64,000 nt of DNA from Phycisphaerales bacterium (lineage in GTDB: Bacteria > Planctomycetota > Phycisphaerae > Phycisphaerales > UBA1924): assembly GCA_020853815.1 (NCBI GenBank), contig JADYYE010000022.1, positions 1 to 64,000 of the forward strand, read 5' to 3'. Shown in pieces: positions 1 to 64,000 of this stretch. How positions within the stretch are numbered: the stretch's first letter is position 1; every line of letters begins with the position of its first letter. A program made the translations under genes and the position numbers. The notes beneath the pieces are model-generated. The model searched no databases and was not told the DNA's origin. It saw only the letters and a list, made by a program, of their open reading frames with translations.

Positions 1-2
1 AG

Positions 3-125
3 AACCGCCGCGTCGGCACCCGCTACGACAAACTGGCCACCAGCTTCCTCGCCTTCGTCAACCTCGCCATCATCCGCCGATACCTCCGTATCCTCGCTCC
101 GGACGATCCGTCAAACAGAACCTAG
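3..125 (+). CDS. IS5-type transposase, C-terminal end (truncated by window edge)
   Basis: The frame is open from the first bases to a TAG at 123-125 and gives 40 residues. They contain RVGTRYDKLATSFLAFV followed by a basic tail, which resembles the C-terminal RYDKLA-x3-FLAFV signature of IS5-family (DDE, DUF4096-type) transposases. The N-terminal part and catalytic DDE residues lie outside the window, so activity cannot be judged. I could not identify the right terminal inverted repeat after the stop. It marks the left side of the island-like region. Confidence 0.7.
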   Translation, partial: NRRVGTRYDKLATSFLAFVNLAIIRRYLRILAPDDPSNRT

Positions 126-253
126 TGTGGTAGGAAGCGTTGACGACGCCGGCCCGCGACGACGTTACCAAGCCAACCACGGCCATGCAACTGGCGACAA
201 CACGACAACAAGGCAACCCACTCATCTCGTCTCTCCTCACGCCACCCGTGGTC

Positions 254-1144
254 TTATCGATTCTGTCCGGCCAATACCGTCCGTCGCCGACGCGAGCCAG
301 CTGCACACACTCCGAGCAATGTCAACCAAGCCGCGTTCGGTGCGGGGATGTTGGTGGCGATCCACGAGCTGTAGGGGGCGATGTCCAGAGCGCCGCTGAT
401 GTCGCCTGGATTTTGCCCTGTCGAGAAGGTGTTGAGCCCCACCAAGTAGCGCGTGCCACTGCGGTTCTCCCACCAGGCGCCGCCACTGTCGCCGGGAGCG
501 CTGCCCCACTCCTCCGTGAAGCCGGTGACCTGGTCCCAACGCGAGATCAGATAACCGGGATACAGAGCGTCGGGATTGCGGAGAGTGTTACGTCCAGCCA
601 GCTTCAACGAGTTGTCGCTCGGCTGCCGCAGTCCCCCCGTGTAGGTATAGATCAGCCCGAAGCCGCACTGCTCCACCTCGGTTCCCACGACGGGGGAGGT
701 GGTTGACCACAGCGCGGGTGAAACCGTGCTGAGGTTGCAGAACACCAGACCGAGGTCAATGGAGTGACCCGCTCCGGCCGCCGGGTTGTAGCCCGGGTGA
801 ATCAGGAAGCTTGAGGAGGTGACCGTTTCCCAGGGGCTCGCGACGGCATTGCTGCCGGCGCGAACGGTGATCGACGCCGCAAACTCGCCGTTGCCGTAGT
901 TCAAGCCGTGCCCACTGGTGATGACGGCACCGCCACCGTACACACCCGAGAGAAAGTGGACGTTGCCGAGGTTGGTGGTCACGGTCAGCTGCACGACTGA
1001 GTCGTTGTAGCTGTGTTGACCCCAGAGGGCCGCGTTTCCACTGGTCCAGTGGGCATCACGAATAAACGCTGCTGAAGCGGGCTGGACACCAAGCCCGACC
1101 GCAAATCCGACCGCCATGGATGCACGCAACGTAGGCCGATTCAT
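254..1144 (-). CDS. Exported trypsin-like serine protease with PEP-CTERM-like tail
   Basis: The 296-residue product begins with a signal peptide (hydrophobic residues about 9-24, cleavage likely near PASA). It carries a chymotrypsin-fold triad in the right order: His79 in TSGHG, Asp130 in SIDLGLV and Ser220 in GDSGG. The last about 25 residues run AP, then a hydrophobic stretch, then an arginine cluster, which resembles a PEP-CTERM-type sorting tail with the canonical PEP degenerated to IPAPN. The ATG is preceded by a good ribosome site (AGGAGAG). The protein should be secreted and possibly anchored. The substrate is unknown. It sits alone, convergent with the IS5 remnant, and no partner gene is obvious. 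Confidence 0.85.
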   Translation of the reverse strand: MNRPTLRASMAVGFAVGLGVQPASAAFIRDAHWTSGNAALWGQHSYNDSVVQLTVTTNLGNVHFLSGVYGGGAVITSGHGLNYGNGEFAASITVRAGSNAVASPWETVTSSSFLIHPGYNPAAGAGHSIDLGLVFCNLSTVSPALWSTTSPVVGTEVEQCGFGLIYTYTGGLRQPSDNSLKLAGRNTLRNPDALYPGYLISRWDQVTGFTEEWGSAPGDSGGAWWENRSGTRYLVGLNTFSTGQNPGDISGALDIAPYSSWIATNIPAPNAAWLTLLGVCAAGSRRRRTVLAGQNR

Positions 1145-1701
1145 CCACTCTCTCCTGAGCGCGTACCCAATACACGTTCACTCCCGCGATGGGTCCCGTC
1201 GCAGTGCTGAAGATAACGCAATCGCGACTCAAATTCCTAGGAAGCTTGTGGGTGTTTCTGGCGCCGGGCTATTGGGGCTACTGGACCCTCTGGCGACAGA
1301 CGCCGGCACGACACGCAACCCAAGCCCGGCGAAACCCAAACGTCTTGCGAATTTGGCAAGAACTGGAAACTCTGAGCACGCCTGAGCGTATCAGAGAATG
1401 AGCGACTCGAAAGGAGGTGTCTTCCCGCGGTTGATCCCCGTGTCGCCTTGGCAAGGTCGAGCCCATCACCTGAGCGACGTGGTGCGGCGGTACCGGTTGA
1501 GGTGTACACGGTTGTGGATCCTGCGGGACGTCAGAGTTCGACGACAAAGCTCAATCACACCTGATGGAACTGCCAACCGTCCGCGGCTCAAAGGACGGCG
1601 CGAGACGTACTCTCGCGGATTGCAGGCGAGAGGTGGCGAGTGGCTTTCGGTTTTTTTCCCCCACCTCCCCGGGCCCTATATGGTGCAGAAGGTACCTTCG
1701 G

Positions 1702-1735
1702 CGAACGCGGCTCATGACCGCGTTCGTGCCTTTTT
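1702..1735 (+). terminator. Rho-independent terminator-like hairpin
   Basis: CGAACGCGG (1702-1710) and CCGCGTTCG (1718-1726) form a perfect 9-bp stem around a 7-nt loop. TGCC and five T residues (1731-1735) follow. No plus-strand gene is evident just upstream, so it may end an unrecognised small transcript or protect the downstream gene from read-through. Confidence 0.55.
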
Positions 1736-1847
1736 GGTGGAGGGATTTCCCGCTTGCAACCTCCGGTCCGGCTCGTGACGATGATCCTCGCGGCGATTGG
1801 TACTCCCCGCACCCCAAGGGTGCCATAGCGGAGGCCTTGCCGCATCG

Positions 1848-1884
1848 CAGCCCGCTGGCCTCACGGCCACGCGGGCTGTTTGTT
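1848..1884 (+). terminator. Second terminator-like hairpin
   Basis: CAGCCCGC (1848-1855) pairs with GCGGGCTG (1871-1878), and an inner TGGCC/GGCCA stem closes on TCAC, with one bulged C. TTTGTT follows. It lies about 100 bp upstream of the gene at 1986. Confidence 0.45.
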
Positions 1885-1985
1885 GATGTGCATCGAGCAA
1901 AGAGCACACTCGTGGCTGCGATCCGCACAACGCTCCTACCGAGCGAGCGGGCTCCATCGAGAGGTTCACCCTCAAAGGAGTCCCT

Positions 1986-2264
1986 ATGTCCAACAAGAGC
2001 AACGGCAGTGCAGTGAAGAATCGTCCCGTGAAAGTCACCCGATACGGCAGCGTCAAGGCGGCGGTCTGGCTCAACCAGACAACTGCCGGCCCGATCCACA
2101 ACGTCAGCGTGTCCAGGTCGTACAAGGACGGCGAAACCTGGAAAGAAAGCACGAGTTTCGGCTTCGACGACCTCCTGGTCCTGGCCAAGGCCCTCACCGA
2201 GGCCCACACCTGGATCCACGAGCAACGCCAGTCGGAGTCCGAGCAGGAATCGGCGGAGAACTGA
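1986..2264 (+). CDS. Small conserved protein of mobile elements, function unknown
   Basis: The 92-residue product has an N-terminal basic tail, a predicted beta-rich core (KVTRYGSVKAAVWLN, then VSVSRSYKDGETWKES) and a helix around DDLLVLAKALTEAHTWI. I recognise this pattern as a small conserved family common on mobile elements of Planctomycetes and Proteobacteria, usually annotated hypothetical. The start is well supported by AAAGGAG just upstream. It precedes the conjugation-related block and may belong to its accessory genes. No catalytic motif is visible. A nucleic-acid-binding role is only a guess from size and composition. Confidence 0.8.
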   Translation: MSNKSNGSAVKNRPVKVTRYGSVKAAVWLNQTTAGPIHNVSVSRSYKDGETWKESTSFGFDDLLVLAKALTEAHTWIHEQRQSESEQESAEN

Positions 2265-2641
2265 GCCCGGAGGCGCATCCGTCGACAAGGAAGTTCCCAA
2301 GGTCGCACACAGGAGTCCGCTCGCCGGCTCCTCGCCGCGAACCAATGCCGCCCAACGCATCCGCTCGCACGCAGCAGCCGCGAGATGCACCGCTTCGCCG
2401 GCGTCTGACCAACTTCTTGCACTGGGGTGAGCGCAGGCGAGCACGACCGCCCGCGGCGGGGCGGGGGCGGGGGGAAGCGGGGCGGCTTTTGCGATGAGCC
2501 CCACCAAAGCACACGCCCGAGCACACCTGAGACTCTCTCAACCCATCCGCTTGGTTGTTCGAATCGAATGGGTGATTGAATGAGTGCGAATCAGAGCGAC
2601 GCCCGCTCGCCGCACGCACGCACCGACCGAGAGATGTCGCA

Positions 2642-3337
2642 GTGAAACACTCTACCAAGACCAAGCCCATTGGCACCGGCAACCAGCACGTTGCGACCCG
2701 GCGCCGGTGCCCCGACGTCAGCGACGAGGAGGCGCTCTCGATACTCACGCGTCGCCTTCGGCTCGCCGGCGCGTCGCAGTTTGCCCAGGCCCTGTGGTCC
2801 GACGACCTCCGCCGCGGCCGTTCATTCGTTGAACGCATGGAGCGGTCCGGCCTCGTCGAGACCGTAACCGTCCTCGCACACCCGGTAATCGCTCTCAGCG
2901 CCCCTCTGGCTCGTTGGCAGCCACGACTTCCCGCACCCGACCTCGCCGGCGTCTCTTACCGGGCTCGCCATCGCTGGGGAGCCCCGAGCCAGACCACGAT
3001 TGTGCTCATCGCGACCGAGGGGGCGGCAGCGAGCATCGGAGGGTGTGCAGGACGGCAACCCCGGCTGAGTGAGGCCACACACGACCTGCATGTCGCCCAG
3101 GTGTACTTCCAGATGCTCCGGGACCTGCCGACCCGTGCCGGCACATGGGAAGGAGAGACACAGGCGGCGGCCCGCTCGACCACAAACCGGGGTTGCCCGG
3201 CCAAACTCCCGGACGCGATGGTCCGCGACGGTGTCCGCAGAACCGCCATCGAGTTCGTCGGGGAGTACCCACCGTCGAAGCTCGAAGCGTTCCACAGGTT
3301 TTGTTTGCTGCATGAGATTGGATACGAGCTCTGGTAA
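2642..3337 (+). CDS. Replication-relaxation-like protein
   Basis: The C-terminal half has the hallmark order of the replication-relaxation family: ATHDLHVAQVYFQMLRDLP, then KLPDAMV, then AIEFVGEYPPSKLEAFH and a final GYELW. This is a restriction-nuclease-like fold associated with plasmid and ICE mobilisation. The N-terminal part is basic and probably contains a winged helix around residues 25-75. I chose a GTG start at 2642; an in-frame TTG at 2576 would add 22 residues. The stop overlaps the next start as TAATG, so the genes are translationally coupled. The role is probably in DNA processing or regulation of transfer. Confidence 0.75.
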   Translation: MKHSTKTKPIGTGNQHVATRRRCPDVSDEEALSILTRRLRLAGASQFAQALWSDDLRRGRSFVERMERSGLVETVTVLAHPVIALSAPLARWQPRLPAPDLAGVSYRARHRWGAPSQTTIVLIATEGAAASIGGCAGRQPRLSEATHDLHVAQVYFQMLRDLPTRAGTWEGETQAAARSTTNRGCPAKLPDAMVRDGVRRTAIEFVGEYPPSKLEAFHRFCLLHEIGYELW

Positions 3338-4039
3338 TGACCGCCCGAAACACCCAACGCGACGAGGCTCTGCTGGCTCATCTCGGGCTCTACCGGGTGA
3401 GTTTCCGCGCCACTATGGCCGCGATCTTCTTTTCCGGTCGCTCGCCCGCGAATGTGCTTCAGCGGCTTCGAACCGAGGGACGGATCGTCTCCCGCGGGGG
3501 CCTGCCGAATCGCCTGCGCTACTACCAGTTGACGGCCTCGGAGGCCGCGGCCCGAGGCGTACCGCTCGCTCGGACCCGGCCGCCCAAGCCCCAAGCCTTC
3601 GCCGCGCACATGGCCACGCTGTGGTACTGCTCGCTCGCCCCTGGCGGACGGGGAAGGCGCCGCCTTGAGCCCGAGGAGTTGCAGGACCTTTTCCCACAAC
3701 AAGTTCCGAAAGGACCGCATGTCCTGGAGCGGGGGCGAGCCCAGGGTCATACGCGTGCGGTGGGTACCCGCCGCGACCCCGGCCCGCTCGGCCGTGCGAT
3801 TCCTGCGCAAGCGTCTCCGACACCTCGCGAAGTCGCCTTCAATGGGCATAATGGTCCGCAATAGGCAGTATGCTTTCGTGTTTGTCACGGACTCCGAACC
3901 CAAGCGGGCCCGCCTGCTCCAACTGGTGAACAGCCATGCCACATCAAGTCGAGCCGAGATCAGAGTTGAATACGCGCCCCGAGACTGGACCTCGCGAGCA
4001 CTCCTCGCTGCTGCAGAACCTCGACCGCGAGCCCCATGA
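3337..4039 (+). pseudogene. Replication-relaxation-like protein, frameshifted
   Basis: The frame starting at 3337 gives a sensible winged-helix N-terminus (MTARNTQRDEALLAHLGLYR and onward) up to about EELQDLFP near 3690. It then turns into low-complexity G/P/R-rich sequence. The sensible protein continues in the next frame (HNKFRKDRMSWSGGEPRVIR, later RNRQYAFVFVTDSEPKRARL) to a stop at 4039. One base appears lost or gained around CCTTTTCCCACAAC. The combined protein would be about 234 residues and resembles its neighbour at 6832. Either the gene is broken, or a sequencing error or frameshifting event lies in the T/C-rich run. Confidence 0.6.
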
Positions 4040-6848
4040 AGACATCCTTGGAGCCCCGGGAAGCAACTACGACATCTACAAGTACTCATGGCCCTTCACG
4101 GTCATCCGGCGGCAGCCGCTGGTCTTTTCGCCGCGCTCCACGGCACGACCCAACTTTGGTCTTCTTCCCGACGTGCCACTCATGGCCGGGATGGAGCTGG
4201 CTTTCCGCCACATGCCGTTCCGCGAGTCGGACCTAGTGCTGAACTCCGGCAAACGCGTCGGCGCGTTCTTCCTTCTGGCGTTGTCGGTTGCGGCGGTGAC
4301 TGTGATCTATGGCCGGTTGTTCCCGCTTGCGTGGGTGCCACAAACCGCGGTGGGACTGACCCTCACGGCCGTCATCGTCCTGATGCTCACACGCCAGGGG
4401 ACCGCGCGCTCGTTCATCCTCGCGTTTTTCCTTCCCGCCTTCGGGCTGTTGTCCTTGAAGCTGCTGGCGCTCCTCTTTGCCTACAGGATTGTCGGCGCGG
4501 CAGTCTTCGCGGTCGCGAGCGCCATCGCGTTGCTCCGCTGGGGCTCAGTCCCATTCGACTTCTACCTCAAGTGGCTGTACACCCACCCACGGCTGAGACC
4601 TTGCACCCGGCGGATGGTGCCGACCGCGGTCGGTCCAGACGCAAAGCTGCTGGCCGCCGTGCTTGCAGCGGTCGTCGTGGGGCCGCTCGTCTCCACGACG
4701 CTGACCATTGCGGGGCTCGCCATTGCCGCAGTCGTGATGCTGAAGGAGGAGGGATGGAAACCCTGGGAGGCGTCACGCGCCGCGGTTCGCATGTTGACCC
4801 CGTTCCTGACCTACGGAGGGCCGGACGCGTACGCACCGGGCGTCTGGCACGCGCCAATCGCGTACCGAGGGAGACTTCGCCTCACGATCACCATGCTCGT
4901 GCTGTTCTTCTTCGCGACCGCGACTGGACTCACGCTGTTCATGCCTCTCAGCGACATCATCAAGTGGAAGATGCTCTTCCCGGGGCACGGCCCCCGCCCA
5001 ACAGTGGGCAGCATCATCCTTGAGCAGACCGAGTGGTGGATGCCGTACGCCTATTCGCGTATCACGAGCTTCCGCGAAGACTTATACCTCTGGGCGTTTC
5101 CCATCGCGATCGCGGTGGGTGCGCTCCTGCCCCCCCTGTTGCTCGCGGCGATCTTCCGAAAGTCGTTGAAGCACGTCGACCAGGAGCGTCGCCTGGTTGA
5201 AGGCGCTGATGGCCGTGCGGGGTTGGATGATGATGGTCGGCCGGAGTGGCAGTGGTATGTGGACCGCTTGAAGGACTCGACGCACATGGCCAACGGCCCG
5301 CTGGGCGAACCCGTCCGCGAGGCGGACCACCTCTTCCTTGGGATCGAGCCCCACGCTCGATTCCCGGTTCTTTTGCACGAGAAGTTGCTCGCCGAACACG
5401 CCTACCTGGTCGGCGACTCGGGCAGCGGAAAAACCAGTCTGGGACTCATGCCGCTCCTGATCCAGATGATCCGCGGGCACGCGGGCAAGAACGGCGCTCG
5501 GACCGACAGCCCGCCCATCGTCATCATTGACCTGAAGGGCGACCCCGCCCTCTTCCACACCGCCAAGATCGAGGCGGAAGCCCGAGGCGTCGAGTTCCGC
5601 TTCTTCACACCCGAGAAGAACCGCACGTCCCACTACTTCAACCCGTTCCTCAGCTTGAACGCGGAGAACCGCAGCGAGATCCAGCTGTGCCAGATCCTTC
5701 TCGAGGCCCTGAGCCTGAACCACGGCGAGGGGTACGGCCGAGCGTACTACAGCCGCCAGAGCAGAGCCCACCTCCTCGCCGCGCTGTCCGGCCGCGTCCC
5801 GGCGTCGGCCAAAGCCGGGGTCGCGCCCACGTCGAACGTTCCGGGTTCGATCAACGAGCTCTACGACGCGATCAATCGCGTAAAGGACGCCGACCCCAAC
5901 GCGTACCACGACACGCTTGAACTCGTGTCCACCATCCAGGCATTGACGCACTATCCGATGCTCGCCTCCAAGTCCAACCCCGACCGGCCGGAGGAGTCAA
6001 TCCACATGCCGTCGGTGCTCGACCGCGGGCAGGTGGTGTACTTCTGGCTCCCCGCCGCAATGGAGAGCGTGAGCGTTCGTGAGATCGGCAAGCTTGCGTT
6101 GTATTCCCTGCTGACCGCGTGCATCGACCGTCAACGCACACGCCCGCCCTCGGAGTGGCGTCAGGCGTACGTGTTCATCGACGAGTTCCAGAGGATCGCG
6201 GGCGAGAACTTCCGCATCATCCTGGAGCAGGCCCGCAGCTACGGGCTGGGGATGGTCTTGGCCAACCAGACTATCGCGGACCTTCGCACAGCCGAGACAG
6301 ACTTGCGTGCGACGGTCCGCACCAACACCCGCTTCAAGCGGTACTTCTCGGTCACGGACCCGCAGGAAGTGCAATCCATCTGTGATGCCTCCGGGGAAGA
6401 GCTGATGTACCTCCGCAACTGGAAGCAGAAGGCCGGTGCACCTTACACCGAGTACGTCGCAACAGCCTACGAAGAACGCTCGGACTCTCAGTCCATCAAG
6501 TCACGGATGATCCGCAACGACGTGCTCGCCGCCAGCGACCATCCACTCGATTCCATCGTGCACGTGTCGAGAGGGTCCGGGTACACCCAGTTCGCCGGAC
6601 TGCCGATCCAGGTCCGATGCACGTGGCCCCTGTCGAAAGCCACATACAGCCAAAGACAGAGCCTGCCGTGGCCGACCCGGGACGAGTACCCCGACGGAAC
6701 GACCACGACGTCAGACAAGGGACCGCTCGACATCGAACGCGAGCGCAGCGAAGAGGTTTCCCTGCGCTTTGGTCAGAAGCTAAAGGACCTCGCTGAAAGG
6801 CAGGCGCTTTTCACCAGCGCTCAGTCAAAGAATGCCAACAACGCCTGA
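3936..6848 (+). CDS. VirD4/TraG/TraD-type coupling ATPase
   Basis: The 970-residue protein has several membrane helices in its first about 400 residues (for example around 110-215 and 225-270, and two more before residue 420), then a cytoplasmic motor. Walker A is VGDSGSGKTS (about 491-500). IVIIDLKGD follows, and the Walker B-like VFIDEFQRIAGENF lies near 746. The downstream QARSYGLGMVLANQT and RTNTRFKRYFS segments match the TraM-recognition domain of TraD/TraG enzymes. It would couple DNA to a type IV secretion channel using ATP. The first 104 bp overlap the frameshifted gene, so translation may begin later than the ATG at 3936. No relaxase or other T4SS subunits are in the window. Confidence 0.85.
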   Translation: MPHQVEPRSELNTRPETGPREHSSLLQNLDREPHEDILGAPGSNYDIYKYSWPFTVIRRQPLVFSPRSTARPNFGLLPDVPLMAGMELAFRHMPFRESDLVLNSGKRVGAFFLLALSVAAVTVIYGRLFPLAWVPQTAVGLTLTAVIVLMLTRQGTARSFILAFFLPAFGLLSLKLLALLFAYRIVGAAVFAVASAIALLRWGSVPFDFYLKWLYTHPRLRPCTRRMVPTAVGPDAKLLAAVLAAVVVGPLVSTTLTIAGLAIAAVVMLKEEGWKPWEASRAAVRMLTPFLTYGGPDAYAPGVWHAPIAYRGRLRLTITMLVLFFFATATGLTLFMPLSDIIKWKMLFPGHGPRPTVGSIILEQTEWWMPYAYSRITSFREDLYLWAFPIAIAVGALLPPLLLAAIFRKSLKHVDQERRLVEGADGRAGLDDDGRPEWQWYVDRLKDSTHMANGPLGEPVREADHLFLGIEPHARFPVLLHEKLLAEHAYLVGDSGSGKTSLGLMPLLIQMIRGHAGKNGARTDSPPIVIIDLKGDPALFHTAKIEAEARGVEFRFFTPEKNRTSHYFNPFLSLNAENRSEIQLCQILLEALSLNHGEGYGRAYYSRQSRAHLLAALSGRVPASAKAGVAPTSNVPGSINELYDAINRVKDADPNAYHDTLELVSTIQALTHYPMLASKSNPDRPEESIHMPSVLDRGQVVYFWLPAAMESVSVREIGKLALYSLLTACIDRQRTRPPSEWRQAYVFIDEFQRIAGENFRIILEQARSYGLGMVLANQTIADLRTAETDLRATVRTNTRFKRYFSVTDPQEVQSICDASGEELMYLRNWKQKAGAPYTEYVATAYEERSDSQSIKSRMIRNDVLAASDHPLDSIVHVSRGSGYTQFAGLPIQVRCTWPLSKATYSQRQSLPWPTRDEYPDGTTTTSDKGPLDIERERSEEVSLRFGQKLKDLAERQALFTSAQSKNANNA

Positions 6849-7524
6849 CCAACCCCTATCCGACGCGGCCGAGGCACGCGTGACCGAGCACGCCGAGTTG
6901 CTCGGCGTTGCTACCACGCGCTCCGTGGCGCGTGCCGTGTTCGCAGGAGACCGCACTGCGGCTTCGTCTACGCTGCGGGCGCTCGTGGCAAACCATCGCC
7001 TGTACAGACACGCGCCATGTCGTCCACCCTGCCAGCCGTACTTCACGCCCCACCCACACCCTCTTCGCCCTCCGGAACTGGCGTCACGCATGGCGATGCT
7101 GGAGTTCGCCTATTGCCGCACTCGCCAACATCCAGTGCTCTCGCGTGCAGAGTTCGACGACCTTCTGGGTGTCACTCGGAGTGCCAGTGAGCAAGGCATC
7201 CCGCCATGGCGCGCGTGTCACCTCCTCCGCGCCCGGGCTGACGCGCCGATCCAACTCTCATTGCTCCGAACAGCTTCGACAGCGGCGCTGCGTCGGGCCA
7301 TGGTCGACCTGCAGCAGTTTGTCGCTTCGCCCGCCTTCGAACCCTTCGTCCGTCTCGCTGAAGCACACCTCTGCACCATCACATACCTTCTGACGGCCCC
7401 GAGCGAGGCCGTCAACGAGCTCTCCAGGTGGGTCCGTCGATGTCCTCCGACATGCGGACGCGCGGGGCAAGGCGTTGAAGTTCCTGTGTACGTGTTCCAA
7501 AGCCGGTGCTCCGCCCCCGTGTGA
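6832..7524 (+). CDS. Second replication-relaxation-like protein
   Basis: The 230-residue product overlaps the coupling ATPase gene by 17 bp. Residues about 15-70 look like a winged helix (TEHAELLGVATTRSVARAVF, then STLRALVANHRLYRH). The middle (ASRMAMLEFAYC, LSRAEFDDLL) and the later FVRLAEAHLCTITYLLT parallel the frameshifted protein upstream, so the two are probably paralogues. The C-terminus is less regular and may be degenerate. It is likely to act with the coupling ATPase in transfer or its control. No catalytic residues are evident. Confidence 0.65.
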   Translation: MPTTPDQPLSDAAEARVTEHAELLGVATTRSVARAVFAGDRTAASSTLRALVANHRLYRHAPCRPPCQPYFTPHPHPLRPPELASRMAMLEFAYCRTRQHPVLSRAEFDDLLGVTRSASEQGIPPWRACHLLRARADAPIQLSLLRTASTAALRRAMVDLQQFVASPAFEPFVRLAEAHLCTITYLLTAPSEAVNELSRWVRRCPPTCGRAGQGVEVPVYVFQSRCSAPV

Positions 7525-7554
7525 TGGGCGAGGACGCATGTCAACCCCAAAAAA

Positions 7555-7580
7555 GACAACACCCCCACGGGGGTGTTGTC
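7555..7580. terminator. Strong perfect hairpin after the transfer block
   Basis: GACAACACCCCC and GGGGGTGTTGTC form a perfect 12-bp inverted repeat around AC. It begins 30 bp after the stop at 7524. Six A residues lie on the left flank, so a U-tract follows the stem only for minus-strand transcription. There is no T-run on the plus side. Confidence 0.6.
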
Positions 7581-7853
7581 CTGCTCGCACTCCCACATCG
7601 GCCCTGAAGGACCTGTCAGGGAAGGCTGAGGGTCGAGTCGCTTTCGCTGTCCGACCCGCCATCTGCGAGCACCACGCAGTCCGCTTCCGTCATTTGACCG
7701 AAGCGAGTCGCGTGTTCATCCGCCGCTGTTGTTTGTTGACCCTCGCGGGCGGAGACGAGGAGAAGAGAACTCGCGATGTTGGGACGTTACTCCCGGGAGG
7801 TGGGACGGATGACTCTGCTTGTGCTCCAGCGCATTCTGTGATACTCAGCCGCC

Positions 7854-8063
7854 ATGAATACTCAACATCCCCGATGTTCACAACCGACCCCAACGCTCGC
7901 TGAAGAAGCAGGCCGAGGCGACCTTCCAGACTTTCCAGAGCCGGTCGTCCCACATCCTGACGGCTGCGTGTTCGGCGATATTCCCGGAGTTTGGATCCCG
8001 ACCGAGGAGTGCATCGCCGCACTCGGCCTGGCGCTGGCCTACTCGCTGCTGCTGCTCAAGTAG
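7854..8063 (+). CDS. Possible small membrane protein
   Basis: A 69-residue frame ends with a hydrophobic helix (CIAALGLALAYSLLLLK) after an acidic, proline-rich N-terminus. No good ribosome site precedes the ATG and I do not recognise a family. It is the only plausible frame between the hairpin at 7555 and the minus-strand gene at 8135. The rest of 7581-7853 shows no convincing gene. Confidence 0.3.
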   Translation: MNTQHPRCSQPTPTLAEEAGRGDLPDFPEPVVPHPDGCVFGDIPGVWIPTEECIAALGLALAYSLLLLK

Positions 8064-8134
8064 TGCCGAGCCACAAAAAGGCGACGAGGCCGAAAGGGTG
8101 AGCTCTCGACCTCGAAGGTTCTGGGTGGATGCGA

Positions 8135-8398
8135 TCAACTGAATCGTTGAATCACCAACGTCATCCACGTACCAAGCAGCAACCAGAACAATTTCCAGGA
8201 CGATTCCCGTTCTGGATTCCATCCTGACCCGAGGTAGTGAGTGAGCTGCCGCACATCACCTCTCCTCGTCAGGACCCACGTACCCGTGACCTTCCGTCGA
8301 TACACCGTCCGACCACTCGGGTCGATGACGACGTATTCGTCGAAGTTCCGGATCGTGGGGGTTTCATTCCCGTCATTCGGGATCAACAGCTTAGCCAT
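8135..8398 (-). CDS. Small membrane-anchored protein, unknown
   Basis: The frame stays open far upstream, but a clear start is the ATG at 8396-8398 preceded by TAGGAGG, giving 87 residues. The N-terminal part (MAKLLIPNDGNETPTIRNFD, then EYVVIDPSGRTVYRRK) looks like a small beta domain, and residues about 68-82 form a tryptophan-rich hydrophobic helix. The gene lies 250 bp downstream of the pseudopilin-like gene on the same strand. The gap between them contains a GAAAGCCC/GGGCTTTC hairpin (8457-8476). I do not recognise the family. Confidence 0.6.
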   Translation of the reverse strand: MAKLLIPNDGNETPTIRNFDEYVVIDPSGRTVYRRKVTGTWVLTRRGDVRQLTHYLGSGWNPERESSWKLFWLLLGTWMTLVIQRFS

Positions 8399-8648
8399 AC
8401 GGCCTCCTACATTAAGGACCACACACGCGGTGCGCTGTTGGGGTTTCCGCTCCCCAGAAAGCCCCCAAGGGCTTTCAGTGGAACGCCGAAGACTGGTGCG
8501 GGCGCGGCACCCGCCGACCTCTCGTTCACACCCGAGAGGCAGGGTGTTAAAAGACTTGGTGGGAAGAGCCATCACGCAGAGTGTCCCGGCACGGACGCCC
8601 CACGTCAATCCCGATCGCGCGTTGCTCAGTCTCCCGGAATCTCTGCAG

Positions 8649-9686
8649 TTACGGGAGGCCTTTGCATGTGGCCCACGTCGTTGAGTCCAGCCTCCGATCG
8701 AATGGCTTGCGGACATGTTGCGGGGCGTCAAAGTCGACGCCCGCCAACCCGCCCGCGGTCCATCGGTAGTAGCCGCGCACCTCACGTACGTTGTCCGTCC
8801 GTATCTCCCAAGGGTCGATTTGCCATGCGCTGTCGAATACCGGCACCGCCTTCCCGCTCGGGTCATTCGGAAGTCCGCCCGGGTTCGCGTCGGCGGTCTG
8901 TCTCCATTGCACAGACCCATCGGCCATCAGGAGAGGCTGGGACGCCGCCGGATTCGCATAGTGGCGCTTCTTGGGAGCCGAATGACGGTCGAACGGGTCG
9001 AACACGAGCACCTTGCGGCTCGGGAACGCGACCTCTTCCATCCGCCGCGGGCGAAGACCAAAGGGCCTGCCCGAGGGTACTCGATACTCTCCTTCTTGAA
9101 GGCCGGGCTCCACGACGGGCAGGAATGCCCCATCGGTGTACGGCGTGGCGGAATCCGGGCTCCACATCGACGGCACGAACTCGAATGTCGATGCAAACTC
9201 GCTCACCGATGGAGGGGCCCCGTCGGCCCGGCGGTTGTCCAACTCGACCAGAGCACCTTGCCGGTCCTCTGGGCACTGCAACGCTTCGAGAACGCCGCGT
9301 TGCCCGGCTTCATAGAGCACGAGCCACGAAAAGTGCGGTTGGGGCAGCCAGTCGTCCGGTGCGGTAATGTCGTCGCGACCAGCGAATCGCCTAACTTTTT
9401 CCAATGCCTGTGCCCGCAGTTCCTGCAGGCCAGTTCCCGATTCCCTGCTCAATGAACTCGCCGAACCAGGCTTCCAAGCAAATGTTGGGAACGCGTCCTG
9501 ATTGTCGTACGTGTAGGAGACCACCGCGTCTCGCCACGCGCCCAGTCGATGGGAGCACACGATTCGACCAATGTCCCGCATCGCGCCATCCTGGAGCGGC
9601 ACAACCAGGACGACGAACCCCATGAACAGGCAGACCACCACCGCGACGAGATCTGCCCGGGTGAATGCTCGGCGAGCCTGGTGCAT
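8649..9686 (-). CDS. Pseudopilin-like exported protein
   Basis: The 345-residue product starts with a short basic segment (MHQARRAFTRADLV) followed by a hydrophobic stretch, like a degenerate type IV prepilin leader (FT-x-x-E/D-L). The C-terminal half carries LLMADGSVQWRQT, matching the DG motif near the end of planctomycete DUF1559/prepilin-type proteins. The middle holds no enzyme motif. Such proteins occur in many copies in Planctomycetes and are thought to be type II-secretion-related or surface fibres. It is not beside pilus or secretion genes here. Confidence 0.7.
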   Translation of the reverse strand: MHQARRAFTRADLVAVVVCLFMGFVVLVVPLQDGAMRDIGRIVCSHRLGAWRDAVVSYTYDNQDAFPTFAWKPGSASSLSRESGTGLQELRAQALEKVRRFAGRDDITAPDDWLPQPHFSWLVLYEAGQRGVLEALQCPEDRQGALVELDNRRADGAPPSVSEFASTFEFVPSMWSPDSATPYTDGAFLPVVEPGLQEGEYRVPSGRPFGLRPRRMEEVAFPSRKVLVFDPFDRHSAPKKRHYANPAASQPLLMADGSVQWRQTADANPGGLPNDPSGKAVPVFDSAWQIDPWEIRTDNVREVRGYYRWTAGGLAGVDFDAPQHVRKPFDRRLDSTTWATCKGLP

Positions 9687-9771
9687 GAGAACCGCCTATC
9701 GCGACCGTCGCTACCGATGAAATACCCCGAGTTCCTGACCAGAACGGTCGGGCTTCTGGTGTTGACCACGT

Positions 9772-9791
9772 CGGATAAGGGACGTTATCCG
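9772..9791. repeat. Inverted repeat CGGATAA-N6-TTATCCG
   Basis: Two perfect 7-bp arms separated by GGGACG lie in the 230-bp space between the divergent pseudopilin-like and RHH genes. The position suits an operator for a DNA-binding protein such as the neighbouring RHH protein, but a simple stem-loop is equally possible. Confidence 0.4.
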
Positions 9792-9916
9792 GCACCATGA
9801 GAGAGTACCACGGGCACCGATTTCCGACGTGGCTTGGAGGGAACCACTACACGTGTCGACACGAATAGTTGTGAACAATTCGCGTATGCGCGACCCTTTC
9901 GCCGAGGAGTCCACCC

Positions 9917-10729
9917 ATGGCCGACATCGTCACCATCAGCGTGTCCATGCCCGCCGAAATGCAGCGGCTGATCATGGAGCGCATCAAGGCCCGCTTCTTC
10001 GGCAACATCTCCGAGTACTTCCGCCATCTGGTTCGCCGGGACCTCGAACAACCCGGCGGGCCGCTTTCACCCGACGCGACCGGCGGCGTACCTGCCGAGC
10101 GGCCCACACAACCGATCCCGAGAGACCTTGGTGGCATTACGCCGGCAATCCTCCGGCAAGCCAACGCCGACGACTTGGTTGCGTTCGCTGCTGAACTCGC
10201 ATCGACGGACCCGACGACTCCGGGTCGATACCGCCGCATGGCCGTCGGCGACCTCATCCGCGAAGAACTGGAGCAGCGACAACTCCCGATCCCCGAGGGA
10301 CTAACGGGCTCGCTTGATTTACCGCCGGGATTCCGCAAGGCGATTCGCAGACCGAACCTCCGCGACGTTCCGCCTGTGACAGCCTCGTTCGCTCGGGGGG
10401 AACTGCGAGACGAAGACGTGGCAACACTACGAAAGCAGCTTCCGCCAGCCAAGATCGAGCGATTGCTAAAGAGCGCCAAGGCGGGGAGCAACGAGGCGAA
10501 GCGCCTCGACGCCATGCTCCGCGTGCTCCGCGGCGAAGGGACGCCGAAGCAACGGTTTGCCTGGTGGCAACCCATCGACATCGACTTCTTTGACCTGCTC
10601 CTCTTTCGCTTCGACGCTCTTGAACGCGGTGACGATGAAGGCTTGGGCGGTGCGGCGGTGCGTGCCCCTCGTCCACCCAAGCCCAAGCAGGATTCGGCAC
10701 GTGCCAAGCCACCCAAGGCAGAGGATTGA
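9917..10729 (+). CDS. Ribbon-helix-helix protein with long C-terminal extension
   Basis: Residues 1-45 (DIVTISVSMPAEMQRLIMER, then NISEYFRHLVRRDLEQ) form a ParD/CopG-like ribbon-helix-helix DNA-binding domain. The remaining about 220 residues are mostly helical, with ELRDEDVATLRKQLPPAKIE and a WWQPIDIDFFDLLLFRFDAL segment near the end, and a basic proline/lysine tail. GAGGAG precedes the ATG. It lies 15 bp upstream of a tyrosine recombinase and probably forms a two-gene operon with it, perhaps as its regulator or accessory DNA-binding factor. I do not recognise the C-terminal domain. Confidence 0.7.
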   Translation: MADIVTISVSMPAEMQRLIMERIKARFFGNISEYFRHLVRRDLEQPGGPLSPDATGGVPAERPTQPIPRDLGGITPAILRQANADDLVAFAAELASTDPTTPGRYRRMAVGDLIREELEQRQLPIPEGLTGSLDLPPGFRKAIRRPNLRDVPPVTASFARGELRDEDVATLRKQLPPAKIERLLKSAKAGSNEAKRLDAMLRVLRGEGTPKQRFAWWQPIDIDFFDLLLFRFDALERGDDEGLGGAAVRAPRPPKPKQDSARAKPPKAED

Positions 10730-10744
10730 CCACGATGGAGGCTG

Positions 10745-11710
10745 ATGGATGACGACACCCCCACACTGATCGCTGACCGCCAGACTTTGATTCCGTCGCT
10801 GATCGTGCGGGCTGGACCGCGTGCGTCGGAGCGATTCGTCGAGTTCTTCACCGCCACGATTCGCAACACCAATACCCGACGGGCCTACGCGCGTGCGTGC
10901 GGGCACTTCTTCAAATGGTGCGAGCACCGCGGCGTGTGCGACTTCGCGTGGATCACAAGCGTGGTGGTGGCCGCGTACATCGAGGACATCCAGGTCTCCC
11001 ATTCCACGCCAACCGTCAAACAGCACTTGGCCGCGATCCGGATGCTGTTGGATTGGCTTGTGACCGGCGGCGTGCTGCCAGTGAACCCGGCGTGGTCGGT
11101 GCGTGGCCCGTCGCACATCGTTTCCCGTGGCAAGACCCCGGTGCTCTCCGCTGAACAGACCCGTGAACTCCTGGAGGCTATCGATGTGGAAACGCTCGTG
11201 GGGCTTCGGGACCGCGCCGTCATTGGTGTCATGGCGTACACCTTTGCACGAGTTGGGGCGGTCGTGCGCATGAGCGTCGATGACTACTTCCAGCAGGGCA
11301 AACGATGGTGGCTTCGTCTTCACGAGAAGGGCGGGAAAGAGCACCAGCTGCCAGCCCACCACACGCTCGAACAGTACTTGGACGAGTACATTCAAGCCGC
11401 GGGAATCGTGGCGGAACTCAAATCGCCGCTCTTTCGCACCTTGGACCGTCGAGGCCGACCCTCTCACCGTGCGATCAATGCGAACGACGTGCTGCGGATG
11501 GTGAAGCGACGCGCCAGCGCGTGCGGGCTTCCTCACACGACGTGCTGTCACACGTTCCGAGCGACAAGCATCACGACCTACCTTGAAAACGGCGGCACGC
11601 TGGAACGGGCTCAGCAGATCGCGGCCCATTCCTCACCGCGAACCACCAAGCTCTACGACAGGACGTCGGACACCGTGACGCTGGACGAGATCGAGAGGAT
11701 TCGATACTGA
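10745..11710 (+). CDS. Tyrosine recombinase (integrase family)
   Basis: The 321-residue protein has an N-terminal SAM-like core-binding domain (TRRAYARACGHFFKWCEHRG) and a C-terminal catalytic domain. Conserved positions are visible: Arg in FARVGAVVRM, Lys in EKGGKEHQLP, His-x-x-Arg in HTFRATSITTYLENG, His in AAHSSPRTTKLYDR, and nucleophilic Tyr in that same motif. All needed residues are present, so it should be active in site-specific strand exchange. GGAGG precedes the ATG. It resembles XerD-like plasmid or integron-type enzymes more than the integrase at 32661. Confidence 0.9.
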   Translation: MDDDTPTLIADRQTLIPSLIVRAGPRASERFVEFFTATIRNTNTRRAYARACGHFFKWCEHRGVCDFAWITSVVVAAYIEDIQVSHSTPTVKQHLAAIRMLLDWLVTGGVLPVNPAWSVRGPSHIVSRGKTPVLSAEQTRELLEAIDVETLVGLRDRAVIGVMAYTFARVGAVVRMSVDDYFQQGKRWWLRLHEKGGKEHQLPAHHTLEQYLDEYIQAAGIVAELKSPLFRTLDRRGRPSHRAINANDVLRMVKRRASACGLPHTTCCHTFRATSITTYLENGGTLERAQQIAAHSSPRTTKLYDRTSDTVTLDEIERIRY

Positions 11711-11977
11711 GCTTCGTCCGTAGCGCAGCCCACGGGTACCGCTGCCGGGCCGTCCCAACGGACCGAGTGACTACGGGCGAGCGAATCCTGTCGACATCGA
11801 CCGCTTTGAGAATCGGGTTTGGCGCAAACCTGTAGAACGAATCACGATCAGGCGCAGGATAATCGTCCGAACAACGCAAAGAGCACATCGAAGTGCTCAA
11901 CCCGCACAACTCCTCATGGACCGGTGGCATTTTCGGTTTTCCAAGGTTCAAACCCCGTACCCATGAAGGAGTTCACC

Positions 11978-13027
11978 ATGAAACAGGCACTGACCCGTGC
12001 CAGCCAGGAGTTGTTCCGCCGCACGCCCGATGAGTCTTTCGCGACTCTGGACGATCTGTGGGCCAACTGCCAGACCCAGCAGGAGCGTTCACGCGACCTC
12101 TGGGAGATGCCCAACGACCTAAGCGCGTTTGACGATGGAACCCGACTCTCGCTTCGCATCGGCGATGACCGAAGCTACCGGCTGAACAGCTGGAGCTTCG
12201 GCCAGTTATGTGGTCTCGCGGGAGTCAATCGCGACACCGTCAACCGCCTCTCGGGGTCGACTGCGTCGTCGGTCTTCGCCGAGACACTGCCGCGGGGCAC
12301 CAAGCCGCTGCAAGTGTTCGCGGCGGACGACCTCGTGCGTTCAATCCACGGTGCCAGCTACACCCGCCTGCACGACCTGGAGTTACTCTCCATCGTGCGG
12401 GAGTTCGCCACGGACTTCCAGCCGCCCCAGCGGGCTGGAGGCCCCGGCGACGACTGCACCAAGGGCGGGACCGGGCTCTATCGGGGTGAGCAGGACATGT
12501 TCTGCTTCCTGATCGACCCGACCGGATGGACGGAGATCAACGGCGAAGCTTTCGCGCCGGGGTTCTTTCTGTGGAACTCGGAGGTGGGCAAACGGTCGGT
12601 GGGCATCCAGACGTTCTGGTTCCAGGCCGTGTGCAGGAATCACATCGTCTGGGACGCGGTCGAGGTCATCGACTTCAGCCGCAAGCACACGGCCAACGTG
12701 CGTGATGCGCTCCGCGAAATCCGCGTGCTCATCAACCGCTTGGTCGAACGCCGCGACGAACGCAAGGACCGCTTCGTCGATGTGATCCGCAAAGCGATGA
12801 GCACCTCGCTCGGTCACGACGAGGAGGAGGTGCTCAAGTCACTCGCCAAGCACGGCGTCGGCAAGGCCTTGGCCAAGGAAGCCTACGAGGTCGCTCGGCG
12901 GAATGGCCGCTTCACCATCTTTGCACTTGTGGATGCGATCACCCGCATCGGCGGCAAGTGCTCCAATGCTGGCGATCGCATCGAAGTCGACGCCGCGGCT
13001 GGGCCGCTCCTCGCGGCTGTGGCCTGA
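11978..13027 (+). CDS. DUF932 protein
   Basis: The 349-residue protein has the DUF932 pattern: SFGQLCGLAGVNRDTVNRLS, LQVFAADDLVRSIHGASYTRLHD, GLYRGEQDMFCFLID, GFFLWNSEVGKRSVGIQTFW and CRNHIVW. The family is found on plasmids, phages and integrative elements (YfjQ/YubP-like) and has no firmly established function. An AAGGAG box six bases before the ATG at 11978 decides the start over the earlier ATG at 11963. The preceding 267 bp (11711-11977) hold no gene and probably contain its promoter. The defence operon starts 109 bp downstream. Confidence 0.85.
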   Translation: MKQALTRASQELFRRTPDESFATLDDLWANCQTQQERSRDLWEMPNDLSAFDDGTRLSLRIGDDRSYRLNSWSFGQLCGLAGVNRDTVNRLSGSTASSVFAETLPRGTKPLQVFAADDLVRSIHGASYTRLHDLELLSIVREFATDFQPPQRAGGPGDDCTKGGTGLYRGEQDMFCFLIDPTGWTEINGEAFAPGFFLWNSEVGKRSVGIQTFWFQAVCRNHIVWDAVEVIDFSRKHTANVRDALREIRVLINRLVERRDERKDRFVDVIRKAMSTSLGHDEEEVLKSLAKHGVGKALAKEAYEVARRNGRFTIFALVDAITRIGGKCSNAGDRIEVDAAAGPLLAAVA

Positions 13028-13069
13028 CAAGACTCAGAAGGACTCGCCACCGGTCCTTCCTGACGGTGC

Positions 13070-13101
13070 TTGCTCCCCCTAGACCGCGTGTTCCGTACAA
13101 T
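13070..13101 (+). promoter_or_regulatory. Candidate sigma-70 promoter for the restriction operon
   Basis: TTGCTC (13070-13075) and TACAAT (13096-13101) lie 36-67 bp before the hsdR start. The 20-bp spacer is longer than optimal. The -10 match is good and there is no other obvious promoter in the 109-bp gap. Confidence 0.35.
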
Positions 13102-13136
13102 GCCCCACTGCGGGGCTCCCATGCCGCCGCGGCCGC

Positions 13137-15830
13137 ATGGAACACGAGTGGAAGACACGCCGGGACCGAATCGACACGAGACTCCGAGCACTCGGATGGA
13201 GCATCGCGCCGTTCGGTCCGTCCACGGATTGTTCCCGCCTTGACCGAGTCGTTCTCACCGAGCTCGATACAGCCCACGGACCTGCGGACTACGCGTTCGT
13301 GCTGCGTGGCAGAGTGGTGGGCATCCTCGAAGCCAAGCGGCTCAACGTGGACCCGGAGAACGTGCTCTCTCAGGCCGAGCGTTACGCACGGGGCTTGCCT
13401 TCCGGCGGATTCGAGCGCGACGGAATTCGTACGCCTTTGCTCTGGTCAACCAACGGCAAGGAGATCTTCTTTCGCGACTGCCGACACCCACTCAACATAA
13501 GCCGATTGGTCGCGGACTACCTGACCCCAGATGGGATCGCGGAGCGATTGCGGGGTGATGATCAGGCTGCCCTTGCTGCGCTGACACTGCTGCCAAACAC
13601 CCATCCCCGCCTGCGGCCATACCAGATCAACGCGAACTCCGCTGTCGAACAGGCGATGATGCAGCGCCGCCGCGAGATGCTCGTCGCGATGGCGACGGGC
13701 ACAGGCAAAACGTTCACCACGGTCAACCAAATCTACCGACTGCTCCGAACGGGCGCGGCCCGCCGTGTCCTCTTTCTCGTCGACAGGCGTGCGCTCGCCG
13801 CACAGGCGGTCCAGGCGTTCAACGCCTTCCGCCCCGACGGAACGACAAAGTTCACCGACCTCTATCAGGTTTTCAGTCAGCGGTTCCGCCGCGAGGACCT
13901 CGACGACGCTGATGCGACGGACCGATTCGACCCGCAGGCGATTCCGTCCGACTACCTGCTTTCACCGCAGCCCAAGCACACCTTTGTTTACGTCTGCACC
14001 GTACAGCGGATGGCGATGAATCTCTTCGGACGCGAGGTGGCTCGGTTTGCCAATGACGAAGCCTTTGACGATGATGCGGACGAAGGCCTCGATATCCCCA
14101 TTCACGCGTTCGACGTGGTGATCGCTGACGAGTGCCACCGCGGGTATACAGCCCAAGAACTCTCCGTCTGGCGTGACACGCTGGAGCACTTCGACGCAGT
14201 CCGCATCGGTCTCACGGCGACGCCCGCCGCCCACACGCTCGCGTACTTCAAGGACACTGTGTTCGAGTACGGCTACCGCCAGGCGGTGCAGGATGGATTC
14301 CTGGTTGACTACGACGCGGTCAAGGTCCAGTCGGGCGTTCGCATCAACGGCGTGTTCCTGAACGAGAACGAAGCCGTCAAGTACATCGACCCGGAGACCG
14401 GTCAAAGGCGACTCGACCGGCTTGAGGCCGAGCGGCAGTTCGATGCTTCAGCGATCGAACGCGAGATCACCGTCCCCGACTCTAACCGCAAGGTTCTGGA
14501 GGAGGTCAAGCGTTACGCGGAGGAGCACGAACGCACGTACGGACGGTTCCCCAAGACGCTCATTTTCGCGGTGAATGACCAACCATTCACGAGCCACGCT
14601 CAAGCAATCGTGGAACTGTGCCGCCAGGTGTTCGGCCGTGGCGAGGAGTTCGTCTCCAAGATCACCGGCACCGTGGACCGACCGCTGCAAGAGATCAAGA
14701 AGTTCCGCAACCGCCCGAACCCCGGCATCGTCGTCTCCGTGGACCTGATGGCCACGGGCGTGGACATCCCGGACCTTGAGTTCATCGTCTTCCTCCGCCC
14801 CGTCAAGAGTCGCATCCTCTTCGAGCAGATGCTCGGACGCGGCACCCGCAAGGGCTTCCACCACCCCGACAAGTCGCACTTCGTCGTGTTCGATTGCTTC
14901 GGCGGCACGCTTTTGGAGTACTTCAAGACCGCCAGCGACTTCGCCGCCGACGCGCCGACGCCTGCCGGCAAGAGCATTCCAGAGTTGATCGAGGATATCT
15001 GGCAGAACCGAGACCGCGACTACGCCACCCGCGTGCTCGTCAAGCGTCTCCACCGCATCGACAAGGAGATGTCGGGGCAGGCCCGCGACCTCTTTGCTGC
15101 GTACATCCCAGAAGGCGATATGGCGAAGTTTGCCTCGGGACTCCCACGGGCACTCCGCGAAGAGTTCAAACCGACCATGACGCTGCTCCGTGACCCAGCG
15201 TTCCAGGACTTGCTCCAGAACTATCCAAGGGCCCCCAGGACCTTCATCGTTGCCGAGGAACAGACAGACACGGTTACGAGCGAGTGGCTCATCCGCGACG
15301 GCCTCGGCAAGGAGCACCGCCCCGAGGAATACCTCGCCGCGTTCAGGAGGTTCGTGACAGAGAACCCAGCCAAAGTAACCGCCATTGAGATTCTGCTCCG
15401 CAAGCCCCGCGACTGGTCCACCCACGCGTTGCAGGAACTCCGCGACAAGCTCGCGGCCACACCCGAACGATTCACGGTGGAGAATCTCCAGCGTGCCCAT
15501 GATGCCCAGTACCGGAAGGCCTTGGTGGACATCATCTCGATGGTCAAGCACGCCGCGGACAACCACGCACCGCTCTACACCGCCCGGGAGCGGGTCGAAC
15601 GTGCCGCCGCGAAAGTGACAGCATCGCTTGCCGCACCGCTCACGCCGCCCCAGCAGCAGTGGCTCGACCGCATCAAGGAGCATCTTGCCCAAAGCCTCTC
15701 CATTGAGCAGGAGGATTTCGAGGTCATCCCCGTGCTCGCCAACGCGGGCGGCTGGGGGGCAGCAAACCGAGCCTTTGGTGGCAAGTTGGATACCGTCATC
15801 CGCACACTGAACGAGGCGATCGCAGCATGA
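13137..15830 (+). CDS. hsdR: Type I restriction enzyme, R subunit
   Basis: The 897-residue protein is the ATP-dependent translocase and nuclease of a type I restriction system. The nuclease domain shows PADYAFVL (about 49-56) and GILEAKR (about 62-68), the D...ExK core. The SF2 motor shows Walker A MATGTGKTFT (about 185-194), DECHRGY (about 331), GLTATP, and the motif VI region EQMLGRGTRKG. The C-terminal 300 residues match the HsdM-interacting helical domain. It is the first gene of an operon in which every junction to hsdS overlaps by a few bases. The ribosome site is weak. Confidence 0.95.
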   Translation: MEHEWKTRRDRIDTRLRALGWSIAPFGPSTDCSRLDRVVLTELDTAHGPADYAFVLRGRVVGILEAKRLNVDPENVLSQAERYARGLPSGGFERDGIRTPLLWSTNGKEIFFRDCRHPLNISRLVADYLTPDGIAERLRGDDQAALAALTLLPNTHPRLRPYQINANSAVEQAMMQRRREMLVAMATGTGKTFTTVNQIYRLLRTGAARRVLFLVDRRALAAQAVQAFNAFRPDGTTKFTDLYQVFSQRFRREDLDDADATDRFDPQAIPSDYLLSPQPKHTFVYVCTVQRMAMNLFGREVARFANDEAFDDDADEGLDIPIHAFDVVIADECHRGYTAQELSVWRDTLEHFDAVRIGLTATPAAHTLAYFKDTVFEYGYRQAVQDGFLVDYDAVKVQSGVRINGVFLNENEAVKYIDPETGQRRLDRLEAERQFDASAIEREITVPDSNRKVLEEVKRYAEEHERTYGRFPKTLIFAVNDQPFTSHAQAIVELCRQVFGRGEEFVSKITGTVDRPLQEIKKFRNRPNPGIVVSVDLMATGVDIPDLEFIVFLRPVKSRILFEQMLGRGTRKGFHHPDKSHFVVFDCFGGTLLEYFKTASDFAADAPTPAGKSIPELIEDIWQNRDRDYATRVLVKRLHRIDKEMSGQARDLFAAYIPEGDMAKFASGLPRALREEFKPTMTLLRDPAFQDLLQNYPRAPRTFIVAEEQTDTVTSEWLIRDGLGKEHRPEEYLAAFRRFVTENPAKVTAIEILLRKPRDWSTHALQELRDKLAATPERFTVENLQRAHDAQYRKALVDIISMVKHAADNHAPLYTARERVERAAAKVTASLAAPLTPPQQQWLDRIKEHLAQSLSIEQEDFEVIPVLANAGGWGAANRAFGGKLDTVIRTLNEAIAA

Positions 15831-16072
15831 GCAATACGCATCCACTCCCACGCACTCATCGCGAGGTCGTCATTCGAAAGAACCGCCCGACCGGATGGTG
15901 GGTCATATACGCTGGCATGGGATCTGACGGCACCCGGTATGAAGAAGTGTGCAGCGAGCGACGTGAACCTTTCGCGACGATCGAGGAGGCCCGGAGCGCG
16001 GCCCGTTTCGTCGCTTCGTACTTCTTGAACGACGATGGCACAGCCATTCCGGTCAGGGAGGAGCAGAAGTGA
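15827..16072 (+). CDS. Small protein between hsdR and hsdM
   Basis: The 81-residue frame overlaps hsdR (ATGA at 15827) and hsdM (GTGA at 16069), so it is almost certainly translated as part of the operon. It has an arginine-rich start, a likely beta hairpin (REVVIRKNRPTGWWVIYAG) and a helix (FATIEEARSAARFVASYFLN). It resembles small single-domain DNA mimic or adaptor proteins only in size. No family was recognised. A regulatory or assembly role in the restriction complex is an inference from position alone. Confidence 0.65.
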   Translation: MSNTHPLPRTHREVVIRKNRPTGWWVIYAGMGSDGTRYEEVCSERREPFATIEEARSAARFVASYFLNDDGTAIPVREEQK

Positions 16073-17556
16073 GCAGTTCCGTCGGCGACAAACTCTGGCA
16101 CCTCTGTCACACCCTCCGCCACGACGGCATCGGGTACATGGACTACATCGAGCAGATCACGTACCTGCTCTTCCTCAAGATGGCCGACGAGAAGTCCGTG
16201 GACCTGCCCAAGGGCTGCCGCTGGCCCGACCTCCGCGACCTCGCGGGCGAAACGCTCACCGACACGTACATCGAGATGCTCCGCAAGCTCGGCAAGGCCG
16301 GTGGCATCCTGACCGAGATTTACTCCGGTGCCCAGTCCCGGTTCACCAAGCCCGTGAACCTCAAGGCCGTCATCAATCTCATCGACGAGGTCGAATGGAC
16401 CAGCCTCGGTGTGGACGTGAAGGCCGAGGCGTACGAGCATCTTTTGGAAAAGGCCGCAAGCGAAGGCAAGAAGGGCGCCGGCCAGTACTTCACGCCCCGC
16501 AAACTCATGCAGTCGATCTGCCGCTGCATTCGCCCAGACCCGCGTGTCGCCAAGGACTTCACGGTCTGCGACCCCGCCTGCGGGACGGGCGGGTTCCTCG
16601 TCTGCGCGTACGAGTGGCTGATGGAACAGACCAAGGGCGGCGCCATCGACCGCGATCTTGCCAGGCGAGTCCGATCGAAGACCTTCATGGGCCAAGACCT
16701 CACCGCCCAGCCCCGCCGGCTGGCGCTCATGAACCTTTTCCTCCACAACGTCGTGCCGACCATCGGCTCGGGCGACACCATCTACGACCCGCCGCCGAGT
16801 GAGAAGTATGACGTCATTCTCACCAATCCACCCTTCGGCACCAAGGGTGCCGGACAAACCCCCAGCCGAGACGACTTCACCGTCGAGACCAGCAACAAGC
16901 AGCTCAACTTCCTCCAGCACATCCTCACCGTGCTCAAGCCCGGCGGCCGGGCTGCAGTAGTCCTGCCCGACAACTGCCTCTTCGCCGACCAGGCTGGCGA
17001 GGTCTTCAAGGTGCTCACTGAGGAGTGCAACCTCCACACCGTGCTCCGTCTGCCTCGCGGCACGTTCACGCCCTACTGCCCCGGCGTCAAAGCCAACGTC
17101 GTCTTCTTCCAGAAGGGTTACCCAACCAAGTCCGTGTGGATCTACGACGCACGTTCCAACGTCCCCAGCATCACGAAGAAGGACCGCCCACTGACGAGCG
17201 AGCACTTTGCCGAGTTTGAGCGCTGCTATGGCATCGACGCCAACGGCCGCTTCGGACCCAAGCAGGGCAAGCCCCGCGACGAGTCCACCAGCCCAGCCGG
17301 CGACAAAGGCTGGCTCGGCGGCGGACGCTGGAAGTCCTTCGGCATCGACGAAGTGAAAGAACGCGAGTTCAAGCTCGACGGCTTCAAGTGGCTCAAGGAC
17401 GAGTCTCTCGACGACGCGGACGAGTTGCCGGAGCCGGAGGAACTTGCCACCGACGCCATCAGCGAGTTGGAGGCCGCCGTCGAGGAACTCCAGATGGTGC
17501 TCACCCTGCTCGACCCCAACGCGGAGCCCGCAGAGGCCCAGGAGGCTCGCGGGTGA
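16069..17556 (+). CDS. hsdM: Type I DNA methyltransferase, M subunit
   Basis: The 495-residue protein starts with the HsdM N-terminal helical domain (LWHLCHTLRHDGIGYMDYIE). It has methyltransferase motif I DPACGTGGF (from about 168) and motif IV NPPFG (253-257), typical of N6-adenine methylation. It would methylate the site chosen by HsdS and form the MTase core. The GTG start overlaps the previous stop as GTGA. The C-terminal 60 residues are acidic and helical, probably contacting HsdS. The next gene overlaps by GTGA at 17553. Confidence 0.95.
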   Translation: MSSSVGDKLWHLCHTLRHDGIGYMDYIEQITYLLFLKMADEKSVDLPKGCRWPDLRDLAGETLTDTYIEMLRKLGKAGGILTEIYSGAQSRFTKPVNLKAVINLIDEVEWTSLGVDVKAEAYEHLLEKAASEGKKGAGQYFTPRKLMQSICRCIRPDPRVAKDFTVCDPACGTGGFLVCAYEWLMEQTKGGAIDRDLARRVRSKTFMGQDLTAQPRRLALMNLFLHNVVPTIGSGDTIYDPPPSEKYDVILTNPPFGTKGAGQTPSRDDFTVETSNKQLNFLQHILTVLKPGGRAAVVLPDNCLFADQAGEVFKVLTEECNLHTVLRLPRGTFTPYCPGVKANVVFFQKGYPTKSVWIYDARSNVPSITKKDRPLTSEHFAEFERCYGIDANGRFGPKQGKPRDESTSPAGDKGWLGGGRWKSFGIDEVKEREFKLDGFKWLKDESLDDADELPEPEELATDAISELEAAVEELQMVLTLLDPNAEPAEAQEARG

Positions 17557-19415
17557 CGCTCACCTTTGACGAACTCTGGAAGCGACTCAACGACCTGGAC
17601 GAGACCGTCCAGATCGAGGCCAAGGCGGGCGAGCAGATCGGCCCGTCGATGCTGGAAACGATCTCCGCCTTCGCCAATGAGCCCGGGCGACACGGTGGCT
17701 ACCTCGTGCTGGGCGTCCAGCGAGCCGAGGATGCGTTGTTCCCAACGTACGAAATCGTCGGCGTGCCCGACAGCGACAAGCTCCAGTCCGACCTCGCGTC
17801 GCAGTGCCGAACTCAGTTCAACGCCCCTATCCGGCCCCAAATCACAGTTGAGGCTCGCGACGGCAAGCGTGTGGTGATCGCGTACGTCCCCGAGGCGGCT
17901 CCCAGCGAGAAGCCGGTCTACATCCAGGCACGCGGCCTGCCCAAAGGGGCCTTTCGCCGCATCGGATCCAGCGACCAAAAGTGCACCGACGACGACCTAG
18001 CTCTGTTCTATCAATCCCAGTCACACAAGTCCCTCGACGAGACCGTGATCGCCGACGGTGAACTGAGCGACTTCGACCCCACCGCGATCCAGGAGTACCG
18101 CCGCACTCGCCGCGAAGCAAATCCGCTCGCCCCGGAACTCGCGTACTCCGATGAGGACCTCCTCTACTCGCTCTCGTGCGTCTCTCGCGTCAGCGGCGTG
18201 GCCCGCCCGACCATCGCCGGCCTCATCCTCTTTGGCAAGCACGCGGCCATCCGTCGCCACTTCCCGCTGATGCGCGTGGACTACATCCGAGTGTCCGGCC
18301 GTGAGTGGGTGAAGTCGCCCGACGAGCGCTTCGATTCCATCGACCTGCTCGGCCCGCTCATGCAGACCATCCCGCGTGCGATCAACGCGGTGCTCGATGA
18401 CATCCCCAAGACCTTCAAGCTCCCTGCGAACTCCAACCGCCGCGAAGATGTCCCGCTCATCCCTCGCACCGCCATCCGCGAGGCCATCGTCAACGCGGTC
18501 ATGCACCGCAGCTACCGACTCAACCAGCCCATCCAGATCATCCGCTACAGCAACCGCCTGGAGATTCGCAATCCCGGCGTCTCGCTGGTGCCCGACGACC
18601 GCCTCGGCGAGCCCGGCTCGCAGCAGCGCAACCCGAAGATCGCCGCGGTCCTCCACGAGACCCGCTTCGCCGAGACCAAGGGCTCCGGCATCCGCGCCAT
18701 GCGAGAAGCCCTGGCGGACGCGAGCCTCAGCCCGCCGACCTTCGAGTCCGACCGCGACAAGGACACGTTCGTTGTCACGTTCCTCTTCCACCACTTCCTC
18801 AGCCCCGAGGACGTGAAGTGGCTCGGCAACTTCGCCAACCTCGAACTCTCCGAGGACGAGCAGCGAGCCCTCGTCTTCGTCCGCGAGGTCGGGGCTATCA
18901 ACAACTCCGCGTACCGTGACCTCAATCGCGTTGAGACCCTTGTCGCGAGCGGGCACCTGCGCCGGCTCCGCGACGACGGTCTACTTGACCAGAAGGGCAA
19001 GGGAGCCGCGACCTACTACGTCCCCACCGAACGCCTCCTGAATCCGGCAACGCAGCCCCCAAGACCCTCCGCCAAGGAGGGCAGTCCCTCCACACCGAAC
19101 TCTGTGGATAAGGCCTTACCTACAGGGTTCCGGGGCAACCTACAGGGCTTACCTACAGACCTCGCCACCGCAGTCCGCGAACTCGGCCTCCGGGCCAGCC
19201 CAGCCGACATCCGGGCGGTCATACAAAGACTCTGTGCCTGGAAGACCCTCTCATCCGAGCAGCTCTCCGAAATCCTCGGCCGCAATCAGCATCACCTCAT
19301 CACCACCCACCTCCGCCCCATGCTCCGGGACGGCGACCTGGACTACCTCTACCCAAACCAGCCCGGCCATCCTCAGCAGGCGTACAAAGTGACGCCGCGA
19401 AAGGCGGGCCCATGA
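17553..19415 (+). CDS. AlbA_2/Schlafen-type regulator with HATPase-like domain
   Basis: The frame is open upstream, but the GTG at 17553 overlapping the hsdM stop (GTGA) is the natural start, giving 620 residues. Residues about 10-150 form an AlbA_2 (Schlafen) domain (VQIEAKAGEQIGPSMLETIS, then GGYLVLGVQ). Residues about 250-410 carry the RecG-like ATP-binding C-terminal domain with AIREAIVNAVMHRSY, LEIRNPG and ETKGSGIRAM. The C-terminal 200 residues contain winged-helix-like segments. This family is often inserted in type I restriction operons and is thought to regulate or modify nucleic acids. Its exact role here is unknown. Confidence 0.8.
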   Translation: MTLTFDELWKRLNDLDETVQIEAKAGEQIGPSMLETISAFANEPGRHGGYLVLGVQRAEDALFPTYEIVGVPDSDKLQSDLASQCRTQFNAPIRPQITVEARDGKRVVIAYVPEAAPSEKPVYIQARGLPKGAFRRIGSSDQKCTDDDLALFYQSQSHKSLDETVIADGELSDFDPTAIQEYRRTRREANPLAPELAYSDEDLLYSLSCVSRVSGVARPTIAGLILFGKHAAIRRHFPLMRVDYIRVSGREWVKSPDERFDSIDLLGPLMQTIPRAINAVLDDIPKTFKLPANSNRREDVPLIPRTAIREAIVNAVMHRSYRLNQPIQIIRYSNRLEIRNPGVSLVPDDRLGEPGSQQRNPKIAAVLHETRFAETKGSGIRAMREALADASLSPPTFESDRDKDTFVVTFLFHHFLSPEDVKWLGNFANLELSEDEQRALVFVREVGAINNSAYRDLNRVETLVASGHLRRLRDDGLLDQKGKGAATYYVPTERLLNPATQPPRPSAKEGSPSTPNSVDKALPTGFRGNLQGLPTDLATAVRELGLRASPADIRAVIQRLCAWKTLSSEQLSEILGRNQHHLITTHLRPMLRDGDLDYLYPNQPGHPQQAYKVTPRKAGP

Positions 19416-19792
19416 AGCGTGACATGGACCTCGTCCGCCTGATCCTTCAAAAAATGGAGGAGCACGAACTCGGCCGAGCCCCCAGCGGCATGACGTTCGA
19501 GGGCTACACCGCCGAGCAGGTTGGCTATCACGTCTTGCTCATGGGTGAAGCAGGCTTGCTGCTCGCCGTCGAGTCCAAGGAGATTGGTCGCAAGTCTCCG
19601 TCGGCCCAACCCATCCGCCTGACCTGGGCCGGGCACGAGTTCCTTGATGCGTCCCGAAGCCCCGAGCGCTGGGAGCGTGCGAAGAGCGCTGCCAAGGGCG
19701 TCGGCGGCCTCGCGTTCGATGTCCTCAAGTCCATCCTGATCACCACCGCCACAGAGGAGGGCTCGGCTTGGCTCAAGTCGCACCTTCCATGA
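19412..19792 (+). CDS. DUF2513 protein
   Basis: The 126-residue product begins MKRDMDLVRLILQKMEEHE, the signature of DUF2513, and continues with a winged-helix-like segment (GYTAEQVGYHVLLMGEAGLL, then RLTWAGHEFLDASR). Related proteins occur in phage and defence loci and are probably DNA-binding. It overlaps the previous gene by four bases and the next by ATGA, which places it firmly inside the restriction operon, between the regulator and the specificity subunit. Confidence 0.85.
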   Translation: MKRDMDLVRLILQKMEEHELGRAPSGMTFEGYTAEQVGYHVLLMGEAGLLLAVESKEIGRKSPSAQPIRLTWAGHEFLDASRSPERWERAKSAAKGVGGLAFDVLKSILITTATEEGSAWLKSHLP

Positions 19793-21855
19793 CATTGCCA
19801 ACACCCGTTCGATCAACGAAGCCTAGAAGTGGGCTGAGCTGGCGCGTCGTGCGGCTCGCAGACGTATGCGAGGTCAATCCCTCGAAGCCAAAGCGCGGCA
19901 CCATCGCGCCCAGCCTTCCGGTGACCTTTGTCCCGATGCCCGCCGTTGACGCAGAATCTGGATCGATTGCGTCTCCATCAGTACGGCCGTACTCCGAGGT
20001 GTCCAAGGGCTTCACGTACTTTGCCGACGGCGATGTGATCATGGCGAAGATCACGCCCTGCATGGAGAACGGCAAGGCGGCCATCGCTCGGCGCCTCACA
20101 AATGGCATCGGCTTTGGTTCAACGGAGTTCCATGTGCTTCGTCCTGCGGAGCAGGTACTCGCGGAGTACGTGTACTACTTCATCCGCCAAGAGGCATTCC
20201 GCCAAGCCGCCGAGATGGAGATGACCGGCTCTGTCGGTCAGAAGCGTGTCCCAGCAGACTTCATCGAGAACGCGGAGCTCCCCCTCCCTCCCCTCGCCGA
20301 GCAGAAGCGGATCGTGGAGGCGATCGAGCGGCTGACGGCCCGCGTGGACGCGGCCCGCGCCCGCCTCGCCGCCGTCCCCGCCATCCTCAAACGCTTCCGC
20401 CAAGCCGTCCTCGCCGCCGCGTGCTCGGGACGGTTGACTGAGGAGTGGCGAGAGTCGCGATCCGGTCATGCCAACGCAAATGACCTCCTACGTCACGCCG
20501 AGACGGTTCGTCGCCAGGCGGGTCGGGTGCCCCGCGTCGAGGGCGCACCCCATGAACTGGATGCACCACCAGCGTGGACTCGCGTCTTCTTCGGCAATCT
20601 ACTCACACTTCTCACTAGCGGATCGCGTGGATGGGCCGAGTTCTACTCGACGACGGGCCCACTCTTCGTCCGTTCGCAGGACATCAACACGGATCGACTT
20701 GTCCTCGACGATGTAGCCCACGTCACGCCACCGGCGCACTCCGCAGATCGCGCCAGGACGCGTGTTCAGCGGCATGACGTGCTGCTCACAATCACGGGCG
20801 CGAACGTGACCAAGTGCGCACTCGTCGACACCGACGTGCCAGAGGCCTATGTCAGCCAGCACGTTGCGCTTTGCCGCCCAGCCTTGCCTTCGCTTGCACC
20901 ATTCCTTCACCTATGGCTGACCAGCCCTCAGCACGGCCGCGGAGTGTTGCTCGACGTCGCGTACGGCGCAGGCAAGCCCGGCCTGAATCTCGACAACATC
21001 AAGGAGATACCTCTCGCATTGCCAACCCCCGAAGAGCAAGCCGAGATCGTCCGCCGCGTCGAGTCGCTCATGAAGCTGGCCGACACCATCGAGCGCCGCG
21101 TCACCGCCGCCCAGGCCCGCGCCGACAAGCTCACCCAGTCCGTCCTCGCCAGGGCGTTCCGTGGCGAACTGGTTCCAGCCATCGAGGCTAAACCCGAAGC
21201 CGTTGCGGACCTCGCTCGGGCGAAGTCCGTCGTGTGGCGGTTCGAGGACTTCGCCGCTGTCCAAGCCGAGATCGTCCGTCGATTCCCCAACGACCCAACG
21301 CTGGGCCGGAAGAAGTTGTTCAAGCTCACCTACCTCGCTGCGGCCCTCTGCAACGCGAAGACCGAGAAGCCGTTGAAGCGCGACGCGGCTGGCCCCTACG
21401 ACGGCAAGTTGCAGGCCGATGTCGAATCCCACGCAGCCAGCCAGAAGTGGTTCACAGCCAACAAAGTCGCTCGTGACGCGGGCGAGGCACACTACCGGCC
21501 AGGAACGCTGGGCACGCACGCTTCCGCGGCGTGCAAAGCCTTGCTCGCCGACCAATGGACACGATTCGATGCACTGCTGGCCGCGTCGAAGTCATGGGAT
21601 TCCAAAGCCGCCGAACTTCACGCGACGACCCACGCCGCGTGGAATGCCCTTCTGGCAGAGGGTGTCGAAGCGACGCCAGACGCGATCGCGAATCGGTTCT
21701 TCGAGTGGAGCAACGAGAAGGCCAAGAAGTTCTCGAAGTGGCAGGTGGAGTCGGCGTGCAAGGCACTTGCGAACATGGGAATCACGCCCACAGGGCGAGG
21801 CCCGATCATCGAGAGAGAATCGACGGCACCGCTGTTCGGAGGAATGTCGCTTTGA
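19789..21855 (+). CDS. hsdS: Type I restriction specificity subunit with extra C-terminal domain
   Basis: Two target-recognition domains are visible. The first runs about residues 15-170 and is followed by a coiled-coil spacer (LAEQKRIVEAIERLTARVDA). The second runs about 255-420 and is followed by EEQAEIVRRVESLMKLADTI and ARAFRGELVP. After this usual HsdS end, about 220 more residues follow (GRKKLFKLTYLAAALCNAKT, DAAGPYDGKL, then helical sequence), a known but uncommon extension. I chose the ATG at 19789 (ATGA overlap, 688 residues) over a TTG at 19768. The two domains would define a bipartite recognition site that I cannot predict. Confidence 0.92.
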   Translation: MTLPTPVRSTKPRSGLSWRVVRLADVCEVNPSKPKRGTIAPSLPVTFVPMPAVDAESGSIASPSVRPYSEVSKGFTYFADGDVIMAKITPCMENGKAAIARRLTNGIGFGSTEFHVLRPAEQVLAEYVYYFIRQEAFRQAAEMEMTGSVGQKRVPADFIENAELPLPPLAEQKRIVEAIERLTARVDAARARLAAVPAILKRFRQAVLAAACSGRLTEEWRESRSGHANANDLLRHAETVRRQAGRVPRVEGAPHELDAPPAWTRVFFGNLLTLLTSGSRGWAEFYSTTGPLFVRSQDINTDRLVLDDVAHVTPPAHSADRARTRVQRHDVLLTITGANVTKCALVDTDVPEAYVSQHVALCRPALPSLAPFLHLWLTSPQHGRGVLLDVAYGAGKPGLNLDNIKEIPLALPTPEEQAEIVRRVESLMKLADTIERRVTAAQARADKLTQSVLARAFRGELVPAIEAKPEAVADLARAKSVVWRFEDFAAVQAEIVRRFPNDPTLGRKKLFKLTYLAAALCNAKTEKPLKRDAAGPYDGKLQADVESHAASQKWFTANKVARDAGEAHYRPGTLGTHASAACKALLADQWTRFDALLAASKSWDSKAAELHATTHAAWNALLAEGVEATPDAIANRFFEWSNEKAKKFSKWQVESACKALANMGITPTGRGPIIERESTAPLFGGMSL

Positions 21856-21918
21856 CGGATGCATCTCGGACCGAACCGCTCGCGACCTCGTAGGTGCAAC
21901 TACCAGGAAGGCCGTCGC

Positions 21919-22107
21919 ATGACCCAACCACTTGATCGGACGACATCCCCCGCGATGGCAGACGCTATCGAACGCTGCGCCTCCCCCGCCCGGGCCCGTG
22001 CCGACAAGCCCATCCAGTTCGTTCTCGCCATGGCATTCCGAGGTGAGCTGGTTCCGCCTGATTCCGAAGTGCCACGGACCAGAATACAGGAGAACCACTC
22101 TGCCTGA
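21919..22107 (+). pseudogene. Remnant of an HsdS C-terminal tail
   Basis: The 62-residue frame contains MADAIERCASPARARADKPI and FVLAMAFRGELVP. This parallels the second spacer end of the intact hsdS upstream (LADTIERRVTAAQARADKLT, SVLARAFRGELVP). Everything before it is missing, so it looks like the leftover 3' end of another hsdS gene, for example after a recombination that swapped specificity genes. A ribosome-site-like AGGAAGG lies before its ATG. Its stop overlaps the proposed start of the ATPase gene. Confidence 0.6.
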
Positions 22108-24757
22108 GTCGATTCCCCAACCGCAGCCAGTAGTCGAACACGCTCAGGGAGTCGTTGCGTGGTCCGCTTCGCTACCCGTGTGGATGCAGGATGCACTCCG
22201 TCGGCTTTATTCCCACGATGCACTCACCGCTGAGGATGAGGACGATCTGCTGTGCTTGTGTGTCACGAAGCATGGTCTTTCATACACCTCGGGCAAGACG
22301 GTTGAAGCAAGACCGATCACCGCTGCACATGTCCCAGTCGAAGGGCACACCGGCCCAGCGGTGACCCTCGCGGACATGCTTGATCTACAAAACGTCAACG
22401 CGCTCGCTCCCGACCAGAAGCTCCACTTCGCACAGCGGGGCCTCACGATCGTCTACGGCGCCAACGGGTCGGGGAAGTCCGGCTACGTGCGTGTTCTCGA
22501 GCGCGCGTGTCGAGCACGCCACCGAGAGGAGCGCTTGCTGCCAAATGTCTACGCTGGCGATCCGAATACCCCCGCCAAGGCGACTTTCAAGTTTCGCGAA
22601 GGCGACCAAGACCACAGCGTCTCATGGGAAGACAAGCCGAATACTTCTCCGCCAGCGATGTCCAGAATCAGCGTCTTTGACGCACGCTGCGCCGACGTCC
22701 ATGTCGAAGCGTCGAATGAGCTGGCTTATAGACCCCGCGCTCTCTCCATTCTGTCGGCGCTCGCGAAGACTGCGAAAAGGCTCAAGGAGAAGCTCCAAGC
22801 TGCTGAGAGGAAACTGGAGGCCGAAGGACCGCCGTGGTTGCAAGCTAGTCCACGGCCGTACCACGACTACTCGCGCGTTGGGGAACTCCTCGCTCGCCTT
22901 GCGCCAACTACCGACTGGAACACCGTCGAAGCGCTCGCCGTCGTGAGCGAAGAGGAAAAGCACCGGACCGAGCAACTCCGTCGAGATCTCGGGGAGCCAC
23001 CGGAGAAGGCGATCCAGCGGCATCGGGGTGTACTTGCTCGGCTCAAGGCGGTGATTGATCTTGTGGCTGATGTAGATGAGAAGCTCTCAGACGACCGATT
23101 GGCCGTATTCCGACGGCTCTGCGTCGATGCTGAGACCAATGCCGAGGCCTCTCGGCTGGCTGCTTCACGTGCATTCCGTGATGATCCTCTTCGTGGTGTC
23201 GGTTCGGAGACGTGGCGAGCCTTGTGGGAAGCTGCACGCCAGTTTTCACAGATCGAGGCTTTCCCTAGTCAGCCTTACCCGGTTACTGAGCCCGGCAAGG
23301 CATGCGTTCTGTGCCAACAACCCCTTTCGAACGACGGTGCCGAGCGACTCGCTCGGTTCGAGCGGTTTGTACAAGACACCACGCAGCGCGAGGCGGACCG
23401 AGCGGCAAGCGCGAGGGAAACCGCGAGGAGAGCGTTTGCTGCCGTTGGTCTTGGTGCCAACGCCAGATCCGCCGCGGTCGATCACATCCAGTCCGAGCAC
23501 AATGACGCGGAGCTTGCGAGGTCACTTCGCCTATTCCTTGTCACCGCGCGATTGCGTCAGCGCACACTGAGACGCCTCGGCCACCCGAATGAGCTGCAGA
23601 ACGTCCGGGCGCTCCAAGCGTCACCTAGCTCATCGCTCGCCACGATCTCGCAGCGAATCACCGAGCGGATGAGGCAACTCGCCGATCCTGCCGCGTCTTC
23701 GGCCCGGAAGAAGCTGGAGCGAGAACTTCACGAACTTGAAGACCGCGTCTGGCTTGGATCGGTGCTTGACGTGGTTCGCTCCGAGATTGCACGACTCGGG
23801 AAGCTGGAAAAGGTGAGGGCTGCGATCCGCGACACAAACACGGACCCGATCACCCGCCGCGCCACGTTGCTGGCGAAGGTGCTCGTCACTGACAGGCTAC
23901 GCGATGCCTTCGCCGACGAAGCAAACAAGCTTGGACTGGGGTATCTGCGAGCCGAGATGAAGCAGCTCGGCGGGGACATCGGTGATCCGAAGTTCGGGAT
24001 TCGACTCATTCGCAGCCCGAATGCCAAGATCGGTCAAGTGTTCAGTGAAGGAGAACACAGGTGCATCGCGCTCGCGGCGTTTCTGGCTGAGTTGGCCACG
24101 GCAGACGAGCCATCTGGGCTCGTTTTTGATGACCCGATCTCTTCGCTTGATCACAACCATCGCGAGGATGTTGCCAAGCGGCTCGTTGCCTTGTCCCAGG
24201 TGCGCCAAGTCATCCTGTTCAGCCACGACCTCCCATTCGTGTTCATGCTCGATCACTACGCCGGAGAATGCAATGCGCCGCGGAGCTTTCAGTACATTGC
24301 ACGCACGAATGATCGCGTCGGAATCGCGTCAGCAAACCCGCCGTTCAAAGCTATACCGCCAAGGCGAGCTCTGGAGGGCATCTCCACGCACCTTCGCAAC
24401 AAGTCGCACGCGTACGAAGCGGGACAACACGACGATTGGACCATCGCCGCCAAGGGAATCGCAGGGCATCTCCGCGATTGTTGGGAGCTTGCCGTGGAGC
24501 AGGCTCTGAGGCCTGTTGTCAGCCGGTTCGCACACAAGGTCAAGCCAGGCGAGCTCAAGATCGTTTGTGTCCTGACGCGTACGGATGCTGATGAAGCTGC
24601 GGATGGATACGGTCAGTGCTCAAGGTGGGCGCACAGCGACAGTCCTGAACTGGGCATGAGCTCCCCGACTCCCCAACAACTCACTGAGGAAATTCAGAAG
24701 CTAACGACTTGGCTTGCCCGCGTCGAGTCGGCTCAGCGATCTGCTGGCAGAAGTTAG
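22100..24757 (+). CDS. PrrC/RloC-like ABC ATPase with zinc-hook-like motif
   Basis: The frame is open from 21932, but its first 56 codons overlap the hsdS remnant in another frame. The best ribosome site (AGGAGA, six-base spacing) precedes a CTG at 22100, giving 885 residues. Walker A is GANGSGKS (about 120-127). The signature-like SEGEHR (about 649) and Walker B VFDDPISSLDHNH (about 675-687) match AAA_13 proteins such as PrrC and RloC. A CVLC motif (about 402-405) sits within helical sequence, as in the RloC zinc hook. The C-terminal 130 residues contain RDCWE and a later RWAHSD, possibly nuclease residues. Such proteins guard type I systems against phage counter-defence. Confidence 0.85.
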   Translation: MPESIPQPQPVVEHAQGVVAWSASLPVWMQDALRRLYSHDALTAEDEDDLLCLCVTKHGLSYTSGKTVEARPITAAHVPVEGHTGPAVTLADMLDLQNVNALAPDQKLHFAQRGLTIVYGANGSGKSGYVRVLERACRARHREERLLPNVYAGDPNTPAKATFKFREGDQDHSVSWEDKPNTSPPAMSRISVFDARCADVHVEASNELAYRPRALSILSALAKTAKRLKEKLQAAERKLEAEGPPWLQASPRPYHDYSRVGELLARLAPTTDWNTVEALAVVSEEEKHRTEQLRRDLGEPPEKAIQRHRGVLARLKAVIDLVADVDEKLSDDRLAVFRRLCVDAETNAEASRLAASRAFRDDPLRGVGSETWRALWEAARQFSQIEAFPSQPYPVTEPGKACVLCQQPLSNDGAERLARFERFVQDTTQREADRAASARETARRAFAAVGLGANARSAAVDHIQSEHNDAELARSLRLFLVTARLRQRTLRRLGHPNELQNVRALQASPSSSLATISQRITERMRQLADPAASSARKKLERELHELEDRVWLGSVLDVVRSEIARLGKLEKVRAAIRDTNTDPITRRATLLAKVLVTDRLRDAFADEANKLGLGYLRAEMKQLGGDIGDPKFGIRLIRSPNAKIGQVFSEGEHRCIALAAFLAELATADEPSGLVFDDPISSLDHNHREDVAKRLVALSQVRQVILFSHDLPFVFMLDHYAGECNAPRSFQYIARTNDRVGIASANPPFKAIPPRRALEGISTHLRNKSHAYEAGQHDDWTIAAKGIAGHLRDCWELAVEQALRPVVSRFAHKVKPGELKIVCVLTRTDADEAADGYGQCSRWAHSDSPELGMSSPTPQQLTEEIQKLTTWLARVESAQRSAGRS

Positions 24758-25450
24758 CGTCATGTCCAACGGCAGCAATCTCGACGCGGGTGTCCACGGG
24801 CACGTTGGCAGTGTGAACTGCCTCGGATCATCGAACGCCAGCGCCGGCGAGTGGTAACTGACCAGCACCAAGTCGCGACGCGGAGCACTGAACGTGTGCA
24901 GCACGCCGCGGTTGAACACCACGACATCCCCCGCCCGAACCGGCACGGATTCGATGCCGGTTCCGTCGAAGGTCCGCCAGTCGCAGGGGCTCGCGTGAAA
25001 GCTCCCCTCGCCCTCCAGGACGTAGAGGCAGCGGTCGGAGTGCTCATGCACGTGGGCCGGAAGATCGTTCGTCCCAGCGCCAAAGCGGAGCTTGGCGAGG
25101 CCATCGTCGCGGGCTTCCCCGAAGACCTGGTCCGCGGTCCAAAGACCCCCGGCGATTGTCTCGCAGTCTTCAAACGGCGAACGAAGCTCGATGGGCCGCG
25201 AGCGCTCGGCCTGCTCCATGGCGTGGAGCAGCGGCGGGGTGTCATCGTGGGCCATCAGCCTCCCGATGGCGAATGGGGACTTCAGACGCCCTCGTCGCAC
25301 CAACCGGTCCGCCTCATCGATAGCCTGCTGCCCGAGGTCCATCAGGACTCGTAGGACAGCCAGCCCCTCGTCCCCCTTCGCCTCCGCCCACAGTCCCACG
25401 GTCTCCCGAACTCCACCCGCCACATCGAGCCGAATGCTGAAGCCAGGCAT
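24701..25450 (-). CDS. Cupin-domain protein
   Basis: With the ATG at 25448-25450 the product is 249 residues. The C-terminal half is a cupin barrel. Motif 1 is PAHVHEHSDRCLYVLEGEGSF with metal-binding HxH and Glu, and motif 2 is VRAGDVVVFNRGVLHTFSAP. The N-terminal 100 residues are helical and unassigned. It may bind a metal and a small ligand or catalyse a dioxygenase or isomerase reaction, but nothing in the sequence decides which. Its last 57 bp overlap the end of the convergent ATPase gene. Confidence 0.75.
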   Translation of the reverse strand: MPGFSIRLDVAGGVRETVGLWAEAKGDEGLAVLRVLMDLGQQAIDEADRLVRRGRLKSPFAIGRLMAHDDTPPLLHAMEQAERSRPIELRSPFEDCETIAGGLWTADQVFGEARDDGLAKLRFGAGTNDLPAHVHEHSDRCLYVLEGEGSFHASPCDWRTFDGTGIESVPVRAGDVVVFNRGVLHTFSAPRRDLVLVSYHSPALAFDDPRQFTLPTCPWTPASRLLPLDMTLTSASRSLSRLDAGKPSR

Positions 25451-25590
25451 GCGTGCCGCCCCTTTCTGCCTATCCCGGCCCGTCCGAGGCTCTCGCCGAC
25501 GCTGGCGAACCGCCACAAAGCCGAAAAGCATCAAAGTTTGGTACTTGTACGGTACTCGATGGCGGATTTCCACTGGTCGGATGAAGAATC

Positions 25591-26178
25591 TTGGACGACG
25601 AACTTGAGCGATTGCAGGACACCCGATTGCGGGTGATTTTGGAGGAGTACCGAGCCCTCTACTCACTGCTCGTTTTCCGATTGAGCACGATGGAGCAGCG
25701 GGTGCCCATCATCGCCGCACTGCTGTCCGCAACGCTGGGCGGCGTCACCTCGCTGCCAGCATCAGTGCAACCGCTCGTGTTCCTTGGCCTGCCTCCCGCA
25801 CTCGTATGGCTGCTCCGCACAACGCTCGGGCACGCTCGTTCAAAGCAGGACGTCAAGACCCGGATCGACGAGATCGAGCGAACGGTCAATCAGATGCTCG
25901 GCTCACGACTCATGGCGTTTCAATCGCGGCATCCGAGCCGCGGAGGCGATGTTGCTGGTCGGAGCGGACGCGAGCTCATCCTCTCCGTTTTCCTCGCTTC
26001 TCTCGGCCTGCTCGCGGGCTGCGTGTTGCTCTATGCCGATTCCGGGCACCGACTCATTGGTTCGGACCTGTACCTGGTCTTCTGCTCCGTGTGCGGCCTG
26101 TGGATGTGCCACGACCTCGTCCAACTCAGCCGATATCGACCGCATCACGACCTCGTCATACGAGGGCAGCAGGACTGA
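25591..26178 (+). CDS. Four-helix membrane protein, unknown
   Basis: The TTG-start frame gives 195 residues with a cytoplasmic-looking helix (LQDTRLRVILEEYRALYSLL) and two close hydrophobic segments (about 40-58 and 62-78). A basic helical region and two more hydrophobic segments (about 130-147 and 155-172) follow. The layout, an amphipathic start with two membrane hairpins, resembles small membrane effectors in defence islands, but I recognise no family. The neighbours are the restriction operon and a reverse transcriptase. It overlaps the convergent gene at 25903 by 276 bp. Confidence 0.6.
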   Translation: MDDELERLQDTRLRVILEEYRALYSLLVFRLSTMEQRVPIIAALLSATLGGVTSLPASVQPLVFLGLPPALVWLLRTTLGHARSKQDVKTRIDEIERTVNQMLGSRLMAFQSRHPSRGGDVAGRSGRELILSVFLASLGLLAGCVLLYADSGHRLIGSDLYLVFCSVCGLWMCHDLVQLSRYRPHHDLVIRGQQD

Positions 26179-26805
26179 ACGCTCGTCAGATTCACCGAAC
26201 GGTTGCATGATCCGGCGCCGCAGGCGAATGCACTGCACCGGCAATGGCTCCAGGGATGCCGCTCGCCGGGCACGGTTGACTGCGCGCCAGACTGTCAGAA
26301 GCTGGCGCCGAACCGGCGCGTACGGCTCGAACGGCGCCGCTCGAAATGCCCGGCACAACTGCTCCACCGATAGGAACGATGACCGTTCCAGCATCCACGC
26401 TTTGAACTCGAGGTAGATCTGCTTGTCGATCCGGACGTGAGCATGTCCGCCGCGATGGCTGATTGAATAGCCCGCAAAGCGGATCGGTGCTCGCCGACAG
26501 TCCTTGAGCACGCCGGCCTCCCGCTCAAAGAGCGGGTGCAATCCGTGCGTGGCCAGCAACATGAAGAACCTGCCATGCCTGAGATAGTGGACATTCGCGA
26601 ACCCCGACCGCTTGCGCCGCGCCCGTGTCCACTTGGAGACGTCGATCCCATAGCGGTCGATAAGCTTGCGGTCGACCACGGACGGGTCCTTGCCATGTGG
26701 AACCTGCCCGATGACGTAGAACCAGTAGCCGTGGGTGACATAGCTCACGGCGAGCTGCTGGATGAACCCTTCCGGGGTGATGGCGATACAGCGATACATG
26801 CCCAC
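25903..26805 (-). CDS. Conserved protein of unknown function with probable run-on C-terminus
   Basis: Residues 1 to about 205 look like a compact conserved protein: MYRCIAITPEGFIQQLAVSY, HGYWFYVIGQVPHGKDP, NVHYLRHGRFFMLLATHG and FAGYSISHRGGHAHVRIDKQ. I have seen this pattern in conserved hypothetical proteins of Planctomycetes, with no known function. The last about 95 residues (from about 26190 down) are simply the antisense of the membrane-protein gene and are compositionally odd, so the original stop may have been lost. It is divergent from the reverse transcriptase, 180 bp away. Confidence 0.65.
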   Translation of the reverse strand: MGMYRCIAITPEGFIQQLAVSYVTHGYWFYVIGQVPHGKDPSVVDRKLIDRYGIDVSKWTRARRKRSGFANVHYLRHGRFFMLLATHGLHPLFEREAGVLKDCRRAPIRFAGYSISHRGGHAHVRIDKQIYLEFKAWMLERSSFLSVEQLCRAFRAAPFEPYAPVRRQLLTVWRAVNRARRAASLEPLPVQCIRLRRRIMQPFGESDERSVLLPSYDEVVMRSISAELDEVVAHPQAAHGAEDQVQVRTNESVPGIGIEQHAAREQAERSEENGEDELASAPTSNIASAARMPRLKRHES

Positions 26806-26904
26806 TATTCCGAGGTTGCCGGAAGAGTGCTTCAGGCTGCCGCGTGCATCCCCTCGTCTTCGCTTCGAAGTCCTGTGATAACTCGACTTTGAGCGACTCT
26901 AAAC

Positions 26905-26957
26905 GGCCACGCCCGTCAGCGCCCTGGCCCGAAGCGACATTCCCAGTGAGCGTGGCC
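26905..26957. repeat. Long-range inverted repeat upstream of the reverse transcriptase
   Basis: GGCCACGC (26905-26912) and GCGTGGCC (26950-26957) are perfect complements enclosing 37 nt, ending 28 bp before the RT start. It could fold in the RT leader or be part of a short upstream RNA. Nothing else supports a defined RNA gene here. Confidence 0.35.
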
Positions 26958-26985
26958 AGTTCGTGCCGCAATCGGAATCGAGGCA

Positions 26986-27909
26986 GTGTTCCGAACCCTA
27001 TTCTTGCGGATGCCTGCGAACACGCCCGATACTCTGGCTCCAAACTCTCTTGATTGGGCGAGGGCTCACATCTCGAAGTTTGGTGACACAGACGTGTTCC
27101 CAGTTCCGTTCGAGTTCGAGAGTCTCTGGTCAAATTGGCCGTCTGCTCGTGACGCCCTGGCGACGCAAGATCTGAGTAGCGTCCCGAATCGCGGGAGTCG
27201 GACCATTCTCGTTCCCAAACCGCGTGGCGGCTTTCGCGTAGCCACTCAGTTGGATCCGTTGGACTCGCTTACCTATGCGGCGATGGGGTACGAGGCGGCT
27301 CCGAAAATTGAAGCGTCACGAGTTCCGTCGAACCGGAGAATCGCGTGCTCATACCGCCTGGCACCCTCGGCCGCCGGCGAACTCTTCGTGTCAAACGCGG
27401 ATGGTTGGACGGATTTTCAGGGGCAGTCACGAACTCTTGCGGGCCACCGCACTTGTACACACGTAGCCATGGCGGACATCAGTGATTTCTACAATCAGAT
27501 CTACCACCATCGGTTGCACAACTCTCTCGAAACCGCCCTTGTTCCCGAGCCTCGTCCCAGAAACTTGGAGGCCTTTCTCGGACGAGTCACGGCGAAGCAG
27601 TCGCGAGGGATACCCGTTGGTCCGGCGGCATCGATCCTCTTCGCTGAATCGTGTCTAAATGATGTTGATCAGTACTTGGTGAATCACGGATTCGTACACA
27701 CCCGATATGTCGACGATTTTCGCGTGTTCTGCAAGAGCGAAGCCGAAGCTACGCGGGCTCTCCATGACCTGACCCGGTACCTGTTCACCGCTCACAGACT
27801 TTCGCTTCAGGCACACAAGACTCGGATCATGGAAGCGCGCGAGTTCATCAAGCGTGAACTCGTTGAGCCAGAAGATAGGGAGTCCAAGAGCAAGATCGCT
27901 CAGGCCTAG
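26986..27909 (+). CDS. Reverse transcriptase (Abi/unknown-group type), RT half
   Basis: The 307-residue product has the RT palm motifs in order: SRTILVPKPRGGFRVATQLD, DSLTYAAMGYE, MADISDFYNQIYHHRL (first catalytic Asp), SRGIPVGPAASILFAE, and TRYVDDFRVFC with the catalytic YVDD. DFYxxIYxH and GIPVGP are typical of the unknown-group and abortive-infection RTs used in phage defence, not of group II maturases or DGRs. The start (GTG 26986, or ATG 27010) is uncertain. Translation stops at TAG 27907-27909, and the same frame continues immediately as the next entry. The intact protein of this family would include both parts. Confidence 0.85.
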   Translation: MFRTLFLRMPANTPDTLAPNSLDWARAHISKFGDTDVFPVPFEFESLWSNWPSARDALATQDLSSVPNRGSRTILVPKPRGGFRVATQLDPLDSLTYAAMGYEAAPKIEASRVPSNRRIACSYRLAPSAAGELFVSNADGWTDFQGQSRTLAGHRTCTHVAMADISDFYNQIYHHRLHNSLETALVPEPRPRNLEAFLGRVTAKQSRGIPVGPAASILFAESCLNDVDQYLVNHGFVHTRYVDDFRVFCKSEAEATRALHDLTRYLFTAHRLSLQAHKTRIMEAREFIKRELVEPEDRESKSKIAQA

Positions 27910-27912
27910 AAG

Positions 27913-28590
27913 GTGATACAAGAAGCGATTGCCGCTGCGGGTCACTATGGCGATACAGAGATCGATGAGGAGGAAGTGCTCGAGGAAAATGAGCAGAAGA
28001 TTGCGCGGAAGGCACTGCTCGCGACGTTCAAGAGCTGCGTGGAGCGTGCGCCGATCCACTTGGGGCTCGCTCGCTACCTCCTTCGCCGAGCGGCCAGCCT
28101 CCGCCTGCGCGTACTCGTGCGACCTGCCGTGGAGAACATGCCCGCGCTCACACCAGTCTTCCGGGAACTTGTTCAGTATCTTGATCGCGTGTGGCACTCA
28201 GAGGTGCAGGAAATCGTCAGTGATGCACTACCCGGTTTCCTTAGAGACGACCCACAAGGGTGGTTGCCGTATGTTCAGGATTGGTCCTTGTGGCTGGTCA
28301 CCAAACGCGATGTTCTCACGCCCTCAAGGGCAGTCGCCTTGGCTGAAAAGACTGATCCAACGCTTCGAGTTCGACATCGGGCGCTGTTGGCGATGAAGCT
28401 CAAGCAGGTAGATTGGATTCGCGAGCAGAAGGAAGTCTGGATGAACTTTGGTCCGCGGGAGCGCCGGGCGATCCTGTGGGCAGCGTCAGCGCTGTCCAGA
28501 GACGAGCGACGAGCTTGGCTGGAGCCGATAGCCGCATCCACGGATCTCGTCGATGCTTCGATCGCGATAAAGGTGCGGTCATTGCCTTAG
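27913..28590 (+). CDS. C-terminal helical (alpha-Rep-like) half of the reverse transcriptase
   Basis: This 225-residue frame is in phase with the RT frame; only TAG and AAG separate them. It is all-helical with repeat-like units: LARYLLRRAASLRLRVLVRP, MPALTPVFRELVQYLDRVW, REQKEVWMNFGPRERRAILW and DERRAWLEPI. These resemble the C-terminal helical domain I associate with Abi-type RTs. A GTG at 27913 has no ribosome site, so independent translation looks unlikely. Either the gene is broken by an amber mutation, or read-through produces a 534-residue protein. It ends with tandem TAG codons at 28588-28593. Confidence 0.7.
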   Translation: MIQEAIAAAGHYGDTEIDEEEVLEENEQKIARKALLATFKSCVERAPIHLGLARYLLRRAASLRLRVLVRPAVENMPALTPVFRELVQYLDRVWHSEVQEIVSDALPGFLRDDPQGWLPYVQDWSLWLVTKRDVLTPSRAVALAEKTDPTLRVRHRALLAMKLKQVDWIREQKEVWMNFGPRERRAILWAASALSRDERRAWLEPIAASTDLVDASIAIKVRSLP

Positions 28591-28756
28591 TAGATGGCGA
28601 CGTCGCCGAAAGTAGACGGTTGTTCCGGGCACAACCGCCAAAGCCACGAACTGACTCACCTTCTTGGCGTGCAGGGTCATGCACCGGGCACGCCTGACCT
28701 TCACAGCATCATCATGCGAACCTCCTTGGGCATGCCGCCTGCGCCCTGCCGGGCTG

Positions 28757-29600
28757 GCGGCAGCAAACTCGTTTCCCGAGTTGCTGCCGCTCAAAGCATG
28801 GCGGTAGCGGCGTGCAACCTGCATGGCGTCACCACCCGTGTATTGGATACACGTGTGGCGTACGCCCTCGAAATGCCGTCAGAAGGGACCCGTCCTCCCG
28901 GACAGGTCCCCTCTGACCGCGTGTACACCTTTCCAGAAACCGGCGTGCTCCACGAGAGCACGCCGGGACACCATCGTGACGGGCAAACGCCCGTCGCCGC
29001 TTTCGTGCTCGCCTGTCGCGCCCGGCACCACCCGTAGCGCAGCGAACGACCCCGACACTGCCTTGCAGCGGCATCGCCGGACTTCCGTCCGGTCCTACTT
29101 GCGGCACTCTCCCAGACTGCAGCGTTTGAAACACCTGGACGACGATCCAGGCACCGGGGACCATCCCGGCGGCAGCAGTCCTTCCCGAGTTAGTGATGCG
29201 CGTCGTCTGAACGGTCACGTCGCTGGGAGCTGGGCTCCCGGCCTTGCGTCGTATGTCCGCCCTCCCGGGCGGCATAGTTTCCGCGGAGCACGCCAGGGCG
29301 TGCCCCGTCGATTTCAGCGAGTAGAAACGAGAAGCTCTCGCTTACCCATCGACGCTTGGCCTGAGCGGTTCGGCACCGTCTCCGTTCGAACTTACCGGCA
29401 AGCCCTTCCCTTCTCATCCAGTTGGAGTGAGAGGTTGGGCCTTTCGTGGTTGAGCTTTTCGCCGTCGGGTCACTTGCACCCGATCGCCGAGCCGTGTCCG
29501 CGGCCCGGTCGTCCCTGTCGCCAGGAACGAGCTCCCCACGCCGGCACAGGTTGAACGACCCCGACTGGACGAGCCAGTCCGGGACGAACCCCCTGGGGGG
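28757..29600 (-). ncRNA. Hairpin-dense segment, candidate large structured RNA
   Basis: At least eleven perfect or nearly perfect stems occur in about 840 bp. Arms are at 28757-28771/28777-28790, 28837-28843/28847-28853, 28878-28890/28905-28917, 28940-28950/28956-28966 (11 bp), 28978-28984/28989-28995, 29077-29082/29087-29092, 29134-29139/29146-29151, 29225-29230/29234-29239, 29257-29262/29267-29272, 29288-29294/29297-29303 and 29563-29568/29574-29579. Read on the minus strand, several close on GNRA tetraloops: GGAA at 29083-29086 and GGGA at 29263-29266 and 28896-28899. Read on plus they give UUCC or UCCC. This argues for transcription from the minus strand. The class is unknown; remains of a group II intron are one possibility. 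Confidence 0.4.
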
Positions 29601-29773
29601 ATTTGCACCCTCTTCACGCATCACGACCCGCGGCAGCCACCATGGCCGACCGCGGGCATGTCCTCGTCGCCCCTCTTCCGTGGGGAATCAATCGGATAGA
29701 ACGCCGGGATTGGTCCTTGGTGGAGGGAACGCCCCTCCAGAACAGCAAGGGTTTGCTCCGACGAGCCTCCGTC

Positions 29774-29807
29774 GAACCGGACGAGCGTCTCTCGACGCAT
29801 CCGGCTC
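29774..29807 (-). ncRNA. Group II intron domain V-like hairpin
   Basis: On the minus strand these 34 nt have the exact layout of group II intron domain V. The lower stem is GAGCCGGA/UCCGGUUC with the AGC triad at positions 2-4. The upper stem is GCGUC/GACGC capped by a GAGA tetraloop, and a short bulge lies on the 3' side. Length and loop match the domain V of well-known introns. No maturase gene lies upstream on this strand and no clear domain VI or 5' GUGYG end was found, so this is probably a remnant or an unusual arrangement. Confidence 0.6.
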
Positions 29808-29824
29808 TACGGGCCCACATCCGC

Positions 29825-29868
29825 CGCGGCTGGTGAGGCCGCGCCCTTATGGCCGCTGGTGAGGCGGC
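29825..29868. repeat. Twin hairpins with identical 7-nt loops
   Basis: CGCGGC/GCCGCG (29825-29843) and GCCGC/GCGGC (29852-29868) each enclose the loop TGGTGAG (CTCACCA on minus). They lie just upstream, on the minus strand, of the domain V-like hairpin. Confidence 0.4.
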
Positions 29869-30130
29869 TTTGGCGGGTGGAGTGGTCCGTCACGATGGTG
29901 TCAGCACAGCGTTTGGCCGGCCAGACAGCCATCATTTCAGTACAACAGGGACCTCGACGACACAAGCGCTGGTCACAGGCGGCGGTGCACGAGGTACAGG
30001 AGCAGAGCGAGGGCGACCCCTCCCGCGAAGTTCGGGTAATCGTGAGCGACCACGATGAGTATCAGTGCGACGACGGGAGACACCCCCTGGGTATGCCCTC
30101 GGCAGAATCGGGTGTGACACCCAAGAAATC

Positions 30131-30160
30131 TGTAGCGTCTTGGGGAACAGGTGTTATACT
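30131..30160 (+). promoter_or_regulatory. Candidate promoter for the XRE/ImmA pair
   Basis: A good -10 box TATACT (30155-30160) sits 44 bp before the XRE start codon. The best -35 at suitable distance is the weak TGTAGC (30131-30136, 18-bp spacer). A small dyad GGGTG-TGA-CACCC (30110-30122) just upstream could be an operator, as is common for self-regulated XRE repressors. Confidence 0.45.
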
Positions 30161-30203
30161 GATAGCGAACAGTAGAACAGCGTCGTCGACACCGGAGTTT
30201 CAC

Positions 30204-30593
30204 ATGCCCCCAGCCTCCACCCCCCAATCCGTTGGCGATTCACTCCGGCACCAGCGCATCAGCATGCTGGGCCTCGGGCTGCGTGAGATGGCAGGAATCC
30301 TGGACATCGCCCCCGCACACCTCACCGACCTGGAGAAGGGCCGCCGGAACCCCTCCGAAGACCTCTTGCTTCGCATTGCCAAGCACTACCGACTGGATAT
30401 CGCCGTGCTCCGCGCCGGATGGTCCAAGCCCGACGCGATCGTCGCTGAGATTGCCACACAGGACGCGACGACGTCTGCCAAGGCGCCCGAGTTCCTGCGG
30501 GCCGCACGCACGCTTGGCCCGGAACAGTGGGACGACCTGATCGCTCGGGCCAGGCGAATGGCCGCGGGCTCACGAAGGAGCGACAGGCGGTGA
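30204..30593 (+). CDS. XRE-family transcriptional regulator
   Basis: The start at 30204 follows CGGAG and gives 129 residues. Residues about 10-65 form a Cro/C1-type helix-turn-helix (SLRHQRISMLGLGLREMAGI, then LTDLEKGRRNPSEDLLLRIA). The C-terminus is a short helical linker. Its stop overlaps the ImmA-like gene as GTGA, so the two are co-translated. Such XRE-ImmA pairs act as repressor and anti-repressor protease in integrative elements and phages, and also as toxin-antitoxin-like regulators. The likely target is its own promoter or the neighbouring recombination genes. Confidence 0.88.
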   Translation: MPPASTPQSVGDSLRHQRISMLGLGLREMAGILDIAPAHLTDLEKGRRNPSEDLLLRIAKHYRLDIAVLRAGWSKPDAIVAEIATQDATTSAKAPEFLRAARTLGPEQWDDLIARARRMAAGSRRSDRR

Positions 30594-31252
30594 CGCTCCT
30601 CCCCGAGCCATTCTGCGAGCCAAGGGACGCCGACCGACTGGCCGAGTCCGCCGCGTTGGCGTGCCTCGATGCCTGCTGCCAGACGCTCGGACTCGCCGCA
30701 ATTCAAGTCCCTGTCCCGATCGAGACCTGGATCGAGCATCCCCTTGGGATCGACTTTGGCTTCGAAGCAATGACCGATGTGGCCGGTTACGCGGTCCTGG
30801 GGCAGGGTCGGATCCGCGTGGCGGACCTCTTGTGCCACGACGAACTGCGGCTGCGCTGGACGATCGCTCACGAGCTTGGGCACCTCCTGCTGCACAAACC
30901 CGAGCCCAACGCCCTCCGCCCAGACCACCCCGAGTATCGCCACGTGTACTCCAACGACCGGGAGCGCCAGGCGGAGCGGTTCGCCGCCGCGTTCCTGATC
31001 CCGATCGGGCCGATGGTGGCAACTCTGCTTGAGGTCTGCAACCACGAGCGTGTGCGGTCCGAGGAGGCCCTCTTCTCGGCCTCGCGTGACACGTCGGACT
31101 CCGCCAGAATCTGGAACGACCTGTTCCTCCCGGCCATCTGCAACCGGTTCCGCGTGACACGTGCCGGGGCGATCTTCCGTGTCGGCGAACTCCGACTCGA
31201 AGACGGTGCCCCGTTCATGCTCCCCAAGGTCCTCGTGGCCCTTTCCGCCTAA
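30590..31252 (+). CDS. ImmA/IrrE-type zinc metallopeptidase
   Basis: The GTG at 30590 overlaps the XRE stop and gives 220 residues. The zinc-binding HELGH motif lies in WTIAHELGHLLLHKP (about 96-105), and the third ligand is probably Glu in NDRERQAERFAAAFLIP, both typical of the ImmA/IrrE (COG2856) family. Such enzymes cleave a partner repressor, here presumably the XRE protein just upstream, which would switch on element genes after stress. No other domain is present. Confidence 0.88.
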   Translation: MTLLPEPFCEPRDADRLAESAALACLDACCQTLGLAAIQVPVPIETWIEHPLGIDFGFEAMTDVAGYAVLGQGRIRVADLLCHDELRLRWTIAHELGHLLLHKPEPNALRPDHPEYRHVYSNDRERQAERFAAAFLIPIGPMVATLLEVCNHERVRSEEALFSASRDTSDSARIWNDLFLPAICNRFRVTRAGAIFRVGELRLEDGAPFMLPKVLVALSA

Positions 31253-31328
31253 GCCCGCTTCCCCCGCGGGTGCGGCGGTTTGCCGGCCCAACTGTTCGCA
31301 TGTTCGCTGCCACTCTAAGGAACTCTCC

Positions 31329-31565
31329 ATGCAACACGGAACGCCAAGAAAAGAACCAACCCGCATGACTCTCCGCGCTGAAGAACTCGCCGAGTTCCTC
31401 GGCGTGAGCCGCGCCACCGTCTGGCGCATGAACGCGACGGGACGGATTCCGCGGCCGCTCCGCTTCAACCGCGCCGTGCGGTGGGACCGCTGGACCATCG
31501 AGGAGTGGCTCGGTGAGGGCGCGCCCTCTCGCGACGAGTGGGAACGCAAGCGTCAACGCACGTGA
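31329..31565 (+). CDS. AlpA/excisionase-like helix-turn-helix protein
   Basis: The 78-residue product contains LRAEELAEFLGVSRATVWRM followed by GRIPRPLRFNRAVRWDRWTI, the winged helix-turn-helix of AlpA/MerR-like excisionases. The ATG at 31329 follows AAGGA. It is probably a recombination directionality factor or regulator acting with the integrase at 32661. Confidence 0.8.
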   Translation: MQHGTPRKEPTRMTLRAEELAEFLGVSRATVWRMNATGRIPRPLRFNRAVRWDRWTIEEWLGEGAPSRDEWERKRQRT

Positions 31566-31619
31566 CGAAGCTCTGCGCCGCAATGTACACCGGGCGCACG
31601 CCAGACCCGGAGGCCACCT

Positions 31620-32285
31620 ATGTCGAACACTCACAACTCCTTCACCGATGCGGAAGTCAGAGCGCTCTTTGCCGCCGTCCGAACGCCCTGGTGGAAGGCG
31701 TTCTTGTCCATTGGTGTGGATGTTGGGCTACGACCGCTGGAGGCGATCAACCTCCTCTGGCGCGACATCGACCCCTTGACCCAAGGCATTAGCATCGCAC
31801 CGCGCCCGGCATGCGAGCACCGGACGCACCAGGGGGCCGTGGTGCCCATTCTGGCCTTTTCGCCAGGCCGAGCCGCAAACCGTGTGGTTCCGGTTCGTCC
31901 GTACACCGTCAACGCTCTCCGACGTTTGCACCGCTGCTTGGGGGATGATTCACCGTATGTCTTTGTGTCTGCGGAGAGCTTGTGCCGGCTCTTCCCTCTG
32001 CTCGATGCAGGATGCACGCCTTCCACTGACATCCTCGCGCCTGGGCTGAGCCGCGTGTTCGCATCGGTCCAGCGTTTGGCCCGCGCCGAGCTCTCACGGC
32101 AGCAGAGCCGATTGCTCGCCGAGACACCGTGGCCCCGCAGAACGCTCGCCGCACTCCGAAATACCCTCGCTGACCGAGCCGCACACTCGATGGGACCGGC
32201 AGACCTTGCGGCCCACCTGGGCCTCTCGCACACATCGGCCATCCTCACGCACAACGGGCGCCGCCAGCACAAAGAAGGACAGTGA
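31620..32285 (+). CDS. Degenerate tyrosine-recombinase-like protein
   Basis: The 221-residue product keeps the fold of the catalytic domain: FLSIGVDVGLRPLEAINLLW holds the first Arg, and a helical end RRTLAALRNTLADRAAHSMG follows. The His-x-x-Arg box is altered (LAALR). At the place of the Tyr nucleophile the sequence reads AILTHNGRR, with no tyrosine. It also lacks an N-terminal core-binding domain. It is therefore probably catalytically dead and may act as an accessory or regulatory DNA-binding protein. It sits between two excisionase-like genes and upstream of the intact integrase. Confidence 0.65.
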   Translation: MSNTHNSFTDAEVRALFAAVRTPWWKAFLSIGVDVGLRPLEAINLLWRDIDPLTQGISIAPRPACEHRTHQGAVVPILAFSPGRAANRVVPVRPYTVNALRRLHRCLGDDSPYVFVSAESLCRLFPLLDAGCTPSTDILAPGLSRVFASVQRLARAELSRQQSRLLAETPWPRRTLAALRNTLADRAAHSMGPADLAAHLGLSHTSAILTHNGRRQHKEGQ

Positions 32286-32338
32286 GCGTGAAAACGGCCT
32301 GCGACGGCCCAAGCGGCCGACCTGCGGAGAAGTGACGA

Positions 32339-32632
32339 ATGACCGAACGCATCTTCAGCCCCGGAGTGCTCCCCGCCCACTATCGGCGCGACGCCGAAGG
32401 GCGGCTCGTGGAAGTCGCGCCCGCCATGCCCTGCCCGGAACTCCTGACCGAGGAAGAAGCCCTCCGGTATCTCCGCTTGGACATCATCGACATCGACAAT
32501 CCAGAGGACACGCTCCGGCGCTACCGCAAGCTCGGCCTCATCCGGGGAACCCAGGTGGGCAAGTGTGTACGGTACCGAAGGCAGGAGTTGGAGAGGTTCC
32601 TGGAACGAATCACCGAGAACAACCCCCGCTGA
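32339..32632 (+). CDS. Helix-turn-helix (HTH_17-like) protein
   Basis: The 97-residue product has LLTEEEALRYLRLDIIDIDN and TLRRYRKLGLIRGTQVGKCV, then RYRRQELERFLERI, the layout of excisionase-type DNA-binding domains. The 28-bp gap to the integrase start at 32661 suggests co-transcription. It is likely a directionality factor or regulator of the integrase. Confidence 0.75.
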   Translation: MTERIFSPGVLPAHYRRDAEGRLVEVAPAMPCPELLTEEEALRYLRLDIIDIDNPEDTLRRYRKLGLIRGTQVGKCVRYRRQELERFLERITENNPR

Positions 32633-32660
32633 AACGCGGGTGCGAGAAGGGACATGCATC

Positions 32661-33860
32661 ATGGCGGACAAGCCGAGAGTCACGCTCGCGAGCAACGGCG
32701 GGTATTGGCTAGCCTACTTCTATGACTCACTCGGGCGTCGCAGAGCCAGGAGTCTTGGCTCCAAGTCCGAAGTCGGCCGTCGCCAAGCGCTCGTGCTTTG
32801 CGAACGGCTGGCGATCGAGCTCGCCGCCCAGCCGCAAAAAGCCGACGTCGGACGAGCCCCGACCATGGCCGAGTGGATCCAGGTATTCATCACTCTCAAG
32901 CCCGATCTCGGAGCGCGGGCAAGGCGAGCCTACCGCCAGGCGGCCGAGAGGTTCATGAAGTTCTCGGGCACCACAACGCGGATCGACCGGATCACCGCCA
33001 CCGTGGCCGCGGAATGGGTCGCGACGCTCGGCACGCCATACGTCGTGATACAGGATGGCAAGGAACTGAGCCGCACGCTATCGCCATCCACCGTTGCACA
33101 CTACTCCCGGCACGTCCGCTGCATCTTCAACGAAGCCGTGCATCAGGGCGTTCTGGCGGTTAACCCGTTCGCGCGAATCCGCACACAGCCCAAGAAAATC
33201 GAGCGGAGCTGGTGCTATGTCGACCGCGACGTGTTCAATCGCATCCTCGCAGTCTGCCGGAACGATGGATGGAGGTGCTTTGTCGCCTTGCAACGGTTTG
33301 GAGCGTTGCGCAAGGGCGAGGCGTTGGACGTGCGATGGCACATGATCGACTGGGAACGCCACATCCTCACCATCCCGGAGGTCATCACGAAGACCAGCCA
33401 GGAGCGGCTTGTGCCGCTCGACCCCACCCTTTTCGACCTGCTCAAAGCGGCAAGACGCGACCGCAAAGACACCGATTTCATCGTCCACGAGCACGATGTG
33501 GACCGTCGCAGCGACAGCAACCAGCACAGCCGATTCCGGACGGTCCTGAAAAAGGCCGGGGTGCTGCCGTGGGAGGACCTCTTCCAGACGCTTCGCCGCA
33601 ACGCGGTTCAGGACTTGCGGGAAGCCCTCAAGGACCCCTGGGCCGTGACTGCAATCGCCGGTCACTCGGAGGAAGTCGAGCGGAAGTACTACCTTGGCCG
33701 CGTCCGACAGGCCGACATCGAGAGGATCACTGGCGCAGCCAAGGACGCAGAGCTCGACCTCGTTCTCGCCCGCTGGAAGTCACTGTCGCGAGAGACCCGC
33801 GAGAGGATTCTCAGTTTGGTCCGAACGCCCGACGCCGGCGCGTCGCCGTCTACGCCGTGA
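32661..33860 (+). CDS. Tyrosine integrase of the island
   Basis: The ATG at 32661 follows GAGAAGG and gives 399 residues. The domains are an N-terminal arm-binding part (GGYWLAYFYDSLGRRRARSL), a core-binding domain (about 65-170) and a catalytic domain. Residues seen are Arg in FGALRKGEALDVRW, Lys in TKTSQERLVPL, Gln-Thr-Leu-Arg replacing the usual His-x-x-Arg (FQTLRRNAV), His in IAGHSEEVERKYYLGRV, and the Tyr nucleophile there. It lies about 680 bp from the 3' end of tRNA-Lys, the classic position for an integrase using that tRNA as attachment site. Confidence 0.9.
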   Translation: MADKPRVTLASNGGYWLAYFYDSLGRRRARSLGSKSEVGRRQALVLCERLAIELAAQPQKADVGRAPTMAEWIQVFITLKPDLGARARRAYRQAAERFMKFSGTTTRIDRITATVAAEWVATLGTPYVVIQDGKELSRTLSPSTVAHYSRHVRCIFNEAVHQGVLAVNPFARIRTQPKKIERSWCYVDRDVFNRILAVCRNDGWRCFVALQRFGALRKGEALDVRWHMIDWERHILTIPEVITKTSQERLVPLDPTLFDLLKAARRDRKDTDFIVHEHDVDRRSDSNQHSRFRTVLKKAGVLPWEDLFQTLRRNAVQDLREALKDPWAVTAIAGHSEEVERKYYLGRVRQADIERITGAAKDAELDLVLARWKSLSRETRERILSLVRTPDAGASPSTP

Positions 33861-34446
33861 ACGCTCGAAGCCGGGTGATCACAGCCGGAACATCCTCATC
33901 CCTGAGCTCTCTCGGCACCGCGGAGTAGTACTCTGCGCTGATTCCAAGCAACTTGCGGTCCACATCGTCGTCTGGCGGAACATCCAGAAAGTCGTCACCG
34001 TCCGCGAAGTCATGATCCCAGAGCACCTGGTCGCTGAGGGCATCGACCGCAGCATCCCACGCCTCGGGATCGTCCTCCTGCTCGGAGGGTGCCTCAAGCC
34101 CGCACTCCAAGCACGCGGTCCGGACCATCATGCGAACCCCGGTGCCATCCGGGTCGTCAAGCTCAACCTCAATCAACCCCTTGAGTTGCTGAAAGACGAC
34201 GAAGACCGCCGCCTCGTTCGCCGCTGTGTGCGAGGGCATCGGTACCGCGGGATCGAACAGCGCCGCGGCCAAGTCTTCGAGCACGGCGATCCGTTGGCCG
34301 TACGACAGAACATCAAACGGGCCGACGCCGGTCTGATGTTCTTCACCCCACTCGGCCAGATCCTCCACGAGGCCACCTAGCGCGGCCTTGAACGCCGTCG
34401 CTTCGCCGTCTTTGAGACACCTGTTGCCTTGGGAAGTTCGCCACAT
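33850..34446 (-). CDS. Conserved hypothetical acidic protein
   Basis: The 198-residue product is acidic and helical (CLKDGEATAFKAALGGLVED, then QRIAVLEDLAAALFDP), with a C-rich ACLECGLEAP and a strongly acidic end. I recall similar proteins in Planctomycetes, starting MWRT and carrying a KDGEA-like motif, without known function. It lies between the integrase and tRNA-Lys and overlaps the integrase end by 11 bp. It may be a cargo gene at the island edge or an accessory of integration. Confidence 0.65.
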   Translation of the reverse strand: MWRTSQGNRCLKDGEATAFKAALGGLVEDLAEWGEEHQTGVGPFDVLSYGQRIAVLEDLAAALFDPAVPMPSHTAANEAAVFVVFQQLKGLIEVELDDPDGTGVRMMVRTACLECGLEAPSEQEDDPEAWDAAVDALSDQVLWDHDFADGDDFLDVPPDDDVDRKLLGISAEYYSAVPRELRDEDVPAVITRLRAFTA

Positions 34447-34538
34447 GGCCGCTCACTCCGCGACCAAACTGACACAAAAACTGGCACAAACCGAGGGTGG
34501 GCTGCGCCGGCTCGCGCGCAAACCCTTGGAACTTCAAG

Positions 34539-34611
<73 letters not shown>

Positions 34612-34879
34612 GTCTGCGGCCCATGCCGCGGGGACAAGTGTATGCCGCTCGCGCGCGTCGGCAAATCCGCCCGCACGCTGCTCCGGAGAATGTTCGGGTA
34701 GAGTATTCACATGAGCCCTCACCGCAGCCCCCAACTCGGCCACACCCAGGATTCCATGATCCAGGTGGTCACGGGGCGAGCGACTGACCCGGCAAGACTC
34801 GTGCGAGCTTGGCCGAAACCGGCGAGCGGAATGGGCCAACGAGTCTCACGGAGGACGCCATGACCGCACGGAGGAAGCC

Positions 34880-36928
34880 ATGAAATCGCGTCGGAGCATG
34901 AGTCTGCCCGCGGTCTTGGCCGCGGTTGGCGCACCGGTAGGGAGCGGCCTGGTCGCGCGTGCGGCGGGTTGGCCGTGGTGGTTGGTGCTTGGTGCCGTCG
35001 TCGTCGCGCTCGCGGTCGTGATCCTGACGCAGCGGCGTGAGCTGTTCACGCCGTTCATGGAGAAAGTCGTAGAGCCGGAAATCACTCGTCCGCACGATGA
35101 AGCCAAGCGCACGCGATATATGGTTCTCCTCTGGCTCGCGGTCGGCGCTTCGTTGATCGCGGTCGTGCTCGGTGCGGGGCAATGGGGCTGGGCGGCGTTC
35201 ACGCTTTCCCTCGGCGGAGCGCTGGTATATCACGGCTCCAAGGTCCATGTCCCGCGCGGGCGCGGGCGCGCCGCCGCGAGCATTGCCGTGGGCGGGTTCC
35301 TCGTCTCTCTGAGCGCGAACTTCATCGCGGGCGCGCTGGCGGGAGAGACCGCCCTCGACAAGAGCGTCGCGAACATCGACACCAACGTCCGCGCACTACT
35401 CGGCCTGACCAAAAAGATCGACGAAACCACGACCCGGACCGAAGGCAAGGTCGACAAGTCAAACGAGCAGCTTGCGCTCATTCTGAAATACCTCGAATCC
35501 CAGAAGCAACCCGGCGTCGATCCGTCGAGCGTGCCCGTGCCGCCCGAAGTACTCGCGGCCGCACACGCCCTGATGAAATCCAAGGATGCTCACGATCGCG
35601 CGCAGGCGGCCATCGTCTTGAAACAATGGGATGCGGCCAAGAGAGAGATCGACGCGTTCAATGCCTCGCCCGCGGAGGACGAAGTCTTCCGCAACAAGAC
35701 CATCGAGGGGCGCTTCTACTTCGCTCAGCGGCGATTTGACGATGCGGTGCCTCCGTACGAGATTGCGTTTGCGCTCCGTCCCGATGAACTCGACGCTCGC
35801 AACAACCTCGCGATCGCGCTGCAAAGTTGCAAAATCGGTGACATCAGCGCCAAGCGCCTTCGCGCGATCGATATTCACAAGTCCTCGCTTGCAAGGCCTG
35901 ATATCGCGCGCACTCACTGGGCCTTGATCCAGAACAACCTGAGTGCTGCTCTGAACGATCAGGCCTTGGCCAGCGAGAGCGCGGAGCGGGCCCGCCTGCT
36001 CGGCGAAGCTGTGGCGGCGTGCCGCGAGGCGCTCACGGTCCGCACCCGCGACGCTCTGCCGCAGGAGTGGGCCATGACCCAAATCAACCTTGGCAAGGCC
36101 CTGCACAGTCAAGCGATGGCTTGTGAGGGTGCGGAACGGGCACGACTGTTCGTTGAAGCGGTAACCGCGTTCCGTGAAACGCTCACGGTCTATTCCCGCA
36201 ACTCTCTGCCGCAGGAGTGGGCCTTGACCCAGAACAACCTGGGCGCTGCCTTGACCTACCAGGCCTCGGCCAGCGAGGGCGCGGAGCGGGCCCGCCTGCT
36301 CGGCGAAGCTGTGGCGGCGTGCTGCGAGGCGCTCACGGTCCGCACCCGCGACACCCTGCCGTACGATTGGGCTATGACCCAAAGCAACCTTGGCAATGTT
36401 CTGAGCGATCAGGCCTTGGCCAGCGAGAGCGCGGAGCGGGCCCGCCTGCTTGGCGAAGCTGTGGCGGCGTGCCGCGAGGCGCTCACGGTCCGCACCCGCG
36501 ACGCTCTGCCGTACGATTGGGCCGAGACCCAGAGCGGCCTCGGCATCGCCTTGGGTAATCAGGCGCTGGCAAACGAGGGTGCGGAGCGGGCCCGCCTGCT
36601 CGGCGAAGCAGTGGAGGCGTTCCGTGGAACCCTCACGGTCTGCACCCGAGACACCCTGCCGTACGCCTGGGCCATGACCCAGAGCAACCTTGGCTTCGCC
36701 TTGGCTAGTGAGGCGCTGGCCAGCGAGGACACTGAGAGATCCCAGCTACTGAGGTCTTCGATCGCCGCGTGCAAGGGTGCGCTCGCGATCCTGACACACG
36801 AGCACTTTCCTGTCGGCCACGAGATGGCCTTGGAAAACCTGAAGATCGCTCGCGACCTTTACGAATCCTCCGGCTGCTCATCCGGCCCCGACGGCGTTCC
36901 GTTCGACGACATCCCCCCGGCGGAGTGA
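34880..36928 (+). CDS. Membrane protein with tandem TPR-like repeats
   Basis: The 682-residue protein has three to four membrane helices near the N-terminus (about 10-50, 75-115 and 125-145) and a helical linker. TPR-like units follow. Five or six are nearly identical 50-residue copies with the theme WAMTQSNLGNVLSDQALASE followed by ARLLGEAVAACREALTVRT. The long repeats place it among large TPR proteins that act as scaffolds. The C-terminal region would probably extend into the cytoplasm or periplasm, which is undetermined. It is the first gene outside the island and has no clear partner. Internal DNA repeats suggest recent copy changes. Confidence 0.85.
   Translation: MKSRRSMSLPAVLAAVGAPVGSGLVARAAGWPWWLVLGAVVVALAVVILTQRRELFTPFMEKVVEPEITRPHDEAKRTRYMVLLWLAVGASLIAVVLGAGQWGWAAFTLSLGGALVYHGSKVHVPRGRGRAAASIAVGGFLVSLSANFIAGALAGETALDKSVANIDTNVRALLGLTKKIDETTTRTEGKVDKSNEQLALILKYLESQKQPGVDPSSVPVPPEVLAAAHALMKSKDAHDRAQAAIVLKQWDAAKREIDAFNASPAEDEVFRNKTIEGRFYFAQRRFDDAVPPYEIAFALRPDELDARNNLAIALQSCKIGDISAKRLRAIDIHKSSLARPDIARTHWALIQNNLSAALNDQALASESAERARLLGEAVAACREALTVRTRDALPQEWAMTQINLGKALHSQAMACEGAERARLFVEAVTAFRETLTVYSRNSLPQEWALTQNNLGAALTYQASASEGAERARLLGEAVAACCEALTVRTRDTLPYDWAMTQSNLGNVLSDQALASESAERARLLGEAVAACREALTVRTRDALPYDWAETQSGLGIALGNQALANEGAERARLLGEAVEAFRGTLTVCTRDTLPYAWAMTQSNLGFALASEALASEDTERSQLLRSSIAACKGALAILTHEHFPVGHEMALENLKIARDLYESSGCSSGPDGVPFDDIPPAE
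35930..36800 (+). repeat. Tandem 150-bp repeats inside the TPR gene
   Basis: Copies start near 36000, 36150, 36300, 36450 and 36600. The segment CGGCGAAGCTGTGGCGGCGT is identical in the copies at 36001 and 36301. The period is exactly 150 bp, i.e. 50 codons, so gain or loss of a unit keeps the frame. Confidence 0.85.
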
Positions 36929-37246
36929 CTCGTTCGATGGAACACCGGCGGGGACCGCCGGGCCACCCAAGGCCTCCGATTCCTATTCTCCATTCCCCGC
37001 TCCCGACTCCCCATTGCCCATTGCCCACTCCCCATTCCCCTCCCTGCCTCCCAAACCGAACATCCGTTCGGGTATCTCGGGTCCCAACCCCCGTTTGACC
37101 GAATCTTGACCCCGGTCTACCGTCTAGGCCCTGGAATCACGGTTCCGGGACGCGGTCGCTCGGTGTTCGAGCGCGCGAAAGGTCACACTCGACGGCGTCG
37201 GGCCCGCGGCAAGGCGGGGGACGCGCGACGATCGCGGAGTTTTCTC
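36929..37246. other. Intergenic region with dyad, pyrimidine-rich repeat and promoter
   Basis: It contains a CCGGCGG-GGA-CCGCCGG dyad (36945-36961). About 75 bp (36975-37050) of degenerate CCCATTCC/CCCATTGCC repeats follow, and then the rpmF promoter candidate. No gene is visible. Confidence 0.5.
37095..37123 (+). promoter_or_regulatory. Candidate promoter of rpmF-plsX-fabH
   Basis: TTGACC (37095-37100) and TACCGT (37118-37123) are separated by 17 bp, about 120 bp before rpmF. A second TTGACC starts at 37106. The -35 is strong and the -10 weak. Confidence 0.4.
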
Positions 37247-37447
37247 ATGCTCCCTCCACAGAGAGTCAGCCACGGCCGCACCCGTCGGCGCCGCTCGCAC
37301 CAGGCCCTCGAGGCCATCCAGATGGGCGTCTGCCCGCTCTCGGGCATGCCCAAGCTGCACCATCGCGTCTGCAAGGAATCCGGGTACGTTCGCCCCGGTC
37401 TGAAGATCAAGGTTCCGAAGCTGGGCATCGGGACGTCTGATCAGTAA
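37247..37447 (+). CDS. rpmF: 50S ribosomal protein L32 (bL32)
   Basis: The open frame extends upstream, but the ATG at 37247 gives the expected size of 66 residues, starting MLPPQRVSHGRTRRRRSHQA, the standard bL32 beginning (usually PxxRxSxxRxxxRRSH). The zinc-ribbon region reads CPLSGMPKLHHRVCKESGY. Only one Cys of each CxxC pair remains, so it is a Cys-poor variant. It is followed by plsX and fabH, the common bacterial order linking the ribosome with lipid synthesis. Confidence 0.95.
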   Translation: MLPPQRVSHGRTRRRRSHQALEAIQMGVCPLSGMPKLHHRVCKESGYVRPGLKIKVPKLGIGTSDQ

Positions 37448-37542
37448 CGCTCGATCAGCACTCGCCGTGCGCCCAAAGGCCGCCCCGCCGCGATCGGCGT
37501 GTCGGGTGGTCATTCACGCGCCGGCTCTCGGGGTCGATCCAC

Positions 37543-38598
37543 ATGCGAATCGCGGTTGATGTGATGGGCGGCGATCACGCGCCCGACGCCATCCTCAAGG
37601 GATGCTTCGACGCCCTCGAACACCTGGGCCCGCACGACGAGCTCGTCCTGGTCGGCCCGGAGAGGGTCATCCGCGAGGCGATGCACGAGCGCGGCGTGTC
37701 GGACACCCGCCTGGTCATCGAGCGGGCCGAGGACGTCATCGCGATGGACGAGTCGCCCGCCAAGGCGGTGCGCTCCAAGCCCGATTCGTCGATCGTGAAG
37801 ATGGCCCTGGTCGGCTCGGAAAAATCCGAGCGTCGCTGCGACGTGGTGCTCTCGGCGGGAAATACCGGCGCGTGCGTCGCGGCCGCGATCATGCACATGC
37901 GCCGCCTGCGGTACGTGCACCGCCCGGGCATCGCCGTCACGTTCCCCGCGTTCCACGGGCCGATGGTCCTGACCGACGCGGGCGCGAACCCGGAGCCCAA
38001 GGCCAGCCACCTGTGGCAATATGGCGTGATGGCCGAGGTCTATGCCCAGCGGACGCTGGGGATCGCCAAGCCGCGTGTGGCGCTGATGAACATCGGCTCG
38101 GAAGAGGCCAAGGGCACGGGGATCATCAAGCAGACCCGCGACCTCTTGAAGTCGACGCCGGGGCTCAACTACATCGGGTACGTGGAGGGGCGCGACCTGT
38201 TTGAGGGCGCGGCGGACGTGATCATCACCGACGGCCTGGTGGGCAACACCGTGCTGAAGTCGGCCGAGGGCATGGCGCGGAGCCTGTTCAAGGCGATCGC
38301 GCACGAGATCCTGGCGCAGAAGCCCGAGCTGATGCTCGATTTCGAGCCCATCGTCAAGAGCATCTACGCCAAGAACGACTACCACGAGCACGGCGGGGCG
38401 CCGCTCTTGGGTGTCAACGGGTCGTGCTTCATCGCGCACGGGTCGAGCGAGGCGCGCACGATCAAGGCCGCGGTGCGCAACTGCCGGAACTACGTGGCGT
38501 CGGGCGTGAACGAGGCGATCGTTCAGCGATTGGCCGATCTCGAACCCATGATGAACGAGATGGCGGCCGTCGAGCGCGATCAAAGGACGCCGGTCTGA
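37543..38598 (+). CDS. plsX: Phosphate acyltransferase PlsX
   Basis: The 351-residue protein has the PlsX hallmarks: MRIAVDVMGGDHAPDAILKG at the N-terminus, LSAGNTGACVAAAI, VTFPAFHGPMVLTDAGANPE, and GYVEGRDLFEGAADVIITDG. It converts acyl-ACP and phosphate to acyl-phosphate, the donor for PlsY in phospholipid synthesis, at the inner face of the membrane. It lies 95 bp after rpmF and 133 bp before fabH, probably in one transcription unit. Confidence 0.97.
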   Translation: MRIAVDVMGGDHAPDAILKGCFDALEHLGPHDELVLVGPERVIREAMHERGVSDTRLVIERAEDVIAMDESPAKAVRSKPDSSIVKMALVGSEKSERRCDVVLSAGNTGACVAAAIMHMRRLRYVHRPGIAVTFPAFHGPMVLTDAGANPEPKASHLWQYGVMAEVYAQRTLGIAKPRVALMNIGSEEAKGTGIIKQTRDLLKSTPGLNYIGYVEGRDLFEGAADVIITDGLVGNTVLKSAEGMARSLFKAIAHEILAQKPELMLDFEPIVKSIYAKNDYHEHGGAPLLGVNGSCFIAHGSSEARTIKAAVRNCRNYVASGVNEAIVQRLADLEPMMNEMAAVERDQRTPV

Positions 38599-38731
38599 TC
38601 GAACCCCCGGGCATCGCGTCGGACGGGACCGGAAATCCGCTGGGGCGATCCCTTTGGAGCAGGCTCGGAGGGTCCGGCCATTTGGCCAATTGGCGCTTTG
38701 GCCATTTGGATTCCCTCCTACACTGGGCACC

Positions 38732-39760
38732 ATGAGTGGTCCCCATCAGCCCGGCGGAGCCCAGCGTGTCGGCGTGCGCATCGCCGGGACCGGATCGTGC
38801 CTTCCCGAACGCAAGCTCACCAACGCCGACCTCGTCAATATGATGGAAACCTCGGACGAGTGGATCGTGCAGCGCACGGGCATCCGCGAGCGCCGCATCG
38901 CCGATCACACCGGGCCGGAGTCGACCGACAAGCTGGCGGCCGAGTCGCTCCGTCGCGCCCTGGCGACGGCCCACATGGACGCCAAGGACCTGGACGCCAT
39001 CATCGTGGCGACCATGACCGGCGAGATGTCGTGCCCCCCCACGGCGTGCCTGGTGGCGGCCCAGATCGGCGCGGGCGCGTGCGGCGCGTTCGATCTGAAC
39101 GGCGCGTGCTGCGGCTTTGTGTTCGGGCTCAACGTCGCGCACGGGCTGGTGGCGGGCGGTGCGTATCGAAACGTGGCGCTCATCGGGGCCGACACCCTCA
39201 CGCGGTACATGGACTACAGCGACGCGGGGCGCTCGACCGCGATCATCTTCGGGGACGCGGCGGGGTGCGCGATCCTCCGCGCCACCGACGACACCTCCAA
39301 AGGCATCATCGCTCAATCGATGCACTCCGACGGCGCGGGCTGGAAGGAGATCTACGTCCCCACGCAGCCCTTCCACTTCCCGGAGGGCGTGCCCGTCGAC
39401 GCGTGCAAGTACGGGCGCGTGCAGATGAACGGCGCGGCGGTCTTCAAGTTCGCCGTCGGAACATTCTCGAACCTCATCGACGAGACGCTGCAGAAGGCCA
39501 GGCTCAAGCCCTCCGACATCGACCTGTACATCTGCCACCAGTCGAACCAGCGGATCCTTCACGCGGCCCGCGATCGATTCGGGCTCCCCGAGAACAAGCT
39601 GTACATCAACATCGATCGCGTGGGCAACACGGTGGCGGCGTCGGTCCCGCTGTGCCTCGACGAGGTCGTGCGGTCGCGAGGGCTGCCCGAGGGCGCCAAG
39701 GTTCTGTTCGTGGCGTTCGGCGGCGGGCTGACGTGGGGCTCGAGCCTGTGGCAGTTGTGA
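38732..39760 (+). CDS. fabH: 3-oxoacyl-ACP synthase III
   Basis: The ATG at 38732 gives 342 residues. The FabH active site is intact: Cys126 in NGACCGF, His269 in ICHQSNQRI and Asn299 in RVGNTVAAS. The C-terminal GGGLTWGSSLW is also typical. It condenses acetyl-CoA with malonyl-ACP to start fatty acid synthesis. The 133-bp gap before it holds an odd run of TTTGGCCATTTGG-type repeats (about 38676-38710). Confidence 0.96.
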   Translation: MSGPHQPGGAQRVGVRIAGTGSCLPERKLTNADLVNMMETSDEWIVQRTGIRERRIADHTGPESTDKLAAESLRRALATAHMDAKDLDAIIVATMTGEMSCPPTACLVAAQIGAGACGAFDLNGACCGFVFGLNVAHGLVAGGAYRNVALIGADTLTRYMDYSDAGRSTAIIFGDAAGCAILRATDDTSKGIIAQSMHSDGAGWKEIYVPTQPFHFPEGVPVDACKYGRVQMNGAAVFKFAVGTFSNLIDETLQKARLKPSDIDLYICHQSNQRILHAARDRFGLPENKLYINIDRVGNTVAASVPLCLDEVVRSRGLPEGAKVLFVAFGGGLTWGSSLWQL

Positions 39761-39771
39761 TCGCTCGTGAT

Positions 39772-40896
39772 CTACGCCGCGATCGGATCGCCCGATCGGC
39801 GTGCGAGCATGGAACTCGCGATCAGCCACGGCGGGAGGACGCGCGGATCGGAGGCGCGGGCGAAGGCGGCATCGAGCATCGGGCCGGGCGACATCGTCGC
39901 GACCACCAATCGCTCGGCCCGCGGCTCGTCCACGATTGAAACTCCCAGTTCTTCCAGCGCACGCCGGACCACGCCCGCGTTCTTCCCCGGAGCGACGAGC
40001 GCGGCCGACGAAAACCGCGACGTGCGATGGGCCGCGTCGAGCGCGTCGCGTGCGGCGGCCAGGCCGGTGAAGCGATCGAACATGGCGCGACGCATGGGGC
40101 GACGAATCTGACCTCGGATCGTTCGGCGGAGCTCAACGAGCCCCTCGGCGAAGCCGCGCATCGCGTCTTCCTTGCGTGCGATGGCGCGGTATCGGGAGCG
40201 GACCTCGCGCAGTTCTGCGCGGCGCTCGATCGCGGGGGCGTAGCGCTGCATGACCCAGCCGTTGTTGCGGACGAGGCGTGCGAGGATGGTGTTCATGTCG
40301 CGGTTGCCGGCGTCCTTGAGGTGATCGACGACGAACGCGGGCTCGAAGACGATGCGCAGGCCGTTGAGCATGAGCTTGGCGGCGAGGTCGTATTCCTCGG
40401 CGTAGTAGTTGAAGGCGTGGTCGTAGCCGCCGGCGTGGAGGAAGACGTCGCGCCGGATCGCCACGCCGCACCCGATGAAGACTTCGGGCAGGCCGCCGGC
40501 CTCGCGCGTTCGGAAGCGTGGGAGAAAGATGTCGGCCATGACGGCGGCGACATCGGCGGGCTGGGCGGCGAGGCGCGGGAGGAAATCGAGCGATCGCGGC
40601 GCGGAGTCATCGTCGAGCATGATGATCCACTCGACGCTCCGGTCCGCGGCCTGAACACCGAGATTCCTCGCCGCCGCGCCGAGGTTCTGCTCTTGCCTCA
40701 GAAACACGCGTGGCAGGCGCGCGGGGACTTCGCCCGCGACCCGCGACGCGGCGATCGTGGAGGCGTTGTCGACGATGATGACTTGGGCGCCGTGGGCGTC
40801 GTGGGCGTGGAGCGATTCGAGCTGCGCGAGCGTGTGGAGCAGGCGATCGGCGCGATCGCGGGTCGGGAGGACGTAGGCGATGCGAGGGGCTTTCAT
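39772..40896 (-). CDS. Glycosyltransferase family 2
   Basis: The 374-residue protein has a GT-A fold N-terminal domain: IAYVLPTRDRADRLLHTLAQ, VIIVDNAS, and the metal-binding Asp motif in WIIMLDDDSAPRS. The later YAEEYDLAAKLMLNGLRIVF matches the ED-type catalytic region. The C-terminal 110 residues are helical and unassigned. Its ATG overlaps the stop of the HldE-like gene (ATGA), so both are translated together. It probably adds a sugar to a lipopolysaccharide core or another surface glycan. Confidence 0.9.
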   Translation of the reverse strand: MKAPRIAYVLPTRDRADRLLHTLAQLESLHAHDAHGAQVIIVDNASTIAASRVAGEVPARLPRVFLRQEQNLGAAARNLGVQAADRSVEWIIMLDDDSAPRSLDFLPRLAAQPADVAAVMADIFLPRFRTREAGGLPEVFIGCGVAIRRDVFLHAGGYDHAFNYYAEEYDLAAKLMLNGLRIVFEPAFVVDHLKDAGNRDMNTILARLVRNNGWVMQRYAPAIERRAELREVRSRYRAIARKEDAMRGFAEGLVELRRTIRGQIRRPMRRAMFDRFTGLAAARDALDAAHRTSRFSSAALVAPGKNAGVVRRALEELGVSIVDEPRAERLVVATMSPGPMLDAAFARASDPRVLPPWLIASSMLARRSGDPIAA

Positions 40897-42620
40897 GACG
40901 CGCGGAGAACGAGCGGGCCGTTGGGGCCAGCGGGGCTGAGTTGAGCGGCGGCGGGCGCCGCGAGCGGGAGCGAGGGGTCGGGCATGGGAGCGCCGGTTTC
41001 GGGCTTGGTTTCGAGGCGTGAGACGGGGCGCTGGGCGAGCATGTCAGCGCCGGTGAAAGCGAGGTGGGCGTTGTGGACGCGGGCGATGAACTGGCGGAGG
41101 TCGGTGGCGCCGATCGGAACATTGCCCAGGCGCTGCACCTGCGTCGCCGCGGCGCACGCGCCCAGGAATGATGCCGCCAGGACGCTAGAGCCCGCGGCAA
41201 GGCTGAGTGTGGCGGCGGCCAGGAGCGAATCGCCCGCGCCGAGTTGGTCGATGGCCAGGGGCGCGAGGGCGGGGATGTGCTCGCTCTTGAGGCGGGTGGC
41301 GAATCCTTCGCCGCCGCCGGAGGCTTGGGGGAGGCGATCGAAGCCGATGAGGCCTTCGGGGCCCATGGTGACGATGGAGGCGCGGGAGTTGGTTTCTTCG
41401 AGGAGTTTCCAGACGACGAGCGGGAGCCCCTCGCCCTGGGAGCGGAGGGCGTCGCGGGTTTCGGACTCGCTGGGGCAGAGGAGGTCCATCTGGCGCATGG
41501 CGAGCAGGCTGGAGCGCCGGCCGCTGACGTCGCCGGAGAGGATGTTGACGTGTGGCCTTGCGGCGAGGCAGGCGCGGGTGAGGGTGCGCGGGCCGAAGAG
41601 GCCGAGGCCAAAGTCGGCGATGATGGCGGCCTGACAGCCACGGGCCGCCTCGTCGATCATGGCGACCAGCTGATCCTGCTCGGTCGCGTCGAGCACGAGC
41701 GGATCGACCAGGTCGAGCTTCATCACCTTCTGCGCGCCAACGAGGAAGCGTTGCTTTTCCGCGATCGGCGTGGTGGAAGGAAAGGTGCGGAGCTCGATGC
41801 CCTCGGTGAGCAGGCGGCGGCGGATGGCGGCACCTTCGTCGTCGGCGGGGAGGGCGGTGAGGAGGACGGGGCGGGCGCCCATCGCGGCCAGGTGTCGGGC
41901 GATGACGGCGGCCCCGCCGTCGAACTGGCGACGCTCGACCGGGCGAAGGGTCATGACCGGGCTTTCGCCGGCGACCTCGGGGCGATCGCACATGACGTAG
42001 GTGTCGATGATGGTTTCGCCGACCACCAGGACGCGCACGCCGCGGAAGCGCGAGATGAGTTCGTAGAGGGGCGGCCCGCCGAGCTCTGGGGTCTCAAGGA
42101 GCTGCGTCAGTCGCTTGTGGAAGGGGTCGACGGACTGCTCCATCGCCGCGATGAGGGCGGTGGAGCTGAAGACGACGTCACCGGAGCTGAAGACGACGCG
42201 CCCGCCGTGCTGCTCGACGATGGAGCGCTCGCTCACGAAACGGGGGTCATTGTTGTTCTCGTACTCGCGGCCTTTGACGTAGACATCGGGGCGAACGTCG
42301 GCCAGGAGTTCGGCGGCGGTGGGACGGGGCTCGATGTGAACCCAGTCGACGAAGTCGAGCGCGGCGAGGTTTTCGGCCCGGAGTTCCTCCGGGATAAGGG
42401 GGCGGCCGACGCCCTTGCCGACGCGGGAATCGCCGGTGATGGAGACGAGGAGGATGTCGCCAAGGCTCTTGGCGTAGCGGAGGTGGCGGATGTGTCCGGG
42501 ATGGACGATGTCGAAGCAGCCGTGGCAGTGGACGACGCGCCGGCCGGCGGCCTTGGCCAACTGGCGGCGATCCAGGAGCTGCTCCCGGGTCAGGATCTTG
42601 CTCTCGCTTTCCCCGCTCAT
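40893..42620 (-). CDS. HldE-like bifunctional heptose enzyme (nucleotidyltransferase-kinase order)
   Basis: The ATG at 42618-42620 gives 575 residues. Residues about 25-160 are a cytidylyltransferase-like domain with GCFDIVHPGHIRHL (HPGH at 40-43), then DVYVKGREYENN. Residues about 210-535 are a ribokinase/PfkB-type kinase with FDGGAAVIARHLAAMGA and the GAGDS catalytic loop (about 461-465). Both activities match ADP-heptose synthesis: heptose-7-phosphate kinase and ADP transfer. In E. coli HldE the kinase comes first, so the order is reversed here. It should supply ADP-heptose to nearby transferases. The last 50 residues are proline/alanine rich. Confidence 0.85.
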   Translation of the reverse strand: MSGESESKILTREQLLDRRQLAKAAGRRVVHCHGCFDIVHPGHIRHLRYAKSLGDILLVSITGDSRVGKGVGRPLIPEELRAENLAALDFVDWVHIEPRPTAAELLADVRPDVYVKGREYENNNDPRFVSERSIVEQHGGRVVFSSGDVVFSSTALIAAMEQSVDPFHKRLTQLLETPELGGPPLYELISRFRGVRVLVVGETIIDTYVMCDRPEVAGESPVMTLRPVERRQFDGGAAVIARHLAAMGARPVLLTALPADDEGAAIRRRLLTEGIELRTFPSTTPIAEKQRFLVGAQKVMKLDLVDPLVLDATEQDQLVAMIDEAARGCQAAIIADFGLGLFGPRTLTRACLAARPHVNILSGDVSGRRSSLLAMRQMDLLCPSESETRDALRSQGEGLPLVVWKLLEETNSRASIVTMGPEGLIGFDRLPQASGGGEGFATRLKSEHIPALAPLAIDQLGAGDSLLAAATLSLAAGSSVLAASFLGACAAATQVQRLGNVPIGATDLRQFIARVHNAHLAFTGADMLAQRPVSRLETKPETGAPMPDPSLPLAAPAAAQLSPAGPNGPLVLRAS

Positions 42621-42679
42621 CGCCCGTGAGATCGGCAGGAAAGTGCCATCGGGGCCAGAAACCGTCCGATACTCAACGC

Positions 42680-45178
42680 ATGACGAGCCCGAGCCCGACC
42701 AACGCCGCTGCCGGTGCGCCCTCATCGGCCAATTCTGCGCGTCGCACGATTGGACGAGCGGAGATCGTTGACTTGGCGCGATCGGGCAAGCACTGGGCGT
42801 TTCTGGCGGTTGCGTCGCAGGCGCTGGATCAATCGCCGGACGATGGGGAGATTCGGTTCCTGACCGCCGCCACACTCGGGGCGCTGGGGCTGGGCACGCT
42901 GGCGACCGGCCAGCTCAACCGGCTGGACGAGAAGGCACAGGGCGATCCGTCGGTGACGGAGCTATTCGCGGCGCTGCGCCGCTTGCCGGATGATCGGGTG
43001 GCGTCGGCGACGCTGGAACAGAACGTCAAGGCGAATCTCGCGGCGCTCGCGGGCCGGGGCGTGAAGATCGATGCCGAGTCCGTGGCGGCGTGGGAGTCGA
43101 AGTTGCTGTCGCGTTCGGTGCATCGGGCGCTCGACGGCAACATGATCCGGCGCGACGCCGAGGGCGAGGGGCGCGATCGCGTCCGCGCGTGGACGGGCCT
43201 GTCGGACCTCAAAGCCTCGTCGGTTTCAGCGGTCGATCCCGCGAAGCTGTCGCGCGGGCTGGAAGCGCGCCCCGTCGTGGTCGAGGGCATCGACCCGCCC
43301 TGGCTGCTCGAGCGCGTCGCGGCGGTGCTGGAGCCCGCGCCGGAAGGCTACCGACCCGCGATCTTCGTCGTGCAGGAGGATGCGCAGGAGTTCCTGGACG
43401 GCCTGTCGCTCGCTGATCTTCGCACGCTGCTCGCGGATGGTCGCATCGAGTTCTTCGTGGGGGCGGGCGCGGCGGAAAAACTGGCGCGGCGCCTGGCGGC
43501 GGCGAGGGAGACCTCCGGGCCGCAGGGATTGTTCACGGTGAGTTGCCGAACACGGGCGGCGAGCCTCGACCTGGTGATCCGCGGCGCGATCGGGGCGCAG
43601 GAGCGAGAGAGCCGCGAGCTTGGGGAGAAGATTCGGGCGCGGTCGGCGTCGCGCGGGGCGGCGTATTGGCGGGCGCGGTATCGGGATGCGATGTCGGAGG
43701 GGGGCGAGCCGCTGCGGGTGCTGATCCCGACGTCGCGCTTCACGACGTTTCTGTCCCACGCCGCGGGCGACCTTTCGAGGGCGATCACGCGGGCGGGGCA
43801 CCGGGCGCGGATCCTGATGGAGCCCAGCGATCGCGAGCGATTGAATGCGCTGGCCTATCAGAGGCAGGTCCTGGAGTTTGACCCGGACTTGATCGTGATG
43901 ATCAACCGTCCGCGTGCGTGCATGAAGAACCTCTTCCCGAGCGACGTTCCGTATGTAACGTGGCTGCAGGACGCCATGCCGCAGTTGTTTGATGAGGTGG
44001 TCGGTCGCGCTCAGGGCCCGATGGACTTCATGGTCGGGCACATGCTCCCCGAGCTGTTCCGGGTGTTCGGGTACCCGTGCGAGCGCTTGACGCCGATGCC
44101 GGTCGTGGCGGACGCGGAGAAGTTCCACGACGGCGAGGTTGATCCGCGCGATGCGGAGCGATTCGCCTGTGAGGTCGCGGTGGTGACGCACCACAGCGAG
44201 ACACCCGAGGCGATGCACGGCCGCCTGCGCGGGCAGCTCGCCAGCGCCCCCGCGATCCAGGTGGTGCTCGACCACCTTTTCCCGCAGCTGGAGCGGGTGG
44301 CGCTGGACCCCATGTCGCTCCCGCCCAACAAGCGGATCGGCGCGATGGTCGACCTGGCGCTGCGCCAGGCGCTGGACCGCGAGCCCGAGGCCAAGACGCG
44401 CGCGATGGTGATGCGGAATTACGCGCTCCCCGTCGCGGATCGCTTCTTCCGTCATCAGGCGATCCGCTGGGCGGCGGACGCCTGCGAGCGGCGCGGCTGG
44501 CGGCTGCACCTCTATGGGAACGGCTGGGAAACGCACGGCGCGTTCTCGCGCTTCGCCAAGGGCGGGCTGGCGCACGGCGAGGAACTCCGGGCGGCGTACA
44601 AGTCCGCGGCGGTCAACCTGCACCTGTGCCTCACCTCGCTGGTGCATCAGCGGGTGCTGGAGTGCTTCCTTTCGGGCGGGTTCGTCGCGGCGCGGCTGCA
44701 CCGCGATCTGCTCTCGGGGGTGAAGACGCGGGCGCAGCTGGCGGCGATGGCGTCGGGCGCGACGCCGATCGTGGACGACGCGCACGATCGCATCGGCTAC
44801 CCGGTCGCGGACATCCCCGAGGCGATGGAAGCGACGGCGCTCCTTCAGCGCCTGGGGATGGCGGGCGAGGAGACGCTGTGGATCGCGAACGCCCGAGCGG
44901 CGGCGCTGAAGAAGTACGGCGCGGCGCACGACCGATTCGACGAGAACTGGCTGCTGGGCGACTTGAGCGCGATCGGCTTCAGCGACGGCGCGTCGCTCGA
45001 AGCGCTGATCGAGCGCGCGCTGGAACGGACGGCGTGGAGGCAGGACATCGTGCGCGGCGTGGGCTCGCGGGTTCGCGGGCGCCTGACCCATGACGCGCTG
45101 TTCAACGCGGCCATCGGGGCGATCACGACCCAGCTCGAATCCATGGACGCCACGCCCGCGATTCACAGGGCGGCCTGA
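42680..45178 (+). CDS. Large CgeB-like glycosyltransferase
   Basis: The ATG at 42680 gives 832 residues. The N-terminal 330 residues are helical and unassigned, perhaps TPR-like. From about 345 a GT-B-like part begins (LRVLIPTSRFTTFLSHAAGD, YVTWLQDAMPQLFDE). The CgeB-type C-terminal domain with AYKSAAVNLHLCLTSLVHQR, VLECFLSGGFVAARLHRDLL and HDRFDENWLLGDL follows. It is divergently transcribed from the HldE-like gene, 59 bp apart, and is followed by a GT4 enzyme, so it probably acts in surface glycan assembly. The acceptor is unknown. Confidence 0.8.
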   Translation: MTSPSPTNAAAGAPSSANSARRTIGRAEIVDLARSGKHWAFLAVASQALDQSPDDGEIRFLTAATLGALGLGTLATGQLNRLDEKAQGDPSVTELFAALRRLPDDRVASATLEQNVKANLAALAGRGVKIDAESVAAWESKLLSRSVHRALDGNMIRRDAEGEGRDRVRAWTGLSDLKASSVSAVDPAKLSRGLEARPVVVEGIDPPWLLERVAAVLEPAPEGYRPAIFVVQEDAQEFLDGLSLADLRTLLADGRIEFFVGAGAAEKLARRLAAARETSGPQGLFTVSCRTRAASLDLVIRGAIGAQERESRELGEKIRARSASRGAAYWRARYRDAMSEGGEPLRVLIPTSRFTTFLSHAAGDLSRAITRAGHRARILMEPSDRERLNALAYQRQVLEFDPDLIVMINRPRACMKNLFPSDVPYVTWLQDAMPQLFDEVVGRAQGPMDFMVGHMLPELFRVFGYPCERLTPMPVVADAEKFHDGEVDPRDAERFACEVAVVTHHSETPEAMHGRLRGQLASAPAIQVVLDHLFPQLERVALDPMSLPPNKRIGAMVDLALRQALDREPEAKTRAMVMRNYALPVADRFFRHQAIRWAADACERRGWRLHLYGNGWETHGAFSRFAKGGLAHGEELRAAYKSAAVNLHLCLTSLVHQRVLECFLSGGFVAARLHRDLLSGVKTRAQLAAMASGATPIVDDAHDRIGYPVADIPEAMEATALLQRLGMAGEETLWIANARAAALKKYGAAHDRFDENWLLGDLSAIGFSDGASLEALIERALERTAWRQDIVRGVGSRVRGRLTHDALFNAAIGAITTQLESMDATPAIHRAA

Positions 45179-45211
45179 AGGCGTACCGTTGCCCGAACGG
45201 CGGAGCCGACG

Positions 45212-47110
45212 TTGACGAGCCTGCACAGCCAGCACGAAGCACCAACCAGGGCGGCGACCGATCGCCCGCGGGTGGTCGCGCTGCATCGCCCGCACTCGGT
45301 GTCGGGCGTGCGGGTCGCGGGGGCGCGGCTGGCGCGGCTGAGCGATCCGCCGCACATCCCCTGGCGCCCGCTGGTCATCGGCGCGGAGATCACGCCCGCG
45401 CGTCTGGCGGCGTCGGCGCTGCACGGCGCGCCTGGGCTGGACTGGCTGTCGTGGGGCGCGGGGCTTGACCCGTCGCGCCAGGTGCTCTTGGTGCGCGATC
45501 GACTGCGCGAGATGCGGGCAAACGTCGTGGTTCCCAATGACCTGCCGCACGGTTTCATCGCCGCCGCCCTCGACGCGCACCGCGGGGTGCGCTGCGCGGC
45601 GGTGTGCCACGGCAACGACGGGCTGTCGCTCGACCTGTACGAGCGCTGCCTGCCCCTGGCGCACGCGTGGCGCGCGGTGAACGCGGAGATCGCGCGGCGG
45701 GTGATGGAGTTTGTTCCGGGCGCGAGCGCGCCCGCGCCGCTCCCGTGCGGGCTTTCCGTGCCGCTGCGTTCGGGCGCGATTACGCACCCGCTCCCTCCCG
45801 ATCGCCCGCTGAGGCTGCTCTACGCCGGCTGGCTGGACAACCTGAACAAGCGGGTGCTGGACCTGGTGGAGCTGGCGGATCGACTCCATGAGCTTGGGGT
45901 GGTGTTCCGCCTGTCGATCGTGGGCGACGGGCCGGTGCGCGAGGCGCTGGCGCGCGGCCTGGAAGCGCACGCGCAGGCGGGGCGGGCGCGACTGCTCGGT
46001 GCCGCGCCGCCGGCGGCGATGGCGGACCTCTACCACGAGCACGACCTGCTGCTGCTGGTCAGCCGCGCCGAGGGCGCGCCCTTGGTGGTGATGGAGGCGA
46101 TGGCGCACGGGCGGGCGGTGGCGATCACGACCGGGTGCGGGCACGCCGGCGCGGTATGCCGCGACGGGGTGGATTCGCTGGTCGTGGCGACGGGCGCGAT
46201 GCGCGAGCTTGCGGAGAAGCTCGCGGGGGTGTGGCGCGAGCCGCAGAGGCTGGTGGCGATGGGACGCGCGGCCCACGCCTCGGCGCGGTCACACTTTGAC
46301 ATCGAAAAGCTCGCGCCGGAGTACGACCGGCTGGTGCTGGACGCCGCGGGGGCGGCGTCGCTCCCGTGCGATGCGATCGACCACGCGGAAGCTCGTTCGC
46401 CGGCGCGCCTTGCGGCGATCTGGCAGCAGATGTGCAGCGCGCTGGAACTCCTCGGGCCCTGCGAAAGCGGCGGGCTGCTGGCGCTGGCGCTCTCGTGGCT
46501 GTCGGACCTTGGCGTTCGGGGCGTGTGGCTCGACTCGGAGCGTTCGCTTTCATCCCTGCTCGACGCGCTGGGCCCGGGCTCGCGCGGCGTGATCGAGGGG
46601 CTCGTCGTTCGCCGCCCCGGGCGCGACCTGCTCGGCTGGCCCACGCGCCGCGCGCGCGACCTCGACGCGGGAACGCTGGTGCTGAGCGATGGATCGAGTT
46701 GGGGCGACGAGCCCGAGGTTCCCGAGGACATCAGCCTCATGTGGCTGCGCACGCCCGGGCGCGTCAGCCCCGTCGGCCGGCTGTTCCTGCAGAGACTCGA
46801 AGAGCTTGCCGCCGCCGGGCGGACGCGCGTCGCCATCTATGGCGGCGGTCGGCACACGCTTCGGCTGCGGCACGCGCTGGCGCTGACCGATCGCGTGGTG
46901 GTGATCCTGGACGATCGGGTGGACCAGCCGGGCGGGCCGCCGGAGCGATTGTGGGGATTGCCCGTGGTACCGCCGTCGCGCCTGGGAGAGTTCAGCGCGG
47001 ATTCGATCGTGATCTCCAGCGACGAGTACGAGGAGACGCTGCTCTCCAAAGCCCAGGAATTCAGGGGCGATCGACCGGTAATGACGCTCTATCGCGCGGG
47101 CGAGGATTAG
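45212..47110 (+). CDS. GT4 glycosyltransferase with C-terminal Rossmann-like domain
   Basis: A TTG start at 45212 preceded by CGGAG gives 632 residues. The GT-B fold is shown by PLRLLYAGWLDNLNKRVLDL and the GT4 nucleotide-sugar motif RAEGAPLVVMEAMAHGRAVA (about 280-300). After the transferase (to about 390) an unassigned segment follows. The last 110 residues are a Rossmann-like domain (TRVAIYGGGRHTLRLRHALA, then VVVILDDRVDQPGG) similar to the sensor domain seen in sugar-modifying proteins. It lies 33 bp after the CgeB-like gene and likely shares its transcript. Confidence 0.85.
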   Translation: MTSLHSQHEAPTRAATDRPRVVALHRPHSVSGVRVAGARLARLSDPPHIPWRPLVIGAEITPARLAASALHGAPGLDWLSWGAGLDPSRQVLLVRDRLREMRANVVVPNDLPHGFIAAALDAHRGVRCAAVCHGNDGLSLDLYERCLPLAHAWRAVNAEIARRVMEFVPGASAPAPLPCGLSVPLRSGAITHPLPPDRPLRLLYAGWLDNLNKRVLDLVELADRLHELGVVFRLSIVGDGPVREALARGLEAHAQAGRARLLGAAPPAAMADLYHEHDLLLLVSRAEGAPLVVMEAMAHGRAVAITTGCGHAGAVCRDGVDSLVVATGAMRELAEKLAGVWREPQRLVAMGRAAHASARSHFDIEKLAPEYDRLVLDAAGAASLPCDAIDHAEARSPARLAAIWQQMCSALELLGPCESGGLLALALSWLSDLGVRGVWLDSERSLSSLLDALGPGSRGVIEGLVVRRPGRDLLGWPTRRARDLDAGTLVLSDGSSWGDEPEVPEDISLMWLRTPGRVSPVGRLFLQRLEELAAAGRTRVAIYGGGRHTLRLRHALALTDRVVVILDDRVDQPGGPPERLWGLPVVPPSRLGEFSADSIVISSDEYEETLLSKAQEFRGDRPVMTLYRAGED

Positions 47111-47153
47111 GATCGAAGCACATCACGGCACGCACACGGGTTGGTCCGGCCCG

Positions 47154-48698
47154 CTATTCCTTCTTCGCGGCCGAGGAATCGCTCACTGACGGCTGACGCA
47201 GGGCACTGAGAGCATCTTTGGCTTCCGTCAACTTGCGCTCCGCTTCGGACAAAGCGGCCATCGCGGATCTGGCGGTCTGCTCCTTCAAGTCCGCGGCCTG
47301 TCGCGCGTCATCTCGGTCCGTACGAAGGCGAGGAATATCCTCGGAGAGCGACGTGACGTCGGCGGCGGCTCGCTCCGCGTCATTTTGTATTCCTACAAGC
47401 CGCAGCTCGGCGTCCTGCTGCTCGCGGGCCAATTCGGCTTTTCGCTCGGCCTCGTCCGCGGTCGCTCCCAGCTTTTCCAGTTGGGCCTTGATGCCTTCAA
47501 GGCTGTTCTTGATTCGGGAAATCGCCGCTTGGGCAAACTCGCTGTAGGAACGGGCGTCCTGCAATTGCTTCTCGGCGCTTTGGAGGCTGTCTTCGGCACG
47601 TCCGGCTCGGCGCTCGGCCATGTTCGCCGCGGATTGGGCCTGCTCGAACTCCGCGATGGCCTTGCCAAGTTCGGCCCGCGCCAGGTCCACATTCTTCTGC
47701 TGTTCCTCGATCTTCTTTTTGTTCGGATCGGACTCATACGCCGCGCGAAGATAAGCCAGGGCCGAAGCAACCTGCTCGGGATTTGCGTTCGTAAGCCACT
47801 TCTGGGCGGCCTCACCGTCGGACTGCTTTGCGTCCGCCGGCTTTCCGATGAACTTGATCAAGTTCTCGAGTCCACCTTCGAGGCCCATGAGTTTGGCGAC
47901 CTCGGCCTTGGCTCTGAGAATGCTGGCGGTGCTCTGCTCGAGTTCGTTGCCGCTCTTTCGAGCGGCCTCGGCAAGGAGCGCCAACCCGTGATAGAACGAC
48001 CCTCTTTGGTGGTAGTCAATGGCGTCCGCGATGGCTTGCTCCACGTCGTATTTCTCGATCGGGAGGCTCTGCGCCTGACGGACCTCTTCGAGTTTCTTCA
48101 AGCGGTCCTTCTCGATAAGCAGGATGATGGACTCGACGAGGGCGTTGCGAAACTCCTGCTCGTTGATGAGCGATCGCGTGCCGCTGGTGACGGTCGCGCC
48201 GGCCGCCAGACCCGTCGCGACTCCGCCGGTCGTGGCCGCGGAGCCCGCCGCCAACGCGAGGGTGGCGAATCCAAGCGAGTTGTTCCAGAAGGATTCGGAC
48301 GCTTTCAGGCGTGCCAGGTGATTCGACATGGCCTGGTCCGACAATCGCAAAATCGCATTCTGGAGCTGGTTTCGGGCCTGGTACCGTTCGGAGCTGGCAT
48401 TCGTTGAGTAGCTTGACGCGACTTGATAAAGCGATCGCTCCTCGCCGCTCGGGTTATATGTGTACGGATTCATGATCTCGATCCGCGACGACGAGTTCGG
48501 GTCTGCGCCCGAATCCGGGGCCTCCACGAATCTCGGCATCGCAAGATCCTCGAACTCCCCATCGCTGCGAAGGATCTGCGGCACGCGATACCTGGTATTG
48601 CTGCAGCCCATCAGCAACCCGAGGCCGATCGCCAAGGCGGAGACCTTCGCGAATTTCCTCGTCGATTTCGAGCTCGGGCAACCTGGCGAAGACATCAT
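47154..48698 (-). CDS. Coiled-coil lipoprotein, unknown
   Basis: The 514-residue protein starts with a lipoprotein signal: a basic start, a hydrophobic stretch and the lipobox LLMGC (Cys32). A glycine/alanine-rich hydrophobic segment (about 140-165) may insert in a membrane. The C-terminal 180 residues are a long coiled coil rich in Ala, Glu, Lys and Arg (LARAELGKAIAEFEQAQSAA). It should sit in the outer membrane or periplasmic leaflet and may act as a spacer or scaffold. No family was recognised. It is convergent with the GT4 gene and stands alone. Confidence 0.75.
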   Translation of the reverse strand: MMSSPGCPSSKSTRKFAKVSALAIGLGLLMGCSNTRYRVPQILRSDGEFEDLAMPRFVEAPDSGADPNSSSRIEIMNPYTYNPSGEERSLYQVASSYSTNASSERYQARNQLQNAILRLSDQAMSNHLARLKASESFWNNSLGFATLALAAGSAATTGGVATGLAAGATVTSGTRSLINEQEFRNALVESIILLIEKDRLKKLEEVRQAQSLPIEKYDVEQAIADAIDYHQRGSFYHGLALLAEAARKSGNELEQSTASILRAKAEVAKLMGLEGGLENLIKFIGKPADAKQSDGEAAQKWLTNANPEQVASALAYLRAAYESDPNKKKIEEQQKNVDLARAELGKAIAEFEQAQSAANMAERRAGRAEDSLQSAEKQLQDARSYSEFAQAAISRIKNSLEGIKAQLEKLGATADEAERKAELAREQQDAELRLVGIQNDAERAAADVTSLSEDIPRLRTDRDDARQAADLKEQTARSAMAALSEAERKLTEAKDALSALRQPSVSDSSAAKKE

Positions 48699-48979
48699 GA
48701 GGGAATCTCCGATCGATCAATCTCGGAGATTATCAATATCCGCTATTACTCGCAAGTCGCGCCATCCGCTCGATAGCGCCATCTCGCTCGGGTGAGCACA
48801 TATGCTGATCAATCAAAGCGGATATTCATGTGCTCTTGATATTCTAAGTGCCCGTTTCGCGAGGACCTTTCCTCTGTTACAGAATGACCGACTCGCCCCC
48901 AAGGGCAAGGCCTCTCGAGACATCCCGGTGCCATTTGCATCCCCCGATTTCACCGTTCGATGTTCCGAAACTCCCTCGA
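48699..48979. other. AT-richer intergenic region
   Basis: This is one of the least GC-rich stretches of the window (for example 48721-48850) and lies upstream of the lipoprotein gene, so it probably holds its promoter. No gene, repeat or RNA was seen. Confidence 0.4.
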
Positions 48980-49231
48980 TCAACCAGTTTCGTTGCGGCC
49001 AACACTCCGCCCGGCTTGGAGCCTGAGCATGCGATCCTCGAACGCGTTCATGAACGGCTCGTTGTGGCGGCGCAGCGTCGAATCAACCACCACGCCGTCC
49101 TCAGGGAAGTAGTTGCTCCGCCACGCCGCATAGTCCTCCGCGATCCGCTGGAGCCAAGTCGTGAACCACGGGACGTTCTCTGCCTTCGGCCTCGTGAACC
49201 ACGCGCTCATCAGCCCCCGATCGTCGCTCAT
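48980..49231 (-). pseudogene. Probable N-terminal fragment of a PLP-dependent decarboxylase
   Basis: The 83-residue frame starts after a strong GAGGAG ribosome site, 27 bp downstream of the tyrosine phenol-lyase stop on the same strand. The sequence VPWFTTWLQRIAEDYAAWRS followed by NYFPEDG resembles the N-terminal helix region of group II PLP decarboxylases (WRxNFxPED pattern). The catalytic domain is missing and the protein stops after MLRLQAGRSV. It may be a truncated decarboxylase or a stand-alone small protein derived from one. The match is short. Confidence 0.5.
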
Positions 49232-49258
49232 GCACCGCTCCTCGCGCGGAGCACGAGC

Positions 49259-50749
<1,491 letters not shown>

Positions 50750-50960
50750 TCACGACTAGTGTATCCAGTGTTCTGATTTCGTCGAGCCCGATCCTGGTGC
50801 GACTTCCCGGGTCGATCTCGGAATTGGTGGACTCCGCTCTTGGTTATTCTCAGTATTGGGATGGCCCGGAAATTTCGGCTCTCTGGCATGGGAGCGAGGC
50901 ATGATTCTCGGTCTGTGGACTCGCGGGTCCGATGGCACGCCGTGTGCAAGGCTCTCAAAG

Positions 50961-52541
50961 ATGGGACACTCCGCGCGTTCGCTTCGCCTGTCCTCGCTTC
51001 TGGGCTCCTTGGCATGGCTGGGCTTGAGCCTCGGCTTTGCATCGGAAGCGTCGGCGCAGATCGCGGGCGCCAAGAAGAAGCCGACGCCGCAGGTCGCGCC
51101 CAAGGACTGCACGGCGTCGGAGTGTCACCAGGACGTCATCGCGCACAAGTACGTTCACGATCAGAAAGCGGCGGACTGCGCCACCTGCCACCTCCAGATC
51201 GGAAAGGCGGAGGATCACCAGTTCGCGCTTCCCGCCAAGCCCGAGGATCTGTGCATCAAGTGCCACCAGCTTCCCACCAAGAAGCACGCCCACCTGCCGA
51301 TGACCGAGGGCAAGTGCATGTCGTGCCACGACCCGCACGGGTCGGAGCACAAGCACGAGCTGCGCGGCGATCCCAACAAGGACCTGTGCATCAAGTGCCA
51401 CCACAAGACCGACGTGACGAACAAGAAGTTCGTCCACGGGCCGGTTGCGGTGGGCGCGTGCTCGACGTGCCATGTGTCGCACTCTTCTGACGAGCCCAAG
51501 CTGCTCCAGGCGAGCCCCAACGCGCTGTGCATGACGTGCCACGAGGAGACCGGCAAGGCCGAGGACGGCGTTCACCTCCACAAGGCGCTCGAGCAAGGCT
51601 GCGTGAACTGCCACGACCCGCACGCGACCGACCACAAGTTCCAGCTGGTGGAGGATTCGCCGAAGCTGTGTCTGTCGTGCCACCAGGAGAAGTTCGACCA
51701 GATGACGGCGGGCGCGAAGGTGGTGCACCAGGCGGTGTCGCAGGACGGCGGCTGCACCTCGTGCCACAGCCCGCACTCGTCGAAGCTCCCGGGCCTGCAG
51801 CGGGCCAACGAGGTGACGACCTGCCTGAAGTGCCACGACCGCCAGATCAAGAAGGCCGACGGGAAGGTGATCAGCAACATGGCCAAGCTGCTGGAGACCA
51901 ACCCGATCAAGCACGGGCCGATCCGCGACGGGCACTGCACGGTGTGCCACGATCCCCACGCCGGCCCGCACTTCAGCCTGCTGTCCGACGAGTACCCCGC
52001 CAAGTTCTACTCGGCGTTCTCGATGGACAACTACAAGCTGTGCTTCCGCTGTCACTCGGCGGACATGGTGAGCAAGGAGGACGGCACGGGCGTGACCATG
52101 TTCCGCGACGGCACGCGGAACCTGCACGCGCTCCACGTCAACAAGGACAACGGACGAACCTGCCGCGCCTGCCATGAGGTCCACGCGTCGGCCCGGCCGG
52201 CGCATGTGCGCGAGTCGGTGCCCTACGGCACGTCGAACTGGATGCTGGAGATCAACTACGAGGCGAGCGAAGAAGGCGGGAGCTGCGCGCCGGGCTGCCA
52301 CCAGGTGAAGAAGTACGTGCGCCCCGCCGGCCCGCGCATCCAGCCGCTGGAAGACACCGGGAAGTTGCCCTCGAATCTGACGGGCAAGAAAAGCAACTCG
52401 ACCGACGCCGGCGGCACCAGCACGAGCGAGCCCGCGGCGGGCGCGGCGCCCGCGCCGGCGCAGCCCCCCGCCACTGACGCGGCGCCAAGCCCGACGCCGA
52501 CCCCGGCGCCCTCGGAGTCCCCCAAGGAGCCCAAGCGATGA
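50961..52541 (+). CDS. Periplasmic multiheme c-type cytochrome (13 to 15 hemes)
   Basis: The ATG at 50961 gives 526 residues with a signal peptide (cleavage likely at ASEASA-Q). I count 13 CxxCH motifs, plus CTASECH (CX4CH) near the N-terminus and CAPGCH (CX3CH) near residue 435. The HDPHxxxHK-type spacing is that of paired CxxCH domains seen in DmsE/MtrA-like electron conduits. The last 70 residues are a Pro/Ala/Thr-rich tail with no hemes. It overlaps the next gene by ATGA and is probably the electron-wire subunit of the complex encoded here. Confidence 0.9.
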   Translation: MGHSARSLRLSSLLGSLAWLGLSLGFASEASAQIAGAKKKPTPQVAPKDCTASECHQDVIAHKYVHDQKAADCATCHLQIGKAEDHQFALPAKPEDLCIKCHQLPTKKHAHLPMTEGKCMSCHDPHGSEHKHELRGDPNKDLCIKCHHKTDVTNKKFVHGPVAVGACSTCHVSHSSDEPKLLQASPNALCMTCHEETGKAEDGVHLHKALEQGCVNCHDPHATDHKFQLVEDSPKLCLSCHQEKFDQMTAGAKVVHQAVSQDGGCTSCHSPHSSKLPGLQRANEVTTCLKCHDRQIKKADGKVISNMAKLLETNPIKHGPIRDGHCTVCHDPHAGPHFSLLSDEYPAKFYSAFSMDNYKLCFRCHSADMVSKEDGTGVTMFRDGTRNLHALHVNKDNGRTCRACHEVHASARPAHVRESVPYGTSNWMLEINYEASEEGGSCAPGCHQVKKYVRPAGPRIQPLEDTGKLPSNLTGKKSNSTDAGGTSTSEPAAGAAPAPAQPPATDAAPSPTPTPAPSESPKEPKR

Positions 52542-53263
52542 GCGCGGGAAAGACCTCGCTGGTGCTGTGGCTGATCGGGCCGGCGTTCCTGGGGGTGGCG
52601 GCGTACCTGGCGCTGGCCTCGCCGCCGGCGGACATCCCGGTCGGGGAGATGAAGATCATCGCGCGCGACGCGATCCGTGGCGGCGCGTGGCGCGAGGCGA
52701 AGGTCGACGCGCGGGGCGTGGTCGCGGGGAGCGATCGCCCGTGCAGCGAGTGTCACAAGCTCTTCACCACGCCGCCGGGCGAGAACAAGGCCTTGGTTCA
52801 GCACAAGGACATCGTGATGAACCACGGCATGAATACGCGCTGCCTCAACTGCCACGACGGCGACGACCGCGACAAACTGGTGCTTCACGACGGCGCGACG
52901 GTCGACTATTCGCAGACGCCGCGGCTGTGCTCGCAATGTCACGGCACGGTGTACCGCGACTGGCAGCTCGGCACGCACGGGAAGACCCTGGGCTCGTGGG
53001 ACCGGAGCGATGAAAAGCACCGGCGTTTGACGTGCAACGAGTGCCACGAGCCGCACGCGCCGGCCTACCAGCCGATGAAGCCGCTGCCGGCGCCGACGAC
53101 GCTGCGGATGGGCGACCAGAGCACGCCGAAATCGCATCACGGCAAGGAGTCGCCGCTGCGCCGCCGGTCCGTCACGCCGCACGAAGCCCCGACGCACGAG
53201 GGTGCACCGGGCGAGGCGCCGGAGGAGTCGGCGAAGCCCGCGGAGAAGGGGGGCGGGAAGTGA
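52538..53263 (+). CDS. Membrane-anchored tetraheme cytochrome c
   Basis: The 241-residue protein has one N-terminal membrane helix (SLVLWLIGPAFLGVAAYLAL), kept as anchor, and four heme sites: CSECH, CLNCH, CSQCH and CNECH. The tail is charged and disordered. Size and layout suit a small anchored cytochrome that passes electrons between the membrane subunits encoded downstream and the large cytochrome upstream. Its stop overlaps the next start as GTGA. Confidence 0.88.
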   Translation: MSAGKTSLVLWLIGPAFLGVAAYLALASPPADIPVGEMKIIARDAIRGGAWREAKVDARGVVAGSDRPCSECHKLFTTPPGENKALVQHKDIVMNHGMNTRCLNCHDGDDRDKLVLHDGATVDYSQTPRLCSQCHGTVYRDWQLGTHGKTLGSWDRSDEKHRRLTCNECHEPHAPAYQPMKPLPAPTTLRMGDQSTPKSHHGKESPLRRRSVTPHEAPTHEGAPGEAPEESAKPAEKGGGK

Positions 53264-54345
53264 GTATCCGCATCCACGAGGGCAAGTCGGCGGGAACCGA
53301 GGTGACGCGGCGCAGCTTTCTTCGCACGGGGACGGCGGTCGCGGGCGGGATGGCCGCACTGGCCGCGGCGCTCAGCCCGCTCAAGGACCTCAACCCCGCG
53401 GAAGAGTTTTCGATCGAGAAGTTCATTCAGAAGCACTACAAGGAGATGACGCCCGACGACATGAAGGGGGCGCTCGATCGCATCGCGCGTGAGGTGGAGC
53501 ACCGCTACCGGGTGCGCCCCGAGGTGCGCGACGTGCGGCCCAAGGCGGGCGTGGAGTTCGTGTACGCGCTCAACCTGTCGCGGTGCATCGGCTGCCGCAA
53601 GTGCGTGTACGCGTGCGTGGAGGAGAACAACCAGAGCCGCGCGCCGGAGATCCAGTACATCCGGGTGATCGAGATGCCGCGGGGCACGCTGGACCTTGAG
53701 AAGGGGAACCACCACTACGAGCGCCCGACGGTGCCGGACGCCGACCACTTTTACATGCCGGTGCAGTGCCATCAGTGCGCCAACCCGCCGTGCGTCAAGG
53801 TGTGCCCGGTCGAGGCGACGTGGCAGGACGACGACGGGATCACGGTGATCGACTACGACTGGTGCATCGGCTGCCGCTATTGCGAAGCGGCGTGCCCGTA
53901 CTGGGCGCGCCGGTTCAACTTTGTGAAGCCGGAGATTCCGGCGGCGGACCTCAACAAGGACATGGGGTACCTGTCGAACCGGCCGCGCCCCAAGGGCGTG
54001 GTCGAGAAGTGCCACTTCTGCCTGCACCGCACGCGCGAGGGTCGGCTTCCGGCGTGCCTGGAGGCGTGCCCGACGGGCGCGCGGAAGTTCGGCAACGTGC
54101 TCGATCCCACGAGCGAGGTGTCGCAGATCCTTCGGACCAAGCGCGTGTTCGTGCTGAAAGAAGAGGTCGGGACCTTGCCGAGGTTCCTCTACTACTTTGA
54201 CGAGCGCTACCCGCGCTCGCTGGACCCGGAGGCCAAGCAGGTGGCGCTGTCGCTGGGCTACACGCCGAGCGCCGGCGGGTGGACGCCGCCCGGGCCCGGC
54301 GTCGCGCCGGCCGAGGCCGGAGCGGGCGCGGAGGTGTCGCGATGA
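53260..54345 (+). CDS. Tat-exported ferredoxin subunit with four [4Fe-4S] clusters (NrfC/HybA/DsrO type)
   Basis: The GTG at 53260 gives 361 residues. A twin-arginine signal (TRRSFLRTG) comes first. Four cysteine groups follow: CIGCRKCVYAC, CHQCANPPCVKVC, CIGCRYCEAAC and CHFC...CLEAC. This is the electron-transfer subunit of PsrB/NrfC-type complexes. It would link a quinol-oxidising membrane subunit (next gene) with the cytochromes. It overlaps the previous gene (GTGA) and the next (ATGA). Confidence 0.93.
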   Translation: MSIRIHEGKSAGTEVTRRSFLRTGTAVAGGMAALAAALSPLKDLNPAEEFSIEKFIQKHYKEMTPDDMKGALDRIAREVEHRYRVRPEVRDVRPKAGVEFVYALNLSRCIGCRKCVYACVEENNQSRAPEIQYIRVIEMPRGTLDLEKGNHHYERPTVPDADHFYMPVQCHQCANPPCVKVCPVEATWQDDDGITVIDYDWCIGCRYCEAACPYWARRFNFVKPEIPAADLNKDMGYLSNRPRPKGVVEKCHFCLHRTREGRLPACLEACPTGARKFGNVLDPTSEVSQILRTKRVFVLKEEVGTLPRFLYYFDERYPRSLDPEAKQVALSLGYTPSAGGWTPPGPGVAPAEAGAGAEVSR

Positions 54346-55607
54346 TCCGCGAGTATCTCACCTTTCTGTACCGCTGCTTCCGCCTGTCGTTCGTGGGCAC
54401 CGCGGGGTATTACCTCTGGATGTTCGCGCTGTCGGTGGTCTCGCTGCTGGGGCTGAACGCGTATTGCAAGCAGTTCGTCCACGGCATGGGCGTCACGGGC
54501 ATGACCGACCACGTCTCGTGGGGGCTCTACATCGCCAACTTCGCGTTCTTTGTCGGGATGGCGGCGGCGGCGGCGATGCTCGTCATCCCCGTCTATGTCT
54601 ACCGCAACCGCGAGCTCTCGCACCTGGTCATCTTCGCGCAGCTGCTGGCGGTCGCGACCATCATCATGTCGCTGCTGTTCGTGGTGGTCGACCTCGGGCG
54701 GCCCGATCGCTTCCACCACATGATGCTCCGCTTCAACTTCCCCATCTCCATGCTCACCTGGGACGTGATCTCGCTCAACGGGTACCTGCTCCTCAACCTG
54801 CATATCTGCGGCTACCTGATCTACGCCGCGTACCGGCGGCGCGAGCCCACCAAGCTCTTCTATGTCCCCTTCGTGATGGTCGCGATCATCTGGGCCTTCA
54901 GCACGCAGCTCGTCGAGGCGTTTTTGTATTGCGGCCTGGGCGGGCGGCCGTTCTGGAACTCCGCGGTGATCGCGCCGCGGCTGGTGGCGTCGGCGTTCGC
55001 GGCCGGCCCCTCGATCCTGATCCTGGCGCTGCATGTGATCTCCAGGACCACGGACTATCAAGTGCCGGAGAAGGCGTTCCTCACACTCCGCAACATCGTG
55101 CGCGTCGCCATGGCCGCCAGTTTTTTCCTGCTGATGTCGGAGCTCTTCACGGAGTTCTACACCGATTCAGCCCACGTCGCCAGCGCCCGCTACCTGTTCA
55201 TGGGCCTCGACGGGCGCTCCGGGCTGGTGGCGTGGATCTGGACGGCGCTGTCGCTCAACGCGATCGGGCTCGTGATCCTGTTCACGCCCGCGAGCCGATC
55301 TCGCGGATTCCTGCTGGCGGCGTGCGCCATGATGATCGCCGGCGTGTGGATCGAGAAGGGCATGGGCCTGGTCATCCCCGCGTTCATTCCCTCGCCGCTC
55401 GGCGAGATCGTTGAGTACACGCCCACGCCCAACGAGTGGCTGGTGACCGCGGGGATCACGGCGTTCGGATTCCTCGTCTTCACGATCCTGGTCCGAGTCA
55501 CGATCCCGGTGCTCTCGGGAAAGCTGGCGTTCGATCGCCCCTATGACCCGGCCGCAAGTAATGGAACATCCTCCAACTCCGCGGCTTCGAGCGCGGCGGG
55601 AGCCTGA
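54342..55607 (+). CDS. NrfD/PsrC-type membrane subunit
   Basis: The ATG at 54342 gives 421 residues with about ten membrane helices. GMGVTGMTDHVSWGLYIANF and VVDLGRPDRFHHMMLRFNFP are hallmarks of the NrfD/PsrC family (quinone-binding region), and WDVISLNGYLLLNLHICGY continues the match. It should exchange electrons with menaquinol. Together with the ferredoxin subunit and the cytochromes it forms an NrfCD- or Qrc-like quinone oxidoreductase module. Confidence 0.93.
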   Translation: MIREYLTFLYRCFRLSFVGTAGYYLWMFALSVVSLLGLNAYCKQFVHGMGVTGMTDHVSWGLYIANFAFFVGMAAAAAMLVIPVYVYRNRELSHLVIFAQLLAVATIIMSLLFVVVDLGRPDRFHHMMLRFNFPISMLTWDVISLNGYLLLNLHICGYLIYAAYRRREPTKLFYVPFVMVAIIWAFSTQLVEAFLYCGLGGRPFWNSAVIAPRLVASAFAAGPSILILALHVISRTTDYQVPEKAFLTLRNIVRVAMAASFFLLMSELFTEFYTDSAHVASARYLFMGLDGRSGLVAWIWTALSLNAIGLVILFTPASRSRGFLLAACAMMIAGVWIEKGMGLVIPAFIPSPLGEIVEYTPTPNEWLVTAGITAFGFLVFTILVRVTIPVLSGKLAFDRPYDPAASNGTSSNSAASSAAGA

Positions 55608-55652
55608 ACACACTCGTCTGGATCGCGCGAAGTCGCGCAGGAGAACCCGGTC

Positions 55653-57170
55653 ATGATGAAGCGTCTTTGGCTCGCCGCCCTCGTCGCGCTGGCCGCACCC
55701 GCCGGGCATTCGCTCGGCCAGGCCTTCGGCCCGCGCGAGATCAGCGAGCCGAGCAAGCAGTGCATCGCCTGCCACAAGCAGCACAGCCCGGCGGCGTACG
55801 AACAATGGGGCTCGAGCAAGCACTTCCGGGCCAACGTCGCGTGCTTTGAGTGCCACAGCGCCAACAAGGACGACACCGACGCCTACGAGCACTTCGGCCA
55901 GACCATCGCGGTGCTGGTCACGCCCAAGGACTGCGCCCGCTGTCACTCCAAGGAGGTCGAGGAGTTCGCCAATTCGCGTCACTCCAAGGCCGGGCGGATC
56001 CTCGGCTCGCTCGACAACACGCTCGCGGAGATCGTGGAAGGAAGCCACGGCTTCAAGACCGAGGGATTCCCGGACGGGGTGTCGTCGGCGGCGGTGACGG
56101 GCTGCTGGCAGTGCCACGGCGCGGAGGTAAAGGTGTTGCCGGGCGGACGCCTGGACCCCACCACCTGGCCCAACAGCGGCATCGGACGCATCAACCCGGA
56201 CGGCTCGGAGGGCTCGTGCAACGCCTGCCACTCGGGGCACTCGTTCAGCGCGTCGCAGGGACGATTCCCCGATTCCTGCGGCAAGTGCCACCTGGGCCCC
56301 GACCACCCGCAGAAGGAGATCTTCGAGTCCTCGAAGCACGGGGCGGCGTTCTTCGCCAACGAATCAAAGATGAACCTCGACAATCCCAAGTGGGTCGTGG
56401 GCGAGGATTATCACAACGCGCCGACGTGCGCGACGTGCCACATGTCGGCGACGCGGAAGCAGCCGGTGACGCACGACGTGGGCCTGCGCATCTCGTGGAA
56501 CAACCGCCCGGAGGTCTCGATCCGCCCCGAGGCCGCCGACGCCAAGCTGGGCCTGCCCGGCGCGAACATCACCTGGCAGACGCGGCGCAAGAACATGCAG
56601 GACGTGTGCATCAACTGCCACGACGCGCAGTGGGTCAACAACTTCTACGTGCAGTACGACGCGTTCATCAACCTGTACAACACCAAGTTCGCGATCCCGG
56701 GCAAGTCGCTGTACGAGCTGGCCAAGCCGCTCATGAACCCGGTGCAGTTCAGCAATCACCTTGACTTTGTGTGGTACGAGTTGTGGCACCACGAGGGACG
56801 TCGGGCTCGCCACGGCGCGTCGATGATGGCGCCGGACTTCGCGCATTGGCACGGGACCTATGAGGTCTCCAAGAAGTTCTATTCCGAGATGGTTCCCGAG
56901 CTGCGGAAGCTCATCGGCGAGCACCAGAACAGCTCCGACGCGGCGAAGGCCAAGGCGGCGGCGGCGCTCTCGGCCAAGCTCGACGAGGTGCTCAATTCGG
57001 ACGAGCACAAGTGGTACCTGGGCAAGGTTGATCCGGCCGAGGCCGCCAAGCGCCAGAAGGCGCTGGAGGAGTTCCGCAAGCGCTATGAGGTGACGCCACC
57101 CAAGCCCGCGACGCTCCCGGAGGCGAAGCCGGAAACCAAGCCGGAGAGCAAGCCGGAAACCAAGAAGTAA
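55653..57170 (+). CDS. Octaheme HAO-like cytochrome c
   Basis: The 505-residue protein has a signal peptide (cleavage likely after HSLGQA) and eight CxxCH sites: CIACH, CFECH, CARCH, CWQCH, CNACH, CGKCH, CATCH and CINCH. The region WYELWHHEGRRARHGASMMA followed by PDFAHWHGTYEV is the signature of the hydroxylamine oxidoreductase family. Members oxidise hydroxylamine or hydrazine, or reduce nitrite and hydroxylamine. Whether the catalytic heme has the crosslinking tyrosine cannot be decided here, so direction is open. The operon context (quinol module) favours a reductase. The C-terminus is a Pro/Glu/Lys tail. Confidence 0.92.
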   Translation: MMKRLWLAALVALAAPAGHSLGQAFGPREISEPSKQCIACHKQHSPAAYEQWGSSKHFRANVACFECHSANKDDTDAYEHFGQTIAVLVTPKDCARCHSKEVEEFANSRHSKAGRILGSLDNTLAEIVEGSHGFKTEGFPDGVSSAAVTGCWQCHGAEVKVLPGGRLDPTTWPNSGIGRINPDGSEGSCNACHSGHSFSASQGRFPDSCGKCHLGPDHPQKEIFESSKHGAAFFANESKMNLDNPKWVVGEDYHNAPTCATCHMSATRKQPVTHDVGLRISWNNRPEVSIRPEAADAKLGLPGANITWQTRRKNMQDVCINCHDAQWVNNFYVQYDAFINLYNTKFAIPGKSLYELAKPLMNPVQFSNHLDFVWYELWHHEGRRARHGASMMAPDFAHWHGTYEVSKKFYSEMVPELRKLIGEHQNSSDAAKAKAAAALSAKLDEVLNSDEHKWYLGKVDPAEAAKRQKALEEFRKRYEVTPPKPATLPEAKPETKPESKPETKK

Positions 57171-57681
57171 GCGGCCCGGCGGCGAACCAGGCTCACTCCC
57201 TCTCCTCTGACACGCCCGACGCTTCAGCGTGGGATCTGTCGACGGGTTCGCATCCCGCTTGCATCGGAGGGGTCATGTGATCCAAGAGCGGTTTCAATTC
57301 AAGTCGCGCGACTTCCCACTGCCCGTTTCCTGAGCGCCCCGGGCTGGGGCGCTCCGCTCAACGCTCGACTCCAGGCCAATTCGCGCTCTTCCGAGGAGTG
57401 GACAGGTGAGTGAGCGAAGCCGGTGGCCGTGCCCACCCGCTATGGGTTCGCCTCTGTACGCTTCGCCGTCCCGTTGGTCGCAGGCCACCGCTCTCCACAT
57501 CATGCCAAGACGGAAACGCCGGCCCGCCCGAATAACCAGCCAGATCACCGTGACATCCCCGGCCCGAGCCCGAACAGGTCGAGTTTGCGGCGGCCTTGAC
57601 CGCGCCGATCGATCTTCTACGATCACTCTCGCCACGGAAAGGGCCGATGTGTTTGGGCGGCCCGACGGGGCGTGACAATTC
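57171..57681. other. Intergenic region with two palindromic hairpins
   Basis: No gene is seen. AAGTCGCGCGACTT (57301-57314) is a perfect 14-bp palindrome. GAGCGCCCC/GGGGCGCTC (57332-57340/57346-57354) is a perfect 9-bp stem without a T-run, probably ending the cytochrome operon. Confidence 0.5.
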
Positions 57682-57756
57682 GGGGGCGTAGCTCAGTTTT
57701 GGTAGAGCGCATCCATGGCATGGATGAGGTCACGAGTTCGAGTCTCGTCGCCTCCA
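57682..57756 (+). tRNA. tRNA-Ala (anticodon GGC)
   Basis: The cloverleaf is complete. The acceptor is GGGGGCG/CGCCTCC with discriminator A, the D arm region is TAGCTCAGTTTTGGTAGAGC, and the anticodon stem is CATCC/GGATG with loop ATGGCAT and anticodon GGC at 57717-57719. The T arm is ACGAG-TTCGAGT-CTCGT. CCA is not encoded. Confidence 0.93.
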
Positions 57757-57766
57757 CTCGACGAAA

Positions 57767-57797
57767 AACCCCCGCGAAAGCGGGGGTTGTCGTTTTT
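57767..57797. terminator. Bidirectional Rho-independent terminator
   Basis: AACCCCCGC and GCGGGGGTT form a perfect 9-bp stem on a GAAA loop (57767-57788). On the plus side GTCGTTTTT follows, and on the minus side a run of five T residues follows the stem. It ends tRNA-Ala from the left and the large surface-protein gene from the right. Confidence 0.85.
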
Positions 57798-57823
57798 GGA
57801 ACGCGGGGTCGGCCGGGGCGGTT

Positions 57824-60800
57824 TCAGTCGTTGAGATTCAGCGTGTAACGCCCGTTGGGCGCGAGTGTGCCGCCCACGAGCACGAAATAGGACTGGCCCT
57901 GCGTCAGATGGAATCCCCAGACTTCATCGCCGCCCGCGCCCGTTGTGTTGACGCGGCGGATGAGGGTGTAATCGGCGTTGTAGATCTCGAACCAGCCGTC
58001 GAAGCCTCGAACGGCGTCGAGCGTGATGGTGACGGCGCCGGTGGCGGCGGGCGTGTAGAGGAAGAGGTCGGTGTCGTCGGCGGATTCGATCAGGCCCGGG
58101 GCACCCGCGTGCCCGTCTTCGTTGGGAGTGAGGGCGGTTGCGCCGGACCAGGCGAGTGCGTCGGCGTGGTCGTCGCTGATCACGAGGGTGTAGTGTCCGC
58201 CGGGAACACGCCATCCGCCGACGAGGACGTAGTAGACCAGGCCGGCCGTCAGCGCGACGGAGCCTGATTCGTCGGTGCCGGAGCCCCAGAGGTTCTTGCG
58301 GAGCAGGAGCATCTGGCTGGCGTCGTAGACCTCGAACCAGCCGTCGAAGCCCTCTCCGGCGTCGAGCGTGAACGTGGTGCTCGCGGTGGCAACGGCGGTG
58401 AACCGGAAGAGATCGGTGTCGCCGGCGAACTCGATGACGCCGGTCTTGGAACCGTCGACGGTGGAGCTCAGCGCGATGTCGGTCGCGAGCGGCCAGATCC
58501 CGGCGTCGGCGTGGTCGTCGCTGATGAGAAGGCGATAGTCGCCGGTGGGTACACGCCAGCCGCCGACGAGGATGAAGAACGTCTGGGTGTTGGTCACGGG
58601 GAGTTGGTACGTTTCGTCGCCGCCAGCGGCCCAGAGGTTCTGTCGGCGGAGCAGCGTGTGATCCGCGGAGTAGACCTCGAACCAGCCGTCGAAGCCCGAG
58701 GCGGCGTCGAGCGTAATTGTGAGGGGCCCGGAGGCCGGCGAGATGAAGGTGAAAAGGTCGGTGTCGCCGGCCGCTTCGATCCTGCCCTCGCCGAGGGCGT
58801 CGAGCGAAGCGTTGATGCTCATGGCGCTGGCGTTGCTCCAGTCGCCCGCGTCGGCATGGTCGTCGCTGATCCGGATGGTGTAATCGCCGCTCGGAACACG
58901 CGATCCGCCGACGAGGATGTAATACGTCTGTCCACCCGTGACGAAAAAGCCGTCCCTCTCATCTCCGCCGGCGGCGTAGGAATCCCGCGTCGATCCGAGC
59001 TCCCCTCCCGTCGAATTGAACACGCGGAACCAGCCATCGAAACCAGCGCCGACATCGAGCGTAATCGTGACTTTTCCGGAGTCGGCCTTCGAGAACTTGA
59101 AGAGGTCGAGGTCGCCCGGTCGCTCGATCACGCCGGCGCGGCCGCCGTCGATCGCGCTGTTGAGGGTGATCGCGCTGGCGCGCGACCACCGGACTTGATC
59201 CGCGTGGTCGTCGTCGATCGTGATCGAGTATCCGCCGCCCGGATTGCGCCAACCGCCGACGAGGATGTAGTACGTCTGCCCGGCGGTCAGGGCCCGCGCG
59301 AGGAACTCGTCGCCGTTGGTTGCACCGCCGTTCTGTCGAACGATGAGCGAGTGGTCGGGGGCGTAGAGCTCGAACCAGCCATCGAAGTCGCCCGCGACAT
59401 CGAGCCAGATCGTCGTGGTCGCGGAGATGTCCTGCGTGAACTTGAAGAGATCGGTGTCGCTCGGCAAGTCGATCGTGCCCGAGTTCGAGCCATCGCCCTT
59501 GTAGTTCAAAGGGATGTCGCTGGCGCTGCCCCAATTCCCGGCGTCCGTGTGGTCGTCATCGATCCGGACCGTGTACGCCCCGTTCGGCACGCGCCATCCG
59601 CTCACGAGGATGTAGAACATCTGACCCGCGGAGACGGCGAGGGTGCGGGACTCGTCGCCGCCCGCGGCCCGGAGGTTCTGCTTGATCAGATAGTTGTGAT
59701 TGGCGTCGTAGAGCTCGAACCAGCCGTCGAACCCCGCGGCGACATCGAGGGTGATCGTGATCGTTTTCGAGATCGAGCCGGTGAACGTAAAGAGGTCGGT
59801 ATCGGCGGGCCGTTCGACGACGCCCGTGCGGACGCCGCCGAGTTCGGCGGTCAGGGAGATGACGGTGGCGCGCGACCAGGCCCCGTAGTCCGCGTGGTCG
59901 TCGTCGATCTGGACCGAGTAGGAGCCGCTCGGATTGCGCCAGCCGCCCACGAGGACGAAGTACGCCTGTCCGGCGGTCAGGCTCCATGCAAGGGTCTCGT
60001 CGCCGTTGGTCGCGCCGGCGTTGCCGCTTGCGAGCAGGTTGCGGCCAGAGTCGTAGAGCTCGATCCATCCGTCGAGGCCGCTGTCGACGTCGAGCAGGAT
60101 GGTGTTGGTTCCCGAGAACACCGGCGTGAACTTGAACAGATCGGTATCGTCGGCCACGTCGATGACACCCGAGCGGGTTCCATCGCCGGTGGAGTTCAGC
60201 GTGATCACGCTCGCGTAGGTCCATTCGCCCGCGTCGGCGTGGTCATCGGCGACCAGGACTGAATACGCCCCGTCGGGCTGGCGGAAGCCGCCGACGACGA
60301 TGAAGTAGGTCTGCCCCGCGGCGGCGGTGAACGAGGCGATCTCGTCCCGGCCGCTGGACCAGTCGCTCGCGCGAACAAGCCTTGTGTGCGAGGAGTTGTA
60401 GACCTCGAGCCATCCATCGAAGCCGCTGGGCACATCGAGCGTGATGGTGATGAGGCCGGAGGCAGCGGGCACGATTATGAAGAGATCGGTGTCGAAGTTC
60501 TGTTCGAGCACGCCTGCGCCGATTCCATGATCGGCGGCGTTGAGCGTGATGGCGTGCGCGCCCGCCCAGTCGCCTGAATTCGCGTAGTCGTCGCCTCCGA
60601 ACTCGAACGCGCCGATATCAACGACGGCGCCGACCTGGCGTGCGTAGATGCCGCCACGCTGGTCGGTGGTCAGCGAGTTGGGGTTGACGCCCTTGTTGAT
60701 GGCGGGGCTTCCGTCGCGGAGGGCGTGCACCTTGGTCGGGCCGCCCGCCCAGCTGAGCGACGACATGAAGGGATCGACACCGACGATGTTGCCGTTCACG

Positions 60801-61591
60801 CCGTTGGTGAGGCCGCCGCCGGAGTACTGGAGCAGGTTGTTGATCGAGCCGGCCTCGAACACGCCGTAAACGACGTTGGATTGGCTGCTGGCGATGATGG
60901 TGCTGATCGCGGTCGCATTTCCCGCACCGCGGATGCTGATGGCGCGGCCCGCGCTCGCGAAGTTGTACGCGATGGTTGAGTTGGAGACGGTGAGCGTGCC
61001 AAGGGTGTCGATCCCGCCGCCGTATTGCCCGCTGGTTGAGTTGAGGGAGATCGTGCAGTTCAGGAGCGACATTACGCCGCCCGCGTCGTTGTAGAGCCCG
61101 GCGCCGCTCCCGCTGGCGGAGTTGTATGCGAACGTGGATCCCAGTGCGGTCAGTGTGCCGGTGTTGGCGATCGCGCCGCCCGCGACGGCGCTGTTCGAAG
61201 AGATATCGCAGGCCTCGATGGTGAGGGTCCCGGCGTTGGCGACTCCGGCGCCGGCGGTCGCACTCCCGCGCGTGATCGACAGGCGGCGGAGGAACGAGGT
61301 CCCGGAGGTGAAGTTGAACACGCGCGAGGCGCTTCCCGCGTTGACGGCGAGGGCGTTGGCGCCAGGCCCGTTGATGCTAAGAGAATCCGAGACGTTGAGT
61401 TCGCCGCTCGACAGGGCGATGGTGCCGGCCAGGCCGCTGGAAAACTCAATGACGTCGGCGCCGGCTGCCGCGTTGGCATCGAGCACCGCTTGGCGCAGAG
61501 AGCCCGCGCCGGCGTCGCGGGTGTTGGTGACGGTGAAGACCGCCAGGAGCTGGCGGGATTCAAGCCCCTCGAACATCGCGTGGCTCGACAT
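57824..61591 (-). CDS. Giant LEPR-motif surface protein: beta-helix plus eight tandem repeats
   Basis: The ATG at 61589-61591 with GGAG upstream gives 1,255 residues; a TTG seven codons earlier is less likely. It begins with FEGLESRQLL, the LEPRxLL-like motif of exported planctomycete proteins. Residues about 20-330 are a right-handed parallel beta-helix of the choice-of-anchor type (AGAGVANAGTLTIEACDISS, DGSPAINKGVN, DIGAFEF). Eight repeats of about 115 residues follow, each with DDHADxGxW, DTDLFxF, GFDGWFEVY, TAGQTYYILVGGWRxPxGxY. They resemble pre-peptidase C-terminal beta domains. It is probably a surface adhesin or matrix protein. No enzyme motif is visible. Confidence 0.85.
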   Translation of the reverse strand: MSSHAMFEGLESRQLLAVFTVTNTRDAGAGSLRQAVLDANAAAGADVIEFSSGLAGTIALSSGELNVSDSLSINGPGANALAVNAGSASRVFNFTSGTSFLRRLSITRGSATAGAGVANAGTLTIEACDISSNSAVAGGAIANTGTLTALGSTFAYNSASGSGAGLYNDAGGVMSLLNCTISLNSTSGQYGGGIDTLGTLTVSNSTIAYNFASAGRAISIRGAGNATAISTIIASSQSNVVYGVFEAGSINNLLQYSGGGLTNGVNGNIVGVDPFMSSLSWAGGPTKVHALRDGSPAINKGVNPNSLTTDQRGGIYARQVGAVVDIGAFEFGGDDYANSGDWAGAHAITLNAADHGIGAGVLEQNFDTDLFIIVPAASGLITITLDVPSGFDGWLEVYNSSHTRLVRASDWSSGRDEIASFTAAAGQTYFIVVGGFRQPDGAYSVLVADDHADAGEWTYASVITLNSTGDGTRSGVIDVADDTDLFKFTPVFSGTNTILLDVDSGLDGWIELYDSGRNLLASGNAGATNGDETLAWSLTAGQAYFVLVGGWRNPSGSYSVQIDDDHADYGAWSRATVISLTAELGGVRTGVVERPADTDLFTFTGSISKTITITLDVAAGFDGWFELYDANHNYLIKQNLRAAGGDESRTLAVSAGQMFYILVSGWRVPNGAYTVRIDDDHTDAGNWGSASDIPLNYKGDGSNSGTIDLPSDTDLFKFTQDISATTTIWLDVAGDFDGWFELYAPDHSLIVRQNGGATNGDEFLARALTAGQTYYILVGGWRNPGGGYSITIDDDHADQVRWSRASAITLNSAIDGGRAGVIERPGDLDLFKFSKADSGKVTITLDVGAGFDGWFRVFNSTGGELGSTRDSYAAGGDERDGFFVTGGQTYYILVGGSRVPSGDYTIRISDDHADAGDWSNASAMSINASLDALGEGRIEAAGDTDLFTFISPASGPLTITLDAASGFDGWFEVYSADHTLLRRQNLWAAGGDETYQLPVTNTQTFFILVGGWRVPTGDYRLLISDDHADAGIWPLATDIALSSTVDGSKTGVIEFAGDTDLFRFTAVATASTTFTLDAGEGFDGWFEVYDASQMLLLRKNLWGSGTDESGSVALTAGLVYYVLVGGWRVPGGHYTLVISDDHADALAWSGATALTPNEDGHAGAPGLIESADDTDLFLYTPAATGAVTITLDAVRGFDGWFEIYNADYTLIRRVNTTGAGGDEVWGFHLTQGQSYFVLVGGTLAPNGRYTLNLND
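57830..60597 (-). repeat. Eight tandem ~345-bp repeats
   Basis: Each unit encodes about 115 residues beginning with DDHAD or a variant (DDYAN in the first, DDHTD in the fourth). Divergence between units is moderate, so they are old relative to the TPR repeats at 35930-36800. Confidence 0.85.
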
Positions 61592-61799
61592 GTGTGCTCC
61601 GGTTTCTGGCAATGATCCGCGCGGCGGGCACGCGGGGTCGTGCCGGAGTTCATGATAGGAATCTTGCGGCGCACGAGGAGGCCACGGAGCACGACGGCCG
61701 GATTGGTGACGGGCCGCGGAAGCGTCTGGTTCCTGTCACGAGTTCGGGCGCAGGATTTGGCCGGAACAACCCGCGTGTGCGGTTCGCATTGAGCGCCAA

Positions 61800-61874
61800 T
61801 GACCCCGATGGGATTCGAACCCATGTACCCACCGTGAAAGGGTGGTGTCCTGAACCAGGCTAGACGACGGGGCC
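61800..61874 (-). tRNA. tRNA-Glu (anticodon TTC)
   Basis: On the minus strand the acceptor is GGCCCCG/CGGGGTC, the D region is TCGTCTAGCCTGGTTCAGGA, and the anticodon stem-loop CCACC-CTTTCAC-GGTGG shows TTC. The T arm is ATGGG-TTCGAAT-CCCAT. CCA is not encoded. Confidence 0.93.
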
Positions 61875-62059
61875 GCGGTTCGGGCGGGATGGTAGGCGGC
61901 GTGGGGACGGTCGGCGGCGCCGACGGCGTTCGGGTACCCCGCAGGAACGCAAAGCCGCGGATGTGACTCCGCGACGAGACTCCGCGATCATCGACACGCA
62001 CCTTCTTCGCGGACTCCTCAGGTCCGGCGTCCACAGACGCGGGATTCAGATTGTGCCTC

Positions 62060-63769
62060 TCACGGCTTGCCTTCCTGTCGCGTCACGATGGGGACGTAGC
62101 CCGATTCGAGGCCCTTGGGCGGCGTGACGATCAGGCCGGGATCGAGGCGGACGAGTTCGCCGCGGGTGGGCGGCGGCATGTACTCCGCGTCGATCGTCCA
62201 TGACGTGTGCATCTTCTCGACGAGTTGCTGCACACGCGCCTTCTTTTCGTCGCTCCAGTGGTACTGCTGGAGCGAGGGCTGATCCACGAAGCGAGACCAC
62301 GAGTAGGTCACGATCGAGCCGTCGCGGAGCTTGGCTTTGAATGGGCCCTTGGTCGGGCCGGGCGTGGCCCACGCGCCGGAGATGGGCGAGGTATACGCGG
62401 GGCCGACCGCGGCGTTGGCAAACTCCTTGGCGATCAGCTTGGTCTCGCGCGGGACGTCGGAAGGCGCGACCGCGACACGCTCATCGCCGGCTTGCTTGTA
62501 GTACTGCGGGAACACGGCGAAGCGGGCGCGAGATTCGCCCGACCATTGCAGCCCCCACACGTTGCCTTCGAAGACCTTGGTGTCGAACGTGCGTTCCACG
62601 CCGACGACCTTCTTGCCCGCCTGGTCGTACTCGGTGGTCTTGGTGGTGAGCGTTGGCTTCCAGGCGCCCTTCGTGTCGAAGCGCCCCGAACTTGCAGCGC
62701 CGCCGTCGCGCCAGGTCTTCAGCGAATCCCAGAGTGCGGCCTTGGAGTAGTAAGTCACGTCCTGCACCAGAAACGTCCGGCCTTGTTCGTCGACCGGAAA
62801 CTGCAGCTTCGGGATCTTGGAGTACACCACGCCGGACGCGTCGAGCGAATCGAAGCGCGGCACGGTGTTGATCTCGATCGCGCCGCCGCCGACCGTCGCG
62901 GGGCGCGCGTCGAGCCCGCGCCCGAAGATGTACGGGTAGTTGAAGAGCTTGCCGATCTTGCTCCATGTTTCGGGGATGTAGAAGGCGATGGGCCCTTTGA
63001 AGTTGGCGGCGTTGAGAAAGCAGGTCCAGCTCTGATCGCCTGTGGGCGGCTCACCGGCGACGGGGTCGGTGAACGGGAGCGCGAGCCAGGAATAGCCGAG
63101 AAACTGGCCCGAGGGTTCGCCCTCGAAAGGCAGGCCGTCGGGCGGGATGAGGAGGCGATTGCTGAGCTGCGCGATGCCGAGGCGATCGTCGGCGAGGGCT
63201 TCGTTGCTCTGAAAGAACGACCAGCCGGGCGAGCCGACCTCGTAGTCGTAGCACTGCGGCGTGGCGTTCATGCTGAACTTGGGCGAGTGATAGCGGAAGT
63301 GATTGCCGGCCCAGAAACCCACGCCGCCCTCGACGGTCTGGAAGACGCTGTCCCACGTGGGCCCGCGCTCGGGCCACGAGCGGGCGAGTGTTCCCTCGGG
63401 CGCCAGCGGCGTGTCGCGATTGTCCGAGTTGTTCGGAAGAATCCACGTGCTGGCCAGGCCGATCTGGAAGTTGGCGAGCGGGCGATCGACGAGCGGCCAG
63501 ACGGCGGTGTAGAACCCGACGCCTGCGCTGTACATCGCGCGATCGGGCGGCTCTTCGGTTGAGAAGCCGATGTAGCCGTGAAGGCCTTCGGAGTGGCTGG
63601 TGATGACGCCGGGCTTGGGCTTGGCGGGCGTGGCGGGTTGGGCGAGCGCTGGGGCGGAAAGGAGCGAAACGACCGCGAGGAGGAATAGGGTCGAAGGCCC
63701 GTGAAGAGGTTTCGAAGCGAGGCGAGAGGTCGGGCGAATCGAATTGAGATGAGTCGAATGGTCGGGCAT
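62060..63769 (-). CDS. Exported protein of unknown function
   Basis: The 569-residue product has a signal peptide (TLFLLAVVSLLSAPALAQ, about 27-44). The mature part is rich in aromatic residues and looks like a folded secreted domain: GLHGYIGFSTEEPPDRAMYS, GVGFYTAVWPLVDRPLANFQ, NHFRYHSPKFSMNATPQCYD. No catalytic signature or known domain was recognised. It starts divergently from the partial gene at 63861 and ends about 185 bp from tRNA-Glu. The long N-terminal extension before the hydrophobic core suggests the true start may be a few codons later. Confidence 0.75.
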   Translation of the reverse strand: MPDHSTHLNSIRPTSRLASKPLHGPSTLFLLAVVSLLSAPALAQPATPAKPKPGVITSHSEGLHGYIGFSTEEPPDRAMYSAGVGFYTAVWPLVDRPLANFQIGLASTWILPNNSDNRDTPLAPEGTLARSWPERGPTWDSVFQTVEGGVGFWAGNHFRYHSPKFSMNATPQCYDYEVGSPGWSFFQSNEALADDRLGIAQLSNRLLIPPDGLPFEGEPSGQFLGYSWLALPFTDPVAGEPPTGDQSWTCFLNAANFKGPIAFYIPETWSKIGKLFNYPYIFGRGLDARPATVGGGAIEINTVPRFDSLDASGVVYSKIPKLQFPVDEQGRTFLVQDVTYYSKAALWDSLKTWRDGGAASSGRFDTKGAWKPTLTTKTTEYDQAGKKVVGVERTFDTKVFEGNVWGLQWSGESRARFAVFPQYYKQAGDERVAVAPSDVPRETKLIAKEFANAAVGPAYTSPISGAWATPGPTKGPFKAKLRDGSIVTYSWSRFVDQPSLQQYHWSDEKKARVQQLVEKMHTSWTIDAEYMPPPTRGELVRLDPGLIVTPPKGLESGYVPIVTRQEGKP

Positions 63770-63860
63770 GGCAACAATCTAGCATTGATTGCAACGGCCC
63801 GAGAATCGTGCGAGACTCCAGGACACACGAACGCCTCGGCCACCTCAGTGAGAGATCGGC

Positions 63861-64000
63861 ATGTTCGAGCGTGGGGAGATTCCGATCGAGTTGCAGAAGC
63901 GGCGCACAGCGTCGCGTTGGTGGCTGAGCGTCGGCGCGGTGGTGGTCATGCTGGCGTGGGGCGCGGGGATGATCGCTTCCGCGGCGGTGAGCGGTGCGTC
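63861..64000 (+). CDS. Membrane protein, N-terminal part (cut by window edge)
   Basis: The ATG at 63861 opens a frame that runs to the window end. A short charged start (MFERGEIPIELQKRRTASRW) is followed by a hydrophobic helix (WLSVGAVVVMLAWGAGMIAS). This fits a single-pass or multi-pass membrane protein. Its identity cannot be given from 46 residues. Confidence 0.55.
   Translation, partial: MFERGEIPIELQKRRTASRWWLSVGAVVVMLAWGAGMIASAAVSGA

Follow-up and report, generated by a model that had tools for sequence, protein, structure and literature searches.

A defence-type reverse transcriptase (RT) gene in a 64,000-nucleotide stretch of a Phycisphaerales draft genome (GCA_020853815.1, contig JADYYE010000022.1, positions 1 to 64,000; hereafter the window) is interrupted by a single in-frame TAG, which raises the question of whether the gene has been inactivated, is decoded through the stop or encodes an enzyme made in two parts. 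An earlier note on this DNA had described one frame split only by that codon, and translation of positions 26986–28590 agrees with this description, with exactly one internal stop at 27907–27909, followed in the same frame by AAG and by GTG at 27913. The motifs YVDD, DFYNQIYHH and GIPVGP precede the TAG, and after it the frame stays open up to a tandem TAGTAG at 28588–28593. On sequence grounds the ATG at 27010 is a more likely start than the GTG at 26986, since similarity to the closest homologue starts only about there, and counted from this ATG the TAG is codon 300 of 526. The chance of a 226-codon open run is about 2% in the G+C-rich DNA of the window, which is not very improbable; openness by itself is therefore weak proof, and the case for a single gene rests on homology, as both halves match one DRT8 profile with ordered and continuous coordinates. 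Our preferred reading, to which we assign a probability of roughly 0.75, is that this was a standalone DRT8 gene on a genomic island and that a nonsense mutation of a single base, at codon 300, has recently inactivated it.

Table 1 Features of the disrupted DRT8 gene and of its surroundings, in window coordinates.
Feature	Coordinates	Strand	Evidence and remarks
Type I restriction HsdR	13137–15830		Left of DRT8
Schlafen/AlbA-type ATPase	17388–19415		Left of DRT8
Type I HsdS	19768–21855		Left of DRT8
PDC-S06 AAA protein	21932–24757		Left of DRT8
Disrupted DRT8 (UG7) reverse transcriptase gene	27010–28590	+	526 codons with the TAG passed over; alternative GTG start at 26986; Drt8 E=5.7e-140; 65% identical to an intact homologue
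RT-like palm/fingers domain, reaching into the beginning of the helix before the repeat domain	27010–27906	+	RVT_1 E=1.2e-16; Drt8 E=2e-108; model residues 1–299
In-frame TAG, codon 300	27907–27909	+	Within predicted helix 290–309; the closest homologue has AAG (Lys)
C-terminal helical-repeat (alpha-Rep/HEAT-like) domain, ending at TAGTAG	27910–28590	+	Drt8 profile 289–483, E=1.2e-27; all-helical model; extent as in DRT6, DRT4 and AbiK structures
Tyrosine recombinase (integrase) of the island	32565–33860	+	Pfam Phage_integrase E=5.4e-12; right of DRT8
tRNA-Lys(CTT), presumed site of integration and right island border	34539–34611	-	tRNA search; DNA-similarity boundary

The joined frame matched the PADLOC Drt8 profile best (E=5.7e-140; frame residues 18–523, profile positions 3–482 of 493), with RT_UG21 as the next best profile (1e-53), and this near-full-length best match was reached only with the joined frame. 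Taken separately, the part before the TAG matched profile positions 3–279 and the part after it positions 289–483 (E-values in Table 1), and the order of these coordinates across the TAG indicates that the two halves are consecutive pieces of one protein. A Pfam RVT_1 match lies in the RT half, the catalytic YVDD is present and the invariant columns R199, G200, G204, P205, R232, D235 and D236 (A1) are kept. By its profile match the joined frame is a DRT8, which we take to be UG7. The gene resembles DRT8 (UG7) systems in that both halves match the profile in order and at nearly full length, with RT motifs and a helical-repeat domain, but differs from them in the TAG at codon 300, so that the two domains do not lie in one uninterrupted frame. 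Judged by its sequence, the gene is a DRT8 by descent, an assignment that makes no claim to a working system. A gene for an effector of the PNP/SLOG kind is reported to accompany some DRT8 systems (PMC10952713); none was recognised among the scanned neighbour genes of the DRT8 gene in the window.

Comparison with homologues shows what is expected at the TAG position. A search of 163 genomes from the same bacterial family turned up a single other DRT8 gene (L120:9772–11352), in a genome of a different genus (G406). This homologue shares 65% protein identity over its whole length, forms one uninterrupted frame of 531 codons between stops and has AAG (Lys) opposite the TAG of the window, from which AAG differs by one base. 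It has the same domain order and is likewise apparently standalone, but it has no internal stop, lies outside a restriction island and directly follows an isocitrate dehydrogenase-like gene, so that the two loci have no partner gene in common. A sense codon occupies the TAG column in all 40 aligned full-length homologues, which come from many phyla (30 Leu, 4 Ile, 2 Val, 2 Arg, 1 Lys and 1 Thr), and none of the 40 ends or is split at this position; a natural split there was consequently rejected. The earlier note had named a normal two-gene system as the finding that would overturn its view, whereas every one of these homologues, including the 65% identical one, continues in frame, and together with the Drt8 profile they confirm its description of an Abi/UG-type defence RT that carries the helical part in the same polypeptide. 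Left out of the alignment were L036, a distant homologue with a TAG elsewhere (about query residue 139) that is unrelated to the TAG of the window; L040, which stops close to a contig end; L042–L044, which match the first part of the query only; and L039, which is frame-shifted relative to its reported range. Phage and viral-contig relatives included none of use, and the plasmid relatives, the best of them up to 39% identical, were not informative on the TAG.

For the joined frame, AlphaFold gave a model (mean pLDDT 82.7, pTM 0.83) in which the N-terminal half is RT-like and the C-terminal half is all-helical. The model thus presents the architecture of class 1 UG/Abi RTs, an RT-like fold without a canonical thumb followed by an alpha-helical repeat domain. 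Alignments spanning both domains (model residues 12–521) were obtained with DRT6 (9wy8; Z 21.0, 4.5 Å over 450 residues), DRT4 (9vdo; Z 18.0, 4.8 Å over 447 residues) and AbiK (7z0z; Z 16.4, 4.4 Å over 459 residues), although sequence identity to these three proteins is only ~13–16% and, unlike the gene in the window, they are intact and active. Codon 300 falls within a predicted helix (residues 290–309), with pLDDT around the break of only ~60, and a disordered or low-confidence linker (residues 310–327) comes after this helix in the model. AbiA, AbiK, Abi-P2 and DRT3b lack the thumb, and its position is taken by the first part of their helical domain; the helical domain of DRT3b also drives oligomer formation (PMC11077055; PMC13174585).

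If suppression or programmed readthrough inserted an amino acid at the TAG, some full-length DRT8 would be made, and both the open frame on either side of the TAG and the intact sequence past it would agree with this. However, none of the 48 tRNA genes in the ~94% complete assembly (found with Infernal, anticodons read by ARAGORN) has the anticodon CTA, so that the search for a suppressor tRNA suggested in the earlier note came back empty, and no PylS match in the genome exceeded the cut-off, the best (20.9 bits) being sub-threshold, as in most control genomes; recoding or suppression of TAG was rejected on these grounds. General reassignment of TAG was likewise rejected, because TAG terminates several genes of the window and after most of them the frame closes within 0–70 codons. 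The neighbouring 941-aa AAA protein ends in TAG at a point where the profile match is already complete (854 of 858), with the frame open for 198 codons thereafter, and this ending, together with the doubled TAGTAG at the end of the DRT8 gene, marks TAG as an ordinary stop here. As a stop at this place occurs in no homologue either, we consider readthrough very unlikely and the least probable of the readings. The intact and conserved second half could alternatively belong to a two-subunit DRT8, in which translation stops at the TAG and reinitiates at the in-frame GTG one codon past it (TAG-AAG-GTG), the RT and helical-repeat parts assembling in trans; if so, a thumb-replacing repeat domain would be able to work as a separate subunit. 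Against this arrangement, no homologue is split, the break cuts a predicted helix and not the disordered linker that follows, and the sole ribosome-site-like sequence before the GTG is a 3-base AGG (27902–27904), in line with the earlier remark that the second half lacks a ribosome site. The GTG column is, moreover, hydrophobic in most homologues, which argues that this codon is an ordinary ancestral residue and not a start evolved for the purpose. Such a two-subunit enzyme therefore appears quite unlikely, while low-level reinitiation with complementation between fragments is possible. Of the three options given in the earlier note, recent inactivation is accordingly the best supported, whereas readthrough and two subunits found no support, given the missing suppressor tRNA and PylS, the use of TAG as an ordinary stop and the position of the break within a helix.

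The main alternative to a nonsense mutation is an error of sequencing or assembly, with a sense codon in the true genome and an intact DRT8. The draft assembly, with a completeness of 93.7% and a contamination of 3.76%, comprises 329 contigs, one of which looks foreign, and apart from the one base nothing in the gene points to decay. On the other hand, a consensus error is unlikely to take the form of a single substitution that happens to create a stop, and no stop interrupts the other long frames of the window; we regard an error as unlikely. The state of the sequence after the stop bears on both readings. Strongly conserved positions after the TAG are kept at 14 of 24 in the window and 16 of 24 in the G406 homologue, and changes derived relative to distant homologues number 2 in the window versus 5 in G406 before the TAG and 6 versus 5 after it. 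The claim that both halves are otherwise intact therefore stands, with no further stop and no clear decay downstream of the TAG, a pattern that fits a recent mutation but would equally fit a sequence error or continued use of the second half. As there is only one close homologue, the age of the mutation is loosely bounded.

Under the preferred reading of a recent nonsense mutation, a single-base change (AAG to TAG in terms of the closest relative) would have placed a stop at codon 300 of a DRT8 gene. The intact protein would have been a class 1 UG RT with an RT-like palm and fingers followed by the helical-repeat domain, the first part of which would replace the thumb while the domain as a whole would build the oligomer. 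Class 1 UG RTs defend against phages by making DNA without a nucleic acid template; untemplated, protein-primed synthesis is a property of class 1 UG/Abi RTs that is not established for DRT8 (PMC13213688), and the activity of the intact enzyme is extrapolated here by analogy with AbiK, DRT4, DRT6 and DRT3b. Translation would now halt within the helix linking the two domains and yield a thumbless RT fragment of ~299 residues, which should be inactive and is probably unstable, and the downstream repeat domain would be untranslated or barely translated. Loss of activity is expected from a product that ends at residue 299 and lacks the domain that replaces the thumb and builds the oligomer, so that the gene is probably inactive; the lack of clear decay after the stop suggests that the event was recent. 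DRT8 is a known kind of system, and as all 40 homologues have a sense codon at the TAG position, the copy in the window is most likely a recently broken one and not a new split or recoded enzyme. One more DRT8 gene, and a broken one, has little significance by itself, but it suggests that defence genes of mobile islands can be lost through point mutation with the surrounding sequence still intact, and it cautions against inferring recoding or a split enzyme from one in-frame stop when the genome is a draft.

The DRT8 gene sits in a mobile defence island at a tRNA-Lys(CTT) gene, beside a type I restriction system (Table 1). DNA similarity to three genomes of the same genus starts at window positions 34532–34536, at the tRNA, and extends rightwards only, as expected of an island integrated there. 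The first 40 kb of the window contained no second copy of the tRNA end, and apart from a 125-bp end repeat the left end of the window matched nothing convincingly in the chromosomes of these three genomes that would mark the left border. This repeat (window 1–127) is a dispersed sequence that breaks the assembly, the first ~125 bases of the contig recurring at the ends of contigs C327, C160, C207 and C162 and inside C222 and C292. In a same-genus genome, an identical 46-base copy of the 3′ part of tRNA-Lys lies ~13 kb before the full tRNA (L127 and L129; G444:C54:17030 and 3779), as expected for the att sites of a different island at the same tRNA.

Other elements were also observed in the window and the assembly. 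A clear 3′ end of a group II intron lies on the minus strand at window 29691–29809 (48.5 bits to Rfam RF00029) and comprises domain VI and a well-paired domain V; no intron-encoded RT for it was recognised in the genome, and it is possibly a truncated intron within the island. The only other RT in the assembly (L123; G000:C306, 3564 bases) is a single 1187-aa frame that is open at both ends and fills its contig; judged by eye, it looks like a eukaryotic non-LTR (R2-like) element and probably represents contamination. Immediately beyond the border of the island, window 34880–36928 encodes a 682-aa frame with a run of 150-base (50-aa) tetratricopeptide-like repeats.

Follow-up and report, generated by a model that had tools for sequence, protein, structure and literature searches.

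A probable circularly permuted group II ribozyme with an AcpG-like partner protein on a mobile element of a Phycisphaerales bacterium

The window, a 64,000-nucleotide stretch of DNA from a Phycisphaerales bacterium, contains a segment crowded with hairpins (28757-29600) beside an RT gene. To which RNA do these hairpins belong, and does this RNA work with the neighbouring RT? A first-pass annotation had proposed a large structured RNA transcribed from the minus strand, belonging to no named class and possibly linked in function to the RT. The hairpins are real. We found 18 inverted pairs in 28550-30200, including pairs of 21 nt at 86%, 11/11, 12 nt at 92% and 10/10. The minus-strand fold of 28757-29600 has an energy of -464.5 kcal/mol, versus -381.7 +/- 8.2 kcal/mol for 20 dinucleotide shuffles (z -10.1), and the plus-strand fold gives z -6.6. 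The structure is therefore beyond chance, with the minus strand favoured, and the stems are not accounted for by shuffled sequences. A large minus-strand RNA is also borne out by homologues that keep the stems and by compensatory changes. Three loops had been read as GNRA tetraloops on the minus strand; the two GGGA loops do fold as tetraloops, but GGAA is part of a five-base GGAAA loop. The segment had also been described as having no believable protein frame, and indeed the four mechanical ORFs across it have no Pfam match.

The identity of the RNA is revealed just outside the segment. Rfam flags group II domains 5 and 6 (D5-D6, RF00029) at 29809-29691 on the minus strand, with 48.5 bits for a gathering threshold of 40. 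This match is the sole one in the 4.5-Mb assembly. Because D5-D6 precedes the hairpin block, the block sits past the end of a normal group II intron. On the minus strand, the domains are ordered P1-P2-D5-D6-(18-nt circle)-D1-D2-D3-D4. We conclude, with a probability of roughly 0.86, that the RNA at ~29868-28612(-) is a circularly permuted (CP) group II ribozyme, accompanied by its own protein partner and carried by a mobile element. Thus, the RNA does have a named class. Its length is ~1.25 kb. The segment first delimited holds the D1-D4 part, but the most conserved part of the RNA, which comprises D5-D6, the splice sites and the circle (29807-29667), falls beyond it. The parts of the RNA are as follows.

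29852-29868, minus strand: P1 hairpin (GCCGC / CUCACCA loop / GCGGC), from the sequence
29826-29842, minus strand: P2 hairpin with a loop as in P1, from covariation with the loop partner
29774-29807, minus strand: domain 5, catalytic hairpin GAGCCGG...CCGGUUC, from RF00029 and covariation
29691-29773, minus strand: domain 6, whose branch-point A (29697) is bulged and lies 7 nt upstream of the 3' splice site, from the consensus fold and covariation
29673-29690, minus strand: 18-nt segment, predicted RNA circle, with IBS1 at 29678-29673, from the alignment and EBS1-IBS1 covariation
29667-29672, minus strand: 5' splice-site motif GGGCGA and start of D1, invariant in alignments A1 and A4 and matching the motif of published CP RNAs
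29180-29672, minus strand: domain 1 including EBS1, low-coordinate edge approximate, from homology and the consensus fold
29324-29329, minus strand: EBS1 hexamer, partner of IBS1, from covariation
29026-29180, minus strand: domains 2 and 3, edges approximate, from conserved blocks and the consensus fold
28612-29025, minus strand: D4 / 3' hairpins, the last being the GGUUGU-GCCCGGA-ACAACC hairpin, from the sequence, the consensus fold and relatives

CP group II ribozymes, formerly T-large RNA, were described by Roth et al. 2021 (PMC8637638), where five members are shown to be active in vitro. We built a covariance model, R1, from the window clade only (alignment A8, the window and 40 of 52 prepared rows). 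R1 detects the published CP locus of P. naphthalenivorans pPNAP05 with an E value of 2.1e-10. Matches to Thermus CP loci are weaker (pTB2, 3.7e-5; pTT8, 0.0055; pTthSNM1-1f, 0.0073; pTA16, 0.7), and in the Thermus CP RNA search the model gave no match to L118 or L120. These matches to published CP loci place the window RNA in the CP class.

DNA-similarity searches gave matches in 16 of the 201 genomes of the order and in 19 of the 392 of the phylum. Many are short and correspond to D5 alone or to chance; the longer ones hold D5 before D1 with similar spacing. A gapped pattern covering the end of D6 and the start of D1 retrieved 66 stretches from genome_contigs. L086 and L108, chance-like by eye, were dropped before counting; the other 64 look genuine and have the permuted order. 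Pattern-matched stretches are mostly titled Planctomycetota. Other MAG labels, which misbinning may falsify, are Acidobacteria, Opitutaceae, Hydrogenedentota, Armatimonadetes, Thermoleophilia, Bdellovibrionales and Alphaproteobacteria. The nearest relative of the window RNA is found in G083, listed in the same family as the window. Plasmids carrying the RNA are those of Leptolyngbya boryana, Calothrix (two copies) and Planctomycetes K2D. Isolated organisms among the carriers include Gemmata sp. IIL30 (L097), Tautonia sociabilis (L055 and L073) and L. boryana (L114). On the Calothrix plasmid, the two copies (L116:1609-1748 and 3760-3890) are ~2.1 kb apart, with an acetyltransferase and other genes between them. 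D5 of the CP RNA apparently harbours a canonical group II intron at three loci: L092 (oriented -2061..-165), L105 (-1958..-107) and L113 (1313-1409). These nested introns have their own RF00029 D5-D6 (51-60 bits) and share an end point; L092 and L105 also contain an RT ORF. In IMG/VR contigs, neither the RNA pattern nor the proteins found a match.

The relatives give access to covariation. Fourteen aligned rows yield the core consensus UUC(U/G)A(U/C)CCGAU, variable linker, GGGCGA. Alignment A4 contains 56 rows: the window, 53 of 60 prepared rows, L115 and L116. In this alignment, 97.4% of 1385 cells are paired in D5/D6, with double changes in 18 of 25 pairs, and none of 500 shuffles is as good. 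Double-change cells number 232, compared with 58.5 in shuffles. When the D5/D6 columns are slid by 1-3 positions, the paired share falls to 32-53%. GGGCGA is invariant in 56 of 56 rows, though the search pattern demanded the motif for most of them; it is also kept in rows recovered by DNA similarity without the pattern. Thus, the homologue search and the check for compensatory changes suggested in the first-pass annotation both come out in favour of the RNA, with stems kept by relatives and D5/D6 pairs that covary.

The consensus fold, the EBS1-IBS1 pairing and the loop-loop pairings were studied in alignment B (50 rows), which leaves out L071, L074, L080, L092, L099, L105, L113, L048, L069, short-flank loci and duplicate cores. 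EBS1 and IBS1 are paired in 219 of 276 cells, with 46 distinct pairs. Shuffles give a mean of 170 (sd 5.5) and none of 20,000 reaches 219. Region 29329-29324 is the best of 251 gap-free blocks, and five of the six pairs are formed in the window itself. Another candidate for the 5' end of D1, GTGATGCG at ~29625, was displaced by GGGCGA at 29672 on account of the alignment and of EBS1-IBS1. Two loop-loop pairings are also suggested. The P1 loop CACCA (29861-29857) and UGGUG (29030-29026) are 93% paired versus 88% in shuffles (z 6.7), and the P2 loop CACCA (29835-29831) and the D2 loop (29163-29159) are 82% paired versus 72% (z 8.1); in both cases the gain is small, the shuffles number only 60 and relatedness is uncontrolled. 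The linker measures mostly 13-36 nt by eye in pattern-selected loci, a range partly built in because the search pattern admitted only 8-38 nt. In L031, which was recovered independently of the pattern, the splice-site linker measures ~100 nt, beyond the 15-86 nt published for CP RNAs (Roth et al. 2021, PMC8637638).

These data bear on the idea that the RNA is a scrambled, decaying canonical group II intron. Such an intron would bring D5-D6 with it, and canonical group II RTs exist in the phylum. However, the permuted order, the splice motifs and the covariation are common to dozens of loci in several phyla, and EBS1-IBS1 is retained. Moreover, the genome of the window has neither a second RF00029 match nor an RT above the IEP cut-off. 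A decayed canonical intron was therefore rejected, given the conserved permuted order in relatives and the lack of a second RF00029 match in the genome, and we consider it very improbable.

Clustering of the open frames around CP loci identified a single dominant protein family, encoded on the RNA's strand and downstream of it. This AcpG-like ORF and the RT gene that separates it from the RNA in the window are described below.

25903-26805, minus strand: AcpG-like protein of 300 aa, homologous over 26805-26161, with ATG 26799 as the family-like start
26986-28590, plus strand: Drt8-type RT gene with a TAG at 27907-27909, between the RNA and the AcpG-like ORF, from PADLOC

In 39 loci, the AcpG-like ORF starts 957-1647 nt past the D6 core. 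It is present at 43 of the 49 loci where 1.9 kb or more of downstream sequence is available, and 48 of 48 HMM matches are on the RNA's strand. The six loci with room but without the ORF are L051, L056, L061, L066, L096 and L099. Among 392 Planctomycetota genomes, the family occurs in 8, all of which also carry the RNA. Reciprocally, nine of the 392 score the RNA at 80 bits or more with R1, the level at which co-occurrence was counted, and eight of these have the protein. In the ninth, G027, which has no AcpG-like match, the RNA is 372 nt from the contig end. Weaker R1 matches (46 bits and below) were found in 32 genomes; many of these are probably canonical introns. A strict Shine-Dalgarno pattern directly precedes the ORF at 3 of 39 loci. 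The AcpG-like match of L166 (G001) has one internal TGA. In many loci, a hairpin GxxUUGUGCC...AACAAxxC (window 28638-28612) is conserved directly before the ORF. It could be the protein-binding stem of D4.

In the window, the ORF is located 2.9 kb downstream of the RNA because the Drt8 gene intervenes. Co-transcription of the RNA and the ORF may have been lost after this separation. Some DRT enzymes use a neighbouring RNA. Drt8 directly adjoins the RNA, and the DRT2 and DRT9 RNA complexes appear among the structure matches described below, so that the RNA might be the ncRNA of Drt8, as in retrons, DRT2 and DRT9. However, the RNA is conserved at other CP loci without Drt8 and carries group II splice sites. 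The Drt8 gene itself is interrupted by an in-frame TAG at 27907-27909. Both pieces of the split gene match consecutive parts of the Drt8 profile, and the gene is either a pseudogene or affected by a sequencing error. A search for relatives of the window RT near the other CP loci searched found none, so that among these loci Drt8 is present only at the window. Drt8 is therefore not the partner of the RNA. A Drt8-associated RNA was rejected on this ground and we give this idea almost no credit. The functional link proposed between RNA and RT is not supported.

At the level of sequence profiles, the AcpG-like family is a remote homologue of AcpG (TTHC007). Comparison with six Thermus AcpG sequences using hhalign gave a probability of 92 (E 6e-7) over 162 columns, with a score of 48.6 versus at most 22.8 with shuffled columns. 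An HMM of alignment A2 (the window and 34 of 39 rows) matches the T. aquaticus AcpGs of L120 (3.2e-6) and L119 (9.5e-5), these E values being those of a small search set. The pTT8 AcpG itself was not matched by this HMM, and blastp and phmmer alone gave no convincing link to AcpG. The further alignments are A5 (31 rows), A6 (11) and A7 (12 of 27 RTs).

The surroundings of the RNA point to mobile elements. Upstream flanks of 2.5 kb or more are available for 41 loci. Genes for plasmid replication or partition occur at 15 of them, and integrase, XRE or ImmA genes like those of the window at 10. One type of replication initiator matches RPA in Pfam; the other is unmatched but is located beside ParA and ParB. 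In the window, an integrase gene (32565-33857) lies beside tRNA-Lys, where no att repeats of at least 14 nt were found. A promoter and terminator scan found no consensus promoter and no terminator. The window also contains defence-like genes near the element, in 13137-24757: type I restriction (13137-15830 and 19768-21855), an Argonaute-like match (17388-19415) and PDC-S06 (21932-24757).

What, then, is the AcpG-like protein? The AlphaFold2 model of the window protein has a pLDDT of 82, with a core mostly above 95. That of the L065 relative reaches a pLDDT of 96.8 and a pTM of 0.90, and its elements agree with the window model. In both, the order is helix-strand-helix-helix-hairpin-short helix-hairpin, followed by three helices. 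We read these models as an RT palm followed by a thumb. In Foldseek, the matches of the window model are led by group II IEPs and a retron RT (E 4.6e-3 to 1.3e-2, probability 0.96-0.99). For the L065 model, the retron Eco8 RT comes first and IEPs next (E 1.4e-3 to 1.9e-2). Neither model gave a Foldseek match at E of 0.001 or below, and rmsd values are large. With VIA-align, where a best Z of 7-8 is common, the best match is a group II IEP for both the window model (Z 9.2, rmsd 4.3, 186 aligned residues) and the L065 model (Z 10.4, rmsd 3.7, 189 of 209 residues). For the L065 model, IEPs occupy the first ten rows; DRT9 and Prp8 come next, with Z of ~8, and then retrons with 6-7. The viral structure library gave no match below an E value of 0.001. 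In alignment A2, the hairpin at the YxDD position reads YxR, with invariant Y74 and R76 and no invariant DD, and the motif A strand has no invariant Asp.

Sequence comparisons do not extend this resemblance. Using hhalign against IEP profiles, the probability is at most 0.3, within shuffles. No link to IEPs was found in Pfam (no RT match), NCBIfam, PHROGs or the solved-structure search. Because sequence profiles show no IEP link, reading the protein as a maturase rests on its predicted fold and on its exclusive association with the RNA. From these, the AcpG-like protein is probably a dedicated maturase for the CP RNA. The RNA could still be a CP group II ribozyme while the protein is not derived from a maturase, being another RNA-binding or regulatory protein that is palm-like by convergence. 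IEP sequence similarity no better than in shuffles, Foldseek E values all above 0.001 and the commonness of palm folds are consistent with such a protein. Against it, nearly the whole protein aligns, palm and thumb, the ten best VIA rows are all group II IEPs, ahead of DRT9 and Prp8, and the protein is found only beside group II-type RNA. We therefore regard convergence as rather unlikely. At slightly better than even odds, in our view, CP group II ribozymes have retained their intron-encoded protein: AcpG would be a group II maturase of which the palm and thumb remain, which has lost its polymerase site and which lives only with a permuted RNA. Together they would form a back-splicing RNP, paralleling the dead RT of Prp8 in the core of the spliceosome, on plasmids and integrative elements across several phyla.

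How such a particle might work can be proposed from the splice sites. The minus-strand transcript would fold so that the 5'-located D5-D6 meet D1-D4. The branch-point A (29697) would first attack at 29673/29672, the 5' splice site. The linker would thereby gain a free 3' end, which EBS1-IBS1 would hold in place for its attack on the 3' splice site (29691/29690). This would release the 18-nt circle and leave a T-shaped branched RNA. The AcpG-like protein, with its predicted palm and thumb and no catalytic aspartates, would bind and stabilise the RNA as a dedicated maturase. For the window copy, we infer branching, back-splicing and the circle from membership in a class that is active in vitro; the copy would likewise be expressed and active. 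As a guess that follows a suggestion in the 2021 paper (PMC8637638), the RNP may benefit its mobile element through action in trans on RNA or DNA matching EBS1.

The CP class and its chemistry are already in print. Added here are a clade from Planctomycetota and cyanobacterial plasmids with a co-directional AcpG-like protein, and the predicted fold of this protein. Three questions left open by Roth et al. 2021 are touched: how CP ribozymes cope with having no maturase, what kind of protein AcpG is, and what purpose the class serves. In that paper, AcpG is said to have no homology to any known class. In dozens of genomes, the window clade joins the RNA and the AcpG-like protein as a co-directional unit, and it gives AcpG a predicted fold. 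The maturase question for CP ribozymes can now be reduced to a simple assay. Our full-text literature search on AcpG/TTHC007 and group II found nothing relevant beyond Roth et al. 2021 (PMC8637638).

As described in that paper, published CP RNAs share several features with the window. Their domains follow the order D5-D6-D1-D2-D3-D4, the 5' splice site carries GGGCG, and the linker destined for circularisation is short; EBS1-IBS1 is present, P1 and P2 stem-loops stand before D5, and there is no internal ORF. They also have CP-only pseudoknots, which the P1 and P2 loop pairings of the window clade resemble, with light controls for the latter. As in the window clade, acpG is nearby and part of the set is on plasmids, one RNA being placed near a plasmid origin. 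Several features differ. The published CP RNAs named in the available part of the paper come from Deinococcus-Thermus, Firmicutes and Proteobacteria, whereas the window is from another phylum. The window RNA is ~1.25 kb long, compared with a published average of ~900 nt. The 3' end of D6 in the window clade, CUAUCCGAU, differs from that of published CP RNAs. The D5 of the window clade is nearer to that of canonical introns than the pTT8 D5 is; in Rfam it is scored like the D5 of canonical group II introns, while the matches listed for pTT8 include none to RF00029. The AcpG-like gene of the window clade is always downstream and co-directional, whereas acpG is divergent in Thermus HB8. Thus, Thermus AcpG (TTHC007) has the same genetic setting and ~17% identity over 162 columns, but its position and orientation differ.

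Group II IEPs (8h2h_D, 6me0_C, 8t2r_D) share the predicted palm and thumb over 181-189 of 209 residues (Z 9.7-10.4). In contrast with them, the AcpG-like protein has only ~200 aa, lacks most of the fingers and the DNA-binding/endonuclease part, and has YxR for YxDD. Prp8 is likewise RT-like, does not act as a polymerase and sits at a group II-like RNA core. Its RT-like region (4i43_B) is similar to the predicted fold (Z 8.1, rmsd 4.8, 203 residues), a likeness of fold only, and Prp8 is a huge spliceosomal protein, unlike the AcpG-like protein. If our reading is true, a catalytically dead RT serving a bacterial group II RNA would be a helpful point of comparison when the origin of Prp8 is considered.
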